From assembly GCF_025949695.1 (NCBI RefSeq), contig NZ_JAPDFL010000001.1:248001-312000 (forward strand): a stretch of DNA of 64,000 nt, read 5' to 3'. Shown piece by piece: positions 1-64,000 of the stretch (position 1 is its first letter; each line of letters starts with the position of its first letter). The notes beneath the pieces are model-generated. The model was not told the origin of the DNA. It saw nothing but the letters and a program-made list of their open reading frames with translations, and did not search any database. A program made the translations under genes and the position numbers. This stretch comes from Pararhodobacter zhoushanensis (lineage in GTDB: Bacteria > Pseudomonadota > Alphaproteobacteria > Rhodobacterales > Rhodobacteraceae).

Positions 1-176
1 ATATCGTCTATTTCCCGCTGGAAACCGCGTTCCTGCAACAGGCCCGCGCCAAGGGCTGTCACGGCATCGACGGCTCGGGCATGGCCGTTTTTCAGGCGGT
101 TCTGGCGTTCGAGCTGTTCACCGGGCGCAAGCCCGACCCGGCACGGATGCGCGCCACATTCGACAGTTTCACCTGA
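1..176 (+). CDS. Shikimate dehydrogenase, C-terminal fragment
   Basis: This is the last 58 codons of a gene that begins before the window; the frame opens at base 3 and stops with TGA at 174-176. The tail VYFPLETAFL, DGSGMAVFQAV, FTGRKPD matches the C-terminal helix region of AroE/QuiB-type shikimate dehydrogenases, which interconvert shikimate (or quinate) and 3-dehydroshikimate with NAD(P). Only 43 bases separate it from a TRAP binding protein, and a 3-dehydroshikimate dehydratase ends the same run of genes. The context favours a catabolic quinate/shikimate enzyme over biosynthetic AroE, but the catalytic Lys/Asp region is outside the window. Confidence 0.75.
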   Translation, partial: IVYFPLETAFLQQARAKGCHGIDGSGMAVFQAVLAFELFTGRKPDPARMRATFDSFT

Positions 177-219
177 CCTGCACCCTTCGGGGCGCACCAA
201 ACGCTACTGGGAGGATATT

Positions 220-1203
220 ATGCGTTTGACTCTGAAGACTCTTCTGACCTGCGGCACCGCCGCTGTGACCCTGAGTGCCAGCGCCGCCTCGGCGACGGTC
301 GAACTGATCTATTCGGACACGGTGTCCGAAACCGATATCCGCTCGCAGCTGCTGCAGTCGGAATTCGGCGATTGTCTGGGCGACGAGTTCACCTTTCAGG
401 CCTATCACGGTGCGACCCTGTTCGCGCAGGGCACCGAGCTGACCGCCATGCAGCGCGGCAATCTGGACATGGCCAATCTGGCGATCTTTGACTTTTACAA
501 TCAGGTCCCGGCGACCTCGGTTCTGGGTCTGCCGTTCCTGTTCCGCGACTATGAGCACATGCGCGCGGTCTATAACAGCGACGTGCTGGATGAGCTGTGG
601 GCGCAGGTCGAGGAAGCGACCAACGTCAAGTTCCTGTCCTTCCCCTATATCGGCGCGCGCCACCTGTCGTATATCGGCGACCACCGCTACATGACGCCTG
701 CGGATCTGGCTGGTGTCCGCCTGCGGATGCCCGGTGGCGAGGGCTGGCAGTTCGTCGGTCAGGCGATGGGGGCAAGCCCGGTGCCGGTGGCCTTCACCGA
801 GGTTTACACCGCGCTGCAAACCCATGCCATCGACGCGCAGGACAACGGCTTTCCGGCCACCCGCTCGATGCGTTTCGACGAGCTGCTGACCCATATCGCG
901 CTGACCAACCATCTGATCGCGGCGAACGAGTTCACCATGTCGATGTCCAAGTGGAACTCGATGACCGCAGAGCAGCAAGAGCGCGTGCAGATGTGTGCCG
1001 ACCAGTTCGAAGCCGCGCTTGACCAGACCACGCTGGAACAGGAAGCGACCCTGCAAGCCGAATTCGAAGCACAGGGCATTGACGTCTATGTCCCTGACAA
1101 CGCCGCGTTTCAGGCGCATGTGACCGAGGTCTACATGAACTCGCCCTATTCGGCGGACTGGCCTGCCGGGCTGGTCGATGCCATCGGCGCCGTCGGTCAG
1201 TAA
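220..1203 (+). CDS. TRAP transporter substrate-binding protein (DctP family)
   Basis: A 327-residue periplasmic binding protein of a tripartite ATP-independent transporter. The N-terminus has a signal peptide (hydrophobic LLTCGTAAVTLSASAASA, cleavage near residue 25). The DctP-family signature lies around residues 165-210, with RLRMPGGEGWQ, the EVYTALQT helix and a DAQDNGFPAT segment; the Arg in RLRMPG is where this family normally salt-bridges a substrate carboxylate. A strong ribosome binding site (GGGAGG) precedes the ATG. The genes for both permease subunits follow. Flanked by shikimate dehydrogenase and dehydroshikimate dehydratase, it probably binds quinate, shikimate or dehydroshikimate. 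That substrate is inferred from neighbours. Confidence 0.9.
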   Translation: MRLTLKTLLTCGTAAVTLSASAASATVELIYSDTVSETDIRSQLLQSEFGDCLGDEFTFQAYHGATLFAQGTELTAMQRGNLDMANLAIFDFYNQVPATSVLGLPFLFRDYEHMRAVYNSDVLDELWAQVEEATNVKFLSFPYIGARHLSYIGDHRYMTPADLAGVRLRMPGGEGWQFVGQAMGASPVPVAFTEVYTALQTHAIDAQDNGFPATRSMRFDELLTHIALTNHLIAANEFTMSMSKWNSMTAEQQERVQMCADQFEAALDQTTLEQEATLQAEFEAQGIDVYVPDNAAFQAHVTEVYMNSPYSADWPAGLVDAIGAVGQ

Positions 1204-1218
1204 GCCTTAGCCCAGCGC

Positions 1219-1249
1219 GCGACGGCGGCCCCGGTACGGTCGCCGTCGC
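1219..1249 (+). promoter_or_regulatory. Intercistronic hairpin after the TRAP binding-protein gene
   Basis: GCGACGGCG at 1219-1227 pairs perfectly with CGCCGTCGC at 1241-1249 across a 13-base loop. No T-tract follows, so it is more likely an mRNA-stabilising or processing hairpin that lets the binding protein be made in excess of the permease than a terminator. Confidence 0.55.
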
Positions 1250-1279
1250 AGCCTCTGCCCGCCCTGACGGAGACACGCC

Positions 1280-1810
1280 ATGACCCGCTTTGCGCCGATC
1301 CTTGGATGGTTGCAGCGACGCGCCGAGAATTTCATTGCGCTGATGCTGGCGGCGATGTTTCTCACCTTCCTGCTGCAGATCCTGTTTCGCTATATCCTTG
1401 CCTTGCCGGTGACTTACACCAACTGGACGGTCGAGTTTGTCTCGATCGCTTGGCTTTGGGGCATCCTGTTCGGCTATGCCTTCGTCGTGCGCGACAGCGA
1501 CATCATCCGGCTGGATATCGTGTACAACGGCCTGCCGCTGGGCGCGCGCCGGGTGCTGGACGCTGTCACCGGCCTGATCTGCGCCGCGATCCTTGCCAAT
1601 ACGCTGCCCAAGTGCTGGGACTACGTGCAGTTCATGCGGATCGAGCGCACGCCCGCCATGCGCATCCACTACAATTATGTCTTTGCGATCTACATCGCCT
1701 TTGCCGTCGCCGTGATCGTCCGCAGCCTGCTTAACGTCTGGGGTGCGATCCGGGGGACAGGCAGCCGCTATGTGACGCCGATCCATCCCGAGGGCCATGA
1801 TTATGACTGA
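1280..1810 (+). CDS. TRAP transporter small permease (DctQ family)
   Basis: A 176-residue inner-membrane protein with four predicted membrane segments (about residues 17-37, 50-70, 90-110 and 130-152), the standard DctQ architecture. The TNWTVEFVSIAWLWGILFG stretch is typical: the Glu-Phe-Val/Ala motif of the second helix followed by Trp-rich membrane entry. It starts 76 bases after the binding protein with the intercistronic hairpin between, and overlaps the large permease by 14 bases. DctQ forms the membrane platform with DctM for sodium-coupled uptake. Confidence 0.88.
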   Translation: MTRFAPILGWLQRRAENFIALMLAAMFLTFLLQILFRYILALPVTYTNWTVEFVSIAWLWGILFGYAFVVRDSDIIRLDIVYNGLPLGARRVLDAVTGLICAAILANTLPKCWDYVQFMRIERTPAMRIHYNYVFAIYIAFAVAVIVRSLLNVWGAIRGTGSRYVTPIHPEGHDYD

Positions 1811-3098
1811 TCCGTTCACCCTGGCCATGGTGCTGATCGCGGCGCTGGCGCTGATGGGTCAGTCCATCGGTATCTCGATGCTGGTGGGCAGCTTTGTCTA
1901 CCTGATGCTCAAGGGCTACGATGTCTCCATCGCGGCCGAGACGATGATGCAGGGTCTGTTCAACGGCTATACGCTGCTGGCGGTGCCGCTGTTCATTCTG
2001 GCCGCCGATATCATGAACATCGGCTCGCTGGCCGACAAGCTCTTGCGCTTTGCGCAGGCATTGGTGGGTCGGTTCCGGGGCGGGCTGGGCCACGTCAACG
2101 TGGTCTCGTCGCTGATCTTTTCGGGCATGTCCGGCTCGGCCGTGGCGGATGCCGTGGGCATGGGCAAGATCGTCATCACCATGATGACCAAGGACGGCAA
2201 ATACACCCCCAGCTATGCCGCCGCGATCACCGCGGCCACGGCCATCGTCGGCCCGATCATCCCGCCGTCGATCCCGATGGTGCTGTATGCGCTGGTCTCG
2301 GGCCAGTCGGTCGGCTTTCTGTTCGCCGCCGGTATCCTGCCCGGCCTGCTGATGGCGCTGCTGATGGCCGTCACCAACGGCGTGATCGCCCATCGGCGCG
2401 GCTTCCCGGTCGATGACGGCATTCCGCTGCGCGAATTGCCCGGCGCAACGTGGCAGGCGATCCCGGCACTGATGCTGCCGGTGATCCTGCTGGGCGGTAT
2501 CTATGGCGGGGTGATGACCCCGACCGAGGCCGCCGCCGTCGCCGCTGCCTATGCGCTGGTGATCTCGGTCGTGCTGTACCGGTCGGTCAGCGCGCGGGGG
2601 CTGTATCAGGCGCTGCTGGGTTCGGCCCGTTCGACGGCCTCGGTGGGCATCCTGATCGCCGGGGCGCTGGCCTTCAACTATGTGGTCACGCGCGAAAACG
2701 TGCCCGATTCAGTCGCCGCGATGCTCAGCGCGATGGATCTGGGGCCTGTCGGGTTCCTGATCGCCGTCAACATCCTGTTTCTGGTGCTGGGCTGCGTGCT
2801 GGAAGCCGGAGCGCTGCTGCTGATCGTGGTGCCGATCCTGATCCCGGCTGCGCAGGCGCTGGGGATTGATCTGGTGCATTTCGGTGTGGTGCTGGTGGTC
2901 AATGCGATGCTGGGGCTGATCACGCCTCCCTACGGGCTGCTGTTGTTCATTGTCGCGGCGATCACCAAGCAACCGCTGATCCCGATCATCAAGGATCTGG
3001 TGCCCTTCATCGCGATCCTGATCGTGGCCTTGATGGTGATCACTTTCTGCCCGGACTTCGTGCTCTATCTGCCACGTTTGCTGGGATATCAGGGGTAA
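1797..3098 (+). CDS. TRAP transporter large permease (DctM family)
   Basis: A 433-residue integral membrane protein of the DctM/ion transporter superfamily with about 12 membrane segments and two hairpin regions. Recognisable blocks are FSGMSGSAVADAVGMGKI, GPIIPPSIPMVLYALVSG, YGGVMTPTEAAAVAAAYAL and GLITPPYGLLLFIVAA, the duplicated P-P-S/P-P-Y membrane re-entry motifs of the family. It carries substrate and Na+ co-transport. The first ATG is 1797 and a second in-frame ATG lies at 1803; both overlap dctQ. It is followed 3 bases later by the dehydratase gene, so all four genes are probably one operon. Confidence 0.92.
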   Translation: MIMTDPFTLAMVLIAALALMGQSIGISMLVGSFVYLMLKGYDVSIAAETMMQGLFNGYTLLAVPLFILAADIMNIGSLADKLLRFAQALVGRFRGGLGHVNVVSSLIFSGMSGSAVADAVGMGKIVITMMTKDGKYTPSYAAAITAATAIVGPIIPPSIPMVLYALVSGQSVGFLFAAGILPGLLMALLMAVTNGVIAHRRGFPVDDGIPLRELPGATWQAIPALMLPVILLGGIYGGVMTPTEAAAVAAAYALVISVVLYRSVSARGLYQALLGSARSTASVGILIAGALAFNYVVTRENVPDSVAAMLSAMDLGPVGFLIAVNILFLVLGCVLEAGALLLIVVPILIPAAQALGIDLVHFGVVLVVNAMLGLITPPYGLLLFIVAAITKQPLIPIIKDLVPFIAILIVALMVITFCPDFVLYLPRLLGYQG

Positions 3099-3101
3099 GC
3101 C

Positions 3102-4985
3102 ATGCTGAGATGCGGGATTGCCAGCGTTTCCATCGCCGGAAATCTGGAAGAAAAGATCGAAGCGATCGCGGCGGCGGGATTCGACGGGATCGAGATCTTC
3201 GAGCAGGATTTCATCGCCGACGCCCGCAGCCCGCGCGCGCTGGCGACCCGCATCCGGGACGCGGGGCTTGAGCTGATGCTGTTCCAGCCGTTCCGCGATT
3301 TCGAGGGCCTGCCGGGCGATCTGCGTCGCCGGGCCTTTGAACGCGCCGAACGCAAGTTCGATCTGATGGGCGAACTGGGCTGCGATCTGATGCTGGTGTG
3401 CTCGTCCGTGCATCCGCAGGCGCAGGGCGGGATTGACCGGGCGGCGGCGGATTTCGCCGAGCTGGGCGAGCGCGCGGCAAAGCGCGGTCTGCGCGTCGGG
3501 TACGAGGCGCTGGCCTGGGGCAAGCATGTCGATGACCACCGCGATGCGTGGGAAATCGTGCGCCGCGCCGATCATGCGAATGTCGGGCTTATCCTGGACA
3601 GTTTCCACACGCTGGGCCGGGGGATCGACCCCGACACCATCCGCCGCATTCCCGGCGACCGGATCTTTTTCGTCCAGCTGGCCGATGCGCCGGCGATCCC
3701 GATGGATCTGCTCTACTGGTCGCGCCACTTTCGCAACATGCCCGGCGAGGGCGATCTGGACGTCACCGGCTTCATGCGCGCGGTGATGGCGACGGGTTAC
3801 AGCGGGCCGATCAGTCTGGAAATCTTCAACGACCAGTTTCGCGGCGGTTTGCCGCGCGCGATTGCCCGCGATGGCCACCGCTCGCTGATCCATCTGATGG
3901 ACAGCGTGCGCCGGGCCGAGCCGTCGCTGACGGTCGATCTGCCGCCGATCCCGGCACCCCGGCCCGCGCAGGGGGTCGAGTTCATCGAGATCGCCACCCG
4001 CGGGCCCGAGGCCGAGAGCATCGCCGCCCTGCTGCGCACGCTGGGTTTTGCCGAGACGGGCCGCCACATCGCCAGGGATCTGACCCTGTGGCAACAGGGC
4101 GCGATCCGCGTTCTGCTGAACGCCGAAACGCAGGGCCACGCGGGCAGCACGTTTACCGTCCACCGCACCAATATCTGCGATATCGGGCTGCGCGTGGCCT
4201 CGGCCCCCGACACGGTTGCCCGCGCAATCGCGCTGGGGTCCGAGGCATTCAGTCAGCCGCGTCAGGCCGGTGAATTGCCGATCCCTGCCATCCGCGGCGT
4301 CGGCGGCTCGGTTCTGCATTTCGTTGACGACGGTTTCAGCGATGTGTGGCAGGTGGAGTTTACACGCACGGGCAACACTGCCCCCGGCGCGGGTCTGACG
4401 CGGGTTGATCACCTTGCGCTGACCATGAGCTATGACGAGATGCTGTCATGGTCGCTGTTCTATTCCTCGCTGTTCGGCATGACCAAGACGCCGATGGTCG
4501 ACGTCATCGACCCCGACGGGCTGGTGCGCAGTCAGGCGCTGTCCGCGCCGGGTGGCGGGTTGCGCGTGACGCTGAACGGGGCCGAGAACCACCGCACGCT
4601 GGCCGGGGGCTTTCTGGCCGACAGCTTTGGCGCAGCCGTGCAGCATGTGGCCTTTGCCTGCGATGACATCTTTGCCACCGCCGAGCGTCTGGCAGGTCTG
4701 GGCTTTGACCCGTTGCCGATGCCGGGCAACTACTATGCCGATCTGACCGCCCGGTTCGAGCTGGACCCGGCGTTTCTGGCCCGCTTGCAGGCGCATAACA
4801 TTCTCTATGACCGCGATGGCGAGGCCGAGTTCTTTCAGCTCTACTCGCGCAATTTCGCCGGATCGATGTTCATCGAACTGATCGAACGGCGCGGCGGCTA
4901 TCAGGGCTATGGCGCGGCGAATGCGCCGTTCCGGGTGGCGGCACAAAAGCGGTTGTCCCGGCCCAAAGGGATGCCCCGGCTTTAG
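3102..4985 (+). CDS. quiC: 3-dehydroshikimate dehydratase fused to HPPD-like domain
   Basis: A 627-residue two-domain protein. Residues 1-280 form a sugar-phosphate isomerase/AP-endonuclease-2 TIM barrel. It has the acidic and His/Gln metal positions expected of 3-dehydroshikimate dehydratase: YEALAWGKHVDD, LILDSFHTLG, VQLADAP and SLEIFND. This enzyme makes protocatechuate. Residues 290-627 resemble 4-hydroxyphenylpyruvate dioxygenase and keep candidate iron ligands: His in VDHLALTMSYDEML, His in VQHVAFACDDIF and Glu in FIELIERRGGYQGYG. The same fusion is known from Pseudomonas QuiC1. The gene starts 3 bases after dctM. The activity of the C-terminal domain is not established. Confidence 0.87.
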   Translation: MLRCGIASVSIAGNLEEKIEAIAAAGFDGIEIFEQDFIADARSPRALATRIRDAGLELMLFQPFRDFEGLPGDLRRRAFERAERKFDLMGELGCDLMLVCSSVHPQAQGGIDRAAADFAELGERAAKRGLRVGYEALAWGKHVDDHRDAWEIVRRADHANVGLILDSFHTLGRGIDPDTIRRIPGDRIFFVQLADAPAIPMDLLYWSRHFRNMPGEGDLDVTGFMRAVMATGYSGPISLEIFNDQFRGGLPRAIARDGHRSLIHLMDSVRRAEPSLTVDLPPIPAPRPAQGVEFIEIATRGPEAESIAALLRTLGFAETGRHIARDLTLWQQGAIRVLLNAETQGHAGSTFTVHRTNICDIGLRVASAPDTVARAIALGSEAFSQPRQAGELPIPAIRGVGGSVLHFVDDGFSDVWQVEFTRTGNTAPGAGLTRVDHLALTMSYDEMLSWSLFYSSLFGMTKTPMVDVIDPDGLVRSQALSAPGGGLRVTLNGAENHRTLAGGFLADSFGAAVQHVAFACDDIFATAERLAGLGFDPLPMPGNYYADLTARFELDPAFLARLQAHNILYDRDGEAEFFQLYSRNFAGSMFIELIERRGGYQGYGAANAPFRVAAQKRLSRPKGMPRL

Positions 4986-5192
4986 CCGCCCGGCGTTTGC
5001 GACCTGCTGTCGCATCCTGCCGACACCTTTGTGTTGCGCGCAACCCGGCGCGCGATGCGGACGGGTGCCGGGGGCGCAAACCGCGGTGGCTCCTGACAAA
5101 AACGTGCGCGGGCGGTGACGTGCCTCTGTCGCGCTTGCGCGCTAGGTTAAGGCAAAGGCCCCCTGTGCCTGCCCTTTGACCAGGAGACCCCC

Positions 5193-6323
5193 ATGCGTCC
5201 GCGCTCCGTCCTTATCCTTTCTGGCCTGATCGCCGGAACCGCGCTTGCTGTGCTGCCGATTCTGGCCAATGGCCGGACTGTCGGCGCACGCGACTATAGC
5301 CCGACCCAACCCTTCGCGGTGCAGGCGGTGGCCGATTTCGACACGCCCTGGGCGATTGCGGCGCTGCCGGACGGGCGGATGCTGGTGACCGAACACGCCG
5401 GGCACCTGTTCGTGGTGACGCCCGAGGGTGAGAAGACCGAGATCTCCGGCGTGCCCGAGGTGCATCAGCAAGGCCAGCTGGGCATGCACGATGTCGCCCC
5501 TGCCCCCGATTTCGCGCAAAGCGGGCTGATCTATCTGACCTATGCCGCGCCCGGCGAGGACGGCAGCCAGATCGTGCTGGCCCGCGCGCGGCTGGACGGC
5601 GCAAGCCTGAGCGATGTCGAGGAACTGTGGCGTCAGCCGCAAGGCGGTGGCGGCGGGCATCCCGGCGCGATCATCGCCTTTGACCCGGCGGGCGAGCATC
5701 TGTTCCTGACCCTGGGCGAGCGCACCTTGTCCGACACGGCCCAAGACCCGGCGCAGGCGCGTGGCAAGGTGCTGCGGCTGATGCTGGATGGCTCGACCCC
5801 GGCGGACAACCCCTTCGCCGATGAGGTCGGCGTGGCAGCCCAACTGTGGACGCTGGGCAACCGCAACCCCTATGGGCTGGCCTTTGCCCCTGACGGTCAG
5901 CTGTGGCTGCACGAGATGGGACCGCGCGGCGGCGATGAGTTGAACCTGATCGCGCCGGGGCTGAATTATGGCTGGCCGGTGGTGTCGAATGGCAGCAATT
6001 ACAGCGGATCGGCCATTCCCGACCACGACGAGCGCCCCGAATTCGAGGCCCCGCGCCTGAGCTGGACGCCGGTGATCGCCCCCGCCGGGATGGTGTTCTA
6101 CACCGGCGATCTGTTCCCCGACTGGCAAGGCTCGGCGCTGATCGGCGGGCTGGCCGCGCGGGGATTGGTGCGGGTCACGGTTGACGGCGATCAGGCCGAC
6201 GAGGCCGAGCGCTGGGACATGGACGCCCGCATCCGCGATGTGGCCATGGCCCCGGACGGCGCGGTCTGGCTGATCGAGGATGACGCCCCCGGCCAGCTGC
6301 TCCGCCTTACGCCCCGTGACTGA
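5193..6323 (+). CDS. PQQ-dependent soluble aldose sugar dehydrogenase-like protein
   Basis: A 376-residue secreted six-bladed beta-propeller of the glucose/sorbosone dehydrogenase family (YliI/Asd type). It has an N-terminal signal segment (LILSGLIAGTALAVLPILA). Family blocks include TPWAIAALPDGRMLVTEHAG, GQLGMHDVAPAPDF, GGHPGAIIAFDP, GNRNPYGLAFAPDG and EMGPRGGDELNLI, followed by NYGWPVV. Members oxidise aldoses in the periplasm with PQQ. An AGGAG ribosome binding site precedes the ATG. It stands alone, 207 bases after quiC; a role with quinate is possible but not shown, because known PQQ quinate dehydrogenases belong to a different, membrane-bound family. Confidence 0.82.
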   Translation: MRPRSVLILSGLIAGTALAVLPILANGRTVGARDYSPTQPFAVQAVADFDTPWAIAALPDGRMLVTEHAGHLFVVTPEGEKTEISGVPEVHQQGQLGMHDVAPAPDFAQSGLIYLTYAAPGEDGSQIVLARARLDGASLSDVEELWRQPQGGGGGHPGAIIAFDPAGEHLFLTLGERTLSDTAQDPAQARGKVLRLMLDGSTPADNPFADEVGVAAQLWTLGNRNPYGLAFAPDGQLWLHEMGPRGGDELNLIAPGLNYGWPVVSNGSNYSGSAIPDHDERPEFEAPRLSWTPVIAPAGMVFYTGDLFPDWQGSALIGGLAARGLVRVTVDGDQADEAERWDMDARIRDVAMAPDGAVWLIEDDAPGQLLRLTPRD

Positions 6324-6340
6324 GCCGGTGACTGAGGGGA

Positions 6341-7327
6341 TCAGAGCTGCCAGTTGCGGGTGATCAGGGCGCGGATCGCCTCCATCTTGGCGATGACGGT
6401 GGGGGACAGGACGAACGGATAGAACGTCTCGTGCCCCATCGCCTGATTGACCGCGTTCAGCGACACCGACAATGCCACCCAGGATTCCGCCAGCCGCTCC
6501 ATCGGTCTGAGCGCCAGATCGTGCAGATCCTCGGGCAGATCCGCCCCGACCAGCGAAAACGCCCGCGCCGTTTCCAGACCGTCCAGCACATGCATCACAT
6601 GCGCCCATGTCTCGGCGAAATCCTCATAGGGATGCGCCGTCGCATAGGACGAGATGAAGCTTTGCGCCCAGTCGGCGGGCGGGCCGTTCTCGTAATGCGC
6701 TTTCAGCGCCTCGCCGTAATCGGCGCGGTCATCGCCGAAGACCGCGCGCAGGGCTTCGCGTTGGGCCGGGTCGTTGCCGGTCAGCGCTTCGAAATAGTGA
6801 TGCGCGACCTCGTGGCGGACGTGGCCGGACAGCGTGCGATACGGCTCGCCCATCGCGCTGCGCATGGCTTCGCGCTCGGCATCGTCGGCCTCGACGATGT
6901 TGAGCGTGATGGTGCCGTTCTCATGCCCGGTCAACACACGCGGTTTGCCGGTGTCGATGGGATCGCCTTTCAGCTCGAACACCGGGGCCGGGTTACCCTC
7001 GGCGTCGTTGAGCGGCAGTTCCAGCCGGTACAGCAGGCGGATCAGGCGGCGCTTGGCGGTTTCGATGCGCGCCCATTTCTCGACATTGCCCTCGACCGTC
7101 AGATCCGGCACCACGGTTGTGTGACGGCACGACAGGCACAGCGCGCCCGGTTCCGGCGCGATCCAGTTGCAGTCGATGGTGGCGCGGTTGGCGCAGGCGG
7201 GGTTATCGTCGCCGATCAGCGAGAAGCCCCCACCGGGCGCGAAGCCCAGCACAGAGCCGCAATAGAGACAAGCGGTATTGGGAAAGAAGACCTCGTGCTG
7301 GCACGATGGGCAACGGAAACGGCGCAT
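6341..7327 (-). CDS. Putative zinc-binding metallopeptidase
   Basis: A 328-residue protein. The N-terminus has two paired-cysteine zinc-binding segments: FRCPSCQHEVFFPNTACLYC at residues 3-22 and CANRATIDCNW followed by LCLSC near 45-70. The central region carries RHEVAHHYFEAL, a gluzincin HExxH site with a further His, then DYGEALKAHYENGPPADW and a downstream ETWAHVMHVLD. This matches the uncharacterised 'zinc-binding metallopeptidase' family common in Rhodobacteraceae. I chose the start at 7327 because CAGGGG lies just upstream; an in-frame ATG five codons earlier (7342) has no such site. It is divergent from the helicase gene. Confidence 0.82.
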   Translation of the reverse strand: MRRFRCPSCQHEVFFPNTACLYCGSVLGFAPGGGFSLIGDDNPACANRATIDCNWIAPEPGALCLSCRHTTVVPDLTVEGNVEKWARIETAKRRLIRLLYRLELPLNDAEGNPAPVFELKGDPIDTGKPRVLTGHENGTITLNIVEADDAEREAMRSAMGEPYRTLSGHVRHEVAHHYFEALTGNDPAQREALRAVFGDDRADYGEALKAHYENGPPADWAQSFISSYATAHPYEDFAETWAHVMHVLDGLETARAFSLVGADLPEDLHDLALRPMERLAESWVALSVSLNAVNQAMGHETFYPFVLSPTVIAKMEAIRALITRNWQL

Positions 7328-7453
7328 GAAGGCCCCTGACATGGTGAAGACGCACCCCCACACAACGGTTGAGCAGGCGGGTTGTTCCGCAGGCTGTGGG
7401 CGCTTGGGGGTACAATGGGCGCTCAACGACGCGCACACAAGGTTGATCCCCGC

Positions 7454-9835
7454 ATGACCGCCCTGCCCGCGCGCTTTGCCGACTGGTTCGCCGCCCGTGG
7501 CTGGTCGCCCCACCCGCACCAGTTGGCGCTGCTGGCGACGACCGGGAACACGCTGCTGATCGCACCGACGGGCGGGGGCAAGACGCTGGCGGGGTTCTTG
7601 CCGTCGCTGGTCGATCTGGCGGCGGGCGGCAAGGGGTTGCACACGATCTACCTGTCGCCGCTGAAGGCGCTGACCGCCGACATCGCGCGCAATCTGGCCG
7701 CGCCGGTTGGCGAGATGGGCCTGCCGATACGGATTGAGGACCGCACGGGCGATACCTCAGGTGCGAAGCGGGCGCGGCAACGGGTCGATCCGCCGAATAT
7801 CCTGCTGACCACGCCCGAGAGTCTGGCGCTGATGCTGTCCTATCCCGAAGCGCCGAAGATCTTTGCGGGCCTCAAACGGGTGATCGTGGATGAGATCCAC
7901 GCGCTGGCCGAGGGCAAGCGCGGCGATCAGGTGATGTTGGGCATCGCGCGGCTGAAATCCCTTGCGCCGGGGCTGGCCGTGACCGGCCTGTCGGCGACGG
8001 TGGCCGACCCTGAGGGGTTGGCGGCGTTCATGGGCGGCGCGGTGATCCTGCGCGCCGATCCCGGCCCCGCGCCCGACATCGCCATGCTGGCGACCCGCGC
8101 GCCCGCGCCGTGGTCCGGGGGCGGTGCGCATTACGCGGTGCCCGACGTGATGGCGGCGATTGTGCAGGCGCGGCTGACGCTGGTTTTCGTCAACACCCGC
8201 GCGCAGGCCGAGCTGTTCTTTCAGGCGCTGTGGGAGGTGAACGACGCCAATCTGCCGATCGGGCTGCACCACGGCTCGCTGTCGCGCGAGGCGCGCCAAA
8301 GGGTCGAGCAGGCGATGGCGGCGGGGGCGTTGCAGGCGGTGGTCTGCACCGGCTCGCTGGATCTGGGGATCGACTGGGGCGATGTGGATCTGGTGCTGCA
8401 GGTCGGCGCGCCCCGGCTGGTGACCCGGCTGATGCAGCGCATCGGGCGGTCGAACCACCGCTACGACCAGCCGTCGCGCGCGCGGCTGGTACCGGCCAAT
8501 CGTTTCGAGGTGATCGAGAGTGTCGCGGCGTTGCAAGCGGTGGATGAGGGGGCGCTGGATGGCATTCCGCGCGGGCCGGGGCCGCTGGATGTGCTGTGCC
8601 AGCAGATCCTGCTGACCGCCTGCGCGGGGCCGTTTGATGCCGAGGCGCTGTTTGACGAGATGCGCAGCGCAGGCCCCTATGCGGCGCTCAGCCGGGCGGA
8701 TTTCGACGCCTGCCTCGATCTCTGCGCGACGGGGGGCTATGCGCTGAAAGCCTATGATCGCTGGCAACGGCTGATGCTGCGCGGCGGGCTGTGGCAGTTG
8801 CGCGACCCAAGGGCGGCGCGGCTGATACGGATGAACATCGGCACGATCACCGCCTCCGAGACCTTGCAGGTGCGACTGGCGCGCTCTCGCGGGGGTGCGC
8901 CCTTGGGGCAAGTTGAGGAAAGTTTCGCCGCGACGCTTGAGGCGGGCGATACCTTTCTGATCGGCGGCAAGGTGGTGCGGTTCGAGCGGCTGCGCGACAT
9001 GATCGTCGAGGTCCAGCACACCCCCACCCGCAACCCGCGCATCGCGGTGTTCAGCGGGGTGAAGATGGCCAGTTCGTTGCAACTGTCGCACCGGGTGCAG
9101 GCGCTGATCGGCGATCCGGCGCGCTGGGATCAACTGCCCGACGACATCGCCGGGTGGCTCGACATGCAGCGCCGCCTGTCGGTGTTGCCCCGCGACGGCG
9201 TGCTGGCCTGCGAGACATTTCCGCGCGGCGACCGGTGGTTTTTCTGCCTTTACGGTTTCGCCGGGCGCAACGCGCATCAGACGCTGGGCCTGTTGCTGAC
9301 CCGGCAGATGGAGGCGCTGGGACTGGGCCCCTTGGGCTTTACCCCCACCGATTACGCGCTGCTGATCTGGTCCACCGACCCGGTGACCGATGCCGCCGCC
9401 CTGTTGCAGCCAGAGGTGCTCAAAGCCGGGCTGGACGGCTGGCTGGCGGGCAATTCGCTGATAAAACGGACATTTCGCAGCGTCGCGACCGTTGCAGGGC
9501 TGTTGCCGCGCAACCTGCCCGGTCAGCGGCGCAGCGGACGGCAGGCGACCTTTTCCTCGGACATCATCCATGACACCCTCAGACGACACGACCCCGGGCA
9601 CCTCTTGCTACGCATCACGGCGGACGAGGCGCGGCGGGGTCTGGTGGATTTCGACCGGATCGAGGACATGCTGCGCACCAACCCCCTCATCGACCACGCC
9701 AGCCCGCCGCATGTGACGCCGCTGGCCGCACCGGTGCTGATGGAGATCGGGCGCGTCTCGGTCGACGGCGAGGGACGCGAGCGCGAAATGGCGCGCGAAG
9801 CCGAACGGCTGATGCGCGAGGCGGGGTTGTCGTGA
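7454..9835 (+). CDS. Ligase-associated DNA damage response DEXH helicase (Lhr-like)
   Basis: About 793 residues. Superfamily 2 motifs in order: Q-region SPHPHQLALLATTGN, Walker A APTGGGKT, Walker B VDEIHALAEG, motif III GLSATVAD, and motif VI QRIGRSNHR, followed by the long Lhr-specific winged-helix and C-terminal region. This family is encoded beside ATP-dependent DNA ligase, an exonuclease and the nuclease PdeM, and acts in a DNA repair pathway that is still poorly defined. The reading frame is open from 7382, but MTALPARFADWF at 7454 is the natural N-terminus of the family. It overlaps pdeM by ATGA. No ligase or exonuclease gene lies in the window. Confidence 0.9.
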   Translation: MTALPARFADWFAARGWSPHPHQLALLATTGNTLLIAPTGGGKTLAGFLPSLVDLAAGGKGLHTIYLSPLKALTADIARNLAAPVGEMGLPIRIEDRTGDTSGAKRARQRVDPPNILLTTPESLALMLSYPEAPKIFAGLKRVIVDEIHALAEGKRGDQVMLGIARLKSLAPGLAVTGLSATVADPEGLAAFMGGAVILRADPGPAPDIAMLATRAPAPWSGGGAHYAVPDVMAAIVQARLTLVFVNTRAQAELFFQALWEVNDANLPIGLHHGSLSREARQRVEQAMAAGALQAVVCTGSLDLGIDWGDVDLVLQVGAPRLVTRLMQRIGRSNHRYDQPSRARLVPANRFEVIESVAALQAVDEGALDGIPRGPGPLDVLCQQILLTACAGPFDAEALFDEMRSAGPYAALSRADFDACLDLCATGGYALKAYDRWQRLMLRGGLWQLRDPRAARLIRMNIGTITASETLQVRLARSRGGAPLGQVEESFAATLEAGDTFLIGGKVVRFERLRDMIVEVQHTPTRNPRIAVFSGVKMASSLQLSHRVQALIGDPARWDQLPDDIAGWLDMQRRLSVLPRDGVLACETFPRGDRWFFCLYGFAGRNAHQTLGLLLTRQMEALGLGPLGFTPTDYALLIWSTDPVTDAAALLQPEVLKAGLDGWLAGNSLIKRTFRSVATVAGLLPRNLPGQRRSGRQATFSSDIIHDTLRRHDPGHLLLRITADEARRGLVDFDRIEDMLRTNPLIDHASPPHVTPLAAPVLMEIGRVSVDGEGREREMAREAERLMREAGLS

Positions 9836-10503
9836 TGCGCTCAGTGGTCTTTGCCGGGGTTGCGCTGCAGGCGCGCGCGTCGGGGGCGCTGTACTGGCCG
9901 GGGCGTGACACGCTGATCGTCGCCGATCTGCACCTTGGCAAATCGGCGCGGATGGCGGCGCGGGGTGGTGCGCTGCTGCCCCCGCACGAGACGGCGGACA
10001 CGCTGTCGCGGCTGGAAGCCGAGGTGCGCGCGCTGAACCCGGCGCGGGTGATCAGCCTGGGCGATGCGTTCGAGGATGCGCTGGCCCCCGACGCGCTGCG
10101 GGCCGAGGAAACCGCGCGGCTGGCGGCACTGGCGCAGGGGCGCGACTGGCTATGGATCACCGGCAACCACGATGCCGCCGCCCTGCCCGGTTTGGGCACC
10201 GTTGCCGATGAGATCACCGAACAGGGCCTGACCCTGCGCCACATCGCGGGCGATGGCCCCGACATCTCGGGCCACTACCACCCCAAGGCGCGGCTGGCCG
10301 GGCAAGCGCGGCCTGCGTTCCTGATCGGGGCCGAGCATCTGGTCCTTCCGGCCTTTGGCACGTATACCGGCGGTCTCGATTGCGGTGTCGAGCCCTTGGC
10401 GTCTCTGGTGGGGCCGGGTCTGGCGCTGTTGACCGGGGCGCGGCTGCTGGCCTGTCCCCTGACCCGCCCGACAGGGCGAAAAGACCGAAGGCAGCGCGTA
10501 TGA
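9832..10503 (+). CDS. pdeM: Ligase-associated DNA damage response endonuclease PdeM
   Basis: A 223-residue calcineurin-like metallophosphoesterase. Metal-binding motifs are all visible: DLHLGKSA near residue 31, SLGDAFED near 78, TGNHD near 110 and GHYHPK near 145. Proteins of this type partner with the Lhr-like helicase encoded directly upstream, with which it shares an ATGA overlap. Translational coupling supports a joint function in DNA repair. The stop overlaps the start of the next gene, so three genes form one run. Confidence 0.9.
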   Translation: MMRSVVFAGVALQARASGALYWPGRDTLIVADLHLGKSARMAARGGALLPPHETADTLSRLEAEVRALNPARVISLGDAFEDALAPDALRAEETARLAALAQGRDWLWITGNHDAAALPGLGTVADEITEQGLTLRHIAGDGPDISGHYHPKARLAGQARPAFLIGAEHLVLPAFGTYTGGLDCGVEPLASLVGPGLALLTGARLLACPLTRPTGRKDRRQRV

Positions 10504-11417
10504 CCGACTCTCCGATACCGGCCCGCCGCTCGTCTCTGCGCGGCTTTGCGATGCGGCTTTATGTCGGCATCGGCGAAGATCAGATCGGCCTGCTGGCCGC
10601 CGGAATTGCGTTTTACGCGCTGCTGGCGATCTTCCCGGCGCTGGCCTCGATCATGGCGATTCTGGGGATCTTCTTTGATTCGGCCGAAATCACGGGACCG
10701 CTGGCCGAGGCGACGGCGTCCATGCCACCCTCAGCCGCGCAACTCATCCTCAATCAAGCCAACGGTGTGACCGGCTCGGACAGCAGCAGTCTGGGGCTGG
10801 CGGCGGGGATCGGCATTCTGGTCGCGCTCTATTCCACCGCGCGCGGCATGCGGCACCTGATCCAGGGGCTGAACGTGGCCTTCAACCGGGTCGAGACGCG
10901 CAGCTTTCTGCGCCGTTGGTTCACCATTGTGGTCCTGTCGGTGTTTGTCGTCGCCGGGGTCATTCTGGGGTTGGGCGCGATTGCGGTGATCCCGGTGCTG
11001 CTGCAACTGCTGCCGCTGGACGTCGCGACGCAGGCGTCGATCAGTTTCGCGCGCTGGGTTGCGCTTTTCGCGCTCAGCACCGGCGGGATAGCGATGATCT
11101 ACCGCTTTGGCCCCAGCCGCCGCCATCATCAGTGGCAGTGGATCTGGCCCGGTGCTGTGGTCGCCTGTCTGATGTGGGTGATCGCCTCGGCGGGGTTTTC
11201 GATCTACGCCGAGAATTTCGCCAGCTATCAGGAAAGCTTCGGCGCGCTGGCCGGGGTCATTGTGTTGCTGACATGGCTGTGGCTGTCGGCCTATGTGCTG
11301 CTTTTGGGGGCAGAGCTGAACGCAGCGCTTGAGGCCAGCACGCATCCGGTGGACGCTGGCGGGCCGTCCGACACCGCAGCGTCCGACGGTGCCTCAGAGT
11401 CCATTCCCACGGACTGA
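10500..11417 (+). CDS. YihY/virulence factor BrkB family membrane protein
   Basis: A 305-residue inner-membrane protein with about six membrane segments. Family blocks are QIGLLAAGIAFYALLAIFPALA, VALYSTARGMRHLIQGLNVAF and FRFGPSRR-like YRFGPSRRHHQWQWIWPGA, then LTWLWLSAYVLLLGAELNA at the C-terminus. The family was once called RNase BN, wrongly; its transport function is unsettled. The start is the ATG at 10500, which overlaps the pdeM stop. An upstream in-frame start inside pdeM is unlikely. Confidence 0.88.
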   Translation: MTDSPIPARRSSLRGFAMRLYVGIGEDQIGLLAAGIAFYALLAIFPALASIMAILGIFFDSAEITGPLAEATASMPPSAAQLILNQANGVTGSDSSSLGLAAGIGILVALYSTARGMRHLIQGLNVAFNRVETRSFLRRWFTIVVLSVFVVAGVILGLGAIAVIPVLLQLLPLDVATQASISFARWVALFALSTGGIAMIYRFGPSRRHHQWQWIWPGAVVACLMWVIASAGFSIYAENFASYQESFGALAGVIVLLTWLWLSAYVLLLGAELNAALEASTHPVDAGGPSDTAASDGASESIPTD

Positions 11418-11421
11418 CCGC

Positions 11422-11922
11422 TCAGAACTGCAAGACGTGGTGCACGCCCAGATCCGGCGTGGTGTCCGCGCTCAGATTGGCCTTGAGGATCTCGAACCCG
11501 TAATTCAGCACGCCTGTGCTGCTGCACCACAAGGCCGCTTCGGTCAGATCGAAACGCAGCATGGTCAGGTCGGGGTCTGATTTGCCACCTTTGAACCAGG
11601 CAGCAGCCAAGGGGGACCAGAGCGCGTCCAGATACTCGCGGTTCAGATCCTGCGACAGCATCCCGATCAGGCAGGCGTCAAACCCGGCCTTTTGGTCCAT
11701 GACACAGAAATTCGCCCGCGCCCGGGGGATCAACTCGCGCACCAGCGTGGTGCTGCGCGAGGTCAGAAACCAAAGGCGGTCGTTCGTCCAGTCGGCATAA
11801 TGCGTCATCGGATGCATCGGATGCTCAGAGCCTTCGACCCCCAGCATACCGGCGCGGATGTTATCGACACCGTTGATCAGGGCCTGACGCGGGTCGTTAT
11901 TGATCTTCGTAAAGGCATTCAT
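11422..11922 (-). CDS. Pyridoxamine 5'-phosphate oxidase family (general stress protein 26-like)
   Basis: A 166-residue split-barrel flavin-binding protein. The features MHPMTHYADWTNDRLWFLTSRSTTLVREL and FCVMDQKAGFDACLIGML match the short PPOX-like 'general stress protein' family, which binds FMN or F420-like cofactors. Substrate is unknown. It is convergent with the YihY gene and shares its orientation with kefC, whose stop lies 60 bases upstream. A TGCA-type half-site pair sits in that 60-base gap. Confidence 0.8.
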   Translation of the reverse strand: MNAFTKINNDPRQALINGVDNIRAGMLGVEGSEHPMHPMTHYADWTNDRLWFLTSRSTTLVRELIPRARANFCVMDQKAGFDACLIGMLSQDLNREYLDALWSPLAAAWFKGGKSDPDLTMLRFDLTEAALWCSSTGVLNYGFEILKANLSADTTPDLGVHHVLQF

Positions 11923-11958
11923 GGCGTATCCTCGCGAGCAAGGGGTTCACCAACACAA

Positions 11959-11972
11959 CGCAGAGTAGTGCA
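11959..11972. promoter_or_regulatory. Weak BoxR-like site before the PPOX gene
   Basis: CGCA-GAGTAG-TGCA in the + sense (TGCA-CTACTC-TGCG on the other strand) resembles the sites found before boxC and boxR, with one mismatch in one half-site. It lies 37-50 bases upstream of the PPOX start. It may be chance; listed as tentative. Confidence 0.3.
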
Positions 11973-11982
11973 AATTGTTCCA

Positions 11983-13896
11983 TCAACGCCCCTCAAGCGC
12001 TTGGTCGCGCGCGGCCGAGTCCGCCTGATCCTGCCCTGTCGGCGGCACCCAGCCCCGCGCCGAGCGTTCGCGGAACGCCCCGCCCCGGTCCCGCAGATCC
12101 GCGTCGGTCATCAGCTCGCGGGCTTTCAGGCGATACGGCTCGTTGATGTGATCGGGCAGCGCGGGGTCCCACAGCTGCGCCAGTTCATAGAGCGCGTGGC
12201 GGTCCTCTTTGACGAAGGCCCGCGCGAGGCGCTCGGCCTCGAACGGATGCATGCCCAGCGCCTCATAGGCCGAGCGCCCGGCGCGGACCGAGCTGTCGAA
12301 AGTCTCGCGGATGATGTCGCGGCACCCGGCGGCAAAGAGCTGGTACACATGCCGGCGGTCGCGGGCGCGGGCGATGATGTGGACATGCGGGTGGTTGTGG
12401 TGGACGTAATGCGCCAGAGCGGTCGCTTGGTCCTTGTCGTCGATGGCGATGATCAGCAGCTTCGCCGCGTCGATCCCGGCGGCGTGCAGCAGATCGGGGC
12501 GCGTGGCATCACCGTAAAACGCGCGCACCCCAAACGAGCGCAGCATGTCGAGCTGCGTGGCCGAGTAATCCAGTACCGTGGTCTCATACCCGGCGGCCAG
12601 CAGCATGCGGTTCACCACACCGCCAAAGCGCCCGTGACCGGCGACGATGGCGATGCCCGGCTCGGTGATCTCATCGGCATCGCGCAGTTCTTCGCGGTCA
12701 TAGCGCGGGCGGATCACGCGGTCATAGAGGATGAACAGCGCGGGCGTCAGCATCATCGACAAGGTGATCACCAGCATGATGCGCGGGGCCAGATCATCGG
12801 GCAGGACCGCGTTGGCAACAGCAAAGGAGGTCAGCACAAAGCCGAACTCACCAGCCTGCGCCAGACCCAGACCGAACAGGAATTTTTCCGACCCGCGCAG
12901 GCCAAAGACGCGGGCGGCGACCAGCAGAACAAGGGCCTTGGCCAGCATGACGCCGACCGTCATGCCGATGATCGCCGCGAAATCGCCAAACAGCAGGTCA
13001 AAGTCGATGGCCGCGCCGACGGTCATGAAGAACAGGCCCAGCAGCAGGCCGCGGAAAGGGTCGATGTCGGATTCCAGCTCGTGCCGGTATTCGCTGTTGG
13101 CCAGCACGACCCCGGCAAGGAAGGTGCCCAGCGCGGGCGACAGGCCGACCAGCGTCATCAGCAAGGCGATGCCGACGACGAACATCAGCGCCGTGGCGAC
13201 GAAGATCTCGCGCAGGCGGGCCTGCGCAATGTAGCGAAACACCGGGCGCGTCAGGAACATCCCGCCCGCGATCACCAGCGCGATTGCCCCGGCGGTGACC
13301 AGCGTGGTCTGCCAGCCGCTCAGGCCCGCAACCAGCGACAGGCTTGCGCCGTGCCCTTCCTCGGCCCCGCCATGATGCGCGCCGGGCATCGCCAGCAACG
13401 GCACCAGCGCCAGAATGGGGATGACGGCAATGTCCTGAAACAGCAGCACCGAGAAACTGGCCTGCCCGCCGTCGCCTTTCATCAGCCCCTTTTCATTGAG
13501 CGTTTGCAGCACGATAGCGGTAGACGACATCGCCAGAATAAGCCCGCAGGCCAGCGCAATGCGCCAGTCGGCGCCGAACCACCAGACCACCCCGGCGATC
13601 AGCGCGGTTGTCCCGCCGACCTGCAACCCGCCCAGCCCCAGCAGCCGGTTGCGCATGGCCCAGAGCATCTTTGGCTCCAGTTCCAGGCCGACCAGAAACA
13701 GCATCATCACCACGCCGAACTCGGCGAAATGCTGGATCGAGACGACATCGACATGCAGCACCGCCAGCATCGGGCTGAGGATGATCCCGGCGATCAGGTA
13801 GCCCAGCACTGACCCCAGCCCGAGGCGCGAAGCGATGGGAACGGCGGCAACCCCGGCGACCAGAAACAGAAAGGCGAGCAGCAGGAAATCGGACAT
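11983..13896 (-). CDS. kefC: KefB/KefC-type monovalent cation:proton antiporter
   Basis: A 637-residue CPA2-family protein. Residues 1-390 form a 12-13 helix sodium/hydrogen-exchanger domain (GLGSVLGYLIAGIILSP, LALACGLILAMSSTAIVLQT, SPALGTFLAGVVLANSEYRHE). A TrkA-N/RCK domain follows from about residue 410 (IVAGHGRFGGVVNRMLLAAG, then FYGDATRPDLL). Kef systems export K+ in exchange for H+ and are gated by glutathione adducts to acidify the cytoplasm during electrophile stress. The kefF-like gene lies 3 bases upstream in the same direction, as in classical KefFC pairs. Confidence 0.9.
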   Translation of the reverse strand: MSDFLLLAFLFLVAGVAAVPIASRLGLGSVLGYLIAGIILSPMLAVLHVDVVSIQHFAEFGVVMMLFLVGLELEPKMLWAMRNRLLGLGGLQVGGTTALIAGVVWWFGADWRIALACGLILAMSSTAIVLQTLNEKGLMKGDGGQASFSVLLFQDIAVIPILALVPLLAMPGAHHGGAEEGHGASLSLVAGLSGWQTTLVTAGAIALVIAGGMFLTRPVFRYIAQARLREIFVATALMFVVGIALLMTLVGLSPALGTFLAGVVLANSEYRHELESDIDPFRGLLLGLFFMTVGAAIDFDLLFGDFAAIIGMTVGVMLAKALVLLVAARVFGLRGSEKFLFGLGLAQAGEFGFVLTSFAVANAVLPDDLAPRIMLVITLSMMLTPALFILYDRVIRPRYDREELRDADEITEPGIAIVAGHGRFGGVVNRMLLAAGYETTVLDYSATQLDMLRSFGVRAFYGDATRPDLLHAAGIDAAKLLIIAIDDKDQATALAHYVHHNHPHVHIIARARDRRHVYQLFAAGCRDIIRETFDSSVRAGRSAYEALGMHPFEAERLARAFVKEDRHALYELAQLWDPALPDHINEPYRLKARELMTDADLRDRGGAFRERSARGWVPPTGQDQADSAARDQALEGR

Positions 13897-13899
13897 GGC

Positions 13900-14493
13900 T
13901 CAGACCTCGATTATCGGCAGGGTTTCATGGGTCAGGATCGCCAGTTCTTGCGCGCGGTCCAGATCCAGCCGGTCATCGCGCAGGGCTTCCAGCAGGCGGG
14001 CAAAGCCCTGCGCATGCGCCACCGGGTCGGCATGCAGCGCGCCGTGCAGAACATAGGGCGTGACAAAGCGCATCTGGCAGAGATGGGCGGTCTGTTCAAA
14101 GGGCAGCAGGAACTGGCGGATTTCGTGATGCTGATAGCCCTGCGGGCGATAGGCGTCCTGCGGACTGCCGGTGGTGATCGCCAGCATCAACCGCTTGCCC
14201 GCCAGTTTGTCGCCGTCATGGCCATAGGCAAAGCCATGCTCCCATGCCAGATCCAGCCATTCCTTGACCAGCGCCGGGCAGGAATACCAGAACAGCGGGA
14301 ACTGCAGCACGATGACGTCATGATCCAGCAGGCGCTGCTGCTCATCCTCGATGTCGATGTCGTAGCGCGGGTATTCTTCGTACAGATCCAGCGTGGTGAT
14401 CCCCGACACGGCACGCGCCCGCTGTACCATCGCCTTGTTGATCCGCGAGGTGCTCAGACCGGGGTGCGCGGCGTAGTGGAGAACTCGGGACAT
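13900..14493 (-). CDS. kefF: Glutathione-regulated antiporter ancillary NAD(P)H oxidoreductase
   Basis: A 197-residue flavodoxin-fold quinone reductase of the KefF/MdaB/NQO family. It starts MSRVLHYAAHPGLSTSRINKAM, where the family binds the FMN phosphate. Further on come DIDIEDEQQRLLDHDVIVLQFPLFWYS, WLDLAWEHGFAYG and AITTGSP. KefF activates KefC and reduces quinones. Activation during aromatic catabolism, where CoA thioesters and epoxides make electrophiles, would fit the neighbouring box cluster, but this is inference. The start at 14493 is divergent from the benzoate-CoA ligase gene. Confidence 0.87.
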   Translation of the reverse strand: MSRVLHYAAHPGLSTSRINKAMVQRARAVSGITTLDLYEEYPRYDIDIEDEQQRLLDHDVIVLQFPLFWYSCPALVKEWLDLAWEHGFAYGHDGDKLAGKRLMLAITTGSPQDAYRPQGYQHHEIRQFLLPFEQTAHLCQMRFVTPYVLHGALHADPVAHAQGFARLLEALRDDRLDLDRAQELAILTHETLPIIEV

Positions 14494-14589
14494 AGGGGGC
14501 CTGTTCGCTGAAATTGCCGTCTATCTGACCTGCAAACGGCTGGCGGAGCAATGCTGCATCGGCACCGGAAAGCCTTGTGCGGGGGCATG

Positions 14590-14603
14590 TGCAAAAAACT
14601 GCA
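14590..14603. promoter_or_regulatory. Putative BoxR operator, distal site before bclA
   Basis: A perfect TGCA-AAAAAC-TGCA. TGCA-N6-TGCA is the operator architecture described for BzdR/BoxR repressors in Azoarcus. It lies 117 bases before the bclA start, upstream of the putative promoter. Confidence 0.55.
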
Positions 14604-14620
14604 ACCGCCAAACTATCTTC

Positions 14621-14654
14621 TTGCGTTGCGTCCCCATTGTTGCACTATAAAGCA
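14621..14654 (+). promoter_or_regulatory. Putative bclA promoter overlapped by BoxR-like site
   Basis: TTGCGT at 14621-14626 and TATAAA at 14646-14651 make a sigma-70-like pair with a 19-base spacer (18 if CTATAA is used). The -10 lies inside TGCA-CTATAA-AGCA (14641-14654), a site like those before boxC and boxR. Repressor bound here would occlude the -10 element. Spacing is slightly long, so the -35 call is tentative. Confidence 0.5.
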
Positions 14655-14719
14655 TAGCGGCGGCGTGATTCCGCGCCCGGCCTTGAGGAGGGCTGCGCCC
14701 GCGCGGGAGGAGAGCACCG

Positions 14720-16270
14720 ATGAATGAGAACGCAGCCGTCTATTTCGTGGACCGCCACCTGGACGAGGGCCGGGCAGCCAGGACCGCGTTTCGCGAAGCA
14801 GACGGTGCGCAGCGCAGCCTGACCTATGGCGACCTGGCTGCGCAAAGCGCCAGTTTCGCAGGCGCGCTCTATCGCCACGGCGTCCGGCGTGAGGAACGCA
14901 TCGCGATGATCGTGCGCGATCAGCTGGAATTTCCGGTGGTGTTCTGGGGCGCGCTCAAGGCAGGCGCGATCCCGGTGCCGCTGAACACGCTGCTCAGCGC
15001 CTCGGTCTATGAGGCTATCCTGAACGACAGCCGCGCGTCGATTCTGGTGGTGTCCGAACAGATGTGGGACGCGGTCAAACCCGCCATCGACGGCAACCGC
15101 TTTCTGCGCGCCGTGGTGGTGATCGGTGGCGAGCGGCTGTGCGACGGGACGGAATGCGTGAGCTTTGATGCCTTTATGGCGGGGGCCGAGCCGGTGCAAA
15201 CCGTCGAGGCGGGCGGCGACGAGCTGGCGTTCTGGCTGTACTCGTCCGGCTCGACCGGGATGCCCAAGGGCGTGCGTCACATCCATTCCAGTCTGAAAGC
15301 CACCGCCGACACTTTTGGCGCGCAGGTTCTGGGGATGCAGGAGGACGATACCGTCTTTTCGGTCGCCAAGCTGTTCTTCGCCTACGGGCTGGGCAACGGC
15401 ATGTCCTTCCCCATGTCCGTCGGCGCGACGGCGGTGCTGTTCGGCGGACGGCCCACACCCGACGGGGTCTTCGCGATCATGGCCAAGGAAAAGCCGACGA
15501 TCTTCTGCGGCGTGCCGACTTTGTATGCGGCCCTCGTTGCTGCACAGGAAAAGCAGGGCACCAAGCCCGATCACTGCATCCGCCTGTGTACCTCGGCTGG
15601 CGAGGCGCTGCCGCGCGACATCGGGCAACGCTGGGAAAAACTGTGGGGGGCCGAGATCGTCGATGGCGTCGGCTCGACCGAGATGCTGCACATCTTCCTG
15701 TCCAACCGGCCCGGCGACATCGTCTATGGCACCTCGGGCGTGGCGGTGCCGGGCTATGAGGTGCGGCTGGTCGATGAGCATGACGAGGATGTCGCCGAAG
15801 ATGAGGTCGGCGAGCTGTTGGTGCGCGGCCCGTCCAGCGCCGAAGGCTACTGGAACCGCCGCGACAAGAGCCTGAGCACATTTCAGGGCCACTGGACCCG
15901 CACCGGCGACAAATACGAGCGCACCAAGGACGGGCGCTATGTCTACTGCGGGCGCACGGATGACATGTTCAAGGTCTCGGGCATCTGGGTGTCGCCGTTC
16001 GAGGTGGAGCAGGCGCTGGTCGAGTTCCCCGGCATTCTGGAAGCCGCCGTAGTGGCGCGGGCCGATGAGCAGGATCTGCTGAAACCGGCGGCGTTCATCG
16101 TGCTGAAAGAGGGGGCTTCGGTCGATGGCGAGGCGCTGAAAGAGCATGTGAAGGGCAAGATCGGCATGTGGAAATACCCGCGCTGGGTGACGGTTGTGGA
16201 TGAATTGCCGAAAACGGCGACCGGCAAGATCCAGCGGTTCAAATTGCGCGATATCGAGGCGGCGGAATGA
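14720..16270 (+). CDS. bclA: Benzoate-CoA ligase
   Basis: A 516-residue AMP-forming acyl-CoA ligase that activates benzoate to benzoyl-CoA with ATP, the entry step of the box pathway. The AMP-binding P-loop YSSGSTGMPKGV begins near residue 174, GVGSTEMLHIFLSN near 310, and the C-terminal catalytic lysine lies in TATGKIQRFKLRD near 507. The N-terminus (NAAVYFVDRHLDEG) and LFFAYGLGNGMSFPMSVGA are characteristic of the benzoate/aminobenzoate-CoA ligase branch. GGGAGGAG precedes the ATG. It overlaps the hydrolase gene by ATGA, and two BoxR-like sites lie upstream. Confidence 0.93.
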   Translation: MNENAAVYFVDRHLDEGRAARTAFREADGAQRSLTYGDLAAQSASFAGALYRHGVRREERIAMIVRDQLEFPVVFWGALKAGAIPVPLNTLLSASVYEAILNDSRASILVVSEQMWDAVKPAIDGNRFLRAVVVIGGERLCDGTECVSFDAFMAGAEPVQTVEAGGDELAFWLYSSGSTGMPKGVRHIHSSLKATADTFGAQVLGMQEDDTVFSVAKLFFAYGLGNGMSFPMSVGATAVLFGGRPTPDGVFAIMAKEKPTIFCGVPTLYAALVAAQEKQGTKPDHCIRLCTSAGEALPRDIGQRWEKLWGAEIVDGVGSTEMLHIFLSNRPGDIVYGTSGVAVPGYEVRLVDEHDEDVAEDEVGELLVRGPSSAEGYWNRRDKSLSTFQGHWTRTGDKYERTKDGRYVYCGRTDDMFKVSGIWVSPFEVEQALVEFPGILEAAVVARADEQDLLKPAAFIVLKEGASVDGEALKEHVKGKIGMWKYPRWVTVVDELPKTATGKIQRFKLRDIEAAE

Positions 16271-17082
16271 TCAATTGGGCTGACGGCAAGGGCTGGGTAA
16301 CCGCAGGCGGCAAACGGTTGGAGTGGGCCGCCTGGGGGGCGCTTGGTGCAGGCCCGGTGATCGTGCTGCTGCACGAGGGGCTGGGCTGTCTGGCGCTGTG
16401 GCGCGACTTCCCCGAGCGGTTGTCGCAGGCGACCGGGCTGCCGGTCTTCGCCTATTCGCGGGCGAATTACGGCCAGTCCGATTCCGGTGATCTGCCCTTT
16501 CCGGTCGATTACATGACCCGCCACGCGGTCGATGTGCTGCCTGAGGTGCTGGATGCAATCGGGGCCGCGCATGTCATCCTGATGGGCCATTCCGACGGCG
16601 CGACCATCGCGGCGGAGTATGCCGGGCGGGTGGTGGACTACCGCGTGCGCGGGCTGGTGCTGATGGCACCGCATTTCTTTACCGAAGAGATGGGGCTGGC
16701 GCAGATCCGGCGGGCGCGGGATGCCTTTGCTGACGGGGATATGGCCGAGAAGATGGGCAAATATCACCGCGATCCCGTGGCGACGTTCAAGGGCTGGAAC
16801 GACGGATGGCTGAACCCGGACTTTGCCGCCTGGGATGTCAGCGAGGTGATCGACTTCCTGCGCATCCCGGCTTTGGTCATTCAGGGCAAGGACGACCAGT
16901 ACGGCACGCTCAGGCAGGTCGACGAGATCGTCAGCCGCTCCTACGCGCCGGTCGATGTGCTGATACCCGACGATTGCCGCCACGCGCCGCAGGTCGATCA
17001 GCCCGAGGCCGTGCTCGGTGCCGTGAGCGCCTTCACCCAGCGCCTGATCGCGCATGAGGCGGCACAGCCCGAACGCGCGTGA
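16267..17082 (+). CDS. Alpha/beta hydrolase of the benzoate cluster
   Basis: A 271-residue alpha/beta-fold hydrolase. The nucleophile elbow GHSDG (Ser near residue 107), Asp in QGKDDQYGT near 218 and His in CRHAPQVDQP near 241 supply a catalytic triad. The oxyanion loop LHEGLGCLALWRDFPE follows the first strand. It overlaps both neighbours by ATGA, so its production is coupled to bclA. Hydrolases are commonly found in box clusters. It could cleave a misformed CoA ester, a lactone or an aromatic ester that releases benzoate. The substrate cannot be read from sequence. Confidence 0.8.
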   Translation: MINWADGKGWVTAGGKRLEWAAWGALGAGPVIVLLHEGLGCLALWRDFPERLSQATGLPVFAYSRANYGQSDSGDLPFPVDYMTRHAVDVLPEVLDAIGAAHVILMGHSDGATIAAEYAGRVVDYRVRGLVLMAPHFFTEEMGLAQIRRARDAFADGDMAEKMGKYHRDPVATFKGWNDGWLNPDFAAWDVSEVIDFLRIPALVIQGKDDQYGTLRQVDEIVSRSYAPVDVLIPDDCRHAPQVDQPEAVLGAVSAFTQRLIAHEAAQPERA

Positions 17083-17510
17083 CGCCTTTGCCGCCAGAAC
17101 CCCACCATCCGGGCCGCAATGCGCGCCCGGATGAAGCGTTTTTCGCAGGCTTGATTGCCGGGCTGGACGGTTTGGCGGCGGAGGCTCTGGCGCAATCCCC
17201 GGCGTTTCTGGCCGGGTTCGAGGCTTTCGCGCGGCGCTACTACTGGGAGGCGCACGAGTTCTGGGAACCCGTCTGGGCCGCCCTGCCCCCGGCCAGCGCC
17301 GAGCGGCATTTGCTGCGCGGGTTGATCCAGCTGGCGAACGCCGGGCTCAAGCGCCGGATGGGGCGGCCGGGCGCGGCGGTGCGCATCCTCGCGCTCGCGG
17401 ACGCGGCGCTGCGCGAGGCCTTCAGCGGTGGCCGCGAATCGCGGATGGGGCTGAGCGCAGGGCGGGTGTCGGCTCTGCGAGAGCAGGTTCTGACGGAATG
17501 CGCATTATAA
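17079..17510 (+). CDS. DUF309 domain-containing protein
   Basis: A 143-residue helical protein with the DUF309 core FARRYYWEAHEFWEPVWAALP, ERHLLRGLIQLANAGLKRRMG and a long final helix. The conserved His/Glu of YWEAHEFWEPVW is the family hallmark. Function is unknown. It is translationally coupled to the hydrolase by an ATGA overlap and is the last gene before a separate promoter region for boxC. Confidence 0.82.
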   Translation: MTPLPPEPHHPGRNARPDEAFFAGLIAGLDGLAAEALAQSPAFLAGFEAFARRYYWEAHEFWEPVWAALPPASAERHLLRGLIQLANAGLKRRMGRPGAAVRILALADAALREAFSGGRESRMGLSAGRVSALREQVLTECAL

Positions 17511-17524
17511 TGCATTTATCCGCA
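17502..17524. promoter_or_regulatory. Palindrome and degenerate BoxR-like site upstream of boxC
   Basis: GCATTATAATGC (17502-17513) is a perfect 12-base palindrome overlapping the DUF309 stop. It runs into TGCA-TTTATC-CGCA (17511-17524), one mismatch from TGCA-N6-TGCA. It lies 70-90 bases upstream of the boxC promoter and could be a second repressor-binding site. Confidence 0.4.
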
Positions 17525-17576
17525 CCTAAAGCCCGCGAATCGCCGCCGATTGCGTCATGCACCCGCCTAATAGGTA

Positions 17577-17608
17577 TTTACGCAGCACCATACAGGCACT
17601 ATTGTGCA
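17577..17608 (+). promoter_or_regulatory. Putative boxC promoter with BoxR operator over the -10
   Basis: TTTACG (17577-17582) and TATTGT (17600-17605) are spaced by 17 bases. The -10 is embedded in GGCA-CTATTG-TGCA (17595-17608), which shares CTAT after the first half-site with the bclA, boxR and TRAP sites. This gives boxC and the genes after it a start of their own. Confidence 0.55.
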
Positions 17609-17652
17609 TCTCAACATTCAGGCAGCATGACGGACCCCAGGGAGGACCCCCA

Positions 17653-19312
17653 GTGACCCAGCGAGATCGACTTCCAGACGGACCCGTCGCGCTATCGCCA
17701 TTGGCGCGTGGAGTATGACGGCGCGGTGGCGAACCTGTTCATGGACGTGGACGAAAACGCCGGTCTGTTCGACGGCTATCAGCTCAAGCTGAACAGCTAC
17801 GATCTGGGCGTCGATATCGAACTGGCCGATGTGGTGCAGCGGATGCGGTTCGAACACCCCGAGGTCAAGGTCGTGGTGATGCGCTCGGCCAAGGACAAGG
17901 TGTTCTGCGCCGGGGCCAATATCCGCATGCTGGGCGGGGCGAGCCATGCGCATAAGGTGAACTTCTGCAAGTTCACCAACGAAACGCGCAACACCTTCGA
18001 GGCCGCCGAAGCCGACTCTGGCCAGAAATATATTGCCGCGGTCAAGGGGGCCTGCGCGGGCGGCGGCTATGAGCTGGCGCTGGCGTGCAACCATATCATG
18101 CTGACCGACGACAGTGCCTCGGCTGTGTCGCTGCCCGAAGTGCCGCTCTTGGCCGTGCTGCCGGGCACCGGCGGGCTGACCCGCGTGACCGACAAGCGCA
18201 AGGTGCGTCGCGATCTGGCCGATGTGTTCTGCACGCTGGAAGAGGGCGTGAAGGGCAAGCGGGCTAAAGACTGGCGTCTGGTGGATGAGGTCATCGCCAA
18301 TTCCAAATTCGACGAGACGGTGGCCGAACGGGCGCGCGAATTCGCGGCGGCCTCGGACAAGGCGACGGGCACGGGCATCAGCCTGACCCCGCTGAACCGG
18401 AGTTTCGCCGAGGACGGCTCGATCCACTATTCGCTGGTCGAGGTTGCGGTGGATGCCGAGGGGCGCAAGGCCACGATCACGCTGAACGGCCCGGATCAGG
18501 ACGTGCCGGCCTCGGTCGAGGCGCTGCATGCGCAGGGCGATCAGGGCTGGATGCTGCGTCTGGCGCGGGAATTCGACGATGCGATCCTGCAATTGCGTCT
18601 CAACGAGATGGAGCTGGGGCTGGTCGTGTTCCGCACACAAGGCGACGCGCAGGCCGTGCTGGCGCATGAGGCCTTCCTGCTGGCCAACAAGAGCGACTGG
18701 CTGGTCAACGAGATCCTGACCTACTGGAAGCGCGTGCTCAAGCGCGTGGATATGACCGCGCGCTCGCTGGTGGCGCTGGTCGAGAACGGCTCATGCTTTG
18801 CCGGGTTCCTGGCGGAACTGCTCTGGGCCTCGGACCGCGCCTATATGATGGAAGGCGAGTTCGACGGCGACAACCGCCCGGTGGCGACGGTCACGCTGTC
18901 GCAAGCCAACTTCGGCCCCTTCCCGATGGGTAACGACCTGACCCGCCTGCAAACCCGCTTTCTGGGCGAGCCGGAAACGGTGGACACGCTGCAGGGCAAA
19001 ATCGGCGAGGCGCTGGAAAGCGACGCGGCGATGGAGCTGGGTCTGGTGACCGAGGCCTATGACGACATCGACTGGGAAGACGAGATCCGCATCTTCATGG
19101 AAGAGCGCGCCTCGTTCAGCCCCGACGCGATGACCGGCATGGAAGCCAACCTGCGGTTTGCCGGGCCGGAAACGATGGAAACCCGGATCTTTGGCCGCCT
19201 GACCGCCTGGCAGAACTGGATCTTCATCCGGCCGAACGCGACCGGCCCCGATGGCGCGCTGCAGCGCTATGGCTCGGGCGTGCGCGGCGATTACAACATG
19301 CAACGCGTGTGA
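17653..19312 (+). CDS. boxC: Benzoyl-CoA-dihydrodiol lyase BoxC (frame broken near the start)
   Basis: A crotonase-superfamily protein with two enoyl-CoA-hydratase-like halves. It opens the ring of the benzoyl-CoA epoxide/dihydrodiol to 3,4-dehydroadipyl-CoA semialdehyde and formate. Family blocks are LKLNSYDLGVDIELADVVQRMRFEHPEV (split by me), FCAGANIRMLGG, VNFCKFTNETRN and GGGYELALACN. The expected N-terminus IDFQTDPSRYRHW lies upstream of the first in-frame start (GTG 17708). GGAGG at 17641-17645 and a GTG at 17653 are ideally spaced, but this GTG is one base out of frame: one extra C in CCC at 17657-17659. Removing it gives a 552-residue protein of normal family size. Confidence 0.88.
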
Positions 19313-19318
19313 TGCCTC

Positions 19319-19394
19319 GGTGGGGTTGAACCCCACCCTACGGGCGTCGGCGCTGCCGGTCCCGTCACCCTGTAGGGTGGGTTTTCAACCCACC
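19319..19394. repeat. GTAG-headed hairpin repeats, inverted pair between boxC and boxB
   Basis: Two 23-base units. Unit 1 (19319-19341) is a GGTGGGGT/ACCCCACC hairpin followed by CTAC. Unit 2 (19372-19394) is GTAG followed by a GGTGGGT/ACCCACC hairpin. A GTAG head plus imperfect palindrome in inverted pairs is the REP/BIME arrangement. It lies in the mRNA between two box genes. Confidence 0.75.
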
Positions 19395-19426
19395 TTCCCC
19401 GTGCCCAGCATTCCGTGGAGGAACCC

Positions 19427-20878
19427 ATGATCGACCTCATCAATGTCAGCTATGACACGCAGATCCCCAATAACGTCGGCCTGTCCAACGACAAGCGCGT
19501 CCTGAAGGCGCTGGAGAAATGGCACCCCGGTTACATCAACTGGTGGAATGACCTGATCCCGCAGCAGTTCCAGAAATCGGATGTCTACCTGCGCACGGCC
19601 GTGTCGGTCGACCCCAAGGGTTGGGCCAAGTTCGACTATGTGAAGATGCCCGAATACCGCTGGGGCATTCTGCTGGCCCCCGAGGTCGAGGGCCGCGTGA
19701 TCCCCTGTGGCGAACACGCCGGTCAGCCCGCGTGGCAGGAAGTGCCGGGCGAATACCGCAACATGCTCAAGCGGATGATCGTCATTCAGGGCGATACCGA
19801 GCCGGGCTCGGTCGAGCAGCAGCGCTTCCTCGGCCTGACCGCGCCGTCGCTCTATGACCTGCGCAACCTGTTTCAGGTCAACGTGGAAGAGGGCCGTCAC
19901 CTCTGGGCGATGGTGTATCTCTTGCAGAAATACTTCGGCAAGGATGGCCGCGAAGAGGCCGACGATCTGCTGATCCGTTCGTCGGGTTCGGAAGAAGCCC
20001 CGCGCATGCTGGGTGCCTTCAACGAGGAAACGCCCGACTGGCTGTCGTTCTTCATGTTCACCTATTTCACCGACCGCGACGGCAAGATGCAGCTGGAAAG
20101 CCTGGCGCAATCGGGCTTTGACCCGCTCAGCCGGACCTGCCGCTTCATGCTGACCGAAGAAGCGCACCACATGTTCGTCGGCGAGACCGGCGTGGGCCGC
20201 ACGATCGAGCGCACCTGTCAGGTGATGAAAGAGCACGGTATCGACGATCCCTACGAGATCGAGAAAATCCGCGCGCTGGGGGTGATCGACCTGCCGACGA
20301 TCCAGAAAAAGCTGAACTTGCACTACACGCTGTCGCTGGATCTGTTCGGTCAGGAAGTCTCGACCAACGCCGCCAACGCCTTCAACTCGGGCATCAAGGG
20401 GCGCTACATGGAGCACCGCCTGACCGATGACCACAAGCTACACAACGATACCTATCCGGTGTGGAATTTTGAGGACGGTCAGCTGGTGCGCAAGGATGTG
20501 CCGGCCCTGACCGCGATCAACATGCGCCTGCGCGACGATTACACCCGCGACGCGGCGGGCGGCATCGGGCGCTGGAACAAGATCATCGAGAAGAACGGCG
20601 TCCAGTTCGAGCTGAAACTGCCGCACGAAGCCTTCCACCGCCAGATCGGCGTCTTCGCGGGCAAGCCCTTTGCCCCCGATGGATCGCTGCTGACCGGCGC
20701 GGAGTACGACGCACGCCGCAACGAATGGCTGCCGACCCGCGCGGATGGTGACTTCATCCAGTCGCTGATGAAACCGGTCACCGAGCCGGGGCAATACGCC
20801 AGCTGGATCTCGGCCCCGAAAGTCGGGATCGACAACAAGCCCGGTGACTTTGAGTATGTGAAGCTCTACATGGCGTGA
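19427..20878 (+). CDS. boxB: Benzoyl-CoA 2,3-epoxidase, oxygenase component BoxB
   Basis: A 483-residue class I di-iron monooxygenase that epoxidises the ring of benzoyl-CoA using O2 and electrons from BoxA. Di-iron ligands are evident: EEGRH (Glu155 with His158) and TEEAHH (Glu244 with Glu245, His247 and His248), the paired ExxH-type carboxylate/His motifs on helices. FNSGIKGRYMEHR and the N-terminal WHPGYINWWNDLIPQQFQ are family blocks. The start is ATG 19427 behind GGAGGAA; a GTG four codons earlier overlaps that ribosome site. It is flanked on both sides by the GTAG hairpin repeats. Confidence 0.95.
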   Translation: MIDLINVSYDTQIPNNVGLSNDKRVLKALEKWHPGYINWWNDLIPQQFQKSDVYLRTAVSVDPKGWAKFDYVKMPEYRWGILLAPEVEGRVIPCGEHAGQPAWQEVPGEYRNMLKRMIVIQGDTEPGSVEQQRFLGLTAPSLYDLRNLFQVNVEEGRHLWAMVYLLQKYFGKDGREEADDLLIRSSGSEEAPRMLGAFNEETPDWLSFFMFTYFTDRDGKMQLESLAQSGFDPLSRTCRFMLTEEAHHMFVGETGVGRTIERTCQVMKEHGIDDPYEIEKIRALGVIDLPTIQKKLNLHYTLSLDLFGQEVSTNAANAFNSGIKGRYMEHRLTDDHKLHNDTYPVWNFEDGQLVRKDVPALTAINMRLRDDYTRDAAGGIGRWNKIIEKNGVQFELKLPHEAFHRQIGVFAGKPFAPDGSLLTGAEYDARRNEWLPTRADGDFIQSLMKPVTEPGQYASWISAPKVGIDNKPGDFEYVKLYMA

Positions 20879-20887
20879 GACGATCAG

Positions 20888-20948
20888 GGTGGGGTTGAAC
20901 CCCACCCTACACACCCGCGCCGCCCGTAGGGTGGGGTTTCACCCCACC
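20888..20948. repeat. GTAG-headed hairpin repeats, inverted pair between boxB and the Cys-rich gene
   Basis: Units 20888-20910 (hairpin then CTAC) and 20926-20948 (GTAG then hairpin), with GGTGGGGT/ACCCCACC arms. Unit 1 is identical to unit 1 of the pair before boxB. The second unit ends 12 bases before the ribosome binding site of the next gene. Confidence 0.75.
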
Positions 20949-20969
20949 GCCAGCCCCGCCGGAGGACCC

Positions 20970-21125
20970 ATGCCCGCCACCCGCACCGCTCTGCCCCGCC
21001 CCGCCGCGCCGGCCAAGCGCCTGACCTGTCTCGACTGCCCCGATTGCACCGGCCCCTGCTGGAGCCGCTTCGAGCTGGCCTTCCTTCCCGAATCGGTGCT
21101 GCACCCCCGGACCCCGCGCGCATGA
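20970..21125 (+). CDS. Small Cys-rich protein between boxB and boxA
   Basis: A 51-residue protein. GGAGGACCC stands 4 bases before the ATG, and the stop overlaps the boxA ATG (ATGA), so it has real translation signals and is coupled to boxA. The middle carries LTCLDCPDCTGPCWSRFEL: four cysteines in C-x2-C-x2-C-x3-C spacing followed by Trp, then LAFLPESVL. The spacing is ferredoxin-like (4Fe-4S) but could equally bind zinc. The N-terminus is Pro/Ala/Arg-rich. I do not recognise the family. Its place between the oxygenase and reductase genes suggests an accessory role in the epoxidase. Confidence 0.72.
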   Translation: MPATRTALPRPAAPAKRLTCLDCPDCTGPCWSRFELAFLPESVLHPRTPRA

Positions 21126-22315
21126 ACAAGCCCCTCAAACAGCACCTGATCGACCCGGAAATCTGCATCCGCTGCTACACCTGCGAGATGACCTGCCCGG
21201 TCGAGGCGATCACCCATGACGACAACAACGTCGTCGTCGATGCCGAGAAATGCGATTTCTGCATGGATTGTATCCCGGTCTGTCCGACCGGCTCGATTGA
21301 TGAGTGGCGCGTGGTCAACACGCCCTATTCGCTGGAAGAGCAGTTCAGCTGGGAAGACCTGCCCGCGCAGGGCGACGTCGGCACCTCTGCCGCCCAAGGC
21401 GGCAGCGTCGAGGCGCTGGATGACGCCATGGAGGCCCTGCTGGCCGAGGCCCACAAGGGCGCAGGCGGCAAATCCAAAGCCCCGGCCAGTGCCGCCAAGC
21501 CGACGGTCAACATGTATAACCTCGGCAAACCCGCCATTGCCAAGGTGCAGGGCAACTACCGTCTGACCAGCACCGAGAGCGGCTCGGATGTGCGCCACCT
21601 GATCCTTGAGTTCGGCGGCCAGCCCTTCCCGGTGCTTGAAGGCCAGTCGATCGGCATCATCCCGCCTGGGCTGGACGCCAACGGCAAGCCCCACCTGCCC
21701 CGGCTCTATTCCGTCTCAAGCCCGCGCGACGGCGAGCGGCCGAATTTCAACAACCTCTCGCTGACCGTGAAGCGTGAGGAACAAGGCCTGTGCTCGAATT
21801 ACGTCTGCGATCTGAAGATCGGCGATGAGGTCAGGGTCACCGGCCCCTTCGGCGCGACCTTCCTGATGCCCGAAGACCCCGCCGCGCGCCTGCTTATGGT
21901 CTGCACCGGCACCGGTGCTGCGCCGTTCCGTGGCTTCACCATGCGCCGCCAACGCGCCGCTGCCGGGGCGAGTGGCGATATGGTCATGTTCTTTGGCGCC
22001 CGCGCGCCCGACAGCCTGCCCTATTTCGGCCCGCTCAACAAAGTGCCGGACCGTCTGCTGAAAAAGCATCTGGTGTTCAGCCGCATTCCCGGCGTGGAAA
22101 AGGAATACGTGCAAGACCGCATGATGGTCGAACAGGAGGTTGTCGCCAATCTGCTGGCCGATCCCAAGACCCATATCTACATCTGCGGTCTGCGCGGCAT
22201 GGAGCAGGGCGTGGAACTGGCGTTCAAGAACATCGCCGAAAGCACCGGCCTGGGCTGGGAGGCGACCCGCGACGCCATGCGCGACGAGGGACGGTACCAC
22301 GTCGAGACCTACTGA
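21122..22315 (+). CDS. boxA: Benzoyl-CoA 2,3-epoxidase, reductase component BoxA
   Basis: A 397-residue iron-sulfur flavoprotein that passes electrons from NADPH to BoxB. The N-terminus has two 4Fe-4S ferredoxin motifs, CIRCYTCEMTCPVEAI (from residue 15) and CDFCMDCIPVCPTGSI (from residue 43). A low-complexity Ala/Lys linker follows near 100-125. The rest is a ferredoxin-NADP reductase module with the FAD motif RLYSVSSPR, the nucleotide motif VCTGTGAAPFRGF and CGLRGMEQGV, ending in YHVETY. The start at 21122 overlaps the Cys-rich gene; 26 upstream in-frame codons are that gene's shadow. TGATG overlap with the thioesterase. Confidence 0.95.
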   Translation: MNKPLKQHLIDPEICIRCYTCEMTCPVEAITHDDNNVVVDAEKCDFCMDCIPVCPTGSIDEWRVVNTPYSLEEQFSWEDLPAQGDVGTSAAQGGSVEALDDAMEALLAEAHKGAGGKSKAPASAAKPTVNMYNLGKPAIAKVQGNYRLTSTESGSDVRHLILEFGGQPFPVLEGQSIGIIPPGLDANGKPHLPRLYSVSSPRDGERPNFNNLSLTVKREEQGLCSNYVCDLKIGDEVRVTGPFGATFLMPEDPAARLLMVCTGTGAAPFRGFTMRRQRAAAGASGDMVMFFGARAPDSLPYFGPLNKVPDRLLKKHLVFSRIPGVEKEYVQDRMMVEQEVVANLLADPKTHIYICGLRGMEQGVELAFKNIAESTGLGWEATRDAMRDEGRYHVETY

Positions 22316-22791
22316 TGCCTTACAGCCATGAGATCCGCGTCAGCTGGGGTGACTGCGACCCGGCCAGGATCGCCTATACCGCGCGCATTCCGGCATGGGC
22401 GCTGGAGGCGATCAACGGCTGGTGGGAGCATCATTTCGGCGGCGGCTGGTTCCAGATGGAGATGGACCACAATTTCGGCACGCCCTTCGTTCACATGAGC
22501 CTCGACTTCCGCCATCCGATCACGCCGCGCCACCGGCTGATCTGCGCTGTCGCACCGACCCGGCTGGGTGACACCTCGGTCGCGTGGCGGGTGATCGGGC
22601 GACAGGACGGGGCGGTGTGCTTTGAGGGCAGCTTCGTCTGCGTGTTCACCATCGCCGACCAGTTCCGCAAAGCCCCGCCCCCGAGGCCGTGCGCGCCCTG
22701 GTGCTCAAGCATCTGGAACCCCCGGCAGAATAGTGCAATCGCCCGCGCGTTTCGCAGGATGCCTATTGTTCGGCGGCAGGGCATCCCCTAA
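22315..22791 (+). CDS. Acyl-CoA thioesterase (4-hydroxybenzoyl-CoA thioesterase family), C-terminus frameshifted
   Basis: A hotdog-fold protein with the Asp-containing motif SWGDCDPARIAYTARIPAW (catalytic Asp near residue 14), then FVHMSLDFRHPIT. It probably clears stalled benzoyl-CoA or related thioesters and recycles CoA. After TIADQFRKAPPP the frame goes wrong: as read it runs on to 22791 with a non-homologous tail. One extra C in the C5 run at 22678-22682 would continue EAVRALVLKHLEPPAE and stop at 22731-22733, giving about 139 residues, typical for the family. The reading beyond 22733 would also overlap the boxR promoter. Confidence 0.85.
   Translation: MPYSHEIRVSWGDCDPARIAYTARIPAWALEAINGWWEHHFGGGWFQMEMDHNFGTPFVHMSLDFRHPITPRHRLICAVAPTRLGDTSVAWRVIGRQDGAVCFEGSFVCVFTIADQFRKAPPPRPCAPWCSSIWNPRQNSAIARAFRRMPIVRRQGIP
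22724..22737. promoter_or_regulatory. Putative BoxR operator, upstream of boxR (site 1)
   Basis: GGCA-GAATAG-TGCA; on the other strand it reads TGCA-CTATTC-TGCC, sharing TGCA-CTAT with the other sites. It lies at the end of the thioesterase gene, about 103 bases before the boxR ATG. Confidence 0.5.
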
Positions 22792-22796
22792 GCTTG

Positions 22797-22810
22797 TGCA
22801 CTATTGTTCC
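22797..22810. promoter_or_regulatory. Putative BoxR operator, upstream of boxR (site 2)
   Basis: TGCA-CTATTG-TTCC: one strong half-site and the CTATTG core shared exactly with the boxC site. TATTGT (22802-22807) could be the -10 of a boxR promoter 30 bases before its ATG. Together with site 1 it suggests autoregulation. Confidence 0.5.
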
Positions 22811-22839
22811 CAAAACGGACGCCCCGAACGGACGCCCTG

Positions 22840-23757
22840 ATGTCAGAGATCACGAACTTTCGCGGTGAAACCCTTGCCCCCGATTCCGCCACCCGGGACG
22901 AAGCCGCCGTGCGCGGGCTGATCCTGCGTGTCGGCGAACGGGTGCGCAAGGCGCGCGAGCTCAAGGGCATCCCGCGCCGGGTGCTGTCCGAGGTTTCAGG
23001 CGTCTCGCCGCGTTATCTGGCGCTTCTCGAAGCGGGGGACGGCAATATCTCCATCGGGCTATTGCAGCGCGTCGCCGATGCGCTGGACCACCGCATCGAA
23101 TGGCTGGTCGGCGAGGATGACCCCTGGACCTCGGACGCGATGCGGATGAGCGAGCTCTATCGCGGTGCCTCGTCCGAGGTGCGCGCGAAGGTGCTCGACC
23201 TGCTCGCCCCCCAGCCCGAAGCCAGCGCCCGCCGCCACCGCATCGCGCTGATCGGGCTGCGCGGCGCGGGCAAATCCACGCTGGGCGCGCTGGCCGGCGA
23301 GACGCTGGGCATCCCCTTTGTCGAACTCAACCGCGAGATCGAGGATCAGGCAGGCATGCCGGTCAACGAGGTGATGGCCTTCTACGGACAGGAAGGCTAC
23401 CGCCGCCTTGAAGCGCAGGCGATGAACCGCATCGTCGCCACGCATGACACGATGATTCTGGCCGTCGCGGGCGGCATCGTGTCCGAGCCCGAGACGTATA
23501 AGACCCTGCTGGCGCATTTTCACACCGTTTGGGTCAAGGCCAGCCCGGCCGAGCATATGGCGCGGGTGCGCGGGCAAGGCGACATGCGGCCGATGGCGGG
23601 AAATCCTGAAGCGATGGACCAGCTGAAATTCATCCTGACCAGCCGCGAGGCGCTTTATGATCAGGCGCGCGCCAAGCTGGACACCACCGGGCGCACGCTG
23701 GCCCAGTCGCAGGCCGATCTGCTGGCCCTGATCCGCGAGCGCGGGTTTCTGGATTGA
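22840..23757 (+). CDS. boxR: BoxR-type benzoyl-CoA-responsive transcriptional regulator
   Basis: A 305-residue repressor with an N-terminal Cro/C1-type helix-turn-helix (VRKARELKGIPRRVLSEVSG, then SPRYLALLEAGDGNISIGL) and a C-terminal shikimate-kinase-like domain carrying Walker A GLRGAGKST at residues 139-147. This two-domain layout defines BzdR/BoxR, which use the kinase-like domain to bind benzoyl-CoA. The start is ATG 22840 (MSEITNFRGE); a TTG 12 codons upstream lies in the operator and is unlikely. A TTGA overlap joins it to the dehydrogenase gene. Confidence 0.93.
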   Translation: MSEITNFRGETLAPDSATRDEAAVRGLILRVGERVRKARELKGIPRRVLSEVSGVSPRYLALLEAGDGNISIGLLQRVADALDHRIEWLVGEDDPWTSDAMRMSELYRGASSEVRAKVLDLLAPQPEASARRHRIALIGLRGAGKSTLGALAGETLGIPFVELNREIEDQAGMPVNEVMAFYGQEGYRRLEAQAMNRIVATHDTMILAVAGGIVSEPETYKTLLAHFHTVWVKASPAEHMARVRGQGDMRPMAGNPEAMDQLKFILTSREALYDQARAKLDTTGRTLAQSQADLLALIRERGFLD

Positions 23758-24776
23758 TCCCGCCGGGTGCGGCGCATCTGGCGCGGGTTCGCCAGCGGCT
23801 GGCGGTTGGCGCGCCGCTGGATCTGACCCGCGCGGCGGTCGCCGGGGGCAGCCCGCAGGCGCTGGCGCTTGCGGTCGCCTTGGCGGAAACCGGCGTTGCC
23901 GTCGTCCTGATCGAAGAAGACCGCTGGGACGTTGAACGCGCGCAGGACGCGCTGACGCGGGCGGGCAAAGGCTCCGGCATCACCTTGCACAGCGACCCGG
24001 CTGCGGCGGACGGGGCCGAAGCCGTGATCGAAGCCTCGGGCCGCGATGCGGGCCTGCGCGCGGCCCTGCTGGGTGGCATGGCGCGGGTGGCACCGGGGGC
24101 CTTGCTGGCCAGTCTCGGCCCCGGCGATCTGCGCGCCGACCTCCCCGCGCCGATTGCGCTGATCGACCAGCCGGGCGAGGGGGTGATCGAGATCCTCAAC
24201 GGCTCGGACCTGCGCGCCGAAGGGCTGGCGCGACGGCTGGGGGCGCTGCCGGTGCGCGTGGAACGCTTCCTCGGTGCGGAACTGGTCGCGGCGCTTGAAG
24301 ACGAGGCCGAGGCGCTGGTGTTCGAAGGCTCGACGCCCTGGGACATCGACGCAGCGGCAGAGGCGGTTGGTTTCGCCCTCGGCCCCTGCGCCGCGCAGGA
24401 TCTGCGCGGGCTGGACCGCGCCTATGCACGCCACCGACTGACCGGCCACCCCCTGCCGGTCGTGGACCGCATGGTCCCCGAGGGTCGGCTGGGCCGCAAG
24501 GGCGGCGTCGGCTGGTATCGTTACCCGGGCGGCGGCGGGCGGGTGATCGACCCGCTGGTCGAGGATCTGGCCCGCGAAGAGGCCCATTTCGCGGGCGTGA
24601 CCCCGCGCGCGATCAGCGACAGCGAGATCGCCGCGCGTTTGAGCAGAGCGCTGCTGCGAGCGGCAAAAGGGCTGGTGGCCGAGCCCGGCGTGATAGACCT
24701 GCTCTCGGTGCTGGCCTGCGGATTTCCGGCAGACACGGGCGGCGTGCTCTTCGCCGCGCAGCCACTGGACCTTTAG
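23754..24776 (+). CDS. 3-hydroxyacyl-CoA dehydrogenase-like protein
   Basis: A 340-residue protein resembling the dehydrogenase half of FadB. The N-terminal Rossmann segment (AAVAGGSPQALALAVALAETG, then VVLIEEDRW) is degenerate: the usual G-x-G-x-x-G has become GGSPQA. The C-terminal part keeps LGPCAAQDLRGLDRAYA and GRKGGVGWYRYP, the 3HCDH C-terminal hallmark. It may oxidise 3-hydroxyadipyl-CoA below the box pathway, but loss of the glycine motif makes activity doubtful. It probably starts with TTG at 23754, overlapping the boxR stop. The nearest alternative start is not supported by a ribosome site. Confidence 0.7.
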   Translation: MIPPGAAHLARVRQRLAVGAPLDLTRAAVAGGSPQALALAVALAETGVAVVLIEEDRWDVERAQDALTRAGKGSGITLHSDPAAADGAEAVIEASGRDAGLRAALLGGMARVAPGALLASLGPGDLRADLPAPIALIDQPGEGVIEILNGSDLRAEGLARRLGALPVRVERFLGAELVAALEDEAEALVFEGSTPWDIDAAAEAVGFALGPCAAQDLRGLDRAYARHRLTGHPLPVVDRMVPEGRLGRKGGVGWYRYPGGGGRVIDPLVEDLAREEAHFAGVTPRAISDSEIAARLSRALLRAAKGLVAEPGVIDLLSVLACGFPADTGGVLFAAQPLDL

Positions 24777-24800
24777 CGCCGCGCGCGGCAGGATGCCCGC

Positions 24801-25943
24801 ATGACCCTGACAAACTCCGATATCCACGAGCTGACCGAGTTCCGCCGCGCCCTGCACCGGCGGCCCGAAGTCTCTGGCTTTGAAGCCGAAACCGCCCGCA
24901 GCGTCACCGCTGCGCTGCCTGCAGCCGATCTGGTGGTCACCGACCTTGGCGGGCATGGTGTGGCGGCGGTCTATGACAGCGGCCAGCCCGGCCCCACGGT
25001 GATGATCCGCAGCGAACTGGACGCGCTGCCGATCGTCGAGCTGGGCGATCTGCCCTATGCCAGCGAAACGCCGGGTGTGGCGCATCTGTGCGGGCATGAC
25101 GGGCATTCGACCATCCTGCTGGGACTGGCCCGGCTTCTTGCGCGCAAACGGCCCGCGACGGGGCGCGTGGTGCTGCTGTTCCAACCGGCGGAAGAGGACG
25201 GCTCGGGCGCGGCAGCGGTGCTGGCCGACCCGCGCTTTGCCGGGATCGCCCCCGACTGGGCGCTGTCGCTGCACAACATGCCGGGCGTGGCGCTGGGGCG
25301 GGCGTGGCTGGCGGCTGGGCCGGCCAATTGCGCCTCGGCGGGGTTGCGCATCACGCTGACCGGCGGCACGGCGCATGCCTCGCTGCCCGAGACGGGGCGC
25401 GCCCCGACCCCGGCCCTGCCCGCACTGATCGACGGGCTGCGCGCGATGGGACCGGGCGGCGCGATGGGCGCAGGGTTCCGGCTGGCCACGATCACCCACC
25501 TGCGCATGGGCGAACCGGCCTTCGGCATCGCGCCCGGTGAGGCCGAACTGTGGGTCACCCTGCGCGGACTCTCGACCGAGGATCTGGACGCGTTGCTGAC
25601 GCAGGCCCAAGACCTCGCGCGGGGTGAGGCAGAAGCGGCGGGGCTGGTGGTTGCCTTCTCGATCCACGACCGGTTCGAGGCCTGCACCAACCACCCCGAC
25701 GCCACCGCCGTCCTCACCCGCGCGCTGGACGCACAGGGTATCGGCTATGACAACGGCGACATGCCGATGCGCGGCTCGGAAGACTTCGGTCGCTTCGGCG
25801 GAGCGGCGAAATCGGCGATGGTGTTTCTCGGGTCGGGCACCGATCATCCGGCCCTGCACACCCAGACCTATGACTTCCCCGACGCGCTGATCGCCCCGGG
25901 CGTCGCGATCTTCCACCACGCCATCACCGAGCTGCTGGGGTAG
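24801..25943 (+). CDS. M20 family amidohydrolase (hippurate hydrolase-like)
   Basis: A 380-residue zinc amidohydrolase of the M20D/HipO-IAA-amino-acid hydrolase group. Metal ligands appear in HLCGHDGHSTILLG (residues about 94-107), QPAEEDGSGA and SLHNMPG, with the dimerisation domain between and the last ligand in MRGSEDFGRFGG followed by HTQTYDFPD. The family hydrolyses N-acyl amino acids. Its place right after the benzoate cluster makes hippurate (benzoylglycine) an attractive substrate, releasing benzoate. That is inference; the family is broad. The ATG follows GGCAGGATG, 24 bases after the dehydrogenase. Confidence 0.83.
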   Translation: MTLTNSDIHELTEFRRALHRRPEVSGFEAETARSVTAALPAADLVVTDLGGHGVAAVYDSGQPGPTVMIRSELDALPIVELGDLPYASETPGVAHLCGHDGHSTILLGLARLLARKRPATGRVVLLFQPAEEDGSGAAAVLADPRFAGIAPDWALSLHNMPGVALGRAWLAAGPANCASAGLRITLTGGTAHASLPETGRAPTPALPALIDGLRAMGPGGAMGAGFRLATITHLRMGEPAFGIAPGEAELWVTLRGLSTEDLDALLTQAQDLARGEAEAAGLVVAFSIHDRFEACTNHPDATAVLTRALDAQGIGYDNGDMPMRGSEDFGRFGGAAKSAMVFLGSGTDHPALHTQTYDFPDALIAPGVAIFHHAITELLG

Positions 25944-25950
25944 CACCAAG

Positions 25951-26012
25951 GCGAGGGGCTCCTCGCCCCTCGCGCTCCCCCGCCAGAGGAGGGGGCACGC
26001 CCCCTCCTCTGG
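25951..26012. terminator. Two strong hairpins after the M20 gene
   Basis: GCGAGGGGC/GCCCCTCGC (25951-25973, 5-base loop) is followed by a perfect 14-base stem at 25983-25996/25999-26012 with a 2-base loop. No T-tract follows, so they could act as processing barriers; they end the box-M20 transcription unit or belong to the repeat element next to them. Confidence 0.55.
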
Positions 26013-26023
26013 ACTCCTCCCGT

Positions 26024-26133
26024 GGATATTTTCAGACAGAAAATGAAACAAGGTTAACAAAGCCTTATCATCTGTCCTCAAATATCCTGGGGGTGAATGC
26101 GCGGAACGCGCAGAGGGGGGCTAGCCCCCTCCT
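26024..26133. repeat. Multi-hairpin intergenic repeat, copy 1
   Basis: Inverted arms GGATATTT..GACAGA (26024-26040) and TCTGTC..AAATATCC (26071-26087) enclose a segment with GGTTAACAA. After the right arm come GGGGGTGAA, a TGCGCggaaCGCGCA hairpin and a GGGGGCTAGCCCCC hairpin. The same order appears in copies at 48078 and 57735. It fills most of the gap between the M20 gene and cobQ. Confidence 0.65.
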
Positions 26134-26174
26134 TGCTCCCGCGTTAGGACTGGCGAAACCACCGGGGGCAAGCG

Positions 26175-27632
26175 ATGGCAGCGACAGTGATGATCCAGGG
26201 TGCCGGTTCGAATGTCGGCAAGTCGCTGCTGGTCGCAGGCTTCGCGCGGGTGTTTGCCCGGCAGGGGCTGCGGGTTCGGCCGTTCAAGCCGCAGAACATG
26301 TCCAACAACGCCGCCGTAACGCCCGACGGGTTCGAGATCGGCCGGGCGCAGGCGTTGCAGGCGCTGGCTTGTGGCGTGGCGCCCGCGGTGGATATGAACC
26401 CGATCCTGCTCAAGCCCGAGTCCGACATCGGCGCGCAAGTCATCGTGCAGGGCCGGCGGTTCGCCACCTGCAAGGCGCGGGAGTATGCGGCGCTGAAGCC
26501 GCAGTTGATGGCGGCGGTGCTGGAGAGCTTTACGCGCTTGCAGGCTGAGGCCGATCTGGTGATCGTCGAGGGCGCGGGCAGTCCGGCGGAGGTCAATCTG
26601 CGCGCTGGCGACATTGCCAACATGGGGTTTGCGCAGGCCGCGCGGGTGCCGGTGGTGTTGACCGGCGATATCGACCGGGGCGGGGTGATCGCGCAGCTGG
26701 TGGGGACGCAGGCAGTGCTGGACCCGGCGGATACCGCGCTGATCAAGGGGTTTCTGATCAACAAGTTCCGGGGCGATCCGCGTCTTTTCGATGATGGCTA
26801 TGCGCTGATTGCCGAACGCACAGGCTGGGCCGGTCTGGGCGTGTTGCCATGGTTCACGCAAGCCCACCGCCTGCCCGCCGAGGACGCTGCCGACTTGCGG
26901 CGCTCCGGCGGGACGGGTGGGTTTCGCATCGTCGTGCCGCAGCTCAGCCGGATCGCGAATTTTGACGATCTGGACCCGCTGATGGCCGAGCCGGGCGTCA
27001 CGGTCGAGGTCATCGGACCAGGCCGGCCGCTGCCGGTCGAGGCGGATCTGATCCTCATCCCCGGCTCAAAATCCACCATTGCCGACCTGGCCTATTTCCG
27101 CGCGCAAGGCTGGGACATTGATCTGGCCGCCGCCCTGCGCCGGGGCGCACGGGTGCTGGGGCTTTGCGGCGGGTATCAGATGCTGGGGCGGCTGATCTCT
27201 GACCCCGAAGGGATCGAAGGCACGCCGGGGTCGGTAGCCGGGCTGGGGTTGCTGGACGTCGAGACCGTGATGACCGCAGAGAAGCGGGTGACGCTGACGC
27301 GGGCCGCCCATGTGGCCAGCGGTGCTGTGGCCGAGGGGTATGAGATCCACATCGGCCAGACCGACGGCCCGGACCGCGCGCGCCCGCTGTTCACCGTGGC
27401 CGGGGCTGCTGAGGGCGCGATGCGGGCCGACGGGCGGGTGATGGGCAGCTATCTGCACGGGATGTTCAGCGCTGACGGGTTCCGGGCGGCGTTCCTGCGC
27501 AGTCTTGGGGCCGAGGGGGGCGGCGTGTCTTATGACGCAGGTGTCGAGGCGGCGCTGGAGGCCTTGGCGGACCATCTGGAGGAATACGCCGATTGCGCGG
27601 GGTTGCTGCGTATCGCGCGGGCGGGGGTGTAG
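26175..27632 (+). CDS. cobQ: Cobyric acid synthase
   Basis: A 485-residue glutamine-dependent amidotransferase that amidates carboxylates b, d, e and g of adenosyl-cobyrinic a,c-diamide. The N-terminal ATP-binding domain has [18 protein letters not shown] and [13 protein letters not shown]. The class I triad-type glutaminase domain has the Cys nucleophile in [10 protein letters not shown] near residue 335 and His in SYLHGMF near 435. It stands alone here, 35 kb from the other cobalamin genes in the window. I saw no cobalamin riboswitch in the 230 bases upstream, which hold repeats. Confidence 0.95.
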
Positions 27633-27652
27633 GGATGGTAATGTGTGGGGAC

Positions 27653-27740
27653 GGTGGGGTGAAACCCCACCCTACACACGCGCGATAGGGTGCGAGCGCT
27701 CGCGGGTTTGCGGGCCCGTAGGGTGGGGTTTCACCCCACC
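27653..27740. repeat. GTAG-headed hairpin repeats, inverted pair between cobQ and lpxK
   Basis: Units 27653-27675 (GGTGGGGT/ACCCCACC hairpin, then CTAC) and 27718-27740 (GTAG, then hairpin). They lie between the convergent cobQ and lpxK stops, where they may also act as a two-way terminator. Confidence 0.75.
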
Positions 27741-27744
27741 AATG

Positions 27745-28728
27745 TCAGAGACGCAAGGTCCGCAGCAGCCCCGCTTCATCGTCGATCCGCAGCCGCACGG
27801 GCAGCGTGAGCACCTGACGGCGCGCGTCGAGCGGCAGGCGGACGGCGTCTTTCTCGGTCGTCACCAGCTGGGCGCGTTCGCGGCGGGCCTCGGCCTCGAG
27901 CCTTGCGAAAAGTGCCGGTGTCAGGGGTTGGTGGTCGTCCAGCGCCTGTGTGCGCACCACATCCGCCCCCGTCGCGCGCAACGTGTCGAAGAATTTGCCC
28001 GGACGCCCGATCCCGGCGAAGGCCAGCGCCCGCAGGCCAGCCCACGTCATCCCGGTGTTCAGCGGCTCAAGCGATCCGGTGAACAGCGGCACCGATCCCA
28101 GTGCCCTTCCCCACTGCGCCGCGAACCGCGCCTGTGCCGCCGCATCGCCAATCGCCAGCACCGCCTGCGCGCGGGCCAGCCCGGCGCCGACCGGCTCGCG
28201 CAACGGCCCTGCGGGAATGCAGCGCGCGTTGCCAAATCCGACGGCGGCATCGACCACCACAACCGAGGCACTTTTCACCACGCCGGGGTTCTGGAACCCG
28301 TCGTCCAGCAGGATGACCTGCGCGCCGTCCGTTTCGGCCGCCTGCACGCCCAGCGCGCGGTCCTTGGCCACCCAGACCGGCCCGAAAGCGGCCATCAGCA
28401 GCGGCTCGTCGCCGACATCCGCCGCCTTGTGCTGGCGCTCGTCGACCCGCACAGGCCCCTCCAGCCGCCCGCCATAGCCGCGCGACACGACCTGCGCCGC
28501 CACCCCGCGCGCGGCCAGTGCCTGCATCAGCGCGATGACCGTCGGCGTCTTGCCGGTGCCGCCTGCGTTCAGATTGCCGATGCAGATCACCGGCACCCCG
28601 GCGCTGTGACCGGGTTGCGCCACGCGCCGCGCCGTCGCCCGCGCATAGAGCCAGCCCACAGGGGCCAGAAGCCGGGCCTGCCAGCCGGGCCGCTCGGGCG
28701 GGTTGGTCCAGAACGCCGGTGCCTTCAT
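27745..28728 (-). CDS. lpxK: Tetraacyldisaccharide 4'-kinase
   Basis: A 327-residue inner-membrane-associated kinase that phosphorylates the 4' position of the lipid A disaccharide. The P-loop [17 protein letters not shown] begins near residue 50 behind an N-terminal membrane anchor ([13 protein letters not shown]). Further on come VISRGYGG-like [35 protein letters not shown] and [14 protein letters not shown]. The ATG at 28728 should overlap the waaA stop as ATGA. The end faces cobQ. Confidence 0.95.
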
Positions 28729-29833
28729 GCGCCCCCCGGTTCAGCGTCAGCCAGTCGCAGATCGCGCGGGTCACGGTCCATGTTGCATCGCTGCCATCGG
28801 TCGCGAGGGTCCAGGCGCGCAGTGCCGCGTCGGCCCCGGCTTCGGGCGACAGAAAGGCGCTGACGGCGGGACCGAGGTCCGAGGCGGTCTCGATCTGCCG
28901 CCCGCCACCATGCTGGCGCAGCGGGTCCAGAAACGCGCGGGTCGAAGCCGTGGCATGCGGCCCGAACACCAGCGCCGACCCCAACGCGGCTGCGGTGACC
29001 GGCGAAGGCGTACCGGCGCCCTTGGTCAGCGAGCCGCCCAGATAGGCGACCGGCGCAAGGCGCAGGAACAGGCCGGGATCGTCGCCTGCATCGGCGACAT
29101 AGACCTGCGTCGTCTCGTCGATCTGATCTTCATTCGAGCGCAGCGCCTGCGCAAAGCCGACCTCATTGGCGCGATGCGCCATATGGGCGCCCTGCGCGAC
29201 ATCGCGCGGTTGCAGGATCATCAACAACCGGTGCGCCCGGCGCAGGGCGTGGGAATGGGCCAGCAGCGCGGTGTCCAGCTCGGCCAGCGGCAGGTCTTGG
29301 GCCAACCAGACCGGGCGCGTGCTGACCTCGTCGCGCAGCGCGTCCAGCTCGAGCACATTGCAGCCCGGCACGGCTGCATGGCGCGCCAGGCGTCCCGTCT
29401 CCAGCACCGGCACCGCGCCGCGCACCGTGCGGGCAATCGTCGCCGCGCTTTGCGCGTCGCGGGCGTGGATCTGGCAGAACTGCGCCAGAACGCCGCGCAG
29501 ATGCCCCGGCAGGATCCGCCAGCGCCCCGAGGTTACCGTGCTCTGCGCGTCCACAAGCATCAGCGATACGCCGCGCGCTCTGGCGCGTTCGATCAACGGC
29601 ACCGGAAGCGTGGTCCCGGCGAGCACGATCAGGCGGGTCGGAAAATGGTCAAGCTGTGCGTCGATCGACCGCGGATCGTCGCCCGGTCCGGGGTTCAGCG
29701 CATCGCCGCTGACAAAGAGGCGCGGGCCTTCGGGTTGATCGTCCAGTTGTTCGGCCAGCACATGCAGCGCCGGGGCCAGTCCGGGATCGGTGGTGTGCAG
29801 CCAGACCCCGCCAGAGCGTCCTGCAGGCATCAC
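28725..29833 (-). CDS. waaA: 3-deoxy-D-manno-octulosonic acid transferase WaaA (3' end frameshifted)
   Basis: This is a Kdo transferase of the GT30 family, which adds Kdo to lipid IVA at the inner membrane. Family blocks are [47 protein letters not shown] (split by me), ALVFGPH and the C-terminal [11 protein letters not shown]. As read, the frame runs through lpxK to 28067 as a nonsense tail. One more base in the C6 run at 28732-28737 would give the ending LNRGGA with TGA at 28727-28725, restoring the ATGA overlap with lpxK. The N-terminus lacks the usual long signal-anchor region; start is GTG 29833 or ATG 29830, overlapping the upstream phosphatase. Confidence 0.85.
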
Positions 29834-30642
29834 GCCGCCCCTTGGGGCGCGGTGAGGCCCGCCATCAACCCGGCATGGACGGCGGGCCCGGCGGCGACCA
29901 CGCCGGGGTTGCGCGCTTCGGCCCGGTTGAAGCGCAGCGGCTGGCCGTGGCGGTCGGTGATCACCGCGCCCGCCTCGGTCGCGATCAGCGCGGCCCCGGC
30001 GATATCCCAGTCCCAGCTGTCCCGGATCGTCACCAGCGCGTCAAAGCGCCCCTCGCCCACCAGCGCCAGCCGCCAGGCCGGCGAGGGGCGGAACTCGCGT
30101 TTGATCGCGGGCACGCCACCGGGCCAGTGTACCGGGTCCATCGCCGGGCGGGTGATCAGCACATGCGCGCCGTCAACATCGGCGCGCGCGCTGGCTGATA
30201 TCGGCACGCCGTTCAGCGTTGCCCCGCCGCCCCGCCGCGCCGCATAGGTCAGCGCAAGCATCGGCAGATAGACCACGGCAGCGACCGGCTGCCCCTTGTG
30301 GATCACCGCCAGCGCATGGGCAAAGCCCGGCTGACCGTCGATGAAGGCGCGGGTGCCATCGATGGGGTCGATGACAAAGCAGGTCTCGTGGCCCAGCCGC
30401 GACAGGTCGCCCAGCGGGTTGCTTTCCTCGGACAGCCAGCCATAGCCGGGGCGCGCCGCGGTGAGCACGCTGTGCAGCTGGGCGTTGACCGCAAGGTCAG
30501 CCTCGGTCACCGGACCCTGCCCGTCGCCCTTGTCCCAGACCCTGGCGTCGTTGCGATAGTACCGCTCGGCGATCTTGCCAGCGGCCAGCGCGGCCTCGGT
30601 CAGCAGCGCCAGATCATCTTTGTAAGCGTCATGCGCCTGCAA
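29830..30642 (-). CDS. Inositol monophosphatase family protein (CysQ-like 3'(2'),5'-bisphosphate nucleotidase)
   Basis: A 270-residue Mg-dependent phosphatase. The motifs VTEADLAVN (near residue 42), EESNPL (near 70), IDPIDGTRAFIDG (near 92-104) and SWDWDIAGAALIATEAG (near 213) are the metal- and substrate-binding set. It is probably a 3'-phosphoadenosine 5'-phosphate or inositol phosphate phosphatase. In Rhodobacteraceae it commonly sits between pmbA and waaA, as here. The start appears to be TTG 30642, overlapping pmbA by 14 bases; no ATG or GTG lies closer in frame. Confidence 0.85.
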   Translation of the reverse strand: MQAHDAYKDDLALLTEAALAAGKIAERYYRNDARVWDKGDGQGPVTEADLAVNAQLHSVLTAARPGYGWLSEESNPLGDLSRLGHETCFVIDPIDGTRAFIDGQPGFAHALAVIHKGQPVAAVVYLPMLALTYAARRGGGATLNGVPISASARADVDGAHVLITRPAMDPVHWPGGVPAIKREFRPSPAWRLALVGEGRFDALVTIRDSWDWDIAGAALIATEAGAVITDRHGQPLRFNRAEARNPGVVAAGPAVHAGLMAGLTAPQGAA

Positions 30643-31966
30643 TCGTCAGGCCCTCGACCAGCAGCGACGGCACCAGCGTCGACAGATGCGCGCGGGCGTC
30701 ATTGGCAGCCGTCAGACGCATCAGCATGTCGCGCAGGTTGCCCGCGATGGTGCATTCATTGACCGGATAGGCGATCTGGCCGTTCTCCACCCAAAAGCCC
30801 GACGCGCCGCGCGAATAATCCCCGGTCGTTGCGTTGATCGTCGACCCGATCAGCGAGGTGATCAGCAACCCGGTGCCCATGTCGCGGATCAGATCCTCGC
30901 GGCTGGCGGTGCCGGGGGTCAGCGCGAGGTTCGAAAGGCTGGGCGACGGCGGGGCCGAAGGACCGCGCGCGGCGTTGCCGGTGCTCTGCATGCCCAGCTT
31001 GCGGGCGGTGGCAAGGTCCAGCACCCAGCCCTGCAACACGCCGTCCTGCACCCAGACACGGCGCTGGGTCGGCAGGCCCTCGGCGTCGAAGACGCGGGTG
31101 CCGCCGATGCGCGGGCGGTGGGGGTTTTCGGTCAGATCAAAGCCAGCGGGCAGCACAGGTTTGCCCATCGAATCGCGCAGCCAGCTGGCCCCGCGCGCGA
31201 TGGCGCTGCCGTTGATGGCCGAGGTCAGGTGACCGATCAGCGACGCGGCGACCCGCTCGTCATAAAGCACCGGAAACGCGCCCGACGGCGGTTTGCGGCT
31301 GCCCGCACGGGCGGCGGTGCGCGCGCCAGCCAGCTGGCCGATGCTTTCGGGGCTGGGCAGATCGGCCTGAAAGACGCGGCCCTCCGAGGCCCAGTCACGT
31401 TCCATCGCCGTACCCGTCCCAGTGATGGCGACGCAGGCGGTGTGGCGCGAGGACCGCTCATAGCCCCCGGCGAACCCGTTCGAGGCGGCCAGATGGATCG
31501 TGCGGTGCGAATAGCTGGCGCTGGATTGGTCGATCTGGCTGATGCCGGGCATGGCGCGCGCGGCGGCCTCGGCCCGGCGGGCGTCGTCTTCCAGCGCGGC
31601 GGGGTCGGGCTCGGGCGCGGGGTCGTGCAGCTCGAAGCCCTCGGCATCGCGGCGGGCGCTCAGTTGATCAGGATCGGCCAGCCCGGCGTGCGGGTCTTCG
31701 GGCGCTTCGCGGGCCATGGCGACGGCGCGCTCGGCCATGGTGGCCAGCGTCTCGGGCTTGGCATCCGAGGACGACACGCAGGCCTGCCGCTTGCCGATCA
31801 ACACGCGCAGGCCGATGTCCAGCCCTTCAGCCCGCTCGGCATGCTCCAGACGCCCTTCGCGCACGTCGATGGAAACCGCCGTACCTTCGATCACCAGCGC
31901 ATCGGCGCTGTCGGCCCCGGCCTTGCGGGCGGCGGCGAGAAGGGCTTGGGCGAGATCTGCGGACAT
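30629..31966 (-). CDS. pmbA: TldD/PmbA family metalloprotease component PmbA
   Basis: A 445-residue protein of the PmbA (TldE) family, which with TldD forms a metalloprotease used in peptide maturation and antitoxin turnover. Blocks include EHAERAEGLDIGLRVLIGKRQA, ARAGSRKPPSGAFPVLYDERVAASLIGH (split by me), NGSAIARGASWL, TSLIGSTINATTGDYSRGASGFW and AYPVNECTIAGNLRDML. PmbA-type subunits lack the TldD HExxxH site, and none is seen here. The start is ATG 31966 (MSADLAQAL), although the frame extends 18 codons upstream. Confidence 0.9.
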   Translation of the reverse strand: MSADLAQALLAAARKAGADSADALVIEGTAVSIDVREGRLEHAERAEGLDIGLRVLIGKRQACVSSSDAKPETLATMAERAVAMAREAPEDPHAGLADPDQLSARRDAEGFELHDPAPEPDPAALEDDARRAEAAARAMPGISQIDQSSASYSHRTIHLAASNGFAGGYERSSRHTACVAITGTGTAMERDWASEGRVFQADLPSPESIGQLAGARTAARAGSRKPPSGAFPVLYDERVAASLIGHLTSAINGSAIARGASWLRDSMGKPVLPAGFDLTENPHRPRIGGTRVFDAEGLPTQRRVWVQDGVLQGWVLDLATARKLGMQSTGNAARGPSAPPSPSLSNLALTPGTASREDLIRDMGTGLLITSLIGSTINATTGDYSRGASGFWVENGQIAYPVNECTIAGNLRDMLMRLTAANDARAHLSTLVPSLLVEGLTIAGA

Positions 31967-32067
31967 GGGCTTGGGCCTGTGCTGTAAGGGTTGAGCAGAC
32001 TTAGCGCCATGCGGGTGCAAAGGAAACCCGGGTTAGGGTCACAGAGGGGTGCGGGGTGGCCAAGGAC

Positions 32068-32122
32068 GGTGCGGTGAAACCGCACCCTACAGCGTTGGCG
32101 TAAGGTGCGGTTTCACCGCACC
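32068..32122. repeat. GTAG/TAAG-headed hairpin repeats, inverted pair
   Basis: Units 32068-32090 (GGTGCGGT/ACCGCACC hairpin, then CTAC) and 32100-32122 (GTAA, then hairpin). Both arms carry C/G where other copies carry G/C, so pairing is kept by compensating changes. It lies between fcs and pmbA. Confidence 0.7.
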
Positions 32123-32128
32123 CTCCGT

Positions 32129-33917
32129 TCACACCACAATCGTCGCCGCGTCGCCGTTATCGTAGAGCCGCGCCACCAGCCCCGCGCGCCGCAGCAACAG
32201 CTTGCGGAAGTTGAGGTTGCCCTTGGCGGTGATCTCGCCCTCGGCCATCGAGGGCGGCTCGGCCATCACCATCGCCCGGCGGATCGCCTGCGCCGAGCCC
32301 TCGGCCGCGTCCGGTTTCAGCCGCCGCGCGATCTCGGCCGCCTGCGCGACGATCAGCGCACCACCGGCCTCCTCGGCCCCCTTGGCCAGACCCGGCAACG
32401 GGATGATCAGCACACCGACCTCGGACCGGTCGGCCCCCGTGATCACCACGTCCTGCGCCAGACCCTTGAGCTTGGCCAGCACCTCAAGCCGCAGCCCCGC
32501 AGCGCGGACCCATGTCCCGGTGATCAACTTGAACTCCTCGGAAATCCGCCCGTCGAATTTCAAGCCCTTGTTCATATCCCCCGGCTCGACGAATTTCATC
32601 GCGTCGCCGGTGATGAAATAGCCTTCGTCGTCAAAGGCTTCGGCGGTCTTTTCGGCGTCGTGCAGATAGCCCGGCGTGATCGTGTCGCCCTTGACGCGGA
32701 CCTCGAACCTTGTGTCATCCTCCGCCGGAACCAGCTTGACCGTCACGCCCGGCAGCGGCACGCCGATGATGCCGGACTGGTGGGTGAACTCGTGCTGCAA
32801 CAGCGCGGCGGGAGCGGTTTCGGTCAGGCCCCAGCTGGAGTTGAACAGCGGCATCTCGCCGCGCACTTCGCGCGCCATGGCTTCCAGATCAGCCCAGATG
32901 TCCTGTGGCAGCGACGCCCCGGCATAGAACAGCATGTCGAGGTTCTGGAAATACTGCCGCTTGAGCGTCTCGTCCTGCTGCATCGCGTCGCGCAGCACGG
33001 CAAACCCGACCGGCACGTTGAACGCGATACTGGGCGAGACCATGCGCAGGTTGTCCAGCGTGTGCTGCGCCAGCGCGGGTGTCGGCTTGCCGTTGTCGAT
33101 ATAGAACGTGCCGCCGTTCGACAGTACCAGATTGAAGTTATGCGAGCCGCCGAACACATGGTTCCACGGCAGCCAGTCGAGCAGCACCAGCGGCTTGTCG
33201 GCCACAAAGGGCAGCGCGGCTTTCAACTGCGCCTGATTGGTGGTCATCATCCGCTGCGTGGTCAGCACCCCCTTGGGGTGCGAGGTCGAGCCCGAGGTCA
33301 TCAGGTATTTCGCCACCGTATCGGGCGTGACCGCTGCGTTCAGCGCCGAGACATCGCCGCGCCCTTTGAGCAGCGAGATCGAAGAGTGTTTCGCCCGCAG
33401 CGCCGCCCATGCTCACCAGTTTCTCGACGCCCTCGAACACCGGCAGCGCCAGCGCCGTGCCGTAGCGCGCGGCATCATCGGCAAAGACAATGCGCGGTTG
33501 GATCACGCTGGCGATGCGTTCCAGCACCGGATGCGCGCCGGGGATCAGCGCGTATTGCTCGGCCACCGGCACGGTCGGTACGCCGATATACTGCGCGGCC
33601 AGCGTCAGCAGGCCATGGTCCACGCCGTTGCCGCTAACGATCAGGATCGGCGTCTGTGCCCCCATCCCGCGTTCAGCCAGCGAGGCGGCGATGGCGCGCA
33701 CCATCTCCAGCGCCTGCGCATAGGTAACCTCGCGCCAGCCTGCGCCCGAGCGTTCGGCCAGAAACACCCGGTCGGGCGCGGCGGCGGCCCAGTCCACCAG
33801 CCAGTCGGTCGTGCGGCAAGCAATCGGGCCCAGCGCCAGCCCGCTGGTCAGCAGGATCGAACCGTCCGGGCGGTCTTGCCGGCGCGCGTCATGGGCGCGG
33901 TATTTCTGATGGGTCAT
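32129..33917 (-). pseudogene. fcs: Feruloyl-CoA synthase, interrupted by a single-base frameshift
   Basis: Both halves belong to one AMP-forming ligase that activates ferulate and related hydroxycinnamates. The upstream half (33917 to about 33375) has the N-terminus DGSILLTSGLALGPIACRTTDWL and ILIVSGNGVDHGLLTLAAQ. The downstream half has TPDTVAKYLMTSGSTSHPKGV (split across the P-loop), YFITGDAMKFVEPGD and DFKL-like EEFKLITGTWVR. After TLFDL the frame shifts: an extra base near 33371-33380 turns LLKGRGDVSALNAAVTP out of frame. Joined, the protein is about 595 residues, normal for the family. Whether this is a real mutation or an assembly error cannot be decided here. Confidence 0.85.
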
Positions 33918-34356
33918 CGGATGTCCTCCCGTTCAATTCGATCTGCCGCAGGGCGCGGTGCAAGGCGGCGACCTCCTCGTCGCTCAAACCCCGCGTCATG
34001 CGTGTGTCGTGCCCGTTGACCGCCGCAGTGGCCTGTTCGCACAGGCGCTTTCCCTTGGGCGTGGCGGTCAGTTCATAGGCGCGCCGGTCGTCCGGCGCGC
34101 GGATGCGTGTGACCAGCTCGGCCTCTTCCAGATCATCGAGGATCAGCACCAGATTGGGCCGTTCGATCATCAGAATCTCGGCCAGCCGCGTCTGGCGCAG
34201 GCCCGGATTGTCGCGGATGACAACCAGGGTCGAATAGGTCGTCATCCGCAGGCCAAACCCCGCCAGCACGATGCCCAGATCGCCCAGCACCACATTGAGC
34301 GCGCGTTTCATGTCATAGCCGATGAAGGCGCGCAGGGTGCGGTCAGACGAAGCCAT
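33889..34356 (-). CDS. MarR family transcriptional regulator of the hydroxycinnamate cluster
   Basis: A 155-residue winged-helix regulator: helix-turn-helix NPGLRQTRLAEILMIERPNLVLILDDLEEAELVTR (split by me) and wing motif RAPDDRRAYELTATPKGK. It sits between the SDR and fcs genes, 3 bases after the SDR stop and overlapping the fcs start by 29 bases. MarR proteins of hydroxycinnamate clusters are typically released by the CoA thioester made by the ligase. The CGTTA/TAACG palindrome upstream of the SDR gene is a plausible operator. Confidence 0.85.
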   Translation of the reverse strand: MASSDRTLRAFIGYDMKRALNVVLGDLGIVLAGFGLRMTTYSTLVVIRDNPGLRQTRLAEILMIERPNLVLILDDLEEAELVTRIRAPDDRRAYELTATPKGKRLCEQATAAVNGHDTRMTRGLSDEEVAALHRALRQIELNGRTSDDPSEIPRP

Positions 34357-34359
34357 ATC

Positions 34360-35124
34360 TTAGCGCGGGGGCAGACGGGTGGCGCCGTCCAGACGGATCG
34401 TGGTGCCGTTCAGATAGGGGTTCTCGACAATCTGCGCGACCATCAGCCCGTATTCCGACGGATCGCCCAGCCGGTCAGGAAAGGGCACATTGGCGACGAT
34501 CTTGGCGGTGGTTTCGGGCGGCAGGCTTTCCATCATCGGCGTGTTGAACAGCCCCGGCGCAATGGCCATCACCCGGATGCCCGACTGCGCCAGTTCGCGC
34601 GCGGCGGGCAGGCACATGCTGGCGATCCCGCCCTTGGACGCGGCATAGGCCGCCTGACCCACCTGCCCGTCCTGCCACGCGGCCGAGGCGGTGTTGATCA
34701 CCACGCCACGCTCGCCGCCCTCAAGCGGCTCTTGCGCCTGCATGCCCTTCACGGCGTGCGACATGACAATGTAGCTGCCGATCAGGTTGACCCGGATCAC
34801 GCGCTCGAACAGGTCGATGGACATCTTGCCCTCGCGCCCGACGATCCGCGCGGCAAGGCCGATCCCGGCGCAGTTGACGGCGACGCGGGGCATGCCGCCC
34901 CAGGCATCCTGCACCGTGGCAAAGGCAGCCTCGACCGCAGCGGCGTCGCCGACATCGGCCTGCACGCCCAGACCGCCGATGCTGGCGGCGACCGCGCCGG
35001 CCTTGGCGCCATCATAATCAAGCACCACGACCTTGGCGCCGCGCCCGGCCAGAAGGCGGGCTGTCGCCTCGCCCAGCCCGCTGCCGCCACCGGTGACCAG
35101 TGCGATCTGTCCCTCAAGGCGCAT
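34360..35124 (-). CDS. SDR family 3-hydroxyacyl-CoA dehydrogenase (HSD17B10-like)
   Basis: A 254-residue short-chain dehydrogenase. The cofactor motif TGGGSGLG lies near residue 11, an Asp after strand 2 (VVVLDYDGAK) favours NAD, NCAGIG follows near 90, and the catalytic Ser, Tyr and Lys are in NTASAAWQDGQVGQAAYAASKGG (split by me). The pattern QVGQAAYAASKGGI and APGLFNTPMM is that of type-2 3-hydroxyacyl-CoA dehydrogenases. With fcs downstream it probably oxidises the 3-hydroxy-phenylpropionyl-CoA intermediate of side-chain shortening. No hydratase or thiolase gene is next to it. Confidence 0.85.
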   Translation of the reverse strand: MRLEGQIALVTGGGSGLGEATARLLAGRGAKVVVLDYDGAKAGAVAASIGGLGVQADVGDAAAVEAAFATVQDAWGGMPRVAVNCAGIGLAARIVGREGKMSIDLFERVIRVNLIGSYIVMSHAVKGMQAQEPLEGGERGVVINTASAAWQDGQVGQAAYAASKGGIASMCLPAARELAQSGIRVMAIAPGLFNTPMMESLPPETTAKIVANVPFPDRLGDPSEYGLMVAQIVENPYLNGTTIRLDGATRLPPR

Positions 35125-35156
35125 GATGGTTCCCTCCCGAAATCAACCTGCTTATT

Positions 35157-35173
35157 CGTTACATGACATAACG
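35157..35173. promoter_or_regulatory. Putative MarR operator before the SDR-marR-fcs operon
   Basis: CGTTA-CATGACA-TAACG, inverted arms of 5 bases around a 7-base centre, located 33-49 bases upstream of the SDR start. It is the only palindrome of note in the 134-base gap between the TRAP dctM stop and the SDR gene. Confidence 0.5.
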
Positions 35174-35258
35174 GTTTAATCTGTCAATCCTTGGCGTGCG
35201 CCGGTACGAAAATGGGGGCCAGAAGGCCCCCATTCAGTTCCGTCAGCGCTGCGGTGCA

Positions 35259-36572
35259 TCACGGTATCAAGAACAGCGTGATCGCCGGGAAGGCCACCAG
35301 AATCGCCACCCGCACCATGTCCGACAGCACAAAGAACGAGACCGCCTTGTAGGTCGAGGTCATCGGCGTCGCGCGGTCCATGGCGTTGATGATGAACAGG
35401 TTCATCCCCACGGGCGGTGTTATCAACCCGGTCTCGACCACGATCAGCACCAGAATGCCGAACCAGATGGCGACGTGTTCCTGCGACATGCCGAAATCGA
35501 GCGCCATCATCATCGGGAAGAAGATCGGCACGGTCAGCAGGATCATCGACAGGCTGTCCATGACACAGCCCAGCGCCAGATAGATCAGCAAGATCAGCAC
35601 CAGCACCATCACCGGGGCCAGCCCAAGGCCGAGCACCCATTCGCTGAGCGCCTGCGGCACCCGCGTGCGGGCCAGAAAGCCGTTATAGAAGGCCGCGCCG
35701 AAGACGATGAAGAAGATCATCGCGGTCGAGCGGGCGGTCGAGGTGAAGCTTTCCAGCAGCGTTCTGAAGTTCAGCCCCCGGTTGGCCAGCGCGATCAACC
35801 CCGTGCCCAGCGCGCCGACAGCCGCGCCTTCGGTCGGAGTGAAGACGCCGCCATAGATGCCGCCGACCACCGCCAGAAACACCACCAGTACCGGCCAGAC
35901 CCCCAGCAGCAGGCGGAAGCGGTCGGGCCAGTTGATCCGCTCGGCGGTGCCGGCGCGGTTGGGATAGAGGCGCACATAGATCGAGATGACGATCATGTAG
36001 CCGATCGCGGCCAGAATGCCCGGCGCGAAGGCGGCGAGGAACAGCTTGGCGATGTTCTGCTCGGCAAGGATCGCATAGATCACCAGCACGACCGAGGGCG
36101 GGATCAGGATGCCCAGCGTGCCGCCTGCGGCCAGCAGGGCGGTCGAGATCCCGCCGTCATAGCCAAAGCGCTTGAGTTCGGGCAGGGCGACGCGGCCCAT
36201 GGTCGCCGCCGTCGCCAGCGACGAGCCGCAAATCGCGCCGAAGCCCGCGCAGGACGCCACGGCAGCAATGCCGACGCCGCCCTTTCGGTGCCCGACAAAG
36301 GCCGCCGCGGCCTTGAACAGCGCCGAGGACATGCCGCCGATGGTGGCGAAATACCCCATCAGCAGAAACATCGGCACCACGGCCAGCGCCTCACTGGCAA
36401 AGGTCGAATAGGCCGCATTCTTGAGTTGTGCCAAGGGGATGCGGCTTGAGCCGTCAATGATCCAGTAACCGCAGAAGCCGGTCACGAACATCGACAAGCC
36501 GATGGGTACGCGGACAAAGATCAGCCCCAGCAGGACCGGAAAGGACAGGATACCGATTGCGAGGTTGCTCAA
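35259..36572 (-). CDS. TRAP transporter large permease (DctM family), second system
   Basis: A 437-residue membrane protein with about 12 helices. DctM blocks: GIAAVASCAGFGAICGSSLATAATMGRVALPELKRFGYD (split by me), LGILIPPSVVLVIYAI, YGGVFTPTEGAAVGAL and GLITPPVGMNLFIINAM. The start is TTG at 36572 (LSNLAIGILSFPVL), whose TTGA overlaps the dctQ stop; the frame is open far upstream but that part is a dctQ shadow. It belongs to the operon that begins at 38347. Confidence 0.9.
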   Translation of the reverse strand: MSNLAIGILSFPVLLGLIFVRVPIGLSMFVTGFCGYWIIDGSSRIPLAQLKNAAYSTFASEALAVVPMFLLMGYFATIGGMSSALFKAAAAFVGHRKGGVGIAAVASCAGFGAICGSSLATAATMGRVALPELKRFGYDGGISTALLAAGGTLGILIPPSVVLVIYAILAEQNIAKLFLAAFAPGILAAIGYMIVISIYVRLYPNRAGTAERINWPDRFRLLLGVWPVLVVFLAVVGGIYGGVFTPTEGAAVGALGTGLIALANRGLNFRTLLESFTSTARSTAMIFFIVFGAAFYNGFLARTRVPQALSEWVLGLGLAPVMVLVLILLIYLALGCVMDSLSMILLTVPIFFPMMMALDFGMSQEHVAIWFGILVLIVVETGLITPPVGMNLFIINAMDRATPMTSTYKAVSFFVLSDMVRVAILVAFPAITLFLIP

Positions 36573-37162
36573 TGGTCTGCTCCGGCGGCTGAGAGGATGG
36601 TGTGTCTGGTGACCGCCTCGGCCACGCGAACAAGCGCCACATAGACGCCAATGGCGGCGGTGATCACGGCGGGCACAAGGGCCGCGGCGTAGTTCCACCA
36701 CAGGGGATATTGCAGCAGGAACGTCGTCGACCGGCGGCGGGCAAGGGTGTTCATCCCGTCGTAGAGCTGCACCGCAATCAGAACCAGAACGCCCGCGAAA
36801 AGGATTTCGATGAACACTTGCAGCCAGCGGCGCTGGTTGTCGCTCAGGCCCGAGGTGAAGACATCCACCGTGGCGTGCCCGGCGGTGATCTGACACCAGC
36901 CCAGAAAGCAGAACACGCTGACAGCCAGCCCTGCGACAAGGAATTCATAATCGCCGAAGATCGGCCCGACCCCGGCATCCAGCAGCGACCGCGCGACATC
37001 GGGCATGGTTTCCTGCATCCAGGCAGAATGCAGCACATCCGACGCTTCGCGGCCCAGAATGGACAGGCAGAGCATCAGTACCAGCGCTGTCAGCAAGGCA
37101 CCGCCGACAACTGCCATGGTCCAGGCAAGCCCGTAAAAGATCTTGTGGATCGTCTTGAACAT
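36569..37162 (-). CDS. TRAP transporter small permease (DctQ family), second system
   Basis: A 197-residue protein with four membrane segments: AWTMAVVGGALLTALVLML, EFLVAGLAVSVFCFLGWCQ, VFIEILFAGVLVLIAVQLY and NYAAALVPAVITAAIGVYVAL. It is somewhat longer than usual DctQ proteins, with an extra polar loop near residues 40-65. The start is ATG 37162 behind AGAGGGACA. The frame is open to 37279, but that part overlaps the intercistronic hairpin. Confidence 0.87.
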   Translation of the reverse strand: MFKTIHKIFYGLAWTMAVVGGALLTALVLMLCLSILGREASDVLHSAWMQETMPDVARSLLDAGVGPIFGDYEFLVAGLAVSVFCFLGWCQITAGHATVDVFTSGLSDNQRRWLQVFIEILFAGVLVLIAVQLYDGMNTLARRRSTTFLLQYPLWWNYAAALVPAVITAAIGVYVALVRVAEAVTRHTILSAAGADH

Positions 37163-37258
37163 TGTCCCTCTTCCCTGGATGACCGGTTGATCCGGCGTCT
37201 TGGGGCCGGCGCGCGGGTCAGACTGCGCTGTCCACGGACCGTTGTCTTGTTTGTGAGA

Positions 37259-37284
37259 GGGGCGCGGCCTGTCGGCCACGCCCC
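37259..37284 (-). promoter_or_regulatory. Intercistronic hairpin between second dctP and dctQ
   Basis: GGGGCGCGGCC (37259-37269) and GGCCACGCCCC (37274-37284) form an 11-base stem with one G-T pair and a 4-base loop. It sits 25 bases after the dctP stop and resembles in place the hairpin of the first TRAP operon. Confidence 0.55.
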
Positions 37285-37309
37285 ATCGTCTTTGCGCAAT
37301 GGATGCCGC

Positions 37310-38347
37310 TTAGTTCGCAGCCTCGTAGTCAGACATCAGCTGGCGGGCTTCGTCGATCAGGGCCTGACCGTCGATGCCGCGACCGTTCATGTCTTCAACC
37401 CAGGTTGCATACAGCGGCTGGACCACCTCCACCCATTCCTGCGCATCGGCTTCGGACACGGTGACGATGTTGTTGCCCAGATCGACAGCGACCTGACGCG
37501 CCGGACCGTCAGCATCGGCTTGCGTGCCGCCCGCGAAGATCGAGAACTCGAGCCCCGAGTTGTTGTCGATGACTTCCTGCAGATCGGCGGGCAGCGAATC
37601 GTAGGTGTCCTGGTTCATTGCGAACGAGAACGTCAGCACATACAGCGCCGGACCTTCGATTTCGGTGTGGTTGTGCACCAGTTCGGACACGTGCAGCGCC
37701 GAGGTCACTTCCCACGGGATCGTCGTGCCGTCGATGACGCCGCGCGACAGGGCCTCGGGCACGCCCGACACTGGCAGACCGACGGCTTCGGCACCCACCA
37801 GCGCCAGCAGATCGTTCACGCCACGCGACCCGCCGCGGATTTTCATCCCTTGCAGATCGGACGGGTGCACGATCGGGCGGTTGGTGTGGAACATGCCCGG
37901 GCCGTGAACCCACATGGCCAGCATGTGCACGCCGGCGAAATCTTCCTGCATGTGCTCTTCATACATCGTCCACAGCGCGGACGAGGCAGCGCGGGCATCC
38001 GACACCATGAACGGCAGTTCGAACACTTCGGTCTGCGGGAAGCGGCCCGGCGTGTAGCCGTTCACCGTCCAGATGATGTCGGCAATGCCGTCCATCGCCT
38101 GATCCATCAGTTCCGGCGGGGTGCCGCCCAGCGCCATCGAGGCGTAACGCTCGATCTCGATCCGGCCGCCCGAGTCGCGCTCGACGTTGTCAGCCCAGAC
38201 ATCCAGCACGTCCCGCGGGACGTTGGCCTGCGCCGGCAGGAACTGGTGCATGCGCAGGGTGAATTCCTGCGCCGTCGCAGCCCCGGTGGTCAGCGCCGCA
38301 ATTGCGGTCGCCCCCATGAGGCCGAGAAGCGTGGTACGTTTCGTCAT
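37310..38347 (-). CDS. TRAP transporter substrate-binding protein (DctP family), second system
   Basis: A 345-residue periplasmic protein with a signal peptide (LLGLMGATAIAALTTGAATAQEF). DctP signature: LQGMKIRGGSRGVNDLLALVGAEAVGLPVSGVPEALSRGVIDGT (split by me), and Arg in KIRGGS is the expected carboxylate contact. GGGAGGAGAT precedes the ATG. Tandem TGCA half-sites before the gene suggest BoxR control, and the genes downstream make a feruloyl-CoA synthase. Benzoate or a hydroxycinnamate is therefore the likely cargo; the sequence alone cannot say which. Confidence 0.9.
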   Translation of the reverse strand: MTKRTTLLGLMGATAIAALTTGAATAQEFTLRMHQFLPAQANVPRDVLDVWADNVERDSGGRIEIERYASMALGGTPPELMDQAMDGIADIIWTVNGYTPGRFPQTEVFELPFMVSDARAASSALWTMYEEHMQEDFAGVHMLAMWVHGPGMFHTNRPIVHPSDLQGMKIRGGSRGVNDLLALVGAEAVGLPVSGVPEALSRGVIDGTTIPWEVTSALHVSELVHNHTEIEGPALYVLTFSFAMNQDTYDSLPADLQEVIDNNSGLEFSIFAGGTQADADGPARQVAVDLGNNIVTVSEADAQEWVEVVQPLYATWVEDMNGRGIDGQALIDEARQLMSDYEAAN

Positions 38348-38373
38348 GTGATCTCCTCCCTAGAGTCTCAGAT

Positions 38374-38397
38374 GGCACTATCTTGCATCAGATTGCA
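38374..38397. promoter_or_regulatory. Putative BoxR operator before the second TRAP operon
   Basis: GGCA-N6-TGCA-N6-TGCA: three half-sites at 10-base periodicity (38374-38377, 38384-38387, 38394-38397). The first spacer is CTATCT, sharing CTAT with the boxC and boxR sites; the second pair is a perfect TGCA-TCAGAT-TGCA. It lies 27-50 bases upstream of the dctP start. Confidence 0.6.
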
Positions 38398-38412
38398 CAA
38401 GAAGCATTTTGT

Positions 38413-38430
38413 TGCCAATACTTGTTGGCA
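38413..38430. promoter_or_regulatory. Inverted repeat upstream of second TRAP operon
   Basis: TGCCAA-TACTTG-TTGGCA, a perfect 6-base inverted repeat 66-83 bases before dctP. It is a candidate binding site for a second regulator, type unknown. Confidence 0.4.
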
Positions 38431-38475
38431 CAAGTCGCCGTTTCAGGCGAATACTAATTTCGCTCCCGGGCATAA

Positions 38476-38499
38476 GTTTGTGCTATTTCCTGCACAAAC
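38476..38499. terminator. Inverted repeat just after the maleylpyruvate isomerase gene
   Basis: GTTTGTGC (38476-38483) and GCACAAAC (38492-38499) around an 8-base centre, flanked further out by CCCGGG on each side. It lies 12-35 bases after the isomerase stop on the - strand. It could be a terminator without T-tract or an operator for the downstream TRAP genes. Confidence 0.4.
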
Positions 38500-38510
38500 C
38501 CGGGACTTGG

Positions 38511-39155
38511 TTACTCGGCATCCGGCTGCTGCGACGGGTGCGCCGCCGCAAAGGCAGGATGCGTATCGCAGGCGGCGGCAATCTCGGTAAGGCGGGGCAT
38601 GGCGCTGGTATCAACCTTGAAGCGTTTGGCCGAAAAAAACTGAGGAATCAGATAGATCTCGGCCATGCCCGGCGCGTCGCCAAAGGCAAAGCGGGTGGGC
38701 GGGCGTTTGGCCAGAAGGGCCTCGCAACTGGCCAGACCCTCGCCGATCCAGCGCTGGCACCAGGCCTCTTTGCCGTCTGGCCCCTGGCCATAAGCGGTTT
38801 CAAGATACTGCAAGGTCCGCAGGTTCTGCAGCGGATGGATTTCGCAGGCGATCACCGCACAGAAAGCCCGCACCGCCGCCCGCTCTGCCGCATCCTGCGG
38901 CAACAGGCGCGGCTCGGGATGCGTTTCGTCCAGCCATTCCAGAATCGCGGGTGATTGGGTCAGCACCAGCCCGTCCACCTCAAGCGTCGGCACCAGCCCT
39001 TGCGGGTTCAGCGCACGGTATGCTGCCGACTTCTGCTGCCCGCCATCCTTGACCAGATGCACCGGTACGAACGCGGGCGTCAGGCCCTTGAGGTTGAAGG
39101 CAATGCGGCAACGATAGCTGGAAGAGCTGCGGAAATAGCCGTGAAACCGCATCAT
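38511..39155 (-). CDS. nagL: Maleylpyruvate/maleylacetoacetate isomerase (zeta-class glutathione transferase)
   Basis: A 214-residue glutathione transferase. The zeta-class active-site motif is present as SSSSYRCRIAFNLKGL (from residue about 9), followed by LNPQGLVPTLEVDGLVLTQS and the C-terminal helical domain with GDAPGMAEIYLIPQFFSAKRF (split by me). It isomerises maleylpyruvate to fumarylpyruvate using glutathione; maleylacetoacetate is the alternative. Pairing with a fumarylpyruvate hydrolase by ATGA overlap favours the gentisate route. Start is ATG 39155 or the adjacent ATG 39152. Confidence 0.82.
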   Translation of the reverse strand: MMRFHGYFRSSSSYRCRIAFNLKGLTPAFVPVHLVKDGGQQKSAAYRALNPQGLVPTLEVDGLVLTQSPAILEWLDETHPEPRLLPQDAAERAAVRAFCAVIACEIHPLQNLRTLQYLETAYGQGPDGKEAWCQRWIGEGLASCEALLAKRPPTRFAFGDAPGMAEIYLIPQFFSAKRFKVDTSAMPRLTEIAAACDTHPAFAAAHPSQQPDAE

Positions 39156-39850
39156 TCGGCGGCCCCCAGCGTCAGGCTGATCGGCTCGAGCCCGTCGATG
39201 CCACCGGTGATCGCATCCCCGGCCACCACCGGGCCGACGCCTGCGGGCGTGCCGGTCAGGATGATGTCGCCCGGTTGCAGGTGATAGTAATGCGACAGGT
39301 GGCTGATGACCTCGGCCGGCGACCAGACCATATCGTCCAGCGTGGCGTCCTGCCGGGTGGTGCCGTTGACCTCCAGATGGATGCGCCGTCCGGCCAGCGC
39401 GAAGCCTGCCGCCGGGGTGAGCGTGGTCAGCACTGCCGAACCCTCGACATCCTTGCCCAGATCCCACGGGCGGCGGTTGTCCTTGCCGTCTTGCTGGCGG
39501 TCACGCCGCGTCATGTCCAGCCCGCAGCCATAGGCGAAGATCGCGGCCTCGGCCTGCGCCAGATCGGCCTTGAACACGGCGTCACCGACAGCGACGACCA
39601 GCTCCATCTCATAGTGGAAATCCGAGGTGCCCGGCGGATAGGGCCGTGTTTCGCCCGACAGACACACCGCCGAGACCGCCGATTTGGTGAAATACCACGG
39701 CGCCTCACGGTCCACGGTGCCGCCCATTTCGGCGGCGTGCGCCTCATAGTTGCGGCCCACGCAGAAGATGCGCGACACGGGATATTCGGCCGCCTGCCCC
39801 AGCACCTTGAGGCTGCGCACGGGCGCGGGTGTAAACAGATACTGGGTCAT
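39152..39850 (-). CDS. nagK: Fumarylpyruvate hydrolase (FAH family)
   Basis: A 232-residue fumarylacetoacetate-hydrolase-fold protein. Metal- and substrate-binding blocks: IFCVGRNYEAHAAEMG, WYFTKSAVSAVC, FHYEMELVVAVG, YGCGLDMTRRDRQ and PGDIILTGTPAGVGPV. This is the short FAH type that splits fumarylpyruvate to fumarate and pyruvate. The last two steps of gentisate degradation are thus encoded, but no gentisate 1,2-dioxygenase is in the window. The gene is divergent from a MarR regulator. Confidence 0.87.
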   Translation of the reverse strand: MTQYLFTPAPVRSLKVLGQAAEYPVSRIFCVGRNYEAHAAEMGGTVDREAPWYFTKSAVSAVCLSGETRPYPPGTSDFHYEMELVVAVGDAVFKADLAQAEAAIFAYGCGLDMTRRDRQQDGKDNRRPWDLGKDVEGSAVLTTLTPAAGFALAGRRIHLEVNGTTRQDATLDDMVWSPAEVISHLSHYYHLQPGDIILTGTPAGVGPVVAGDAITGGIDGLEPISLTLGAAE

Positions 39851-40063
39851 CTGGCCGGGTCCTTATCGGTGCCCGTCGCGCGGGCGGTCATGGCGGCAGG
39901 CCACGTGGCAGTGGCCCCGCGCCGCGGTGGCGGCGTGCCCTGTTGTGGCATGTCCTGATCCGGCAGAAAACACCGGCTCATGCCCCGGTCAGAGGCAAGC
40001 GGATGAGCGCGCCCAACTGTGCCATACGATTCGCCCTCCTCAACGCCCGATAAAGGAAGTGTG

Positions 40064-40107
40064 CTAACAATTAGTCCACTTGTCAAACGCCATCGCTTGT
40101 CTATCCT
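40064..40107. promoter_or_regulatory. Divergent control region: marR promoter and near-palindromic operator
   Basis: CTAACAATTAG (40064-40074) is an 11-base near-palindrome of the A/T-rich kind bound by MarR proteins. Directly downstream TTGTCA (40080-40085) and TATCCT (40102-40107), 16 bases apart, form a promoter for marR. The gap of 263 bases between nagK and marR otherwise shows no gene. Confidence 0.5.
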
Positions 40108-40113
40108 GCGCTC

Positions 40114-40719
40114 ATGTCCGTGATCCAAACCATGCCGGGCCATCTGATCCGGCGCCTGAACCAAATATCCGTGTCGATCTTCCAGGCCCGCATCGCCGAG
40201 CTGGGGCTGGATTTGACGCCGGTGCAATTTGCCGCGCTGGCGTCGCTGCGCGACAATCCCGGCATTGATCAGGCGACGCTGGCCGGGTTGATTGCGCATG
40301 ACCGCGTGACGATGGGCGGCGTGATCGATCGGCTGCAGGCCAAGGGGCTGGTTCTGCGCATGGTGAACAGCAAGGATCGCCGCGCTCGGCAGGTATCGCT
40401 GACCCTTGAGGGGCGCGCGCTGATCGACCGGTTGTTGCCCGAGATCGACGCGATTCAGACCGACATCCTGTGCGGGCTGAACCCTGAGGAACAGGTGCAG
40501 TTCACCGCCCTGGCGACCAAGGCGATGCTGGCCGCCAACGAGCGCAGCCGCGCGCCGATGCGGCCCCGGGATGAGGCCCCCCACGATCAGGACAAGGCGA
40601 TCCGGCGATCCAGATTGAGTGACGCAAGAAACCGCTGGTCATGGCTGACCACCACCAGCGCACCGTCAAAGCTGGTCAGCGCGACCTCAAGCGCCTCGGT
40701 TGCGTCCAGATCCAGATGA
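40114..40719 (+). CDS. MarR family regulator (gentisate-branch), 3' end uncertain
   Basis: A MarR winged-helix protein: LRDNPGIDQATLAGLIAHDR is the recognition region, GGVIDRLQAKGLVLR follows, and SKDRRARQVSLTLEGRAL is the wing. The real domain ends near residue 150. As read, the frame runs on to residue 201, overlapping the ABC-F gene by 133 bases with a low-complexity tail. A one-base change in the C6 run at 40577-40582 would end it after about 160-170 residues, so the 3' end may be a further indel. It probably represses nagKL. Confidence 0.8.
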   Translation: MSVIQTMPGHLIRRLNQISVSIFQARIAELGLDLTPVQFAALASLRDNPGIDQATLAGLIAHDRVTMGGVIDRLQAKGLVLRMVNSKDRRARQVSLTLEGRALIDRLLPEIDAIQTDILCGLNPEEQVQFTALATKAMLAANERSRAPMRPRDEAPHDQDKAIRRSRLSDARNRWSWLTTTSAPSKLVSATSSASVASRSR

Positions 40720-42155
40720 TTGGTCGGCTCGTCCAGTATCAGCAGCCCGGGCGGCTGTTCCCCACCCAGCGCACAGGCCAACCCGGCGCGCAGACGCTGA
40801 CCGCCGCTGAGCGTGCCGACCCGCTGCAAGGCATCGCCCGCGCGGAACAGAAACCGCGCGAGCGTGGCACGGATCTGGGTTTCATCGGCTGTGGGGTTGA
40901 GGCGTTTGAAGCCGTCGCGCAGGGTTTCATCGGGATTGAGCAGGCTCACGGTCTGATCCAGCAGCGCATGGGGAACACGGCGGTGGATCTGACCGGCGGC
41001 GGGTTGCAGTGCCCCCGTGATCAGCGCCAGCAACGTCGATTTCCCGCTGCCATTTGCCCCGGTGATCGCCACCCGCTCGGGCCCGGTCAGCTGGAACGAC
41101 ACATCGCGGATTACCGGGCGCGCCGGGTCATGCCCGCCGGTGACGCCCTGCACCTGCAGCACCACCTTGTCGCGCGGCAGGCCCGTCGGCGGCAGGTCCA
41201 TGCGCAGCGGCTGGAGGATTTCGATGCGGGACCGTGCGGCCTCGCTGGCCTCGGCCACCGCCGACGCGCGGGCATCGCGCAGGCGGGCATTCGCGCCGCC
41301 GCTCGACTCTGCGCGCTCTTGCGCCCGGTCCATCAGGATCTTCGGCTGCCCGCCCGCCGCCCGCCCCCGCTTGCCCGCACCATCCTTGCGCGCCTTGCGC
41401 TCGGCGGCTTGCCGGGCGCGGCGCGCGGCTTCGTCCTGCGCGCGCGACGCAGTTGCCAGATCCTGCGCCGCCGCGCTCAGCTCGATGTCCTTGCGGGCGC
41501 GGTAATCGGTGTAATTCCCGCCAAACCGCGCCGCGCCCAGCGTGGTCAGTTCGACGATGGCATCCATCCGGTCCAGCAGCGCGCGGTCATGGCTGACCAC
41601 GATCGCCGCCCCGGACCAGCCTGCCAGCAGGTCCAGCACGGCCTGCCGCCCCTCCGCGTCAAGGTTGTTGGTCGGCTCGTCCAGCAGCAACACCGCCGGC
41701 GCGTCAAACACCGCCGCCGCCAGCGCCGCCCGCGTCCCCTGCCCGCCGCTGAGACTGTCCAGCGGCATGTCCGGCGCGACAGCCAGCCCGCAGCGCAGCA
41801 AGGCAGCGTCGATGCGGGACGGCAGCGTCCAGTCAGCCTCGGCCAGCTCGTCAGCGCTGGCCTCGCCCGCCTCGGCCCGGTCCAGCAGGGCCAAGGCGTC
41901 GCGGGCGCCGAAGAGGTCGGCGAGGGTTTCTCCGGGCGCAAAGCTCTGGCGCAGCAGCGCGGCGCGGCCCGTAACCTGCACCGTGCCCGACACCGGCACC
42001 AGCGCGCCGGCAATCAGCCGCAGCAGCGTGCTTTTGCCGGTGCCATTGCGGCCGACAAGTCCGGTGCGTTCAGCGCCGAAGGACAGGGAAAGATCGGTGA
42101 AAAGCGCGGTCCCCTCAGGGGTGGACCAGCTCAGACGGGACAGGGTGACAGACAT
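40587..42155 (-). CDS. ABC-F family ATP-binding cassette protein
   Basis: A 522-residue soluble protein with two ABC domains and no membrane part. Walker A motifs GRNGTGKST (near residue 36) and GANGSGKST (near 350), signatures LSGGQGTRAAL and LSGGQRLRAGL, and Walker B VLLLDEPTNNLD and LLILDEPTNHLD. A basic, Arg/Ala-rich linker (ARRARQAAERKARKDGAGKR) joins the halves. ABC-F proteins act on the ribosome in translation or antibiotic protection. The short linker without the EttA arm does not allow a finer call. Confidence 0.88.
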   Translation of the reverse strand: MSVTLSRLSWSTPEGTALFTDLSLSFGAERTGLVGRNGTGKSTLLRLIAGALVPVSGTVQVTGRAALLRQSFAPGETLADLFGARDALALLDRAEAGEASADELAEADWTLPSRIDAALLRCGLAVAPDMPLDSLSGGQGTRAALAAAVFDAPAVLLLDEPTNNLDAEGRQAVLDLLAGWSGAAIVVSHDRALLDRMDAIVELTTLGAARFGGNYTDYRARKDIELSAAAQDLATASRAQDEAARRARQAAERKARKDGAGKRGRAAGGQPKILMDRAQERAESSGGANARLRDARASAVAEASEAARSRIEILQPLRMDLPPTGLPRDKVVLQVQGVTGGHDPARPVIRDVSFQLTGPERVAITGANGSGKSTLLALITGALQPAAGQIHRRVPHALLDQTVSLLNPDETLRDGFKRLNPTADETQIRATLARFLFRAGDALQRVGTLSGGQRLRAGLACALGGEQPPGLLILDEPTNHLDLDATEALEVALTSFDGALVVVSHDQRFLASLNLDRRIALS

Positions 42156-42328
42156 GGACAGGCTCGCGGTTCGTGATCGGTTGGGCGATGACGGCGCGAT
42201 GTTGGTCCATGGTGAAGTCTCCGTTTGGTGGCGCGTTATCTAAACCTTGCCCCGCGCAGATCAAGGGAAAGCACCCCCGCGCCCAAAGATTTCTTGACAG
42301 GTGGGGATTCCCCCGGCATCCCTAAATG

Positions 42329-42352
42329 AAACATGAATCATCGTTCATGTTT
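42329..42352. promoter_or_regulatory. Perfect palindromic operator before the Liv-type ABC operon
   Basis: AAACATGAA (42329-42337) and TTCATGTTT (42344-42352), exact 9-base inverted arms around 6 bases. It lies 18 bases before the binding-protein ATG and recurs, less perfectly, before the tetR gene at 51054-51076. Confidence 0.65.
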
Positions 42353-42369
42353 ATGACAGGGAGGAAACG

Positions 42370-43545
42370 ATGAGACTGATGTTAAGCGCCGCGTTCATCG
42401 CGCTCGCCACCGCACCCGCCGTGGCCGATGAGATCCGCATTGCCCATATCCACGATTCCACCGGCGCGCTCGAGGCCTATGCCGCGCAAAGTCAGACCGG
42501 GCTGCTGCTGGGGATCGAATACGCCACCCAAGGCACCATGCAGATCGACGGTCATGATCTGGTGGTGACCGAATACGACAGCCAGCTGCGCCCCGATCTG
42601 GGCCGCGCGCTGCTGGCGCAGGCCTTTGGCGACGATGATGCGCATATCGCCGTGGGGCCGACCTCGTCGGGCGTGGCACTGGCCATGCTGCCGGTCGCCG
42701 AGGAATACGAGCGCATCCTGCTGGTCGAGCCCGCCGTGGCGGACTCGATCACCGGGTCCGAATGGAACCGCTACATCTTCCGCACCGGGCGCAACTCCAG
42801 CCAGGACGCCATCTCGAACGCCATCGCGCTGGGGCAAGAGGGCGTTGTGGTCGCCACGCTGGCGCAGGATTATGCCTTTGGCCGTGACGGCATCGCCGCC
42901 TTCCGCGAGGCGCTGGCCGATACCCCCGCCCAGCTGGTGCACGAGGAATACGTGCCCACCGACACCACCGATTTCACCGCCGCTGCCGAGCGTATCTTCA
43001 ACGCGCTGCAAGAGCACGAGGGCGACCGCCGGTTGTTCGTGATCTGGGCCGGGGGCGGCAACCCGATGGGCCGCATTCAGGCGATGGACCCGTCGCGTTT
43101 CGGCATCCAGCTGGCCACCGGCGGCAACATCCTGCCCGCGATGGTCGGCTACCGCGACTTCCCGGGCATGGAGGGCGCGACCTATTACTACTATGAAATC
43201 CCGCAGAACCCGGTGAACGACTGGCTGGTCGAACAGCACATGGCCCGCTTCGGCACCCCGCCGGACTTCTTCACCGCCGGCGGCATGGCCTCGGGCATCG
43301 CGGTTGTCGAGGCTTTGCGCGCCACCGGCGGCTCGACCGACACCGAAGAGCTGATCGCGGCCATGGAAGGCATGCATTTCGAGACCCCCAAAGGCGAGAT
43401 GTGGTTCCGGGCCGAGGACCATCAGGCGATGCAGTCGATGTACCACTTCCGCATCCGGGTCGAGGATGACGTGGAATGGGCGATCCCCGATCTGGTGCGT
43501 GAGATCACGCCGGACATGATGGATATCCCGATCCGCAACCAGTGA
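42370..43545 (+). CDS. ABC transporter substrate-binding protein (LivK-like, type 1 fold)
   Basis: A 391-residue periplasmic protein with signal peptide MRLMLSAAFIALATAPAVA. The mature start DEIRIAHIHDSTGALEAYA and GPTSSGVALAML match the branched-chain amino acid/aromatic-acid binding family. Further blocks: NRYIFRTGRNSSQDA, GVVVATLAQDYAFGRDG and WAGGGNPMGRIQAMDP. Several members bind aromatic or CoA-activated acids. The operon context (hydrolase, CoA ligase, MaoC proteins under one putative TetR) suggests a carboxylic acid, not an amino acid. AGGGAGG precedes the ATG. Confidence 0.87.
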   Translation: MRLMLSAAFIALATAPAVADEIRIAHIHDSTGALEAYAAQSQTGLLLGIEYATQGTMQIDGHDLVVTEYDSQLRPDLGRALLAQAFGDDDAHIAVGPTSSGVALAMLPVAEEYERILLVEPAVADSITGSEWNRYIFRTGRNSSQDAISNAIALGQEGVVVATLAQDYAFGRDGIAAFREALADTPAQLVHEEYVPTDTTDFTAAAERIFNALQEHEGDRRLFVIWAGGGNPMGRIQAMDPSRFGIQLATGGNILPAMVGYRDFPGMEGATYYYYEIPQNPVNDWLVEQHMARFGTPPDFFTAGGMASGIAVVEALRATGGSTDTEELIAAMEGMHFETPKGEMWFRAEDHQAMQSMYHFRIRVEDDVEWAIPDLVREITPDMMDIPIRNQ

Positions 43546-43566
43546 TCTGACCCGATTTCGCCTCCC

Positions 43567-43594
43567 GGGGGCGGCCGCCCGCGCCGCCGCCCCC
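43567..43594 (+). promoter_or_regulatory. Intercistronic hairpin after the ABC binding-protein gene
   Basis: GGGGGCGGC (43567-43575) pairs with GCCGCCCCC (43586-43594) over a 10-base loop, 22 bases after the stop. A piece of the multi-hairpin repeat (ATCTGTCTCTAAATATCC at 43602-43619) follows. It probably sets the binding protein to permease ratio. Confidence 0.55.
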
Positions 43595-43690
43595 CTCATC
43601 ATCTGTCTCTAAATATCCCCGCCGGAGGCATCCGCCGCGCGCCACAGGCGACCGGCCCGGCCCGTGCATCTGTCAACCCCAGGAGCCCCC

Positions 43691-44452
43691 ATGCAGCCCT
43701 CGCTTGTCACCAAGGATCTGACCGTGCGCTTTGGCGGCCATGTCGCCGTGGACCATGTGAGCTGCGCCTTCACCCCCGGCCAGCTGACCGCCATCGTCGG
43801 GCCGAACGGCGCGGGCAAGACCACGTATTTCAACCTGATCTCCGGTCAGATCCGCGCCACTTCGGGCCGTGTCGAGCTGCTGGGGCAGGACATCACCCGC
43901 CTGCCCGTCGCCGCCCGGACCGAGGCGGGACTGGGCCGCGCCTTCCAGCTGACCAACCTCTTCCCGCGCCTGACGGTGCTGGAAAACGTCCGTCTGGTCG
44001 TGCAGGCGCGCGAGCGGCGCGGGTTCAATCTGTGGACCATGGCGATGGGCCACCGCGACCTGATCGCCGAGGCCGAAGCGGTGCTCGACCGCGTGCGCCT
44101 GACCGCGCTGGCGCATCAGACCGTCAGCGCGCTCAGCCACGGCGATCAGCGCAAGCTCGAGGTGGCGGCGATGATCGCGCTCAAGCCCCGTGTCTTCATG
44201 TTCGATGAACCCACTGCCGGCATGTCGGTCGAAGAAGCGCCGGTCATTCTGGACCTGATCGCCGGGATCAAGGCGCAAGCCGACACCACCATCCTGCTGG
44301 TCGAACACAAGATGGACGTGATCCGCTCGCTGGCCGACCGGATCATCGTTCTGCACAACGGCGCGCTGGTGGCCGATGGCGCGCCGGCAGAGGTGATGGC
44401 CTCGGATGTCGTGCAAGAGGCCTATCTGGGCAAGGAACTGACCGATGTCTGA
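43691..44452 (+). CDS. ABC transporter ATP-binding protein (LivG-like)
   Basis: A 253-residue nucleotide-binding subunit. Walker A GPNGAGKTT near residue 37, Q-loop AFQLTNLFPRLTVLENVRL, signature-like ALSHGDQRKLEVA (an SHG variant in place of SGG, common in LivG), Walker B VFMFDEPTAGMS and H-loop LVEHKMDVI. The start is ATG 43691 behind AGGAG, although the frame is open from 43664. It overlaps the second ATPase by 8 bases. Confidence 0.9.
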   Translation: MQPSLVTKDLTVRFGGHVAVDHVSCAFTPGQLTAIVGPNGAGKTTYFNLISGQIRATSGRVELLGQDITRLPVAARTEAGLGRAFQLTNLFPRLTVLENVRLVVQARERRGFNLWTMAMGHRDLIAEAEAVLDRVRLTALAHQTVSALSHGDQRKLEVAAMIALKPRVFMFDEPTAGMSVEEAPVILDLIAGIKAQADTTILLVEHKMDVIRSLADRIIVLHNGALVADGAPAEVMASDVVQEAYLGKELTDV

Positions 44453-45167
44453 CCCGATCCTGTCCCTGCGCGACGTCAAGACCGACATTGCACAATACCA
44501 CATCCTGCACGGCGTCAGTTTCGACGTGCCGCGCGGCGGGGTGACCATGCTGCTGGGCCGCAACGGCGCGGGCAAGACCACGACGCTGCGCACGATCATG
44601 GGTCTGTGGAAGCCCCATGCCGGGGAAATACTGCTCGACGGCGCGGCCATCAACGGCCAGACCCCGTCGCAGATCGCCCGGCGCGGCATCGGTTTCGTGC
44701 CCGAGGATATGGGCATCTTTTCCGACCTCACGGTCGAGGAAAACATCCGCCTCGCCGCGCTCACCGGCGCGCCCAACCCTGAGCGGCTGCACTGGATTTT
44801 CGGCGCCTTTCCCGCGCTGAAAACCTTCTGGCACTCGGCGGCGGGCACGCTGTCGGGCGGGCAAAAGCAGATGCTGTCCGTCGCCCGCGCGATGGTGGAA
44901 GAGCGCGAACTCTATCTGATCGACGAACCGTCCAAGGGCCTCGCCCCCGCCATCGTCGCCACACTGGCGCGCGCGCTCAAGGATCTCAAGGCGCGCGGCG
45001 CCTCGATCTTGATGGTCGAGCAGAACTTCTCGCTCGCCCGCGCCTTGGGCGATCACGTCGTGGTCATGGATGACGGCAAGATCATCTGGACCGGCGCGAT
45101 GGCCGATCTCAAAGCCGACGCCTCCCTGCAAGAACGCCTGATGGGCCTGAAAATGGAGCACGCATGA
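44445..45167 (+). CDS. ABC transporter ATP-binding protein (LivF-like)
   Basis: A 240-residue nucleotide-binding subunit. Walker A GRNGAGKTTTLRTIMG, Q-loop GFVPEDMGIFSDLTVEENI, signature TLSGGQKQMLSVARAM, Walker B LYLIDEPSKGLAP and H-loop MVEQNFSLA. LivG and LivF form a heterodimer that powers the two permeases encoded next. It overlaps livH by ATGA. Confidence 0.9.
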   Translation: MSDPILSLRDVKTDIAQYHILHGVSFDVPRGGVTMLLGRNGAGKTTTLRTIMGLWKPHAGEILLDGAAINGQTPSQIARRGIGFVPEDMGIFSDLTVEENIRLAALTGAPNPERLHWIFGAFPALKTFWHSAAGTLSGGQKQMLSVARAMVEERELYLIDEPSKGLAPAIVATLARALKDLKARGASILMVEQNFSLARALGDHVVVMDDGKIIWTGAMADLKADASLQERLMGLKMEHA

Positions 45168-46210
45168 GCGCGCAATCCCCGGGCGCTGCGCCCAGCCACG
45201 CCCCCACCATCACCCGCCTGCCGCTGTCCGAGCGGATGAAACCCTGGCTGCCCTATCTGCTGGTGCCGGTGCTGATGGTGCTGGGGTATTTCGCCATCGA
45301 CTCAAGCAGCTCATGGCTGACGCTGACCGTCTCGGGTCTGGCCATGGGGATGATGATCTTCGTCATCGCCTCGGGCATGACGCTGGTCTTCGGGCTGATG
45401 GACGTCATCAACTTCGGCCACGGCGCGTTCATCTCGTTCGGCGCTTTCGTCGGCACCTCGGTGCTGCTGGCACTCGGCACGATGACCGGCGCACCCTCGC
45501 TATTGCTCAACCTTCTGGCCATCACCGGTGCCGTGATGGCCGCCATGGTCGTCACCGGCGGCATCGGCTTTGCGTTTGAGCGCTTCATCGTGCGCCCGGT
45601 CTATGGCTCGCACCTCAAGCAGATTCTGGTGACAATGGGCGGGCTGATCGTGGCCGAACAGCTGATCTACGTGATCTGGGGCGGGCATGAGATCGTCATC
45701 GCCCGGCCCGAAACGCTCAAGGGCGCGATCACCTTTGCAGGCGCGGCGCTGGAGAAATACCGGCTGGTTGCGGTGGCCGTCGGGCTGGTGGTGTTCCTGT
45801 CGCTGCGCGCCGTACTGCGCCGCACCAAGCTGGGGCTGATCGTGCGCGCCGGGGTCGAAAACCCCGAGATGGTGCAGGCGCTTGGCTACAACATCACCCG
45901 CGTGTTTGTCGGCGTGTTCGTCACCGGCTCGGCGCTGGCTGGCCTCGGCGGGGTGATGTGGGCGCTCTATCAGGAGGTGATCACCGCCCATATGGGCAAC
46001 GAGATCATGATCCTTGTCTTCATCGTGGTGATCATCGGCGGGCTCGGCTCGGTCGAAGGCTGCTTTATCGGCGCGCTGACCGTGGGTCTGGTGCAGAACT
46101 ACGCCGCCTTTCTGGAACCCAAACTGGCGCTGATCTCAAACATCGCGCTGATGGTGGCGATCCTGATGTGGCGGCCCATGGGCATGGTCCCTGTGGTAAA
46201 GGCGAAATAA
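45164..46210 (+). CDS. Branched-chain-type ABC permease (LivH-like)
   Basis: A 348-residue permease with eight or nine membrane segments. Family blocks: SGMTLVFGLMDVINFGHGAF, the conserved INFGHGAF entry of LivH, then GLIVRAGVENPEMVQALGYN, the coupling loop that contacts the ATPase, and VIIGGLGSVEGCFIGAL. The N-terminus has about 30 extra polar residues before the first helix. Confidence 0.9.
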   Translation: MSAQSPGAAPSHAPTITRLPLSERMKPWLPYLLVPVLMVLGYFAIDSSSSWLTLTVSGLAMGMMIFVIASGMTLVFGLMDVINFGHGAFISFGAFVGTSVLLALGTMTGAPSLLLNLLAITGAVMAAMVVTGGIGFAFERFIVRPVYGSHLKQILVTMGGLIVAEQLIYVIWGGHEIVIARPETLKGAITFAGAALEKYRLVAVAVGLVVFLSLRAVLRRTKLGLIVRAGVENPEMVQALGYNITRVFVGVFVTGSALAGLGGVMWALYQEVITAHMGNEIMILVFIVVIIGGLGSVEGCFIGALTVGLVQNYAAFLEPKLALISNIALMVAILMWRPMGMVPVVKAK

Positions 46211-46213
46211 ATC

Positions 46214-47260
46214 ATGCGGCTTCTCTCAGGCGATCCCCCCAAAAGCATCGTGCTCTCGGTGCTGCTGCTCGCGGTGCTGGTGGCACTGGCCTTTGCCCCC
46301 TTCCTGTTCCCCGGCTCACGGTCCTTGGAGACGGCAGCGCGGATCTGCATCTTCATCGTGCTGGTCGCCAGCTATGATCTGCTGCTGGGCTATGGCGGCA
46401 TCGTCAGCTTTGCCCATACGATGTTCTTTGGCATGGGCGCGTATGGCGTCGCCATCGCCACCGACCGGATGGGCACCGGCTATGGCGCGCTCATGCTGGG
46501 TGCGCTGGCGGGCATGACGGTGGCGGGCGTTGTGGCGCTGCTGGTGGCGCTGCTGTCGCTGCGCGTGCGGGCGATTTTCTTTGCGATGATCACCCTCGCT
46601 ATTGCATCGGCCGTGGCGGTGCTGGTCAGCCAGCTGTCGGGCTTTACCGGCGGCGAGGATGGCATGAACATCCGCATCCCGCGCGAACTGACCCCGGCCT
46701 TCCGGCTGGGCGAGGTCTTCGGCACGCAGATCACCGGCAAGATCCTCAACTATTACGTGGTGTTTTTCGCCTGTCTGGCGTTGTTCCTCTTGATGCTCAG
46801 GATCGTGAATTCACCGTTCGGCCGCGTCCTGCAAGCGATCCGCGAGAACGCCTTCCGCGCCGAGGCCATCGGCTACCGCGTCGTGCTCTACCGCGCCATG
46901 GCCACCTGCCTGTCGGCGATGATCGCCGCGCTCGCGGGATCGCTGTTCGCGCTCTGGCTGCGCTATGTCGGCCCGGCAACAACGCTGGGCATGGAGATCA
47001 TGATGGACATCCTGCTGATCGTGGTGATCGGCGGCATGGGCACGATGTACGGGGCGGTGGTCGGCACGGCGATCTTCGTGCTGGCGCAGAACTACCTCAA
47101 ATCGCTGATGGGCGGCCTGTCCGAGGCCACCGCCTCGCTGCCGCTGATCCCCGACCTGCTCAGCCCCGACCGCTGGCTCTTGTGGCTGGGGGTGCTGTTC
47201 ATCCTCTCGGTCTATTTCTTCCCCACCGGCATCGTCGGACGGCTCAGGGGCACCCGGTGA
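46214..47260 (+). CDS. Branched-chain-type ABC permease (LivM-like)
   Basis: A 348-residue permease with about nine membrane segments. Blocks: SYDLLLGYGGIVSFAHTMFFGMGAYG (split by me; the S-F-A/G-H motif of LivM), RVLQAIRENAFRAEAIGY, the ATPase coupling loop, and VVIGGMGTMYGAVVGTAI. It starts 3 bases after livH and ends in a GTGA overlap with the hydrolase gene. Confidence 0.9.
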   Translation: MRLLSGDPPKSIVLSVLLLAVLVALAFAPFLFPGSRSLETAARICIFIVLVASYDLLLGYGGIVSFAHTMFFGMGAYGVAIATDRMGTGYGALMLGALAGMTVAGVVALLVALLSLRVRAIFFAMITLAIASAVAVLVSQLSGFTGGEDGMNIRIPRELTPAFRLGEVFGTQITGKILNYYVVFFACLALFLLMLRIVNSPFGRVLQAIRENAFRAEAIGYRVVLYRAMATCLSAMIAALAGSLFALWLRYVGPATTLGMEIMMDILLIVVIGGMGTMYGAVVGTAIFVLAQNYLKSLMGGLSEATASLPLIPDLLSPDRWLLWLGVLFILSVYFFPTGIVGRLRGTR

Positions 47261-48036
47261 CACCGGCCACGGCGCTGCACCGCTGGGGCGCGGGCGCGCC
47301 GGTAATCCTGCTGCACGGCTGGACAATGACCGGCGACGTCTGGGCCCCGGTGGCCGAGCGGCTGAAGGGCGAAAGCTTCGCCCCCGACCTGCCCGGCCAC
47401 GGGGCAACGACGGGATACGCGCCCAGCGTGGAGGGCGGCGTGGCGCAACTGCGCGACCTGATCGCTGACCAGGGGCTGCAAGAGGCCACGCTGGTCGGCT
47501 GGTCACTGGGCGCGCTGATCGGCTGGTCGTATCTCGCACAGGGCGGCACCGGCATCGCCCGCATGGTCTCGCTCGACATGTCGCCCTGCCCGCTGCCCGC
47601 GCCCGGCTGGGACTTTCCCATGCGCGGCCAAAACGCCGGGAAAGCCGCCCGAGGCGCCACCCGCTTCCGTCGGGACTGGCCCGCGGCCGCCCCTGCCATC
47701 GCTCAGGGCATGTTCGCCCGGCCGGAAGGCTGCGCGCTGATGTCCCGCGCGCATGCGGAAACCCGCATCCGCGCCCAGAACCCCGACGCGATGACCCGTT
47801 TCTGGACCTCCCTGACCATGATCGACCTGCGCCTGTCGCTGACCGCCATCCGCCAGCCCCTGCTCGCCCTCCACGGCGCGCAAAGCCGCGTCTACCCTCC
47901 CGCGACCGGCCACTGGATCGCGCAACACGCCCCGTCGGGCCGCGCCCTTGTCCTGCCCGGCTGCGGCCACGCCCCCAATCTCGAAGACCCCGCCGCCACG
48001 GCCACCGCCATCGCCCGTTTCCAAAGCGCGGCATAG
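47257..48036 (+). CDS. Alpha/beta hydrolase at the end of the Liv-type operon
   Basis: A 259-residue alpha/beta hydrolase starting at GTG 47257, which overlaps the livM stop. It resembles BioH-like carboxylesterases: oxyanion HGWTMTGDVWAPV, nucleophile elbow GWSLG (Ser near residue 79), and the final His in PGCGHAPNLEDP near 238. Coupled expression with a transporter suggests it hydrolyses the imported compound or an ester made from it. Substrate unknown. Confidence 0.8.
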   Translation: MTPATALHRWGAGAPVILLHGWTMTGDVWAPVAERLKGESFAPDLPGHGATTGYAPSVEGGVAQLRDLIADQGLQEATLVGWSLGALIGWSYLAQGGTGIARMVSLDMSPCPLPAPGWDFPMRGQNAGKAARGATRFRRDWPAAAPAIAQGMFARPEGCALMSRAHAETRIRAQNPDAMTRFWTSLTMIDLRLSLTAIRQPLLALHGAQSRVYPPATGHWIAQHAPSGRALVLPGCGHAPNLEDPAATATAIARFQSAA

Positions 48037-48077
48037 CCGGAAACCCCGGGGGGATTTTCCATCCCCCGGCCCCCCTG

Positions 48078-48194
48078 GAGGATATTTGCCGAGCAAAGAG
48101 GGCCCTTAACAAAAGGTTAACCACCGTTCTTTGCTCTCTAAATATCCTCGGGGGTGAATTCGGCCTTGGCCGAAGAGGGGCTGAAAGCCCCCTG
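48078..48194. repeat. Multi-hairpin intergenic repeat, copy 2
   Basis: Inverted arms GAGGATATTT-N4-AGCAAAGA (48078-48099) and its near-complement 48128-48149 enclose TTAACAAAAGGTTAAC. Then GGGGGTGAA, a TTCGGCCttGGCCGAA hairpin and a GGGGCTgaaAGCCCC hairpin follow. It lies between convergent genes, where it can terminate transcription from both sides. The following 50 bases are GC-rich with further short hairpins. Confidence 0.65.
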
Positions 48195-48253
48195 ACGCGC
48201 GCCGCGCACGCGGCGCTTAAAAGGCGTGCGGCGCAGCCGCTCCGCGAGATCCC

Positions 48254-48610
48254 TCAGGCAGTGACGTCCCGCGCGAGTACCAGCGCGCGGCCTTCGCAGA
48301 TCAGTGTTCCATCCGCGCTGTGACAGGTCGTCCGCAAATCGACGAGGTGTTTTTCGGGCCGCACACGGGTGATTTCCACGCGCGCGGTCAGCGTGGTGTC
48401 GATTGCGGCACGACCCGTGAAGGCGAGGCTTTGTTTGAGGTAATTCGTGCCAGCCCCCGGCAGCCTGACCCCCAGCAGAAACGAGAACAGCGCGGCGATC
48501 AGCGGTTCGGGGACGTGGTCGGGCAGCGCGCTGCCGGTGAGGGCGGCGAAATCGGCCATGTCTTGCGCGGTGTAGCGGCGGGTGGTTTCGGCGACATCAC
48601 CGGCTTTCAT
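48254..48610 (-). CDS. MaoC-like hotdog protein, first of two
   Basis: A 118-residue hotdog-fold protein: RRYTAQDMADFAALTGSALPDHVPEPLIAALFSFLLGVRLPGAG (split by me) followed by beta strands FTGRAAIDTTLTARVEITRV. It matches MaoC-like dehydratase domains, but the canonical hydratase motif (N-P-x-H near the start) is missing; ALPDHVPEPL stands in that place. Paired half-MaoC genes often make a heterodimer in which only one subunit is catalytic, and the neighbour keeps the motif. ATGA overlap with that neighbour. Confidence 0.75.
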   Translation of the reverse strand: MKAGDVAETTRRYTAQDMADFAALTGSALPDHVPEPLIAALFSFLLGVRLPGAGTNYLKQSLAFTGRAAIDTTLTARVEITRVRPEKHLVDLRTTCHSADGTLICEGRALVLARDVTA

Positions 48611-48951
48611 GCCAGCACCGCCGTGCCCTGAAAGCAGACCGCGCGGTCAGCCGCGCGCGTGGCGGTCATGATCAGCCCGTCCGCGCCATCGTCCAGACGC
48701 AAGACCAGTCCCTCACCCGCATAGGCCGGGTTCGGGAACATCATGTCCTGAGACACATAGGCCACACCCGGGCGGGCATCGCGCACCATCGCCCAGAGCT
48801 TGGCATACACCAGCATCCCGTGGCTGACCGTACGCCCAAAGCGGGTCCGCGCGCTGAAAGCAGGGTCTACGTGGATCGGGTTATCGTCACCCGAGATCCG
48901 GGCGAAGGCGTCGAATTCGGCCTGTGTTGGTGTCCAGTGTGCTTCGATCAT
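48607..48951 (-). CDS. MaoC family (R)-specific enoyl-CoA hydratase, catalytic half
   Basis: A 114-residue hotdog protein with the hydratase signature FDAFARISGDDNPIHVDPAFSART (split by me), where Asp and His of DDNPIHVD are catalytic, and GRTVSHGMLVYAKL. It hydrates or dehydrates an acyl-CoA. ATG 48951 overlaps the stop of the CoA ligase upstream. It probably works on the thioester made by that ligase together with the non-catalytic partner downstream. Confidence 0.83.
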   Translation of the reverse strand: MIEAHWTPTQAEFDAFARISGDDNPIHVDPAFSARTRFGRTVSHGMLVYAKLWAMVRDARPGVAYVSQDMMFPNPAYAGEGLVLRLDDGADGLIMTATRAADRAVCFQGTAVLA

Positions 48952-50396
48952 GGCACCAGCTTCCGCAGCTCGGGCTTGCGCACCTTGCCCGCAGCCGTGC
49001 GGGGGAAATCGGTCACGACATGGAAGGCTTTGGGCAGTTTGTACCCCGCCAGCCTTTCGCGCAGCCAGCCGGTCAGTGCGCAAGGGTCTACCGGATGCCC
49101 GGGCCGGGCGATCAGGAACGCAACGCCGCTCTCGCCCCATGTCGCATCGCTGACCCCGATCACGGCGGCGTCCAGCACCGACGGGTGGGTGATCAGCACC
49201 TTCTCCACCTCGGCCGGATAGACGTTCTCGCCGCCCGAGATGTACATATCCTTGATCCGGTCGATGATGCGGTAATAACCGTCGCTGTCGCGCTCGGCCA
49301 CATCGCCGGATTTCAGCCAGCCGTCCACCGTAAAGCTTGCCGCCGTCGCGCCCGGGTTGTCCAGATACCCCGGCGTCACCGTGGGTCCGCGCAGCAACAA
49401 CTCGCCCGCGCCCGGCTGGCCGTCGGCCACGCCGTCGAGCCGCGCCTCGGTCATCATCTGCGGTTTGCCCACCGATCCGATCCTGGTGATCGCCGCCGCG
49501 CGGTCGATCAGGAAGCCGGTCGGCCCGGTCTCGGTCATGCCGAAGCCGTTGCAGATCACCGCGCCGCGGTCAGCAAAGAAGCGGATCGTGGCCTCGGGCA
49601 GCGCCGCACCGCCGCAGGCCCAGCCGCGCAGGCGCGACAGGTCGATGCCCGACAGATCCATGTGCATCAGCGCCTGATAAATCGCGGGGACGCCGAAAAA
49701 CTGCGTCACCGCGCCTTGGGAGATCAGCGCCACCAGCGCCTGTGCGTCGAACTTGCGCAGCACCAGCGACGATCCGCCCCACAGGAAGATCGGCAGGGTA
49801 AACAGGTTGATCCCGCCGGTGTGGAACAGCGGCAGGAAATTGAGCGTGCGGTCCTCGGCCACCAGCCCCATCGCCTGCGCGATGTTCATCGCATTCGCGA
49901 CCACCATGCGCGGTGTCTGGATCACCGCCTTGGGCGTCCCCGTGGTGCCCGAGGTGAAGAGCACGTACCACGGCTGCTCGTCATCCACCTGCACGGGATC
50001 CAGCGCGGGGCCATCCGGGATCTCCAGCGCCATGACCGGCACGCCCAGCGCGGCGGCGGGTTCGGCAAAGGTTTCGTCGTGCAGCACAAGTGTGCAGTTG
50101 ACGCTACCCAGCACCGGCTTCAGCTCGGCCACCGGCTGACGCCAGTTGAGCGGGGCAAGGATCAGCCCGGCCTTTTGACAGGCAAAGAGCGCCACGAAGA
50201 ACTCGGGCCGGTTGTGGCACAGGATCGCCACGCGGGCCCCGCGCGGCACGCGCGCCAGCAGTGCAGCCCCCAGCCGGGCGGCGGCGGCATCGACGCGGGC
50301 AAAGCTCCACGCATCGCCCGTCTCATGATCCCGGAACGCCAATGCATCCGGCGTCAGCTGCGCGCGGCGGGCGGCAAGGTCGGGGATCAGGCCCAT
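48948..50396 (-). CDS. AMP-forming acyl-CoA ligase
   Basis: A 482-residue acyl-CoA synthetase of the fatty acid/aromatic acid type. P-loop FTSGTTGTPKAVI near residue 148, FGMTETGPTGFL near 284, GDVAERDSDGYYRIIDRIKDM and the C-terminal catalytic Lys in FPRTAAGKVRKPEL. Substrate unknown; its own MaoC pair and the TetR suggest an acid degraded by beta-oxidation-like steps. It is 19 bases after tetR, in the same direction. Confidence 0.87.
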   Translation of the reverse strand: MGLIPDLAARRAQLTPDALAFRDHETGDAWSFARVDAAAARLGAALLARVPRGARVAILCHNRPEFFVALFACQKAGLILAPLNWRQPVAELKPVLGSVNCTLVLHDETFAEPAAALGVPVMALEIPDGPALDPVQVDDEQPWYVLFTSGTTGTPKAVIQTPRMVVANAMNIAQAMGLVAEDRTLNFLPLFHTGGINLFTLPIFLWGGSSLVLRKFDAQALVALISQGAVTQFFGVPAIYQALMHMDLSGIDLSRLRGWACGGAALPEATIRFFADRGAVICNGFGMTETGPTGFLIDRAAAITRIGSVGKPQMMTEARLDGVADGQPGAGELLLRGPTVTPGYLDNPGATAASFTVDGWLKSGDVAERDSDGYYRIIDRIKDMYISGGENVYPAEVEKVLITHPSVLDAAVIGVSDATWGESGVAFLIARPGHPVDPCALTGWLRERLAGYKLPKAFHVVTDFPRTAAGKVRKPELRKLVP

Positions 50397-50415
50397 CGCG
50401 TCACCGTCGCCCGCT

Positions 50416-51042
50416 TCATGGTCTCAGCCCACGTTCCAGCATGTCGAACACCTCGGTCACCAGCGCATCGGGATCGACCTCACTCTCCCAGATCGCGAAG
50501 CGTTCGCCCAGCGTCACGGCCATGCCCATCAACGCCCAGGCGCGGACCTCGGCGTCGCCGTCGCGGATTTCCCCTTCGTGCGCGGCGGCGGCGAGGTTCT
50601 GGGCATAGCCGCGCGCAAAGGTGGTGTAATAGGCGCGGTAGGCGTCGGGGGCGACGAAACGCGCCTCCATGACGATGTTATACAGCGCCGGACGTTCCGC
50701 CACGAAGCTGAGAAACGCGCGCAACCCCCGGCGTTCGGCGGTAAGGCGGTCGGGGGCATCGGCGACAGCATCGGCCAGAAAGCCGCGGGTCAGCTTGCCC
50801 ATTTCCAGCACCAGTTCGCGAAACACCTCGTCCTTGGACTGAAAGTAGATATAGAACGTCCCCTGAGCGATCCCGGCACGGCGGGTGATGTCCGCGATCG
50901 AGGCGGCTGCAAAGCCGACCTCGCCGATCACTGCCTCGGCCGCCTTGATCAGCGAGTCGCGCGTGTCCTGCCCGCGCCGTGTGCGGGGTTTGGGGGTGCG
51001 CGGGCGGACAGGTGCCGGGCGGTTGGGGCTGGCCTCGGGCAT
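50416..51042 (-). CDS. TetR family transcriptional regulator
   Basis: A 208-residue repressor. The helix-turn-helix is near residues 20-65: AAEAVIGEVGFAAASIADITRRAGIAQGTFYIYFQSKDEVF (split by me). The C-terminal ligand-binding part is all helical. The start is ATG 51042 behind GGAG. An ATG eight codons earlier (51066) lies inside the operator-like palindrome and is unlikely. The AAACATGAA motif before this gene and before the Liv-type operon points to control of both by this protein, probably released by the acyl-CoA product. Confidence 0.87.
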   Translation of the reverse strand: MPEASPNRPAPVRPRTPKPRTRRGQDTRDSLIKAAEAVIGEVGFAAASIADITRRAGIAQGTFYIYFQSKDEVFRELVLEMGKLTRGFLADAVADAPDRLTAERRGLRAFLSFVAERPALYNIVMEARFVAPDAYRAYYTTFARGYAQNLAAAAHEGEIRDGDAEVRAWALMGMAVTLGERFAIWESEVDPDALVTEVFDMLERGLRP

Positions 51043-51053
51043 GGGCGCTCCTG

Positions 51054-51076
51054 AAACATGAATCATTCGTCATATT
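51054..51076. promoter_or_regulatory. TetR-operator-like site before tetR
   Basis: AAACATGAATCAT here is identical to the left part of the palindrome at 42329; the right half (CGTCATATT) is degenerate. It lies 12-34 bases upstream of the tetR ATG, fitting autoregulation. Confidence 0.6.
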
Positions 51077-51168
51077 GAGACCCGTCAGGAAACTGTCAAG
51101 AAATTTCCCCTGCCCGCGCCAGAACCCATGCTACGCTTCCTCTCGCCGATTCTGCACGGGAGAGAGCG

Positions 51169-52305
51169 ATGGGCGGACAGGTGACGGTGCTTGCAGCCAC
51201 CAGCAAGGGATTGTTTCTGGTCGACTCGGACGAAGCGCGCAAGGACTGGACGCTGTCCGGGCCGTTCTGCGACGGCTGGCCGGTCGCCCATGCGCTTGGC
51301 GATCCGCAGACCGGCACGATCTGGGCCGCGGCGGGCGGCGAGTGGCAGGGGTCGGCAGTTTTCCGATCCCATGATCACGGGGCCAGCTGGACGCATGCGA
51401 TGCTGGCCAATGGCCATATGGACGTGATGCTGGCGCAGAACGAAGACTTTCGCAAAATGCTGGGACGCGGGCCGGGCCCGGACGCACCGTTCAAGGGCGA
51501 GATCACCGCGCTCTGGGCCTTGGGCCGGGTGGGCGACACGCTTTATGCCGGGGCAAAACCGGCGGCGCTGTACGCCAGTCATGACAACGGCGACAGCTGG
51601 CAGCGGGTGCAGGGGCTGTCTGATCACCCCTCGGCCGACAGCTGGGAGCCGGGCGGCGCGGGGTTGGTGCTGCACACCATTCTGGGCGAGGGCGAGAAGC
51701 TGCTGGTCGGCATCTCGTCCGCCGGGGTTTTCGCCAGCGAGGACGGCGGCGCGACTTGGGAACGGCGCAACCGGCGCACCAACCTGTCCGCCACGCCGCA
51801 CCCGGTCACCGGCCAATGCGAATCCGATATTGGCCTGTGCGTGCATAACATCACGCGCAGCGCGGACGGACAGACGCTGTATATGCAAAACCACACCGGC
51901 GTGTTCCGCAGCCGCGATGAGGGGCGCAGCTGGGATGAGATTAGCGATGGGTTGCCGTCAAAGTTCGGCTTCCCCGTTGCGGCCCACCCAAGCGACCCGG
52001 ATACGCTCTATGTGCTGCCGCTCAGCGAATGGGGCGGGCGCACGCCGCCAGAGGGCAAGGCGACCATCTGGCGCTCTCGCAACGCGGGCGACAACTGGGA
52101 GCCGATGCGCGAAGGGCTGCCCGACAACGCCTATTTCACCGTGCTGCGGCAGGCGATGGCGACCGACAAGGCGGACAAGGCCGGGATCTATTTCGGCACC
52201 AACTCGGGCAGCGTGTTCGCGTCAACCGACGATGGCGACAGCTGGAGCGAGATCGCGCGCCACCTGCCGACCGTGCTGGGCGTCGAGGTTATGCACCGCC
52301 GCTAA
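51169..52305 (+). CDS. Asp-box (BNR) repeat beta-propeller protein
   Basis: A 378-residue protein built of Asp-box repeats: SHDHGASW, SHDNGDSW, SEDGGATW, SRDEGRSW, SRNAGDNW and STDDGDSW, spread from about residue 65 to 355, giving a six- or seven-bladed propeller like sialidases and photosystem assembly factor Ycf48. It has no clear signal peptide (MGGQVTVLAATSKGLFLVDS), so is probably cytoplasmic. The sialidase catalytic Arg triad is not evident, and enzymatic activity should not be assumed. GGGAGAGAG precedes the ATG. Confidence 0.82.
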   Translation: MGGQVTVLAATSKGLFLVDSDEARKDWTLSGPFCDGWPVAHALGDPQTGTIWAAAGGEWQGSAVFRSHDHGASWTHAMLANGHMDVMLAQNEDFRKMLGRGPGPDAPFKGEITALWALGRVGDTLYAGAKPAALYASHDNGDSWQRVQGLSDHPSADSWEPGGAGLVLHTILGEGEKLLVGISSAGVFASEDGGATWERRNRRTNLSATPHPVTGQCESDIGLCVHNITRSADGQTLYMQNHTGVFRSRDEGRSWDEISDGLPSKFGFPVAAHPSDPDTLYVLPLSEWGGRTPPEGKATIWRSRNAGDNWEPMREGLPDNAYFTVLRQAMATDKADKAGIYFGTNSGSVFASTDDGDSWSEIARHLPTVLGVEVMHRR

Positions 52306-53204
52306 TCGTGCTCGGCGGCGATGCTGCGCGGCTGGCGCGCCGGGGTCAGCAGGATCGCCGCCAGCACCAGCACGCAGGCCACCGCCTGCGCCGGATGCAG
52401 CGATTCGCCAAAGCCCAGCCAGCCGACGGCAAACATCACCGGCAGTTCGATACTGCCCGCCATGGCGGTGCGCGCGGTGCCGACGATGGGCGAGCAAAGG
52501 ACATAGAACAGCTGAGGCACCAGCGCCGTGCCCAGACCGATACCCAGCACCATCAGCCAGCCATAGCCATCGACCGGCAGCAACTGTGCAACCGGGGTCG
52601 CCAGCACCAGCGGCAACAGACCCAGCACCGACCCCAGCGAGACGACGCCGATCCGCACCAGCACCGGGATCGTGTTCAGCCGGTGAACCAGCACGGCAAT
52701 GCCCAGCCCGAACCCGGCGGGCGCGGCGAGCGAGAGCAGCAAGGCGGGCAACAGCTCGGGTGCAACCGCGCCGGGGGTGGTGACCAGCGCGGCAGCGGCA
52801 ACGATCATCGCCGCGCCAAAGATCGCGCGACCGGCGGGGCGCTCGCCAAACAGCAGCCACGCGAACAGCAGCGCAAAGGCCGGATAGGTCATATAAAGCA
52901 CGCCCGCCGTCGACACCGGCACCATCTGCACCGCGCTGACATACGAAGTCCATCCCAGCCCCATCAGCACACCGACCCCCAGTGCCCAGAACAGCGTGCG
53001 CCCCTGATCGCGCACGCGCCACGCCAGCAGGGCCAAGAGCGCGCTGGCCAACAGGTAGCGCGCAAAGGCGACGGCGTGGGGCGGCATCCCCGCATCGGTC
53101 AGCGACCGGGCGAACAGCGGCACAAGGCCGAAACACACCGACGCGAAGACGACGCCGAGCGTCGCAAGGCCCAAACCGGGCGTGGGAAGATTGCGCACCT
53201 GCAT
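52302..53204 (-). CDS. EamA family (DMT) transporter
   Basis: A 300-residue protein with ten membrane segments in two EamA halves, e.g. LGVVFASVCFGLVPLFARSL, YMTYPAFALLFAWLLFGERPAG (split by me) and AWLGFGESLHPAQAVACVLVLAAI. Drug/metabolite transporters of this type export amino acids or metabolites. The start is ATG 53204 (MQVRNLPTPGLGLATLG); the frame extends further but overlaps the nitrile hydratase activator. It may carry a substrate or product of nitrile hydratase. Overlaps the Asp-box gene end by 4 bases, convergent. Confidence 0.85.
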   Translation of the reverse strand: MQVRNLPTPGLGLATLGVVFASVCFGLVPLFARSLTDAGMPPHAVAFARYLLASALLALLAWRVRDQGRTLFWALGVGVLMGLGWTSYVSAVQMVPVSTAGVLYMTYPAFALLFAWLLFGERPAGRAIFGAAMIVAAAALVTTPGAVAPELLPALLLSLAAPAGFGLGIAVLVHRLNTIPVLVRIGVVSLGSVLGLLPLVLATPVAQLLPVDGYGWLMVLGIGLGTALVPQLFYVLCSPIVGTARTAMAGSIELPVMFAVGWLGFGESLHPAQAVACVLVLAAILLTPARQPRSIAAEHD

Positions 53205-53250
53205 AACCCTCGCTACCACGCGATTCGCATTATGAACAGTGCTGTACAGA

Positions 53251-53547
53251 TTAGCCGGAGACGTTTTCCAGCAGGATCGGCTGTCCATGCGGCGTGGCGT
53301 GTGCCGCGTCCTGCCAGCGGTGCGCCAGAGCGGCGATCTCGTCGGGCACGGCGATGCCTTTTTGCGTCAGAATACCCTCAAGCGCCTGCAGCCAGGCGTC
53401 CCAATACTCGGCCCCCGTCGCCAGCTGCGCCCCCAGCGCCTGCGTCCAGTCGGGCCAGCTGAACAGCCCCGCCTCGCTGAGCGCGACGGTCAGGCCAAAG
53501 ACCTGCGCCTGCCACGGCGCCAGAAAGGGTTGGTCAGGCGCGCTCAA
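53251..53547 (-). CDS. Nitrile hydratase accessory (activator) protein
   Basis: A 98-residue protein of the nitrile hydratase activator family, related to the beta-subunit N-terminus: FLAPWQAQVFGLTVALSEAGLFSWPDWTQALGAQL (split by me) and YWDAWLQALEGIL. In cobalt-type enzymes this protein swaps subunits to insert cobalt. It overlaps the beta-subunit gene by 14 bases, and no separate iron-type activator is seen. Confidence 0.87.
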   Translation of the reverse strand: MSAPDQPFLAPWQAQVFGLTVALSEAGLFSWPDWTQALGAQLATGAEYWDAWLQALEGILTQKGIAVPDEIAALAHRWQDAAHATPHGQPILLENVSG

Positions 53548-54190
53548 GATACCCCTCCCACAGATCGGCGCTGAGGGTCAGGCCGGGCTCGCTGTCCGGT
53601 CCCCAAACCTCGGCCCCGTCAAACACGACGGTGTACAGGCGTTGTGGCTGCTCGCCTTGCCCATGCGCGTTGGTGTCGGGCAACACGAAGCCGCCATGCT
53701 CGGACTCCACCACGCCCGCATGCCCGGCCAGATAGGTCGGCACCCGCGTATGGCCGCGCGGATGCGCGTTGCGGCAGCGCACGCGGTCGCCGGGCGCAAA
53801 GCGCGGCGCGGTTTCAACCCGACGGTCACACGGCCCGCCGCGGGCCAGAGCGCCGGGCACCGCCTGCGCAGACAGACGTCTGGGGTGCGGGTCTCGGGCC
53901 TGCGCCTGCCCCTCGGCCAGTTCCTGCGGCGTCAGCAGATCGTGGCGCTGCAGCAGGGTTTCCAACGCGCGCGTCCATATTTCGTAATAGCTCGAAGCAT
54001 AGTAGACCACCGGCGGCAGGCTTTCGCGCGCATGACGGCTCTCATCCAAATTCCAGTGCCCCAGCGCGCCGCAGGCCAGCACCACCCCCAGCGCACGGGC
54101 TTCCCAGTCGGCGTGAAACAGCGGCTCGTTTGCCTCGGGCGCGACCGCACCGAAGCCCATCTTGCCGCCCAGATCATGCGGCCCGTTCAT
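53534..54190 (-). CDS. nthB: Nitrile hydratase subunit beta
   Basis: A 218-residue beta subunit. It starts [32 protein letters not shown] (split by me), the canonical beta N-terminus, has [13 protein letters not shown], and ends with the SH3-like barrel [34 protein letters not shown] (split by me). The beta subunit carries the conserved Arg pair that contacts the modified cysteines of alpha. ATGA overlap with the alpha gene. Confidence 0.93.
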
Positions 54191-54795
54191 GCCGGCACCC
54201 GTGCCAGCCCGGTGCCGATCATGCTTTCGCGCGTGACCAGCTCGGCCAGTTGCGCGGGCGACCAGCCCTCGGTTCCCTCAGGGCGCATCGGCACCACCAG
54301 ATAGCGCAGCTCGGCGGTGGAATCCCACACGCGCAGCTGCGTGCCCTCGGGCAAGACCAGCCCGAACTCGGCCAGCACCGCGCGCGGCTCGATCACCACG
54401 CGCGAGCGATAGGCGGGCGATTTGTACCAGACCGGCGGCAGGCCCAGCAGGCTCCACGGGTAGCAAGAGCACAAGGTGCAGACGATCACATGATGCTGGC
54501 CGGGCGCGTTGAACACCGCCTTCACATGCTCACCCTGCCGCCCGGTGAACCCCATCGCGCCCACCGCCGCCGTTGCATCCCGCGCCAGCCAGTCGGCAAA
54601 GGCGGGGTCGGTCCACGCCCGCGCCACCACCGCCGCCCCGTTCTGCGGGCCGACTTTGTGCGCGTAGGTTTCGATGATCGCGTCCACGGCGGCAGGATCA
54701 ACGAGGCCCTTTTGCACAAGGATCGTCTCTAACGCGCGAACGCGCGCGTCCATCGGATCCAGATGGTTGTCGTGGTCGTGGTGGTCATGCGGCAT
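54187..54795 (-). CDS. nthA: Nitrile hydratase subunit alpha, cobalt type
   Basis: About 202 residues. The metal site [10 protein letters not shown] has Thr in the third position, the mark of cobalt-type enzymes (iron-type have VCSLCSC); two of the cysteines become sulfinic and sulfenic acids. Preceding Asn and following [20 protein letters not shown] are conserved. The N-terminus [11 protein letters not shown] is His-rich and may help collect metal. Start 54795 is preferred; an in-frame ATG at 54822 has no better ribosome site. The enzyme hydrates nitriles to amides; no amidase is adjacent. Confidence 0.93.
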
Positions 54796-54926
54796 GGCGG
54801 GCACCCGGTTGTGAAACCTCATGCTAGGCCATCGTGCCAGCCCGGAAAAGCCGGGATATGCGACCTCTGGGTGCTAGGCGTTCAGGCCTTGCTGTGGCAG
54901 GCTCGCGGTCAAAGGACAGCAGCAAG

Positions 54927-55664
54927 ATGCCACAGGGCCTGACCGATATCTTCCAGTATCCCGCGCGGATCGGCGCAGCGCACAGCATCGGCGCGGTCTG
55001 CGCCGAGATGCTCGCGCTGACCGAACCGCTGGGCTACTCGGTCTATGCCATCGGCGCGGTGCCGCATCCGCAGGATCCGTATCCGTCAAGCTTCATGGTC
55101 ACCAATTGGCCCGAGGAATGGCGCACCGCCTATTTCGACCGTCAGTTCGGCCGCCGCGACCCGACGCTGCGGGCGCTGGCGCAGACCAGCCAGACCTTTA
55201 CGGTGACAGAACTGCGTCAGGGCCGCATGGGTTTCGCGCCCACGGCGAAAGAGCTGGAGGTGCTCGATTTCGCCGCCGGACTCGGGTTGCCCAGCGGTCT
55301 GATCGTGCCGGTGTTTCGCGCGCGGGGCTATACCGGGGTCTGCTGTCTTGTCGGCAAAGCCCCCGAACCCACGCCCGAAATCCGCGCCCGGCTGCAGTTC
55401 ATCGCCGAGCATACCCATGACCGCCTGCGCGCGCTCAGTGCCGCGCATAGCATCGGCGAGGTGACCGAGACGCTCAGTCCGCGCGAAACCCAGATTCTGG
55501 TTCTGGCGCGACAGGGACTCAGCGACGCGGGAATCGCCCAATCGGCCGCGATCAGTGTGCGCACCGTGCGCTTTCACTTCGACAATGCGCGGCGCAAGCT
55601 CGCCGCCCGCTCGCGCGCAGAGGCGATCGCCATAGCGGTCGCACAGCACCTTTTACCGACCTGA
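54927..55664 (+). CDS. LuxR family regulator (LuxR solo with autoinducer-binding domain)
   Basis: A 245-residue protein with an N-terminal autoinducer-binding domain and C-terminal LuxR helix-turn-helix (TLSPRETQILVLARQGLSDAGIAQ and ISVRTVRFHFDNARRKLAARSR, both split by me). The W-x3-Y (WRTAY) and DP (RRDPTL) positions of AHL receptors are kept, but the usual second Trp is replaced in TFTVTE. No luxI synthase lies in the window, so it is a solo. It is divergent from the nitrile hydratase genes. Start taken as ATG 54927 (MPQGLTDIF) behind AAAGGAC. Confidence 0.85.
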   Translation: MPQGLTDIFQYPARIGAAHSIGAVCAEMLALTEPLGYSVYAIGAVPHPQDPYPSSFMVTNWPEEWRTAYFDRQFGRRDPTLRALAQTSQTFTVTELRQGRMGFAPTAKELEVLDFAAGLGLPSGLIVPVFRARGYTGVCCLVGKAPEPTPEIRARLQFIAEHTHDRLRALSAAHSIGEVTETLSPRETQILVLARQGLSDAGIAQSAAISVRTVRFHFDNARRKLAARSRAEAIAIAVAQHLLPT

Positions 55665-55739
55665 CCTGTCAGAAGTCACAGTTGCGTGCGGCGGCGGCAG
55701 AGTTAAGCTTTGACACATTGATATAGTTTTTTCAAAGTC

Positions 55740-55768
55740 GGGGCGGTCCTTTGGACCGTCCCTTTTTT
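55740..55768 (+). terminator. Rho-independent terminator after luxR
   Basis: GGGGCGGTCC, loop TTT, GGACCGTCCC, then six T (55763-55768). The 10-base stem has a single G-T pair. It lies 76 bases after the luxR stop and just before the convergent MFS stop. Confidence 0.88.
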
Positions 55769-55773
55769 GTCGT

Positions 55774-56994
55774 TCACGCTGTGGCCAGTGCCCCCGTGGC
55801 CCGTCCCGGCCTGCTGCGCAGCAGGATGGTCAGGATCACCACGATATTCAGCAGGTTCCATGCGATGCCATTCACGAAGGCCATCGTGTACGAGCCGCTG
55901 ACGTCATAGATCCAGCCCGACATCCAGCCGCCGAGCGCCATGCCGACGATGGTTGCCATGATGACAAAGCCGACCCGAGCGCCGGCCTCGCGCGCCGGCA
56001 TGTATTCGCGCACGATGATCGCATAGGCGGGCACGATGCCGCCCTGGCTCAGGCCAAAGATCAGGCTGACGACGTAGAGCGACACCAGCCCGTCGAACGG
56101 CAGGTACAAGAACAGCCCGATCATCTGCCCGACCGAGCCGATCAGCAGCGTCGGGATGCCGCCCAGCCGGTCGGTGATGAACCCCGAGATCAGCCGCGAC
56201 ACCACGCCGCCCATCAGCATCACGCTGAGCATCTCGGCCCCGACAGCAGGGCCATAGCCAAGGTCCACGCAGAAGGCGACCAGATGCACCTGCGGCATCG
56301 ACATCGCCACGCAACAGCCGATCCCGGCCAGCGCCAGCATCCACGCCAGCGTGCGCGGCGAGTAGGGGGCGCGGCGCGGGATCAGGCTGGTGGCCTGCGC
56401 GGTCGCGGTCATGCTTTCGGCAGGCACCCGGCGGCGCAGGAACTGCGCAGCGGGGATGACGACGACGGGGACCAGAGCGGCCAGAACCCAACAGACGGCA
56501 CGCCAGCCGCTCGCCGCCAGCACACCGGACAGCGCCAGCGGCCAGATCGCCCCGGCGAGATAGTTGCCGCTGGCCGCGATGGCCACGGCGATCCCCCGCC
56601 GTTTGCGGAACCACAACGAGATGTCCGCCAGCAAAGGCCCAAAGAAACACGCCGTCCCCAGCCCGATCAGGAATTGTGCGCCCGACAGCAGCCAGATCGT
56701 CGGGCTGAGCGCGGCCAGCACGTAGCCAAAGCTCGACAACAGCGCGGCCAGCGACAGCGCCACGCTGACACCGAACCGGTCCACCACCCGGCCCAGCACC
56801 AGATTGCCCAGCGCAAACCCGGCCATCGTCAGCGTATAGGGCACCGAGGCATCGCCGCGCCCGCCGCCGAATTCCGCCTGCACGGCAGGCAACAGGGCGA
56901 TGATCGACCACATGCCGACGTTGCCGACGGTGGCAATCCCCAGCGACAGGGCGAGGCGGGACCATGAATAGCGGGTGTCGAAAATCTGGCTCAT
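55774..56994 (-). CDS. Major facilitator superfamily transporter
   Basis: A 406-residue protein with 12 membrane segments. LGRVVDRFGVSVAL is the MFS motif A loop between helices 2 and 3, and LADISLWFRKRRGIAVAIAASGNYLAGAIWP (split by me) resembles the oxalate/formate antiporter-like and monocarboxylate groups. FGLSQGGIVPAYAIIVREYMP supports the monocarboxylate-like assignment. Substrate unknown; a haloacid dehalogenase and an FAD dehydrogenase lie upstream in the same direction. Confidence 0.85.
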   Translation of the reverse strand: MSQIFDTRYSWSRLALSLGIATVGNVGMWSIIALLPAVQAEFGGGRGDASVPYTLTMAGFALGNLVLGRVVDRFGVSVALSLAALLSSFGYVLAALSPTIWLLSGAQFLIGLGTACFFGPLLADISLWFRKRRGIAVAIAASGNYLAGAIWPLALSGVLAASGWRAVCWVLAALVPVVVIPAAQFLRRRVPAESMTATAQATSLIPRRAPYSPRTLAWMLALAGIGCCVAMSMPQVHLVAFCVDLGYGPAVGAEMLSVMLMGGVVSRLISGFITDRLGGIPTLLIGSVGQMIGLFLYLPFDGLVSLYVVSLIFGLSQGGIVPAYAIIVREYMPAREAGARVGFVIMATIVGMALGGWMSGWIYDVSGSYTMAFVNGIAWNLLNIVVILTILLRSRPGRATGALATA

Positions 56995-57045
56995 GCCCGC
57001 ACCTTAGGCAGCGCAAACCGATGCTGCCAGCGCAAACTTTACAGG

Positions 57046-57729
57046 TTAAAGGCTTTCCACCAACCCCGGCAGCGCGGCCAGATCCGACAGCACATGCTGC
57101 GGGCTGCCGAACAGCCGGTCGCGGGGCGCGCCATCGCGGTTCACCCACACCGTCGCGAAGCCGTACGCCGCACCGGCGCAGGCATCCCAGCCGTTCGAGG
57201 ACACAAAGAGCACCTCTTGGGGCGCCAGTTTCAGCCCCGCGCCAACCAGTTCATAAACCCGGCGGTCCGGCTTGAAGACCCCCACGCTCTCGACACTGAA
57301 CAGCCCCTCGAACACCCCGCCCAACCCGGCCGAGCGCACCGCCCCGTCCAGCATCCCCGGCGAGCCATTCGACAGGATCGCCAGCCGCTGACCCTGCGCC
57401 GCCAGCGCGACCAGCATCGCCGGAACCTCAGGAAACGCGGCCAGATCCCAGTACAACTGCAACAGCCGCGAGCGCAGGCCCGTATCGCTGAGCCCGGCAT
57501 TCTCCAGAGCCCAGTCCAGCCCGTCCTGCGTCACGCGCCAGAAATCGGCATGCGCCCCGGCCACGGCCCGCAGCCATGTGTACTCCAATTGCTTGCGCCG
57601 CCAGTCCGCCGCGATCTGCGGCCATTTCCCGGCCCACCCCTCGGCCCCCGGCTCGCCCGCCGCGATCCGCGCCGCCGCGCCCACGTCGAACAGCGTGCCA
57701 TAGGCATCAAACACACAGGCCTTGATCAT
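57046..57729 (-). CDS. Haloacid dehalogenase, type II
   Basis: A 227-residue HAD-superfamily hydrolase: nucleophile Asp in VFDAYGTLFDV (residues 6-16), ILSNGSPGML, VGVFKPDRRVYEL and SSNGWDACAGAAYGFATVWVNR (split by me). These are the motifs of L-2-haloacid dehalogenases, which replace halogen with hydroxyl. SNGxxD supports true dehalogenase type. It starts 72 bases upstream of the MFS start region and may be co-transcribed with it. Confidence 0.87.
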   Translation of the reverse strand: MIKACVFDAYGTLFDVGAAARIAAGEPGAEGWAGKWPQIAADWRRKQLEYTWLRAVAGAHADFWRVTQDGLDWALENAGLSDTGLRSRLLQLYWDLAAFPEVPAMLVALAAQGQRLAILSNGSPGMLDGAVRSAGLGGVFEGLFSVESVGVFKPDRRVYELVGAGLKLAPQEVLFVSSNGWDACAGAAYGFATVWVNRDGAPRDRLFGSPQHVLSDLAALPGLVESL

Positions 57730-57734
57730 CGTCG

Positions 57735-57801
57735 CCCTTTCATCTTGCCAAAAATACGCTGGGGGGTGAGGCCCGGCACGGGCCGAGGGGGGCTAGCCCC
57801 C
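57735..57801. repeat. Multi-hairpin intergenic repeat, copy 3
   Basis: CCCTTTCATCTTGCC..AAATACGCTGGGGGGTGA followed by a GGCCCGgcaCGGGCC hairpin and GGGGGGCTAGCCCCCC. Same order of blocks as the copies at 26024 and 48078, but without the upstream left arm. It separates the FAD dehydrogenase stop from the dehalogenase start. Confidence 0.6.
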
Positions 57802-59475
57802 CTACCCCGCCGCCCGCCCCGCGCTGCGGCCTGAAAACAGGCAGCCGCCCAGAAACGTCCCCTCAAGTGCGTTAAATCCATGATAGCCGCCACCGCCAAA
57901 CCCGGCGCATTCCCCGGCGGCGAACAGCCCGTCGATCCGCGCGCCTGCCGCGTCCAGCACCGCGCCGTCCAGATCGGTGTGGATGCCACCCAGCGTCTTG
58001 CGGGTCAGCACCGACAGGCGCACGGCGATCAGCGGGCCGTGGGCCGGGTCAAGGATGCGATGCGGTTTGGCGGTGCGGATCAGCTTGTCGCCCAGATAGC
58101 GCCGCGCACCGTTGATCGCAGTGATCTGCGCGTCCTTGGCGAACGGGTTGGCGACCTGCGCATCGCGCGCATCGATCTGCGCGCGCAGCATGTCGACGTC
58201 CAACACCGGATCGCCCATCTCTCCCGCCAGCCGGTTCATCCCCGCGACCAACTCGTCAAACGACTGCGCCACGACGAAATCGGCCCCGTGTTCCTTGAAT
58301 GCCTCGACCGGCGCGGCCGCCTTGCCGCCGGACCCCAGCCGCGCCTTGAGCACCTCGCGCCATTTGCCTGAACTCAGATCCGGGTTCTGCTCGCTGCCCG
58401 ACAGCGCGAATTCCTTCTTGATGATGCCTTGCGTCAGCACGAACCACGAATGCGCGTGGCCGGTGGACAGGATGCGCTTCAGCGTGCCCAGCGTGTCAAA
58501 CCCCGGCAGGAACGGCGCTTCCATCCGCTGCCCCAGCGCGTCGAACCACAAAGACGAGGGGCCGGGCAGGATGCGAATACCATGTTCGGGCCAGATCGGC
58601 GCCCAGTTGCGGATGCCTTCGCAATAGTGCCACATCCGGTCGGTGTTGATCAGCCCCGCGCCTGCCTGCGCCGTCACGTCGATCATCGCGCCATCGACAT
58701 GCGCGGGCACCCCGGCAACCATGCGCGCAGGCGCCGGGCCGAGGCGGTCCACGGGCCATGCCCTGCGCACCCTCTCGAAATCGCCCCCGATCCCGCCCGA
58801 GGTGACGATGACCGCATCGGCCTCGACCTCGAACGCCCCGGTGACCACGCGGCTCGACGTCTGACCGCGCTCAACGGCGGTGTCCTCCAGCACGTCACCA
58901 CCAACCCCGGCGATCCGCCCGGCCCTGCGGGTGATCGCGGTGACGCGGTGACGAAAGGCAAAGACCAGCGTGCCCGCCGCCTCATGCTCGCGCGCCATGC
59001 GCACGAACGGGGCCAGAACCCCCGGCCCCGTGCCCCATGTGATATGAAAGCGCGGCACCGAATTGCCGTGACCCTTCGCCAGCGCGCCGCCGCGCTCGGC
59101 CCAGCCGACGACCGGGAACCAGCGCAGGCCGATGCCCGCCAGCCAGTCGCGCATCTCGCCTGCGGCGAAATCGACATAGGCCTCGGCCACCGTGCGCGGC
59201 CAGTAGTCCTGCGGGCCGTCGAACTGCGCCGAGCCCAGCCAGTCGTTCAGCGCCAAGGCGCGAGAGTCGCGGATTCTGAGGCGGCGCTGCTCGGGCGTGT
59301 CGACCATGAACAGCCCGCCCAGCGACCAGAACGCCTGCCCGCCCAGATTTTGCGGCCCCTCCTGATCCAGCACCAGCACCCGCTTGCCACGCGCGGCCAG
59401 CTCGCAGGCTGCCGTCAACCCGGCCAGACCTCCCCCGACGACGGCAACATCCGCCTGATAGCGTTGATCCCCCAT
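57802..59475 (-). CDS. FAD-binding dehydrogenase (fumarate reductase/ketosteroid dehydrogenase superfamily)
   Basis: A 557-residue flavoprotein. The N-terminal Rossmann motif VAVVGGGLAGLTAACELAARGKRVLVLD (split by me), FWSLGGLFMVDTPEQRR, FHITWGTGPGVLAPF and DAVIVTSGGIGGDFE. Near the C-terminus comes GPLIAVRLSVLTRKTLGGIHTDLDG (split by me), then FAAGECAGFGGGGYHGFNALEGTFLGGC (split by me), which places the isoalloxazine. It matches the uncharacterised 550-residue 'FAD-binding dehydrogenase' family. The substrate is not known; steroid activity should not be assumed. Confidence 0.87.
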   Translation of the reverse strand: MGDQRYQADVAVVGGGLAGLTAACELAARGKRVLVLDQEGPQNLGGQAFWSLGGLFMVDTPEQRRLRIRDSRALALNDWLGSAQFDGPQDYWPRTVAEAYVDFAAGEMRDWLAGIGLRWFPVVGWAERGGALAKGHGNSVPRFHITWGTGPGVLAPFVRMAREHEAAGTLVFAFRHRVTAITRRAGRIAGVGGDVLEDTAVERGQTSSRVVTGAFEVEADAVIVTSGGIGGDFERVRRAWPVDRLGPAPARMVAGVPAHVDGAMIDVTAQAGAGLINTDRMWHYCEGIRNWAPIWPEHGIRILPGPSSLWFDALGQRMEAPFLPGFDTLGTLKRILSTGHAHSWFVLTQGIIKKEFALSGSEQNPDLSSGKWREVLKARLGSGGKAAAPVEAFKEHGADFVVAQSFDELVAGMNRLAGEMGDPVLDVDMLRAQIDARDAQVANPFAKDAQITAINGARRYLGDKLIRTAKPHRILDPAHGPLIAVRLSVLTRKTLGGIHTDLDGAVLDAAGARIDGLFAAGECAGFGGGGYHGFNALEGTFLGGCLFSGRSAGRAAG

Positions 59476-59494
59476 GCGACGCCCCCCTGGCGAT

Positions 59495-59509
59495 GCGTTG
59501 ATGCAACGC
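59495..59509. promoter_or_regulatory. Inverted repeat before the FAD dehydrogenase gene
   Basis: GCGTTG-ATG-CAACGC, perfect 6-base arms, 20-34 bases upstream of the FAD dehydrogenase start. A candidate operator; regulator unknown. Confidence 0.45.
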
Positions 59510-59571
59510 TAATGCGCCCAAACGCCTCTGCCTAGCCCATGCAACACCCGCCCTGCGCGCCCGTGCCCGTC

Positions 59572-59618
59572 GGCGGCAAACTGTTGCACCAACTCCCCGC
59601 TGCGGGGTGTTTGCCGCC
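59572..59618 (+). promoter_or_regulatory. Long-range stem-loop upstream of the polysaccharide-export gene
   Basis: GGCGGCAAAC (59572-59581) pairs exactly with GTTTGCCGCC (59609-59618). Inside it CCCCGC and GCGGGG form a second hairpin. It sits 130-175 bases before the lipoprotein gene, in its probable leader or as a two-way barrier between divergent units. The remaining 100 bases to the gene show no other clear element. Confidence 0.5.
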
Positions 59619-59748
59619 AGAGCGCTTGTCGCAGACGTCGAACCGCAGTAGCGTCTCGCCTACGCACGCCCGTCCTTCGTTCACCCGAAGGGAAAGAGAC
59701 CCGGAAAGGGTCGGGGCTGCTTGAGGGAATAGGCAGGCGACAGTGGCG

Positions 59749-60909
59749 ATGACAATGACCAACACCACCCTTCGATTTGAGCCGGGGAATGGGCGACACG
59801 GGCTGCATTTTGCGCGCATCGCCATCGCCGCGCTGATGATCCCGGCACTGGTTGCGGGCTGCTCGATGCCGCGCGGCGCTGCGCTGCAAAGCGAGATCCT
59901 GCGCGGAACCGATGACCCTGCGAACGAAGTTCAGGTCTTTGCCGTTACCCGTGCCGCACTGGATGAACTCGACACCTGGCCGCTGGCCCACCCCGAACTG
60001 CGCCACAACTGGACCACGACGGGCGCATCGGCGACCGCGCGCATTATCCGCGCGGGCGATTTGCTGAGCATCGCCGTCTGGGACAGCCAGCCGGATTCGT
60101 TGCTGACCACGACAGAGCAACGGGTCGTGCGGATGGAAAACGTGCCCGTGTCCGCCGCAGGCCGCATCTTTGTGCCCTATGTCGGTGAAGTGCGCGTGGC
60201 CGGACAATCCGCCGAAATGGCGCGCCGCGACATTCAGGATCAGATGGCGCCGATCGTACCCGACGGTCAGGTGCAACTGACCGTCACCCCCGGCGCAGGC
60301 AATACCATCGACATGGTGACCGGCGTCGCCCGCCCCGGCCGTCTGGCCCTGCCCGAAATCAGCCCGACCATCTTGAGCGCGCTGGCTGAATCGGGCGGCA
60401 TCGCGTCTTCCCTGCGCAATCCGCTGGTGCGGCTGAACCGCGCCGGAACCGCCTATGCGATCCCGGCCCGTGAGCTGTTCTCGGACCCCGCCCATGACAT
60501 CCAGCTACGTGGCGGCGACCGCATTCTGGTCGAAGAGGATCATCGCAGCTATATCGCGCTTGGCGCCGCGGGCACCCAGCGTGTCGTTTATTTCGAGCGC
60601 GAGACGATCAGCGCTCTGGATGCTTTGTCCACGATTGGCGGCCTGTCCACGTCACGGGCCAACCTCGAAGGCGTCATGGTCATGCGTCAGTACCCGCCCG
60701 AGGCCGTGCGCCCGACGGGGCCTTTCCCGCGTCAGCAAGAGGTGATCTTCACGCTGGACCTGACCTCGGCTGATGGCCTCTTTGCCGCCGAGCAGTTCGA
60801 GATCCAACCCGGCGACGTGGTGCTGGCGACGGAATCCTCGCTGCCGCTGATCACGCAGTCGATGTCTGTCCTGCGTGCCGCTGCGGCCACCGTGAACAAC
60901 CTGAACTGA
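59749..60909 (+). CDS. Polysaccharide export lipoprotein (Wza/OPX-like)
   Basis: About 386 residues. A signal sequence with lipobox LVAGC (cleavage before Cys near residue 38) makes it an outer-membrane lipoprotein. The Poly_export domain follows: RIIRAGDLLSIAVWDSQ, AAGRIFVPYVGEVRVAG, DGQVQLTVTPGAGNTIDMVTGVARPG (split by me), then SLBB-like repeats with RGGDRILVEED and QPGDVVLATES. Such proteins form the outer-membrane channel for capsule or exopolysaccharide. GTG 59743 is also in frame two codons upstream. No glycosyltransferase or Wzc gene lies near. A strong terminator follows. Confidence 0.87.
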   Translation: MTMTNTTLRFEPGNGRHGLHFARIAIAALMIPALVAGCSMPRGAALQSEILRGTDDPANEVQVFAVTRAALDELDTWPLAHPELRHNWTTTGASATARIIRAGDLLSIAVWDSQPDSLLTTTEQRVVRMENVPVSAAGRIFVPYVGEVRVAGQSAEMARRDIQDQMAPIVPDGQVQLTVTPGAGNTIDMVTGVARPGRLALPEISPTILSALAESGGIASSLRNPLVRLNRAGTAYAIPARELFSDPAHDIQLRGGDRILVEEDHRSYIALGAAGTQRVVYFERETISALDALSTIGGLSTSRANLEGVMVMRQYPPEAVRPTGPFPRQQEVIFTLDLTSADGLFAAEQFEIQPGDVVLATESSLPLITQSMSVLRAAAATVNNLN

Positions 60910-60935
60910 CGGCGTCAACGCCTGATCGCTCAGAC

Positions 60936-60968
60936 AGACCCGCCGGGGAACCGGCGGGTCTTTGCTTT
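60936..60968 (+). terminator. Rho-independent terminator after the export lipoprotein
   Basis: AGACCCGCCGG, loop GGAA, CCGGCGGGTCT: a perfect 11-base stem, then TTGCTTTT. It closes the lipoprotein gene as a single-gene unit. Confidence 0.9.
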
Positions 60969-61177
60969 TGGTGCGACACGCCGCCGCCCGAACCGGTCAC
61001 CCGACGCCAGCCCGCCCAAAGGCGGCGATGGTCAGGGAGAGGTCGCTTTCGGGCATGCCGCCCGAACGCAGGCGGTTCAAGCAGAGCGGGACCATGGTGC
61101 GCGTCCGGCTCCCCCTCCCAGCCCTTGCCGTACGGGCGGAAAGACCGCAGTAAGGCACCCGAACCTCAGGCAGCGCG
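60969..61177. other. Unassigned 209-base block before the cobalamin genes
   Basis: No convincing gene. A TTCGGGC-atgcc-GCCCGAA hairpin lies at 61048-61066, and GCCGCCCGAAC occurs twice (60983-60993 and 61057-61067). The - strand is open for 117 codons (61350 to 60997), but it overlaps the bluE-like gene and has no ribosome site. I looked for a cobalamin riboswitch in both directions and did not find the B12-box sequence. Confidence 0.4.
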
Positions 61178-61189
61178 ATGCGAGACGTC

Positions 61190-61995
61190 ATGACCAACCC
61201 TCTGCCCAGCGCCCCGACCGCGCCGCTGCGTGTGGCCGGGCATTTTGGCGAACTGATGCAGGGCCGTCTGGGCAGTGAGGGCCCGGTTGTGTTGGTTTCG
61301 CTGCCCTGCCCGGCGCTTAGCGTCGAAATTGGCGGCACCGGCGACGACACCCTGCTCGGCCCGCGCCGGGTCCGCGCGCTCTGTGCGGCGTTGGGGCTGG
61401 CGGTGCCCGCAACGCTGCCGCCGATGCGCGCGCTGATGCCGCAGGGGGCGGGGCGGGGTCATCGACGGCTGCGCTGGTGGCGTTGGCGCGGTGGCTTGGG
61501 TTCTCGGGCTCCTGCGAGGCTTTGGCCCGCGCCTGTGTCGCCGCCGAAGGCGCCAGCGATCCGCTGATGCTACCCCGCGCCGAGCGTCTGCTTTTTGCCC
61601 CGCGCGAGGGACGGGTGGTGGCGGACCTGCCAGCGCTGCCCGCGTTCGAGGTGCTCGGCGGGTTCTTCGGCCCCGGCCAGCGCACGCGGGCTGAGGACAT
61701 GGCCTTTCCCGACATCACCGATCTGGTCGAACGGTGGGAGACGCTGGCGGATCTGCCCGCGATGGCCGCCCTGACCACAGAATCCGCCCGCCGGACCCTG
61801 GCCCTGCGCGGTCCGTCCGATGACCCCACCGCCCCTCTGGCCCGCGACCTTGGTGCCTTGGGCTGGCTGATCGCCCATACCGGCAGCGCGCGTGGGCTGA
61901 TCTTTGCGCCCGGCACCGTACCTGAGGGGGCCGAGGCCGCACTGGCTGTTGCAGGGCTGACCGGCGTGCTCCGCTTCACAGGGGGCGGCGCATGA
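61190..61995 (+). pseudogene. bluE: GHMP-family L-threonine kinase (PduX/BluE-like), frameshifted
   Basis: A small GHMP kinase of cobalamin side-chain synthesis, which makes L-threonine phosphate. The first part reads VAGHFGELMQGRLGSEGPVVLVSLPCPALSV (split by me), typical of PduX. After MPQGAGRG the frame breaks: the expected SSTAALVALARWLGFSG (the GHMP glycine/serine motif) is in another frame that continues from about 61459 to 61995. One base missing from the G4 run at 61455-61458 explains it. Restored, it is about 268 residues. Start may be ATG 61190 or 61178. ATGA overlap with cbiB. Confidence 0.82.
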
Positions 61996-62927
61996 GTTTC
62001 TGTCTGGCCATGCTGATCGCCATGGGCATCGACGCTGCGATCGGGTGGCCGGATGCTGTGTATCGGCGCATCGGGCATCCGGTGACCTGGGCGGGCGGGC
62101 TGATCGCCACGCTTGAGGGGCGGCTGAACCGGGGCGAGGGCCGCCGCGCCAAGGGCGTGCTGACGGCGCTGATCGTGATCGGGCTGGCCGGGGGGCTGGC
62201 ATGGGGCGTCGTTGCGCTGCTGCCGGGGGGCTGGTTTGGCACGGTTCTGACCGGCGTTCTGGCATGGCCGCTGGTTGCCCTCCGCTCGATGCACCAGCAC
62301 GTCGCCGCTGTCGCCGCGCCGCTGGGCCGGGGCGATCTGGCCGGCGCGCGCCATGCCGTGTCGATGATCGTCGGGCGCGATCCGGCGCAGCTGGACAGCG
62401 CGGGCGTAGCCCGCGCGGCGGTGGAAAGTCTGGCCGAGAACACCTCGGACGGCATCGTCGCCCCCCTGTTCTGGGGCGTCGTCGCCGGGCTGCCGGGGAT
62501 CGCCGCCTACAAGGCGATCAACACGCTGGATTCGATGATCGGCCACCGGAACGCGCGCTATGAGCAGTTCGGCTGGGCCTCGGCCAAGATCGACGATGTG
62601 GTCAACCTGATCCCGGCGCGGCTGACCGGCGTGGTCTTCGCGCTGGTGTCACCGCGCCCCGGCAAGGCGCTGAAAACCATGGCGCGGGACGCGCGCCACC
62701 ACCGCTCGCCCAACGCCGGTTGGCCGGAATCCGCCATGGCGGGCGCGCTGGGGATCCGTTTGTCGGGTCCGCGCGTTTACGGGGACCGGGTGGCGAACGA
62801 GCCTTGGGTCAATGAAGGCGCGCCCGATCCGTCAGCGCGCGACGTGACGCGGGGCCTGGCGCTGTATGTCCGGGCGATGGGGGTCTTGGCGGTGATGATC
62901 GCCGCAGGGGGAGTGTGGGGATGGTAA
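61992..62927 (+). CDS. cbiB: Adenosylcobinamide-phosphate synthase
   Basis: A 311-residue membrane protein (CbiB/CobD type) that joins the aminopropanol phosphate or threonine-derived linker to adenosylcobyric acid. Blocks: AMGIDAAIGWPDAVYRRIGHPV (split by me), VGRDPAQLDSAGVARAAVESLAENTSDGIVAPLFW (split by me), AYKAINTLDSMIGHRNARY and DARHHRSPNAGWPESAMAGAL. Four or five membrane segments. It overlaps both neighbours, forming one operon bluE-cbiB-cobD. Confidence 0.94.
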   Translation: MSFCLAMLIAMGIDAAIGWPDAVYRRIGHPVTWAGGLIATLEGRLNRGEGRRAKGVLTALIVIGLAGGLAWGVVALLPGGWFGTVLTGVLAWPLVALRSMHQHVAAVAAPLGRGDLAGARHAVSMIVGRDPAQLDSAGVARAAVESLAENTSDGIVAPLFWGVVAGLPGIAAYKAINTLDSMIGHRNARYEQFGWASAKIDDVVNLIPARLTGVVFALVSPRPGKALKTMARDARHHRSPNAGWPESAMAGALGIRLSGPRVYGDRVANEPWVNEGAPDPSARDVTRGLALYVRAMGVLAVMIAAGGVWGW

Positions 62928-63895
62928 CGCGCGATCATGGCGGCAATCTGGATGCCGCGCGGGCCGAATATGGCGGCAGCGGCTGGATCGATCTGTCGAC
63001 GGGGATCAACCGGCGGCCCTATCCTGTGCCCGCGCTACCTGCGGACGCGTGGACGGCACTGCCGACCGCGACCGCGCAAGGGGCGCTGATCGACGCCGCC
63101 GCCGAGGCTTTCGGCGCCGCGCCCGAGACGGTCCTGCCGCTGGCGGGCGCACAGGCGGCAATCCAGCTCTATCCGCGCTGTGCCGCGCCGGGCGACGCGC
63201 GGGTGCTGACGCCGACCTACAACGAACACGCCGCTGCGCTTAGTGCGCAGGGCTGGACCGTCACCCCGGTCGAAGGCCTGCGCGGACTTGCCGGGGCGGA
63301 TCTGGCGGTGGTGGTCAATCCCAACAACCCCGATGGCCGCAGCTGGTCGCCCGAGGCGCTGGTGGCGCTGTCCAGAAAGGTGGGATTGCTGGTGGTCGAC
63401 GAGAGTTTCGCCGATCCGCATCCCGAACTGTCGGTTGCCGATCAGGCGGGTGAGCGGCTGGTGGTCTTGCGGTCGTTTGGCAAATTCTACGGGCTGGCGG
63501 GCGTGCGGCTGGGCTTTCTGCTGGGTGCCCCCGCGATGGTGGCCCGACTGCGCGAGCTGGCCGGGCCGTGGTCGGTCAGTGGCCCCGCGTTGAGCATCGG
63601 CACCACGGCGCTGGGTGATACGGCGTGGCAGAGCGCGACGACCGAACGGCTGGCGGATGACGCCGCGCGGCTGGACTGGATGGCGGCGCGGGCGGGCTGG
63701 GTGCTGGTCGGCGGCACGGCGCTGTTTCGCACCTATGCGACGCCCGACGCCACCCGCGCGCAGGACCATCTGGCCCGCCGCGCGATCTGGACGCGACGGT
63801 TTCCGTACTCGGGCACCTGGCTCAGACTGGGGCTGCCGGACGGGGCGGAGTGGGGCCGCGTCGAAAAAGCGCTGAGCGAGTGGCGACCGGTATAA
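62921..63895 (+). CDS. cobD: L-threonine-O-3-phosphate decarboxylase (CobD/CobC type)
   Basis: A 324-residue PLP enzyme of the class I/II aminotransferase fold that makes (R)-1-amino-2-propanol phosphate. Blocks: DLSTGINRRPYPVPALP, VVVNPNNPDGR, VDESFADPHPELSVAD and the PLP lysine in LRSFGKFYGLAGVRLGFLLG near residue 190. The ATG at 62921 overlaps the cbiB stop; the GTG two codons upstream is less likely. The name cobC is used for this gene in some alphaproteobacteria. Confidence 0.9.
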   Translation: MVTRDHGGNLDAARAEYGGSGWIDLSTGINRRPYPVPALPADAWTALPTATAQGALIDAAAEAFGAAPETVLPLAGAQAAIQLYPRCAAPGDARVLTPTYNEHAAALSAQGWTVTPVEGLRGLAGADLAVVVNPNNPDGRSWSPEALVALSRKVGLLVVDESFADPHPELSVADQAGERLVVLRSFGKFYGLAGVRLGFLLGAPAMVARLRELAGPWSVSGPALSIGTTALGDTAWQSATTERLADDAARLDWMAARAGWVLVGGTALFRTYATPDATRAQDHLARRAIWTRRFPYSGTWLRLGLPDGAEWGRVEKALSEWRPV

Positions 63896-63901
63896 GGGAG
63901 C

Positions 63902-63923
63902 GGTGCGCTGAAGCGCACCCTAC
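63902..63923. repeat. GTAG-headed hairpin repeat, single unit
   Basis: GGTGCGC-TGAA-GCGCACC followed by CTAC. Same family as the pairs at 19.3, 20.9, 27.7 and 32.1 kb, but the arms read GGTGCGC. A partner, if present, is not seen before the window ends. Confidence 0.6.
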
Positions 63924-63963
63924 CCGGGATGGGGGGCTGCGCGCAGGCGGTGACCGCGCAGCT

Positions 63964-63989
63964 TGCGTATTTTCAGCAAGATGAAAGGG
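63964..63989. repeat. Fragment of the multi-hairpin repeat, reverse orientation
   Basis: Read on the - strand it gives CCCTTTCATCTTGC then AAAATACGCAA, matching the start of the copy at 57735. Only this part is inside the window. Confidence 0.5.
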
Positions 63990-64000
63990 CGGCGCGGTCG

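Follow-up and report, generated by a model that had tools for sequence, protein, structure and literature searches.

A predicted BoxR operator array upstream of a TarP-type TRAP transporter operon in Pararhodobacter zhoushanensis and related Rhodobacterales

Is a TRAP transporter encoded about 15 kb from boxR controlled together with the box genes for benzoate breakdown, and which aromatic acids would it bring into the cell? The question arises from a stretch of 64,000 nt of Pararhodobacter zhoushanensis (assembly GCF_025949695.1, contig NZ_JAPDFL010000001.1, positions 248,001-312,000, forward strand), hereafter the window, whose own numbering is used throughout. An earlier note on this DNA had described a triplet of half-sites before the TRAP gene dctP and had assigned the transporter to the benzoate regulon, possibly as its uptake system.

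The box cluster lies on the plus strand of the window. It comprises bclA for benzoate-CoA ligase (14720..16270; TIGR02262, 713.9 bits, cut-off 375), a hydrolase gene with weak matches only (16267-17082), boxC (17708..19312; TIGR03222, 926 bits, cut-off 712), boxB (19415..20878; TIGR03225, 908 bits, cut-off 499), boxA (21044..22315; TIGR03224, 529 bits, cut-off 459) and boxR (22840..23757, start approximate; PRK08154/NF006015, 382 bits, cut-off 204). Two ORFs of 143 and 158 aa in the cluster were without a profile match. The boxR product has the architecture by which regulators of BoxR regulons are recognized, an XRE-type helix-turn-helix fused to a shikimate-kinase-like domain, and solved helix-turn-helix chains and shikimate kinases match the respective parts.

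The TRAP operon is encoded on the minus strand, where the three components of a TarP-type TRAP system lie together: dctP for a TarP-type solute-binding protein (37310..38347; PF03480), dctQ for the small membrane subunit (36569..37165, start approximate; PF04290) and dctM for the large membrane subunit (35259..36506, start approximate; PF06808). The operon runs on into hydroxycinnamate-type genes, in keeping with the neighborhood described previously. They encode an SDR (34360..35124, minus strand), most closely related among solved structures to type II (HSD10-like) 3-hydroxyacyl-CoA dehydrogenases, a MarR-family regulator (33889..34356, minus strand; MarR-family model matches, all under cut-offs) and a feruloyl-CoA-synthetase-like (fcs-like) acyl-CoA synthetase (32129..33917, minus strand). 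The last is divided between two frames (33138-33917 and 32129-33316), both with PRK12582/NF009232, a model named acyl-CoA synthetase, as the top match; the feruloyl-CoA label is one that we take to apply to it. No single open frame spans this gene in the window, whereas it is open across its length in the near-identical locus L001 and in L002, which points to a sequencing error or a recent pseudogene in the window. In the box cluster, the expected 5' end of boxC (GTG at 17653; 17653-17708, plus strand), compared with the 5' region of L135, does not share the reading frame of the remaining gene, possibly through a second small assembly indel. Upstream of dctP, beyond a gap of 163 nt, are genes for a maleylacetoacetate/maleylpyruvate isomerase-like GST (38511..39155, minus strand, start approximate; TIGR01262, 267 bits, cut-off 171) and a fumarylacetoacetate hydrolase (FAH) family protein (39152..39850, minus strand; PF01557), giving the minus-strand order FAH hydrolase, GST, gap, dctP, dctQ, dctM, SDR, marR and fcs-like ligase. 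Neither a thiolase nor a hydratase was recognized in the window's cluster. An ABC-F family ATPase gene (40590-42155, minus strand; top NCBIfam match NF000355, 337 bits, below the cut-off of 380) lies near a periplasmic-binding-protein ABC transporter gene at 42370 (plus strand). The window has a single dctP; L002-L006, L008-L010 and L019 have a tandem dctP pair before dctQM.

The gap between the GST gene and dctP contains the half-sites in question. The triplet GGCA-N6-TGCA-N6-TGCA reported there is present (GGCACTATCTTGCATCAGATTGCA, 38374-38397); it precedes the minus-strand gene dctP, 26 nt from the start codon that ends at 38347. It is only part of a longer block, a predicted BoxR operator array of five half-sites (38374..38416, minus strand) that read on the plus strand GGCA at 38374, TGCA at 38384, TGCA at 38394, AGCA at 38403 and TGCC at 38413. 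Their spacing of 10, 10, 9 and 10 nt follows roughly a 10-bp register, and dctP is thus preceded by multiple operator units, as is characteristic of BoxR-regulon genes. When the window is aligned with 11 relatives (for L009, the region upstream of the second dctP was taken), conservation covers the block but does not extend into the sequence upstream; in L019 the dctP-proximal end of the array is gone. A scan of 38300-38560 found no sigma-70-like promoter against which the operator could be positioned.

The rule by which the triplet had been recognized, TGCA-N6-TGCA, proved too loose: it has 2 matches in the window against 1.98 expected, at least as many occur in 59 of 100 shuffles, and it was rejected as a diagnostic motif. 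The signal is carried by a longer palindrome, ATGCACTATAGTGCAT, described for BoxR/BzdR by phylogenetic footprinting in Betaproteobacteria in the available part of PMC6449761. The published core used here, TGCACTATAGTGCA (14 bases), is a betaproteobacterial consensus from the same part of that source, applied to a host belonging to Rhodobacterales. Allowing three mismatches, the core has six sites in the window, every one upstream of bclA, boxC, boxR or dctP: TGCACTATAAAGCA before bclA (14641..14654, plus strand, 2 mismatches), CGCATTATAATGCA (17501..17514, plus strand) and GGCACTATTGTGCA (17595..17608, plus strand, 2 mismatches) before boxC, TGCACTATTCTGCC (22724..22737, minus strand) and TGCACTATTGTTCC (22797..22810, plus strand) before boxR, and the core palindrome of the dctP array (38374-38387; 11/14, i.e. 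3 mismatches). The sites at 17501 and 22724 overlap the 3' ends of preceding listed ORFs. Shuffled windows contained 0.83 sites on average, and none of 100 reached six. The companion sites listed earlier (14590, 14641, 17595, 22724 and 22797) all exist, but 14590 (TGCAAAAAACTGCA), despite the right half-site spacing, falls outside the three-mismatch set; 17501 was absent from that list. The CTAT described as shared is real and has a ready counterpart, since GCACTAT is common to most sites and equals one arm of the published palindrome.

The earlier note had proposed a whole-genome scan, which was run with the published core over the 4.65 Mb of the host genome. It set the window apart: 6 of 43 matches lie inside it, and the density outside predicts 0.52 per 64 kb (Poisson probability of at least six, 1.7e-5). 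The genome-wide total itself stands against 30 for a reversed control pattern. The 38374 site alone is unremarkable on this scale, since 36 of the 37 core matches outside the window also have three mismatches, many of them presumably by chance, and the case for an operator before dctP therefore rests on clustering, position and conservation. Eight matches to GCAYTATNNTGC outside the window were considered as regulon members; all are covered by some ORF of at least 80 aa, and none was accepted. Two of the 37 outside matches were examined, C1:690288 (L082) and C1:1395687 (L084), and both match GCAYTATNNTGC; the latter, the only GCAYTATNNTGC place with short covering frames (98 and 110 aa), lies between a 418-aa gpsA-like ORF and a galU-like ORF (both read by eye). 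The sites at G000:C1:367253, 1707482 and 3191585 (L081, L085 and L088) share an identical sequence and a similar ORF context at three places in the genome, and so look like a repeated mobile element.

Conservation was assessed in the best 80 of 541 dctP loci of relatives, found by scanning genome contigs with DctP; these loci are phylogenetically related, and the counts over them are non-independent because of shared ancestry. The core (at least 11/14, i.e. up to three mismatches) occurred in the 250 nt preceding the first dctP in 38/80 loci and in 2/3132 control windows of the same loci. The control windows, which leave out the promoter regions of dctP, bclA, boxC and boxR, are mostly coding and have a G+C content above that of promoters (63% for the loci, 53% for the upstream regions); dinucleotide-shuffled copies of these upstream regions meet this bias, and the core appeared in 26/4000 of them. 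By position around dctP, the count fell from 38/80 in the bin from -250 to 0 to 7/77 in the next outer bin and to at most 3/76 in each bin further out to -3000, and was 0/80 in each of the four bins from 0 to 1000. The IUPAC motif KGCAYTATARTGCM was found before dctP in 40/80 of these loci; as both it and a MarR palindrome, GTTATGNNNCATAAC, were composed after the dctP upstream regions had been viewed, their enrichment there is partly circular, and the published core (38/80) is the independent test.

A strict form of the site, GCAYTATARTGC, occurs 27 times in the best 80 of 541 loci: 15 times before dctP (in L061 and L071 at 472-474 nt upstream), 10 times before boxC, twice before bclA and nowhere else. 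A scan of 48 whole genomes of relatives gave 39 occurrences, spread over 22 genomes; the reversed control gave 10. By coordinates, 13 of the 39 lie at dctP, 25 at bclA/boxC and one elsewhere, and none of the query genes matched at this sole exception (G024:C1:775214, L144). The core is absent from the 250-nt window in 42/80 loci, including L011, L020, L045 and L080, in which the TRAP genes stand beside box genes; L061 and L071 have their more distant strict site in its place.

The TRAP and box genes are also often linked. In 43/80 loci (best 80 of 541), bclA, boxC or boxB (at least 50% identity) follows the first dctP within 9.5 kb downstream on the same strand, a count that leaves out L069 (25% match only) and is taken over downstream lengths that are unequal among loci. 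An fcs-like gene is also present in 32 of the 43 and absent within 9.5 kb in the other 11. In L022, L037, L042 and L066, dctP stands directly before bclA-lactonase-boxCBA-boxR. The lone dctP of these four loci (around 10000-11400) has no adjoining dctQM, and related DctM genes occur elsewhere in all four genomes, from which it is possible that such lone binding proteins share one membrane unit.

What the transporter may carry is suggested by its solved relatives. The closest among the matches listed, at 72% identity to DctP, is the characterized TarP_Sse (7nr2/7nra; Sse we take to be Sagittula stellata), solved in complex with coumarate and with cinnamate. Among the loci nearest to TarP_Sse are clusters of Mameliella and Antarctobacter with the order dctP-Q-M-SDR-fcs, then boxR. 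Other solved relatives are marine proteins titled as specific for aromatic-acid ligands (5i5p, 5i7i, 5iga and 5izz, about 41%) and a Rhodoferax protein (5im2, 44%; ligand missing from its shortened title), and TarP_Rhp (7nqg), presumably a Rhodopseudomonas protein, is 25% identical. The best reading of this evidence is that the system would be an aromatic-acid importer for cinnamate or hydroxycinnamates, possibly also for benzoate.

The reading of the earlier note, in which the TRAP system would be a dedicated importer and the main benzoate uptake system of the BoxR regulon, draws on the 11/80 loci (best 80 of 541) in which bclA/box genes come after the TRAP genes and the 9.5 kb downstream contain no fcs-like gene. 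Benzoate as cargo stays possible because of these contexts, and the four loci with dctP directly before bclA and the aromatic-acid-specific proteins among the next solved relatives, with 5im2, point the same way. Against a dedicated benzoate importer stand the coumarate and cinnamate in the crystals of the closest solved relative and the continuation of the window's operon into SDR, marR and fcs-like genes. In addition, the available part of PMC3610893 reports that R. palustris TarP binds cinnamates and not 4-hydroxybenzoate, to be read with the caveat that TarP_Rhp shares only 25% identity with DctP. We regard a dedicated benzoate importer as rather unlikely.

The MarR-family gene in the operon offers a local regulator in place of BoxR. 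The palindrome GTTATGNNNCATAAC (at least 13/15) was found before dctP in 21/80 loci overall (best 80 of 541; partly circular), and its presence there tracks marR, with 19/29 loci with the gene against 1/43 without it (p 2.8e-9; 8/80 loci with less than 4.5 kb downstream were left out). Before sdr, it reached at least 12/15 in 13/14 loci that have both sdr and marR, as against 0/14 that have sdr only. In the window, the predicted MarR operator is located just upstream of the SDR gene (GTTATGTCATGTAAC in minus-strand reading, 35158..35172; 13/15 to GTTATGNNNCATAAC), and the palindrome scores 13 or 14/15 before SDR in the window, L001, L005, L006, L008 and L009 and 12/15 in L002 and L003. In all of these it scores lower before dctP than before SDR, although it reaches 12/15 before dctP too in L005 and L006; L067, L073, L074 and L078 have it at 13/15 or more before both genes. 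This arrangement, in which the higher-scoring palindrome stands before SDR, suggests that in the window's lineage BoxR may serve uptake and MarR the side-chain genes. Control of the TRAP operon by the adjacent MarR regulator with incidental BoxR-like sequences would account for the co-occurrence with marR, but not for BoxR-like sites before dctP that are conserved and position-specific, nor for the placement of the palindrome before SDR in the window's lineage. Six further loci (L012, L021, L032, L041, L057 and L070) have both the MarR palindrome and the BoxR-like motif before dctP, which favors a pair of regulators over a single one, and we consider MarR-only control very improbable.

If BoxR acts at dctP, the site and the regulator should occur together across genomes, and they do. 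A BoxR orthologue (E < 1e-80) is present in 45 of 49 genomes of relatives, and just one of the 45 has more than a single copy; the 49 genomes come from 50 of the 80 loci with L001 left out, and the strict-site scan took 48, with the genome of L017 left out. The Mameliella genome of L018 has two BoxR copies (L122 and L123), of which one shares its contig with the TRAP-fcs cluster and the other lies near bclA/boxC (L142). In a family sample of 198 genomes, DctP (E ≤ 1e-120) was found in 68 and BoxR (E ≤ 1e-60) in 46. With one dctP taken for each of these 68 genomes, the window's own included, the core was located before dctP in 20/39 genomes with BoxR and in 1/29 without it (p 1.3e-5). As 21 of the 68 dctP genes fall below 64% identity and are perhaps not orthologues, the comparison was also made at a DctP identity of at least 64%, giving 19/33 with BoxR and 1/14 without (p 0.0014); by the IUPAC motif it gave 19/39 and 2/29. 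The two BoxR-negative genomes concerned, G051 (completeness 100%) and G145 (77%), have the IUPAC motif at 12/14 or better before dctP, and G145 also has the published core; G051 is the same contig as L017, and its record is titled Enemella evansiae, yet it is placed in the host's family. Recognition of the TRAP array by another XRE-type regulator that shares the half-site, an idea fed by these two genomes, by the many XRE regulators and by weak helix-turn-helix-only BoxR matches in the 49 searched genomes, is the least probable reading and highly doubtful, as one palindrome marks both box and TRAP promoters, BoxR orthologues are nearly always single-copy, and the site tracks BoxR presence.

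The assignment to the benzoate regulon made in the earlier note thus stands as regards membership of the BoxR regulon, on the comparative evidence (38/80 upstream regions, 20/39 against 1/29 genomes and box linkage in 43/80 loci), and control of the TRAP operon by BoxR is strongly predicted from these sequence comparisons. As regards benzoate as the cargo, it meets a closest solved relative whose structures were obtained with coumarate and cinnamate, and finds compatible contexts in 11/80 loci.

Both halves of this arrangement have known counterparts: aromatic-acid TRAP transporters (PMC3610893, PMC12442348) and BoxR regulons with ABC-type transporters or BenK (PMC6449761, PMC10803450) are already described in the available parts of these papers. 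The betaproteobacterial BoxR/BzdR regulons likewise have a regulator of XRE plus shikimate-kinase-like type and the palindrome ATGCACTATAGTGCAT, and their sites are almost always multiple and include transporters, as found here; those transporters are ABC-type or BenK in the available part of PMC6449761, where TRAP is unmentioned, whereas here a TRAP operon lies about 15 kb away in a member of Rhodobacterales. TarPQM of R. palustris is also a TRAP system for aromatic carboxylates and adjoins coumarate genes; BoxR control, predicted for the operon here, is unmentioned in the available part of PMC3610893. The TRAP system of Roseovarius nubinhibens, upregulated on 4-hydroxybenzoate, is another roseobacter aromatic-acid TRAP beside catabolic genes, which are in that case pca (beta-ketoadipate) genes 159 bp downstream and not box genes (PMC12442348, available part). 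Putative transporters beside benzoate-CoA ligase/box clusters in PMC10803450 similarly place uptake genes by bclA and boxR; they are of ABC type, with TRAP unmentioned in the available part, in contrast to the TRAP system here. In the open-licence PMC literature, no report of a TRAP importer within a BoxR regulon was found.

BzdR and BoxR of Azoarcus, as the earlier note states, respond to benzoyl-CoA, which is the presumed effector here as well. In the mechanism that we propose, BoxR encoded about 15 kb away would bind the operator array at the dctPQM promoter through half-sites that recur about once per helical turn and lie on the same face of the helix. It would repress not only bclA, boxCBA and boxR itself but also the TRAP operon, until benzoyl-CoA releases the repressor. 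The TRAP system would import carboxylated aromatics, most likely cinnamate and hydroxycinnamates and possibly benzoate, and those of them that are funneled to benzoyl-CoA would induce the importer that brought them in. Benzoate would reach benzoyl-CoA through BclA, and cinnamate through a putative beta-oxidative route of ligase, hydratase, HSD10-like dehydrogenase and thiolase, while in the window's lineage the SDR-MarR-ligase part would answer to its own MarR palindrome. Aromatic-acid uptake and benzoate breakdown are thereby probably placed under one regulator. As a whole, the best explanation is an aromatic-acid importer under a BoxR repression that benzoyl-CoA would relieve, and it is one in which we have considerable confidence. 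A wider generalization is offered more tentatively and is perhaps somewhat less likely to hold than to fail: BoxR of Rhodobacterales may be the shared sensor of an aromatic-acid uptake-and-funneling network, in which benzoyl-CoA, from benzoate or from cinnamate-type beta-oxidation, derepresses a TarP-type importer, MarR gates the side-chain genes, and the operators are joined or split by lineage.

If the proposed control is true, the box pathway of Rhodobacterales, the aerobic benzoyl-CoA route, would gain a regulated TRAP uptake system, and the import of lignin-type cinnamates would be tied to this pathway through one metabolite. A sharp definition of the operator could also aid the annotation of substrates in a common TRAP family.
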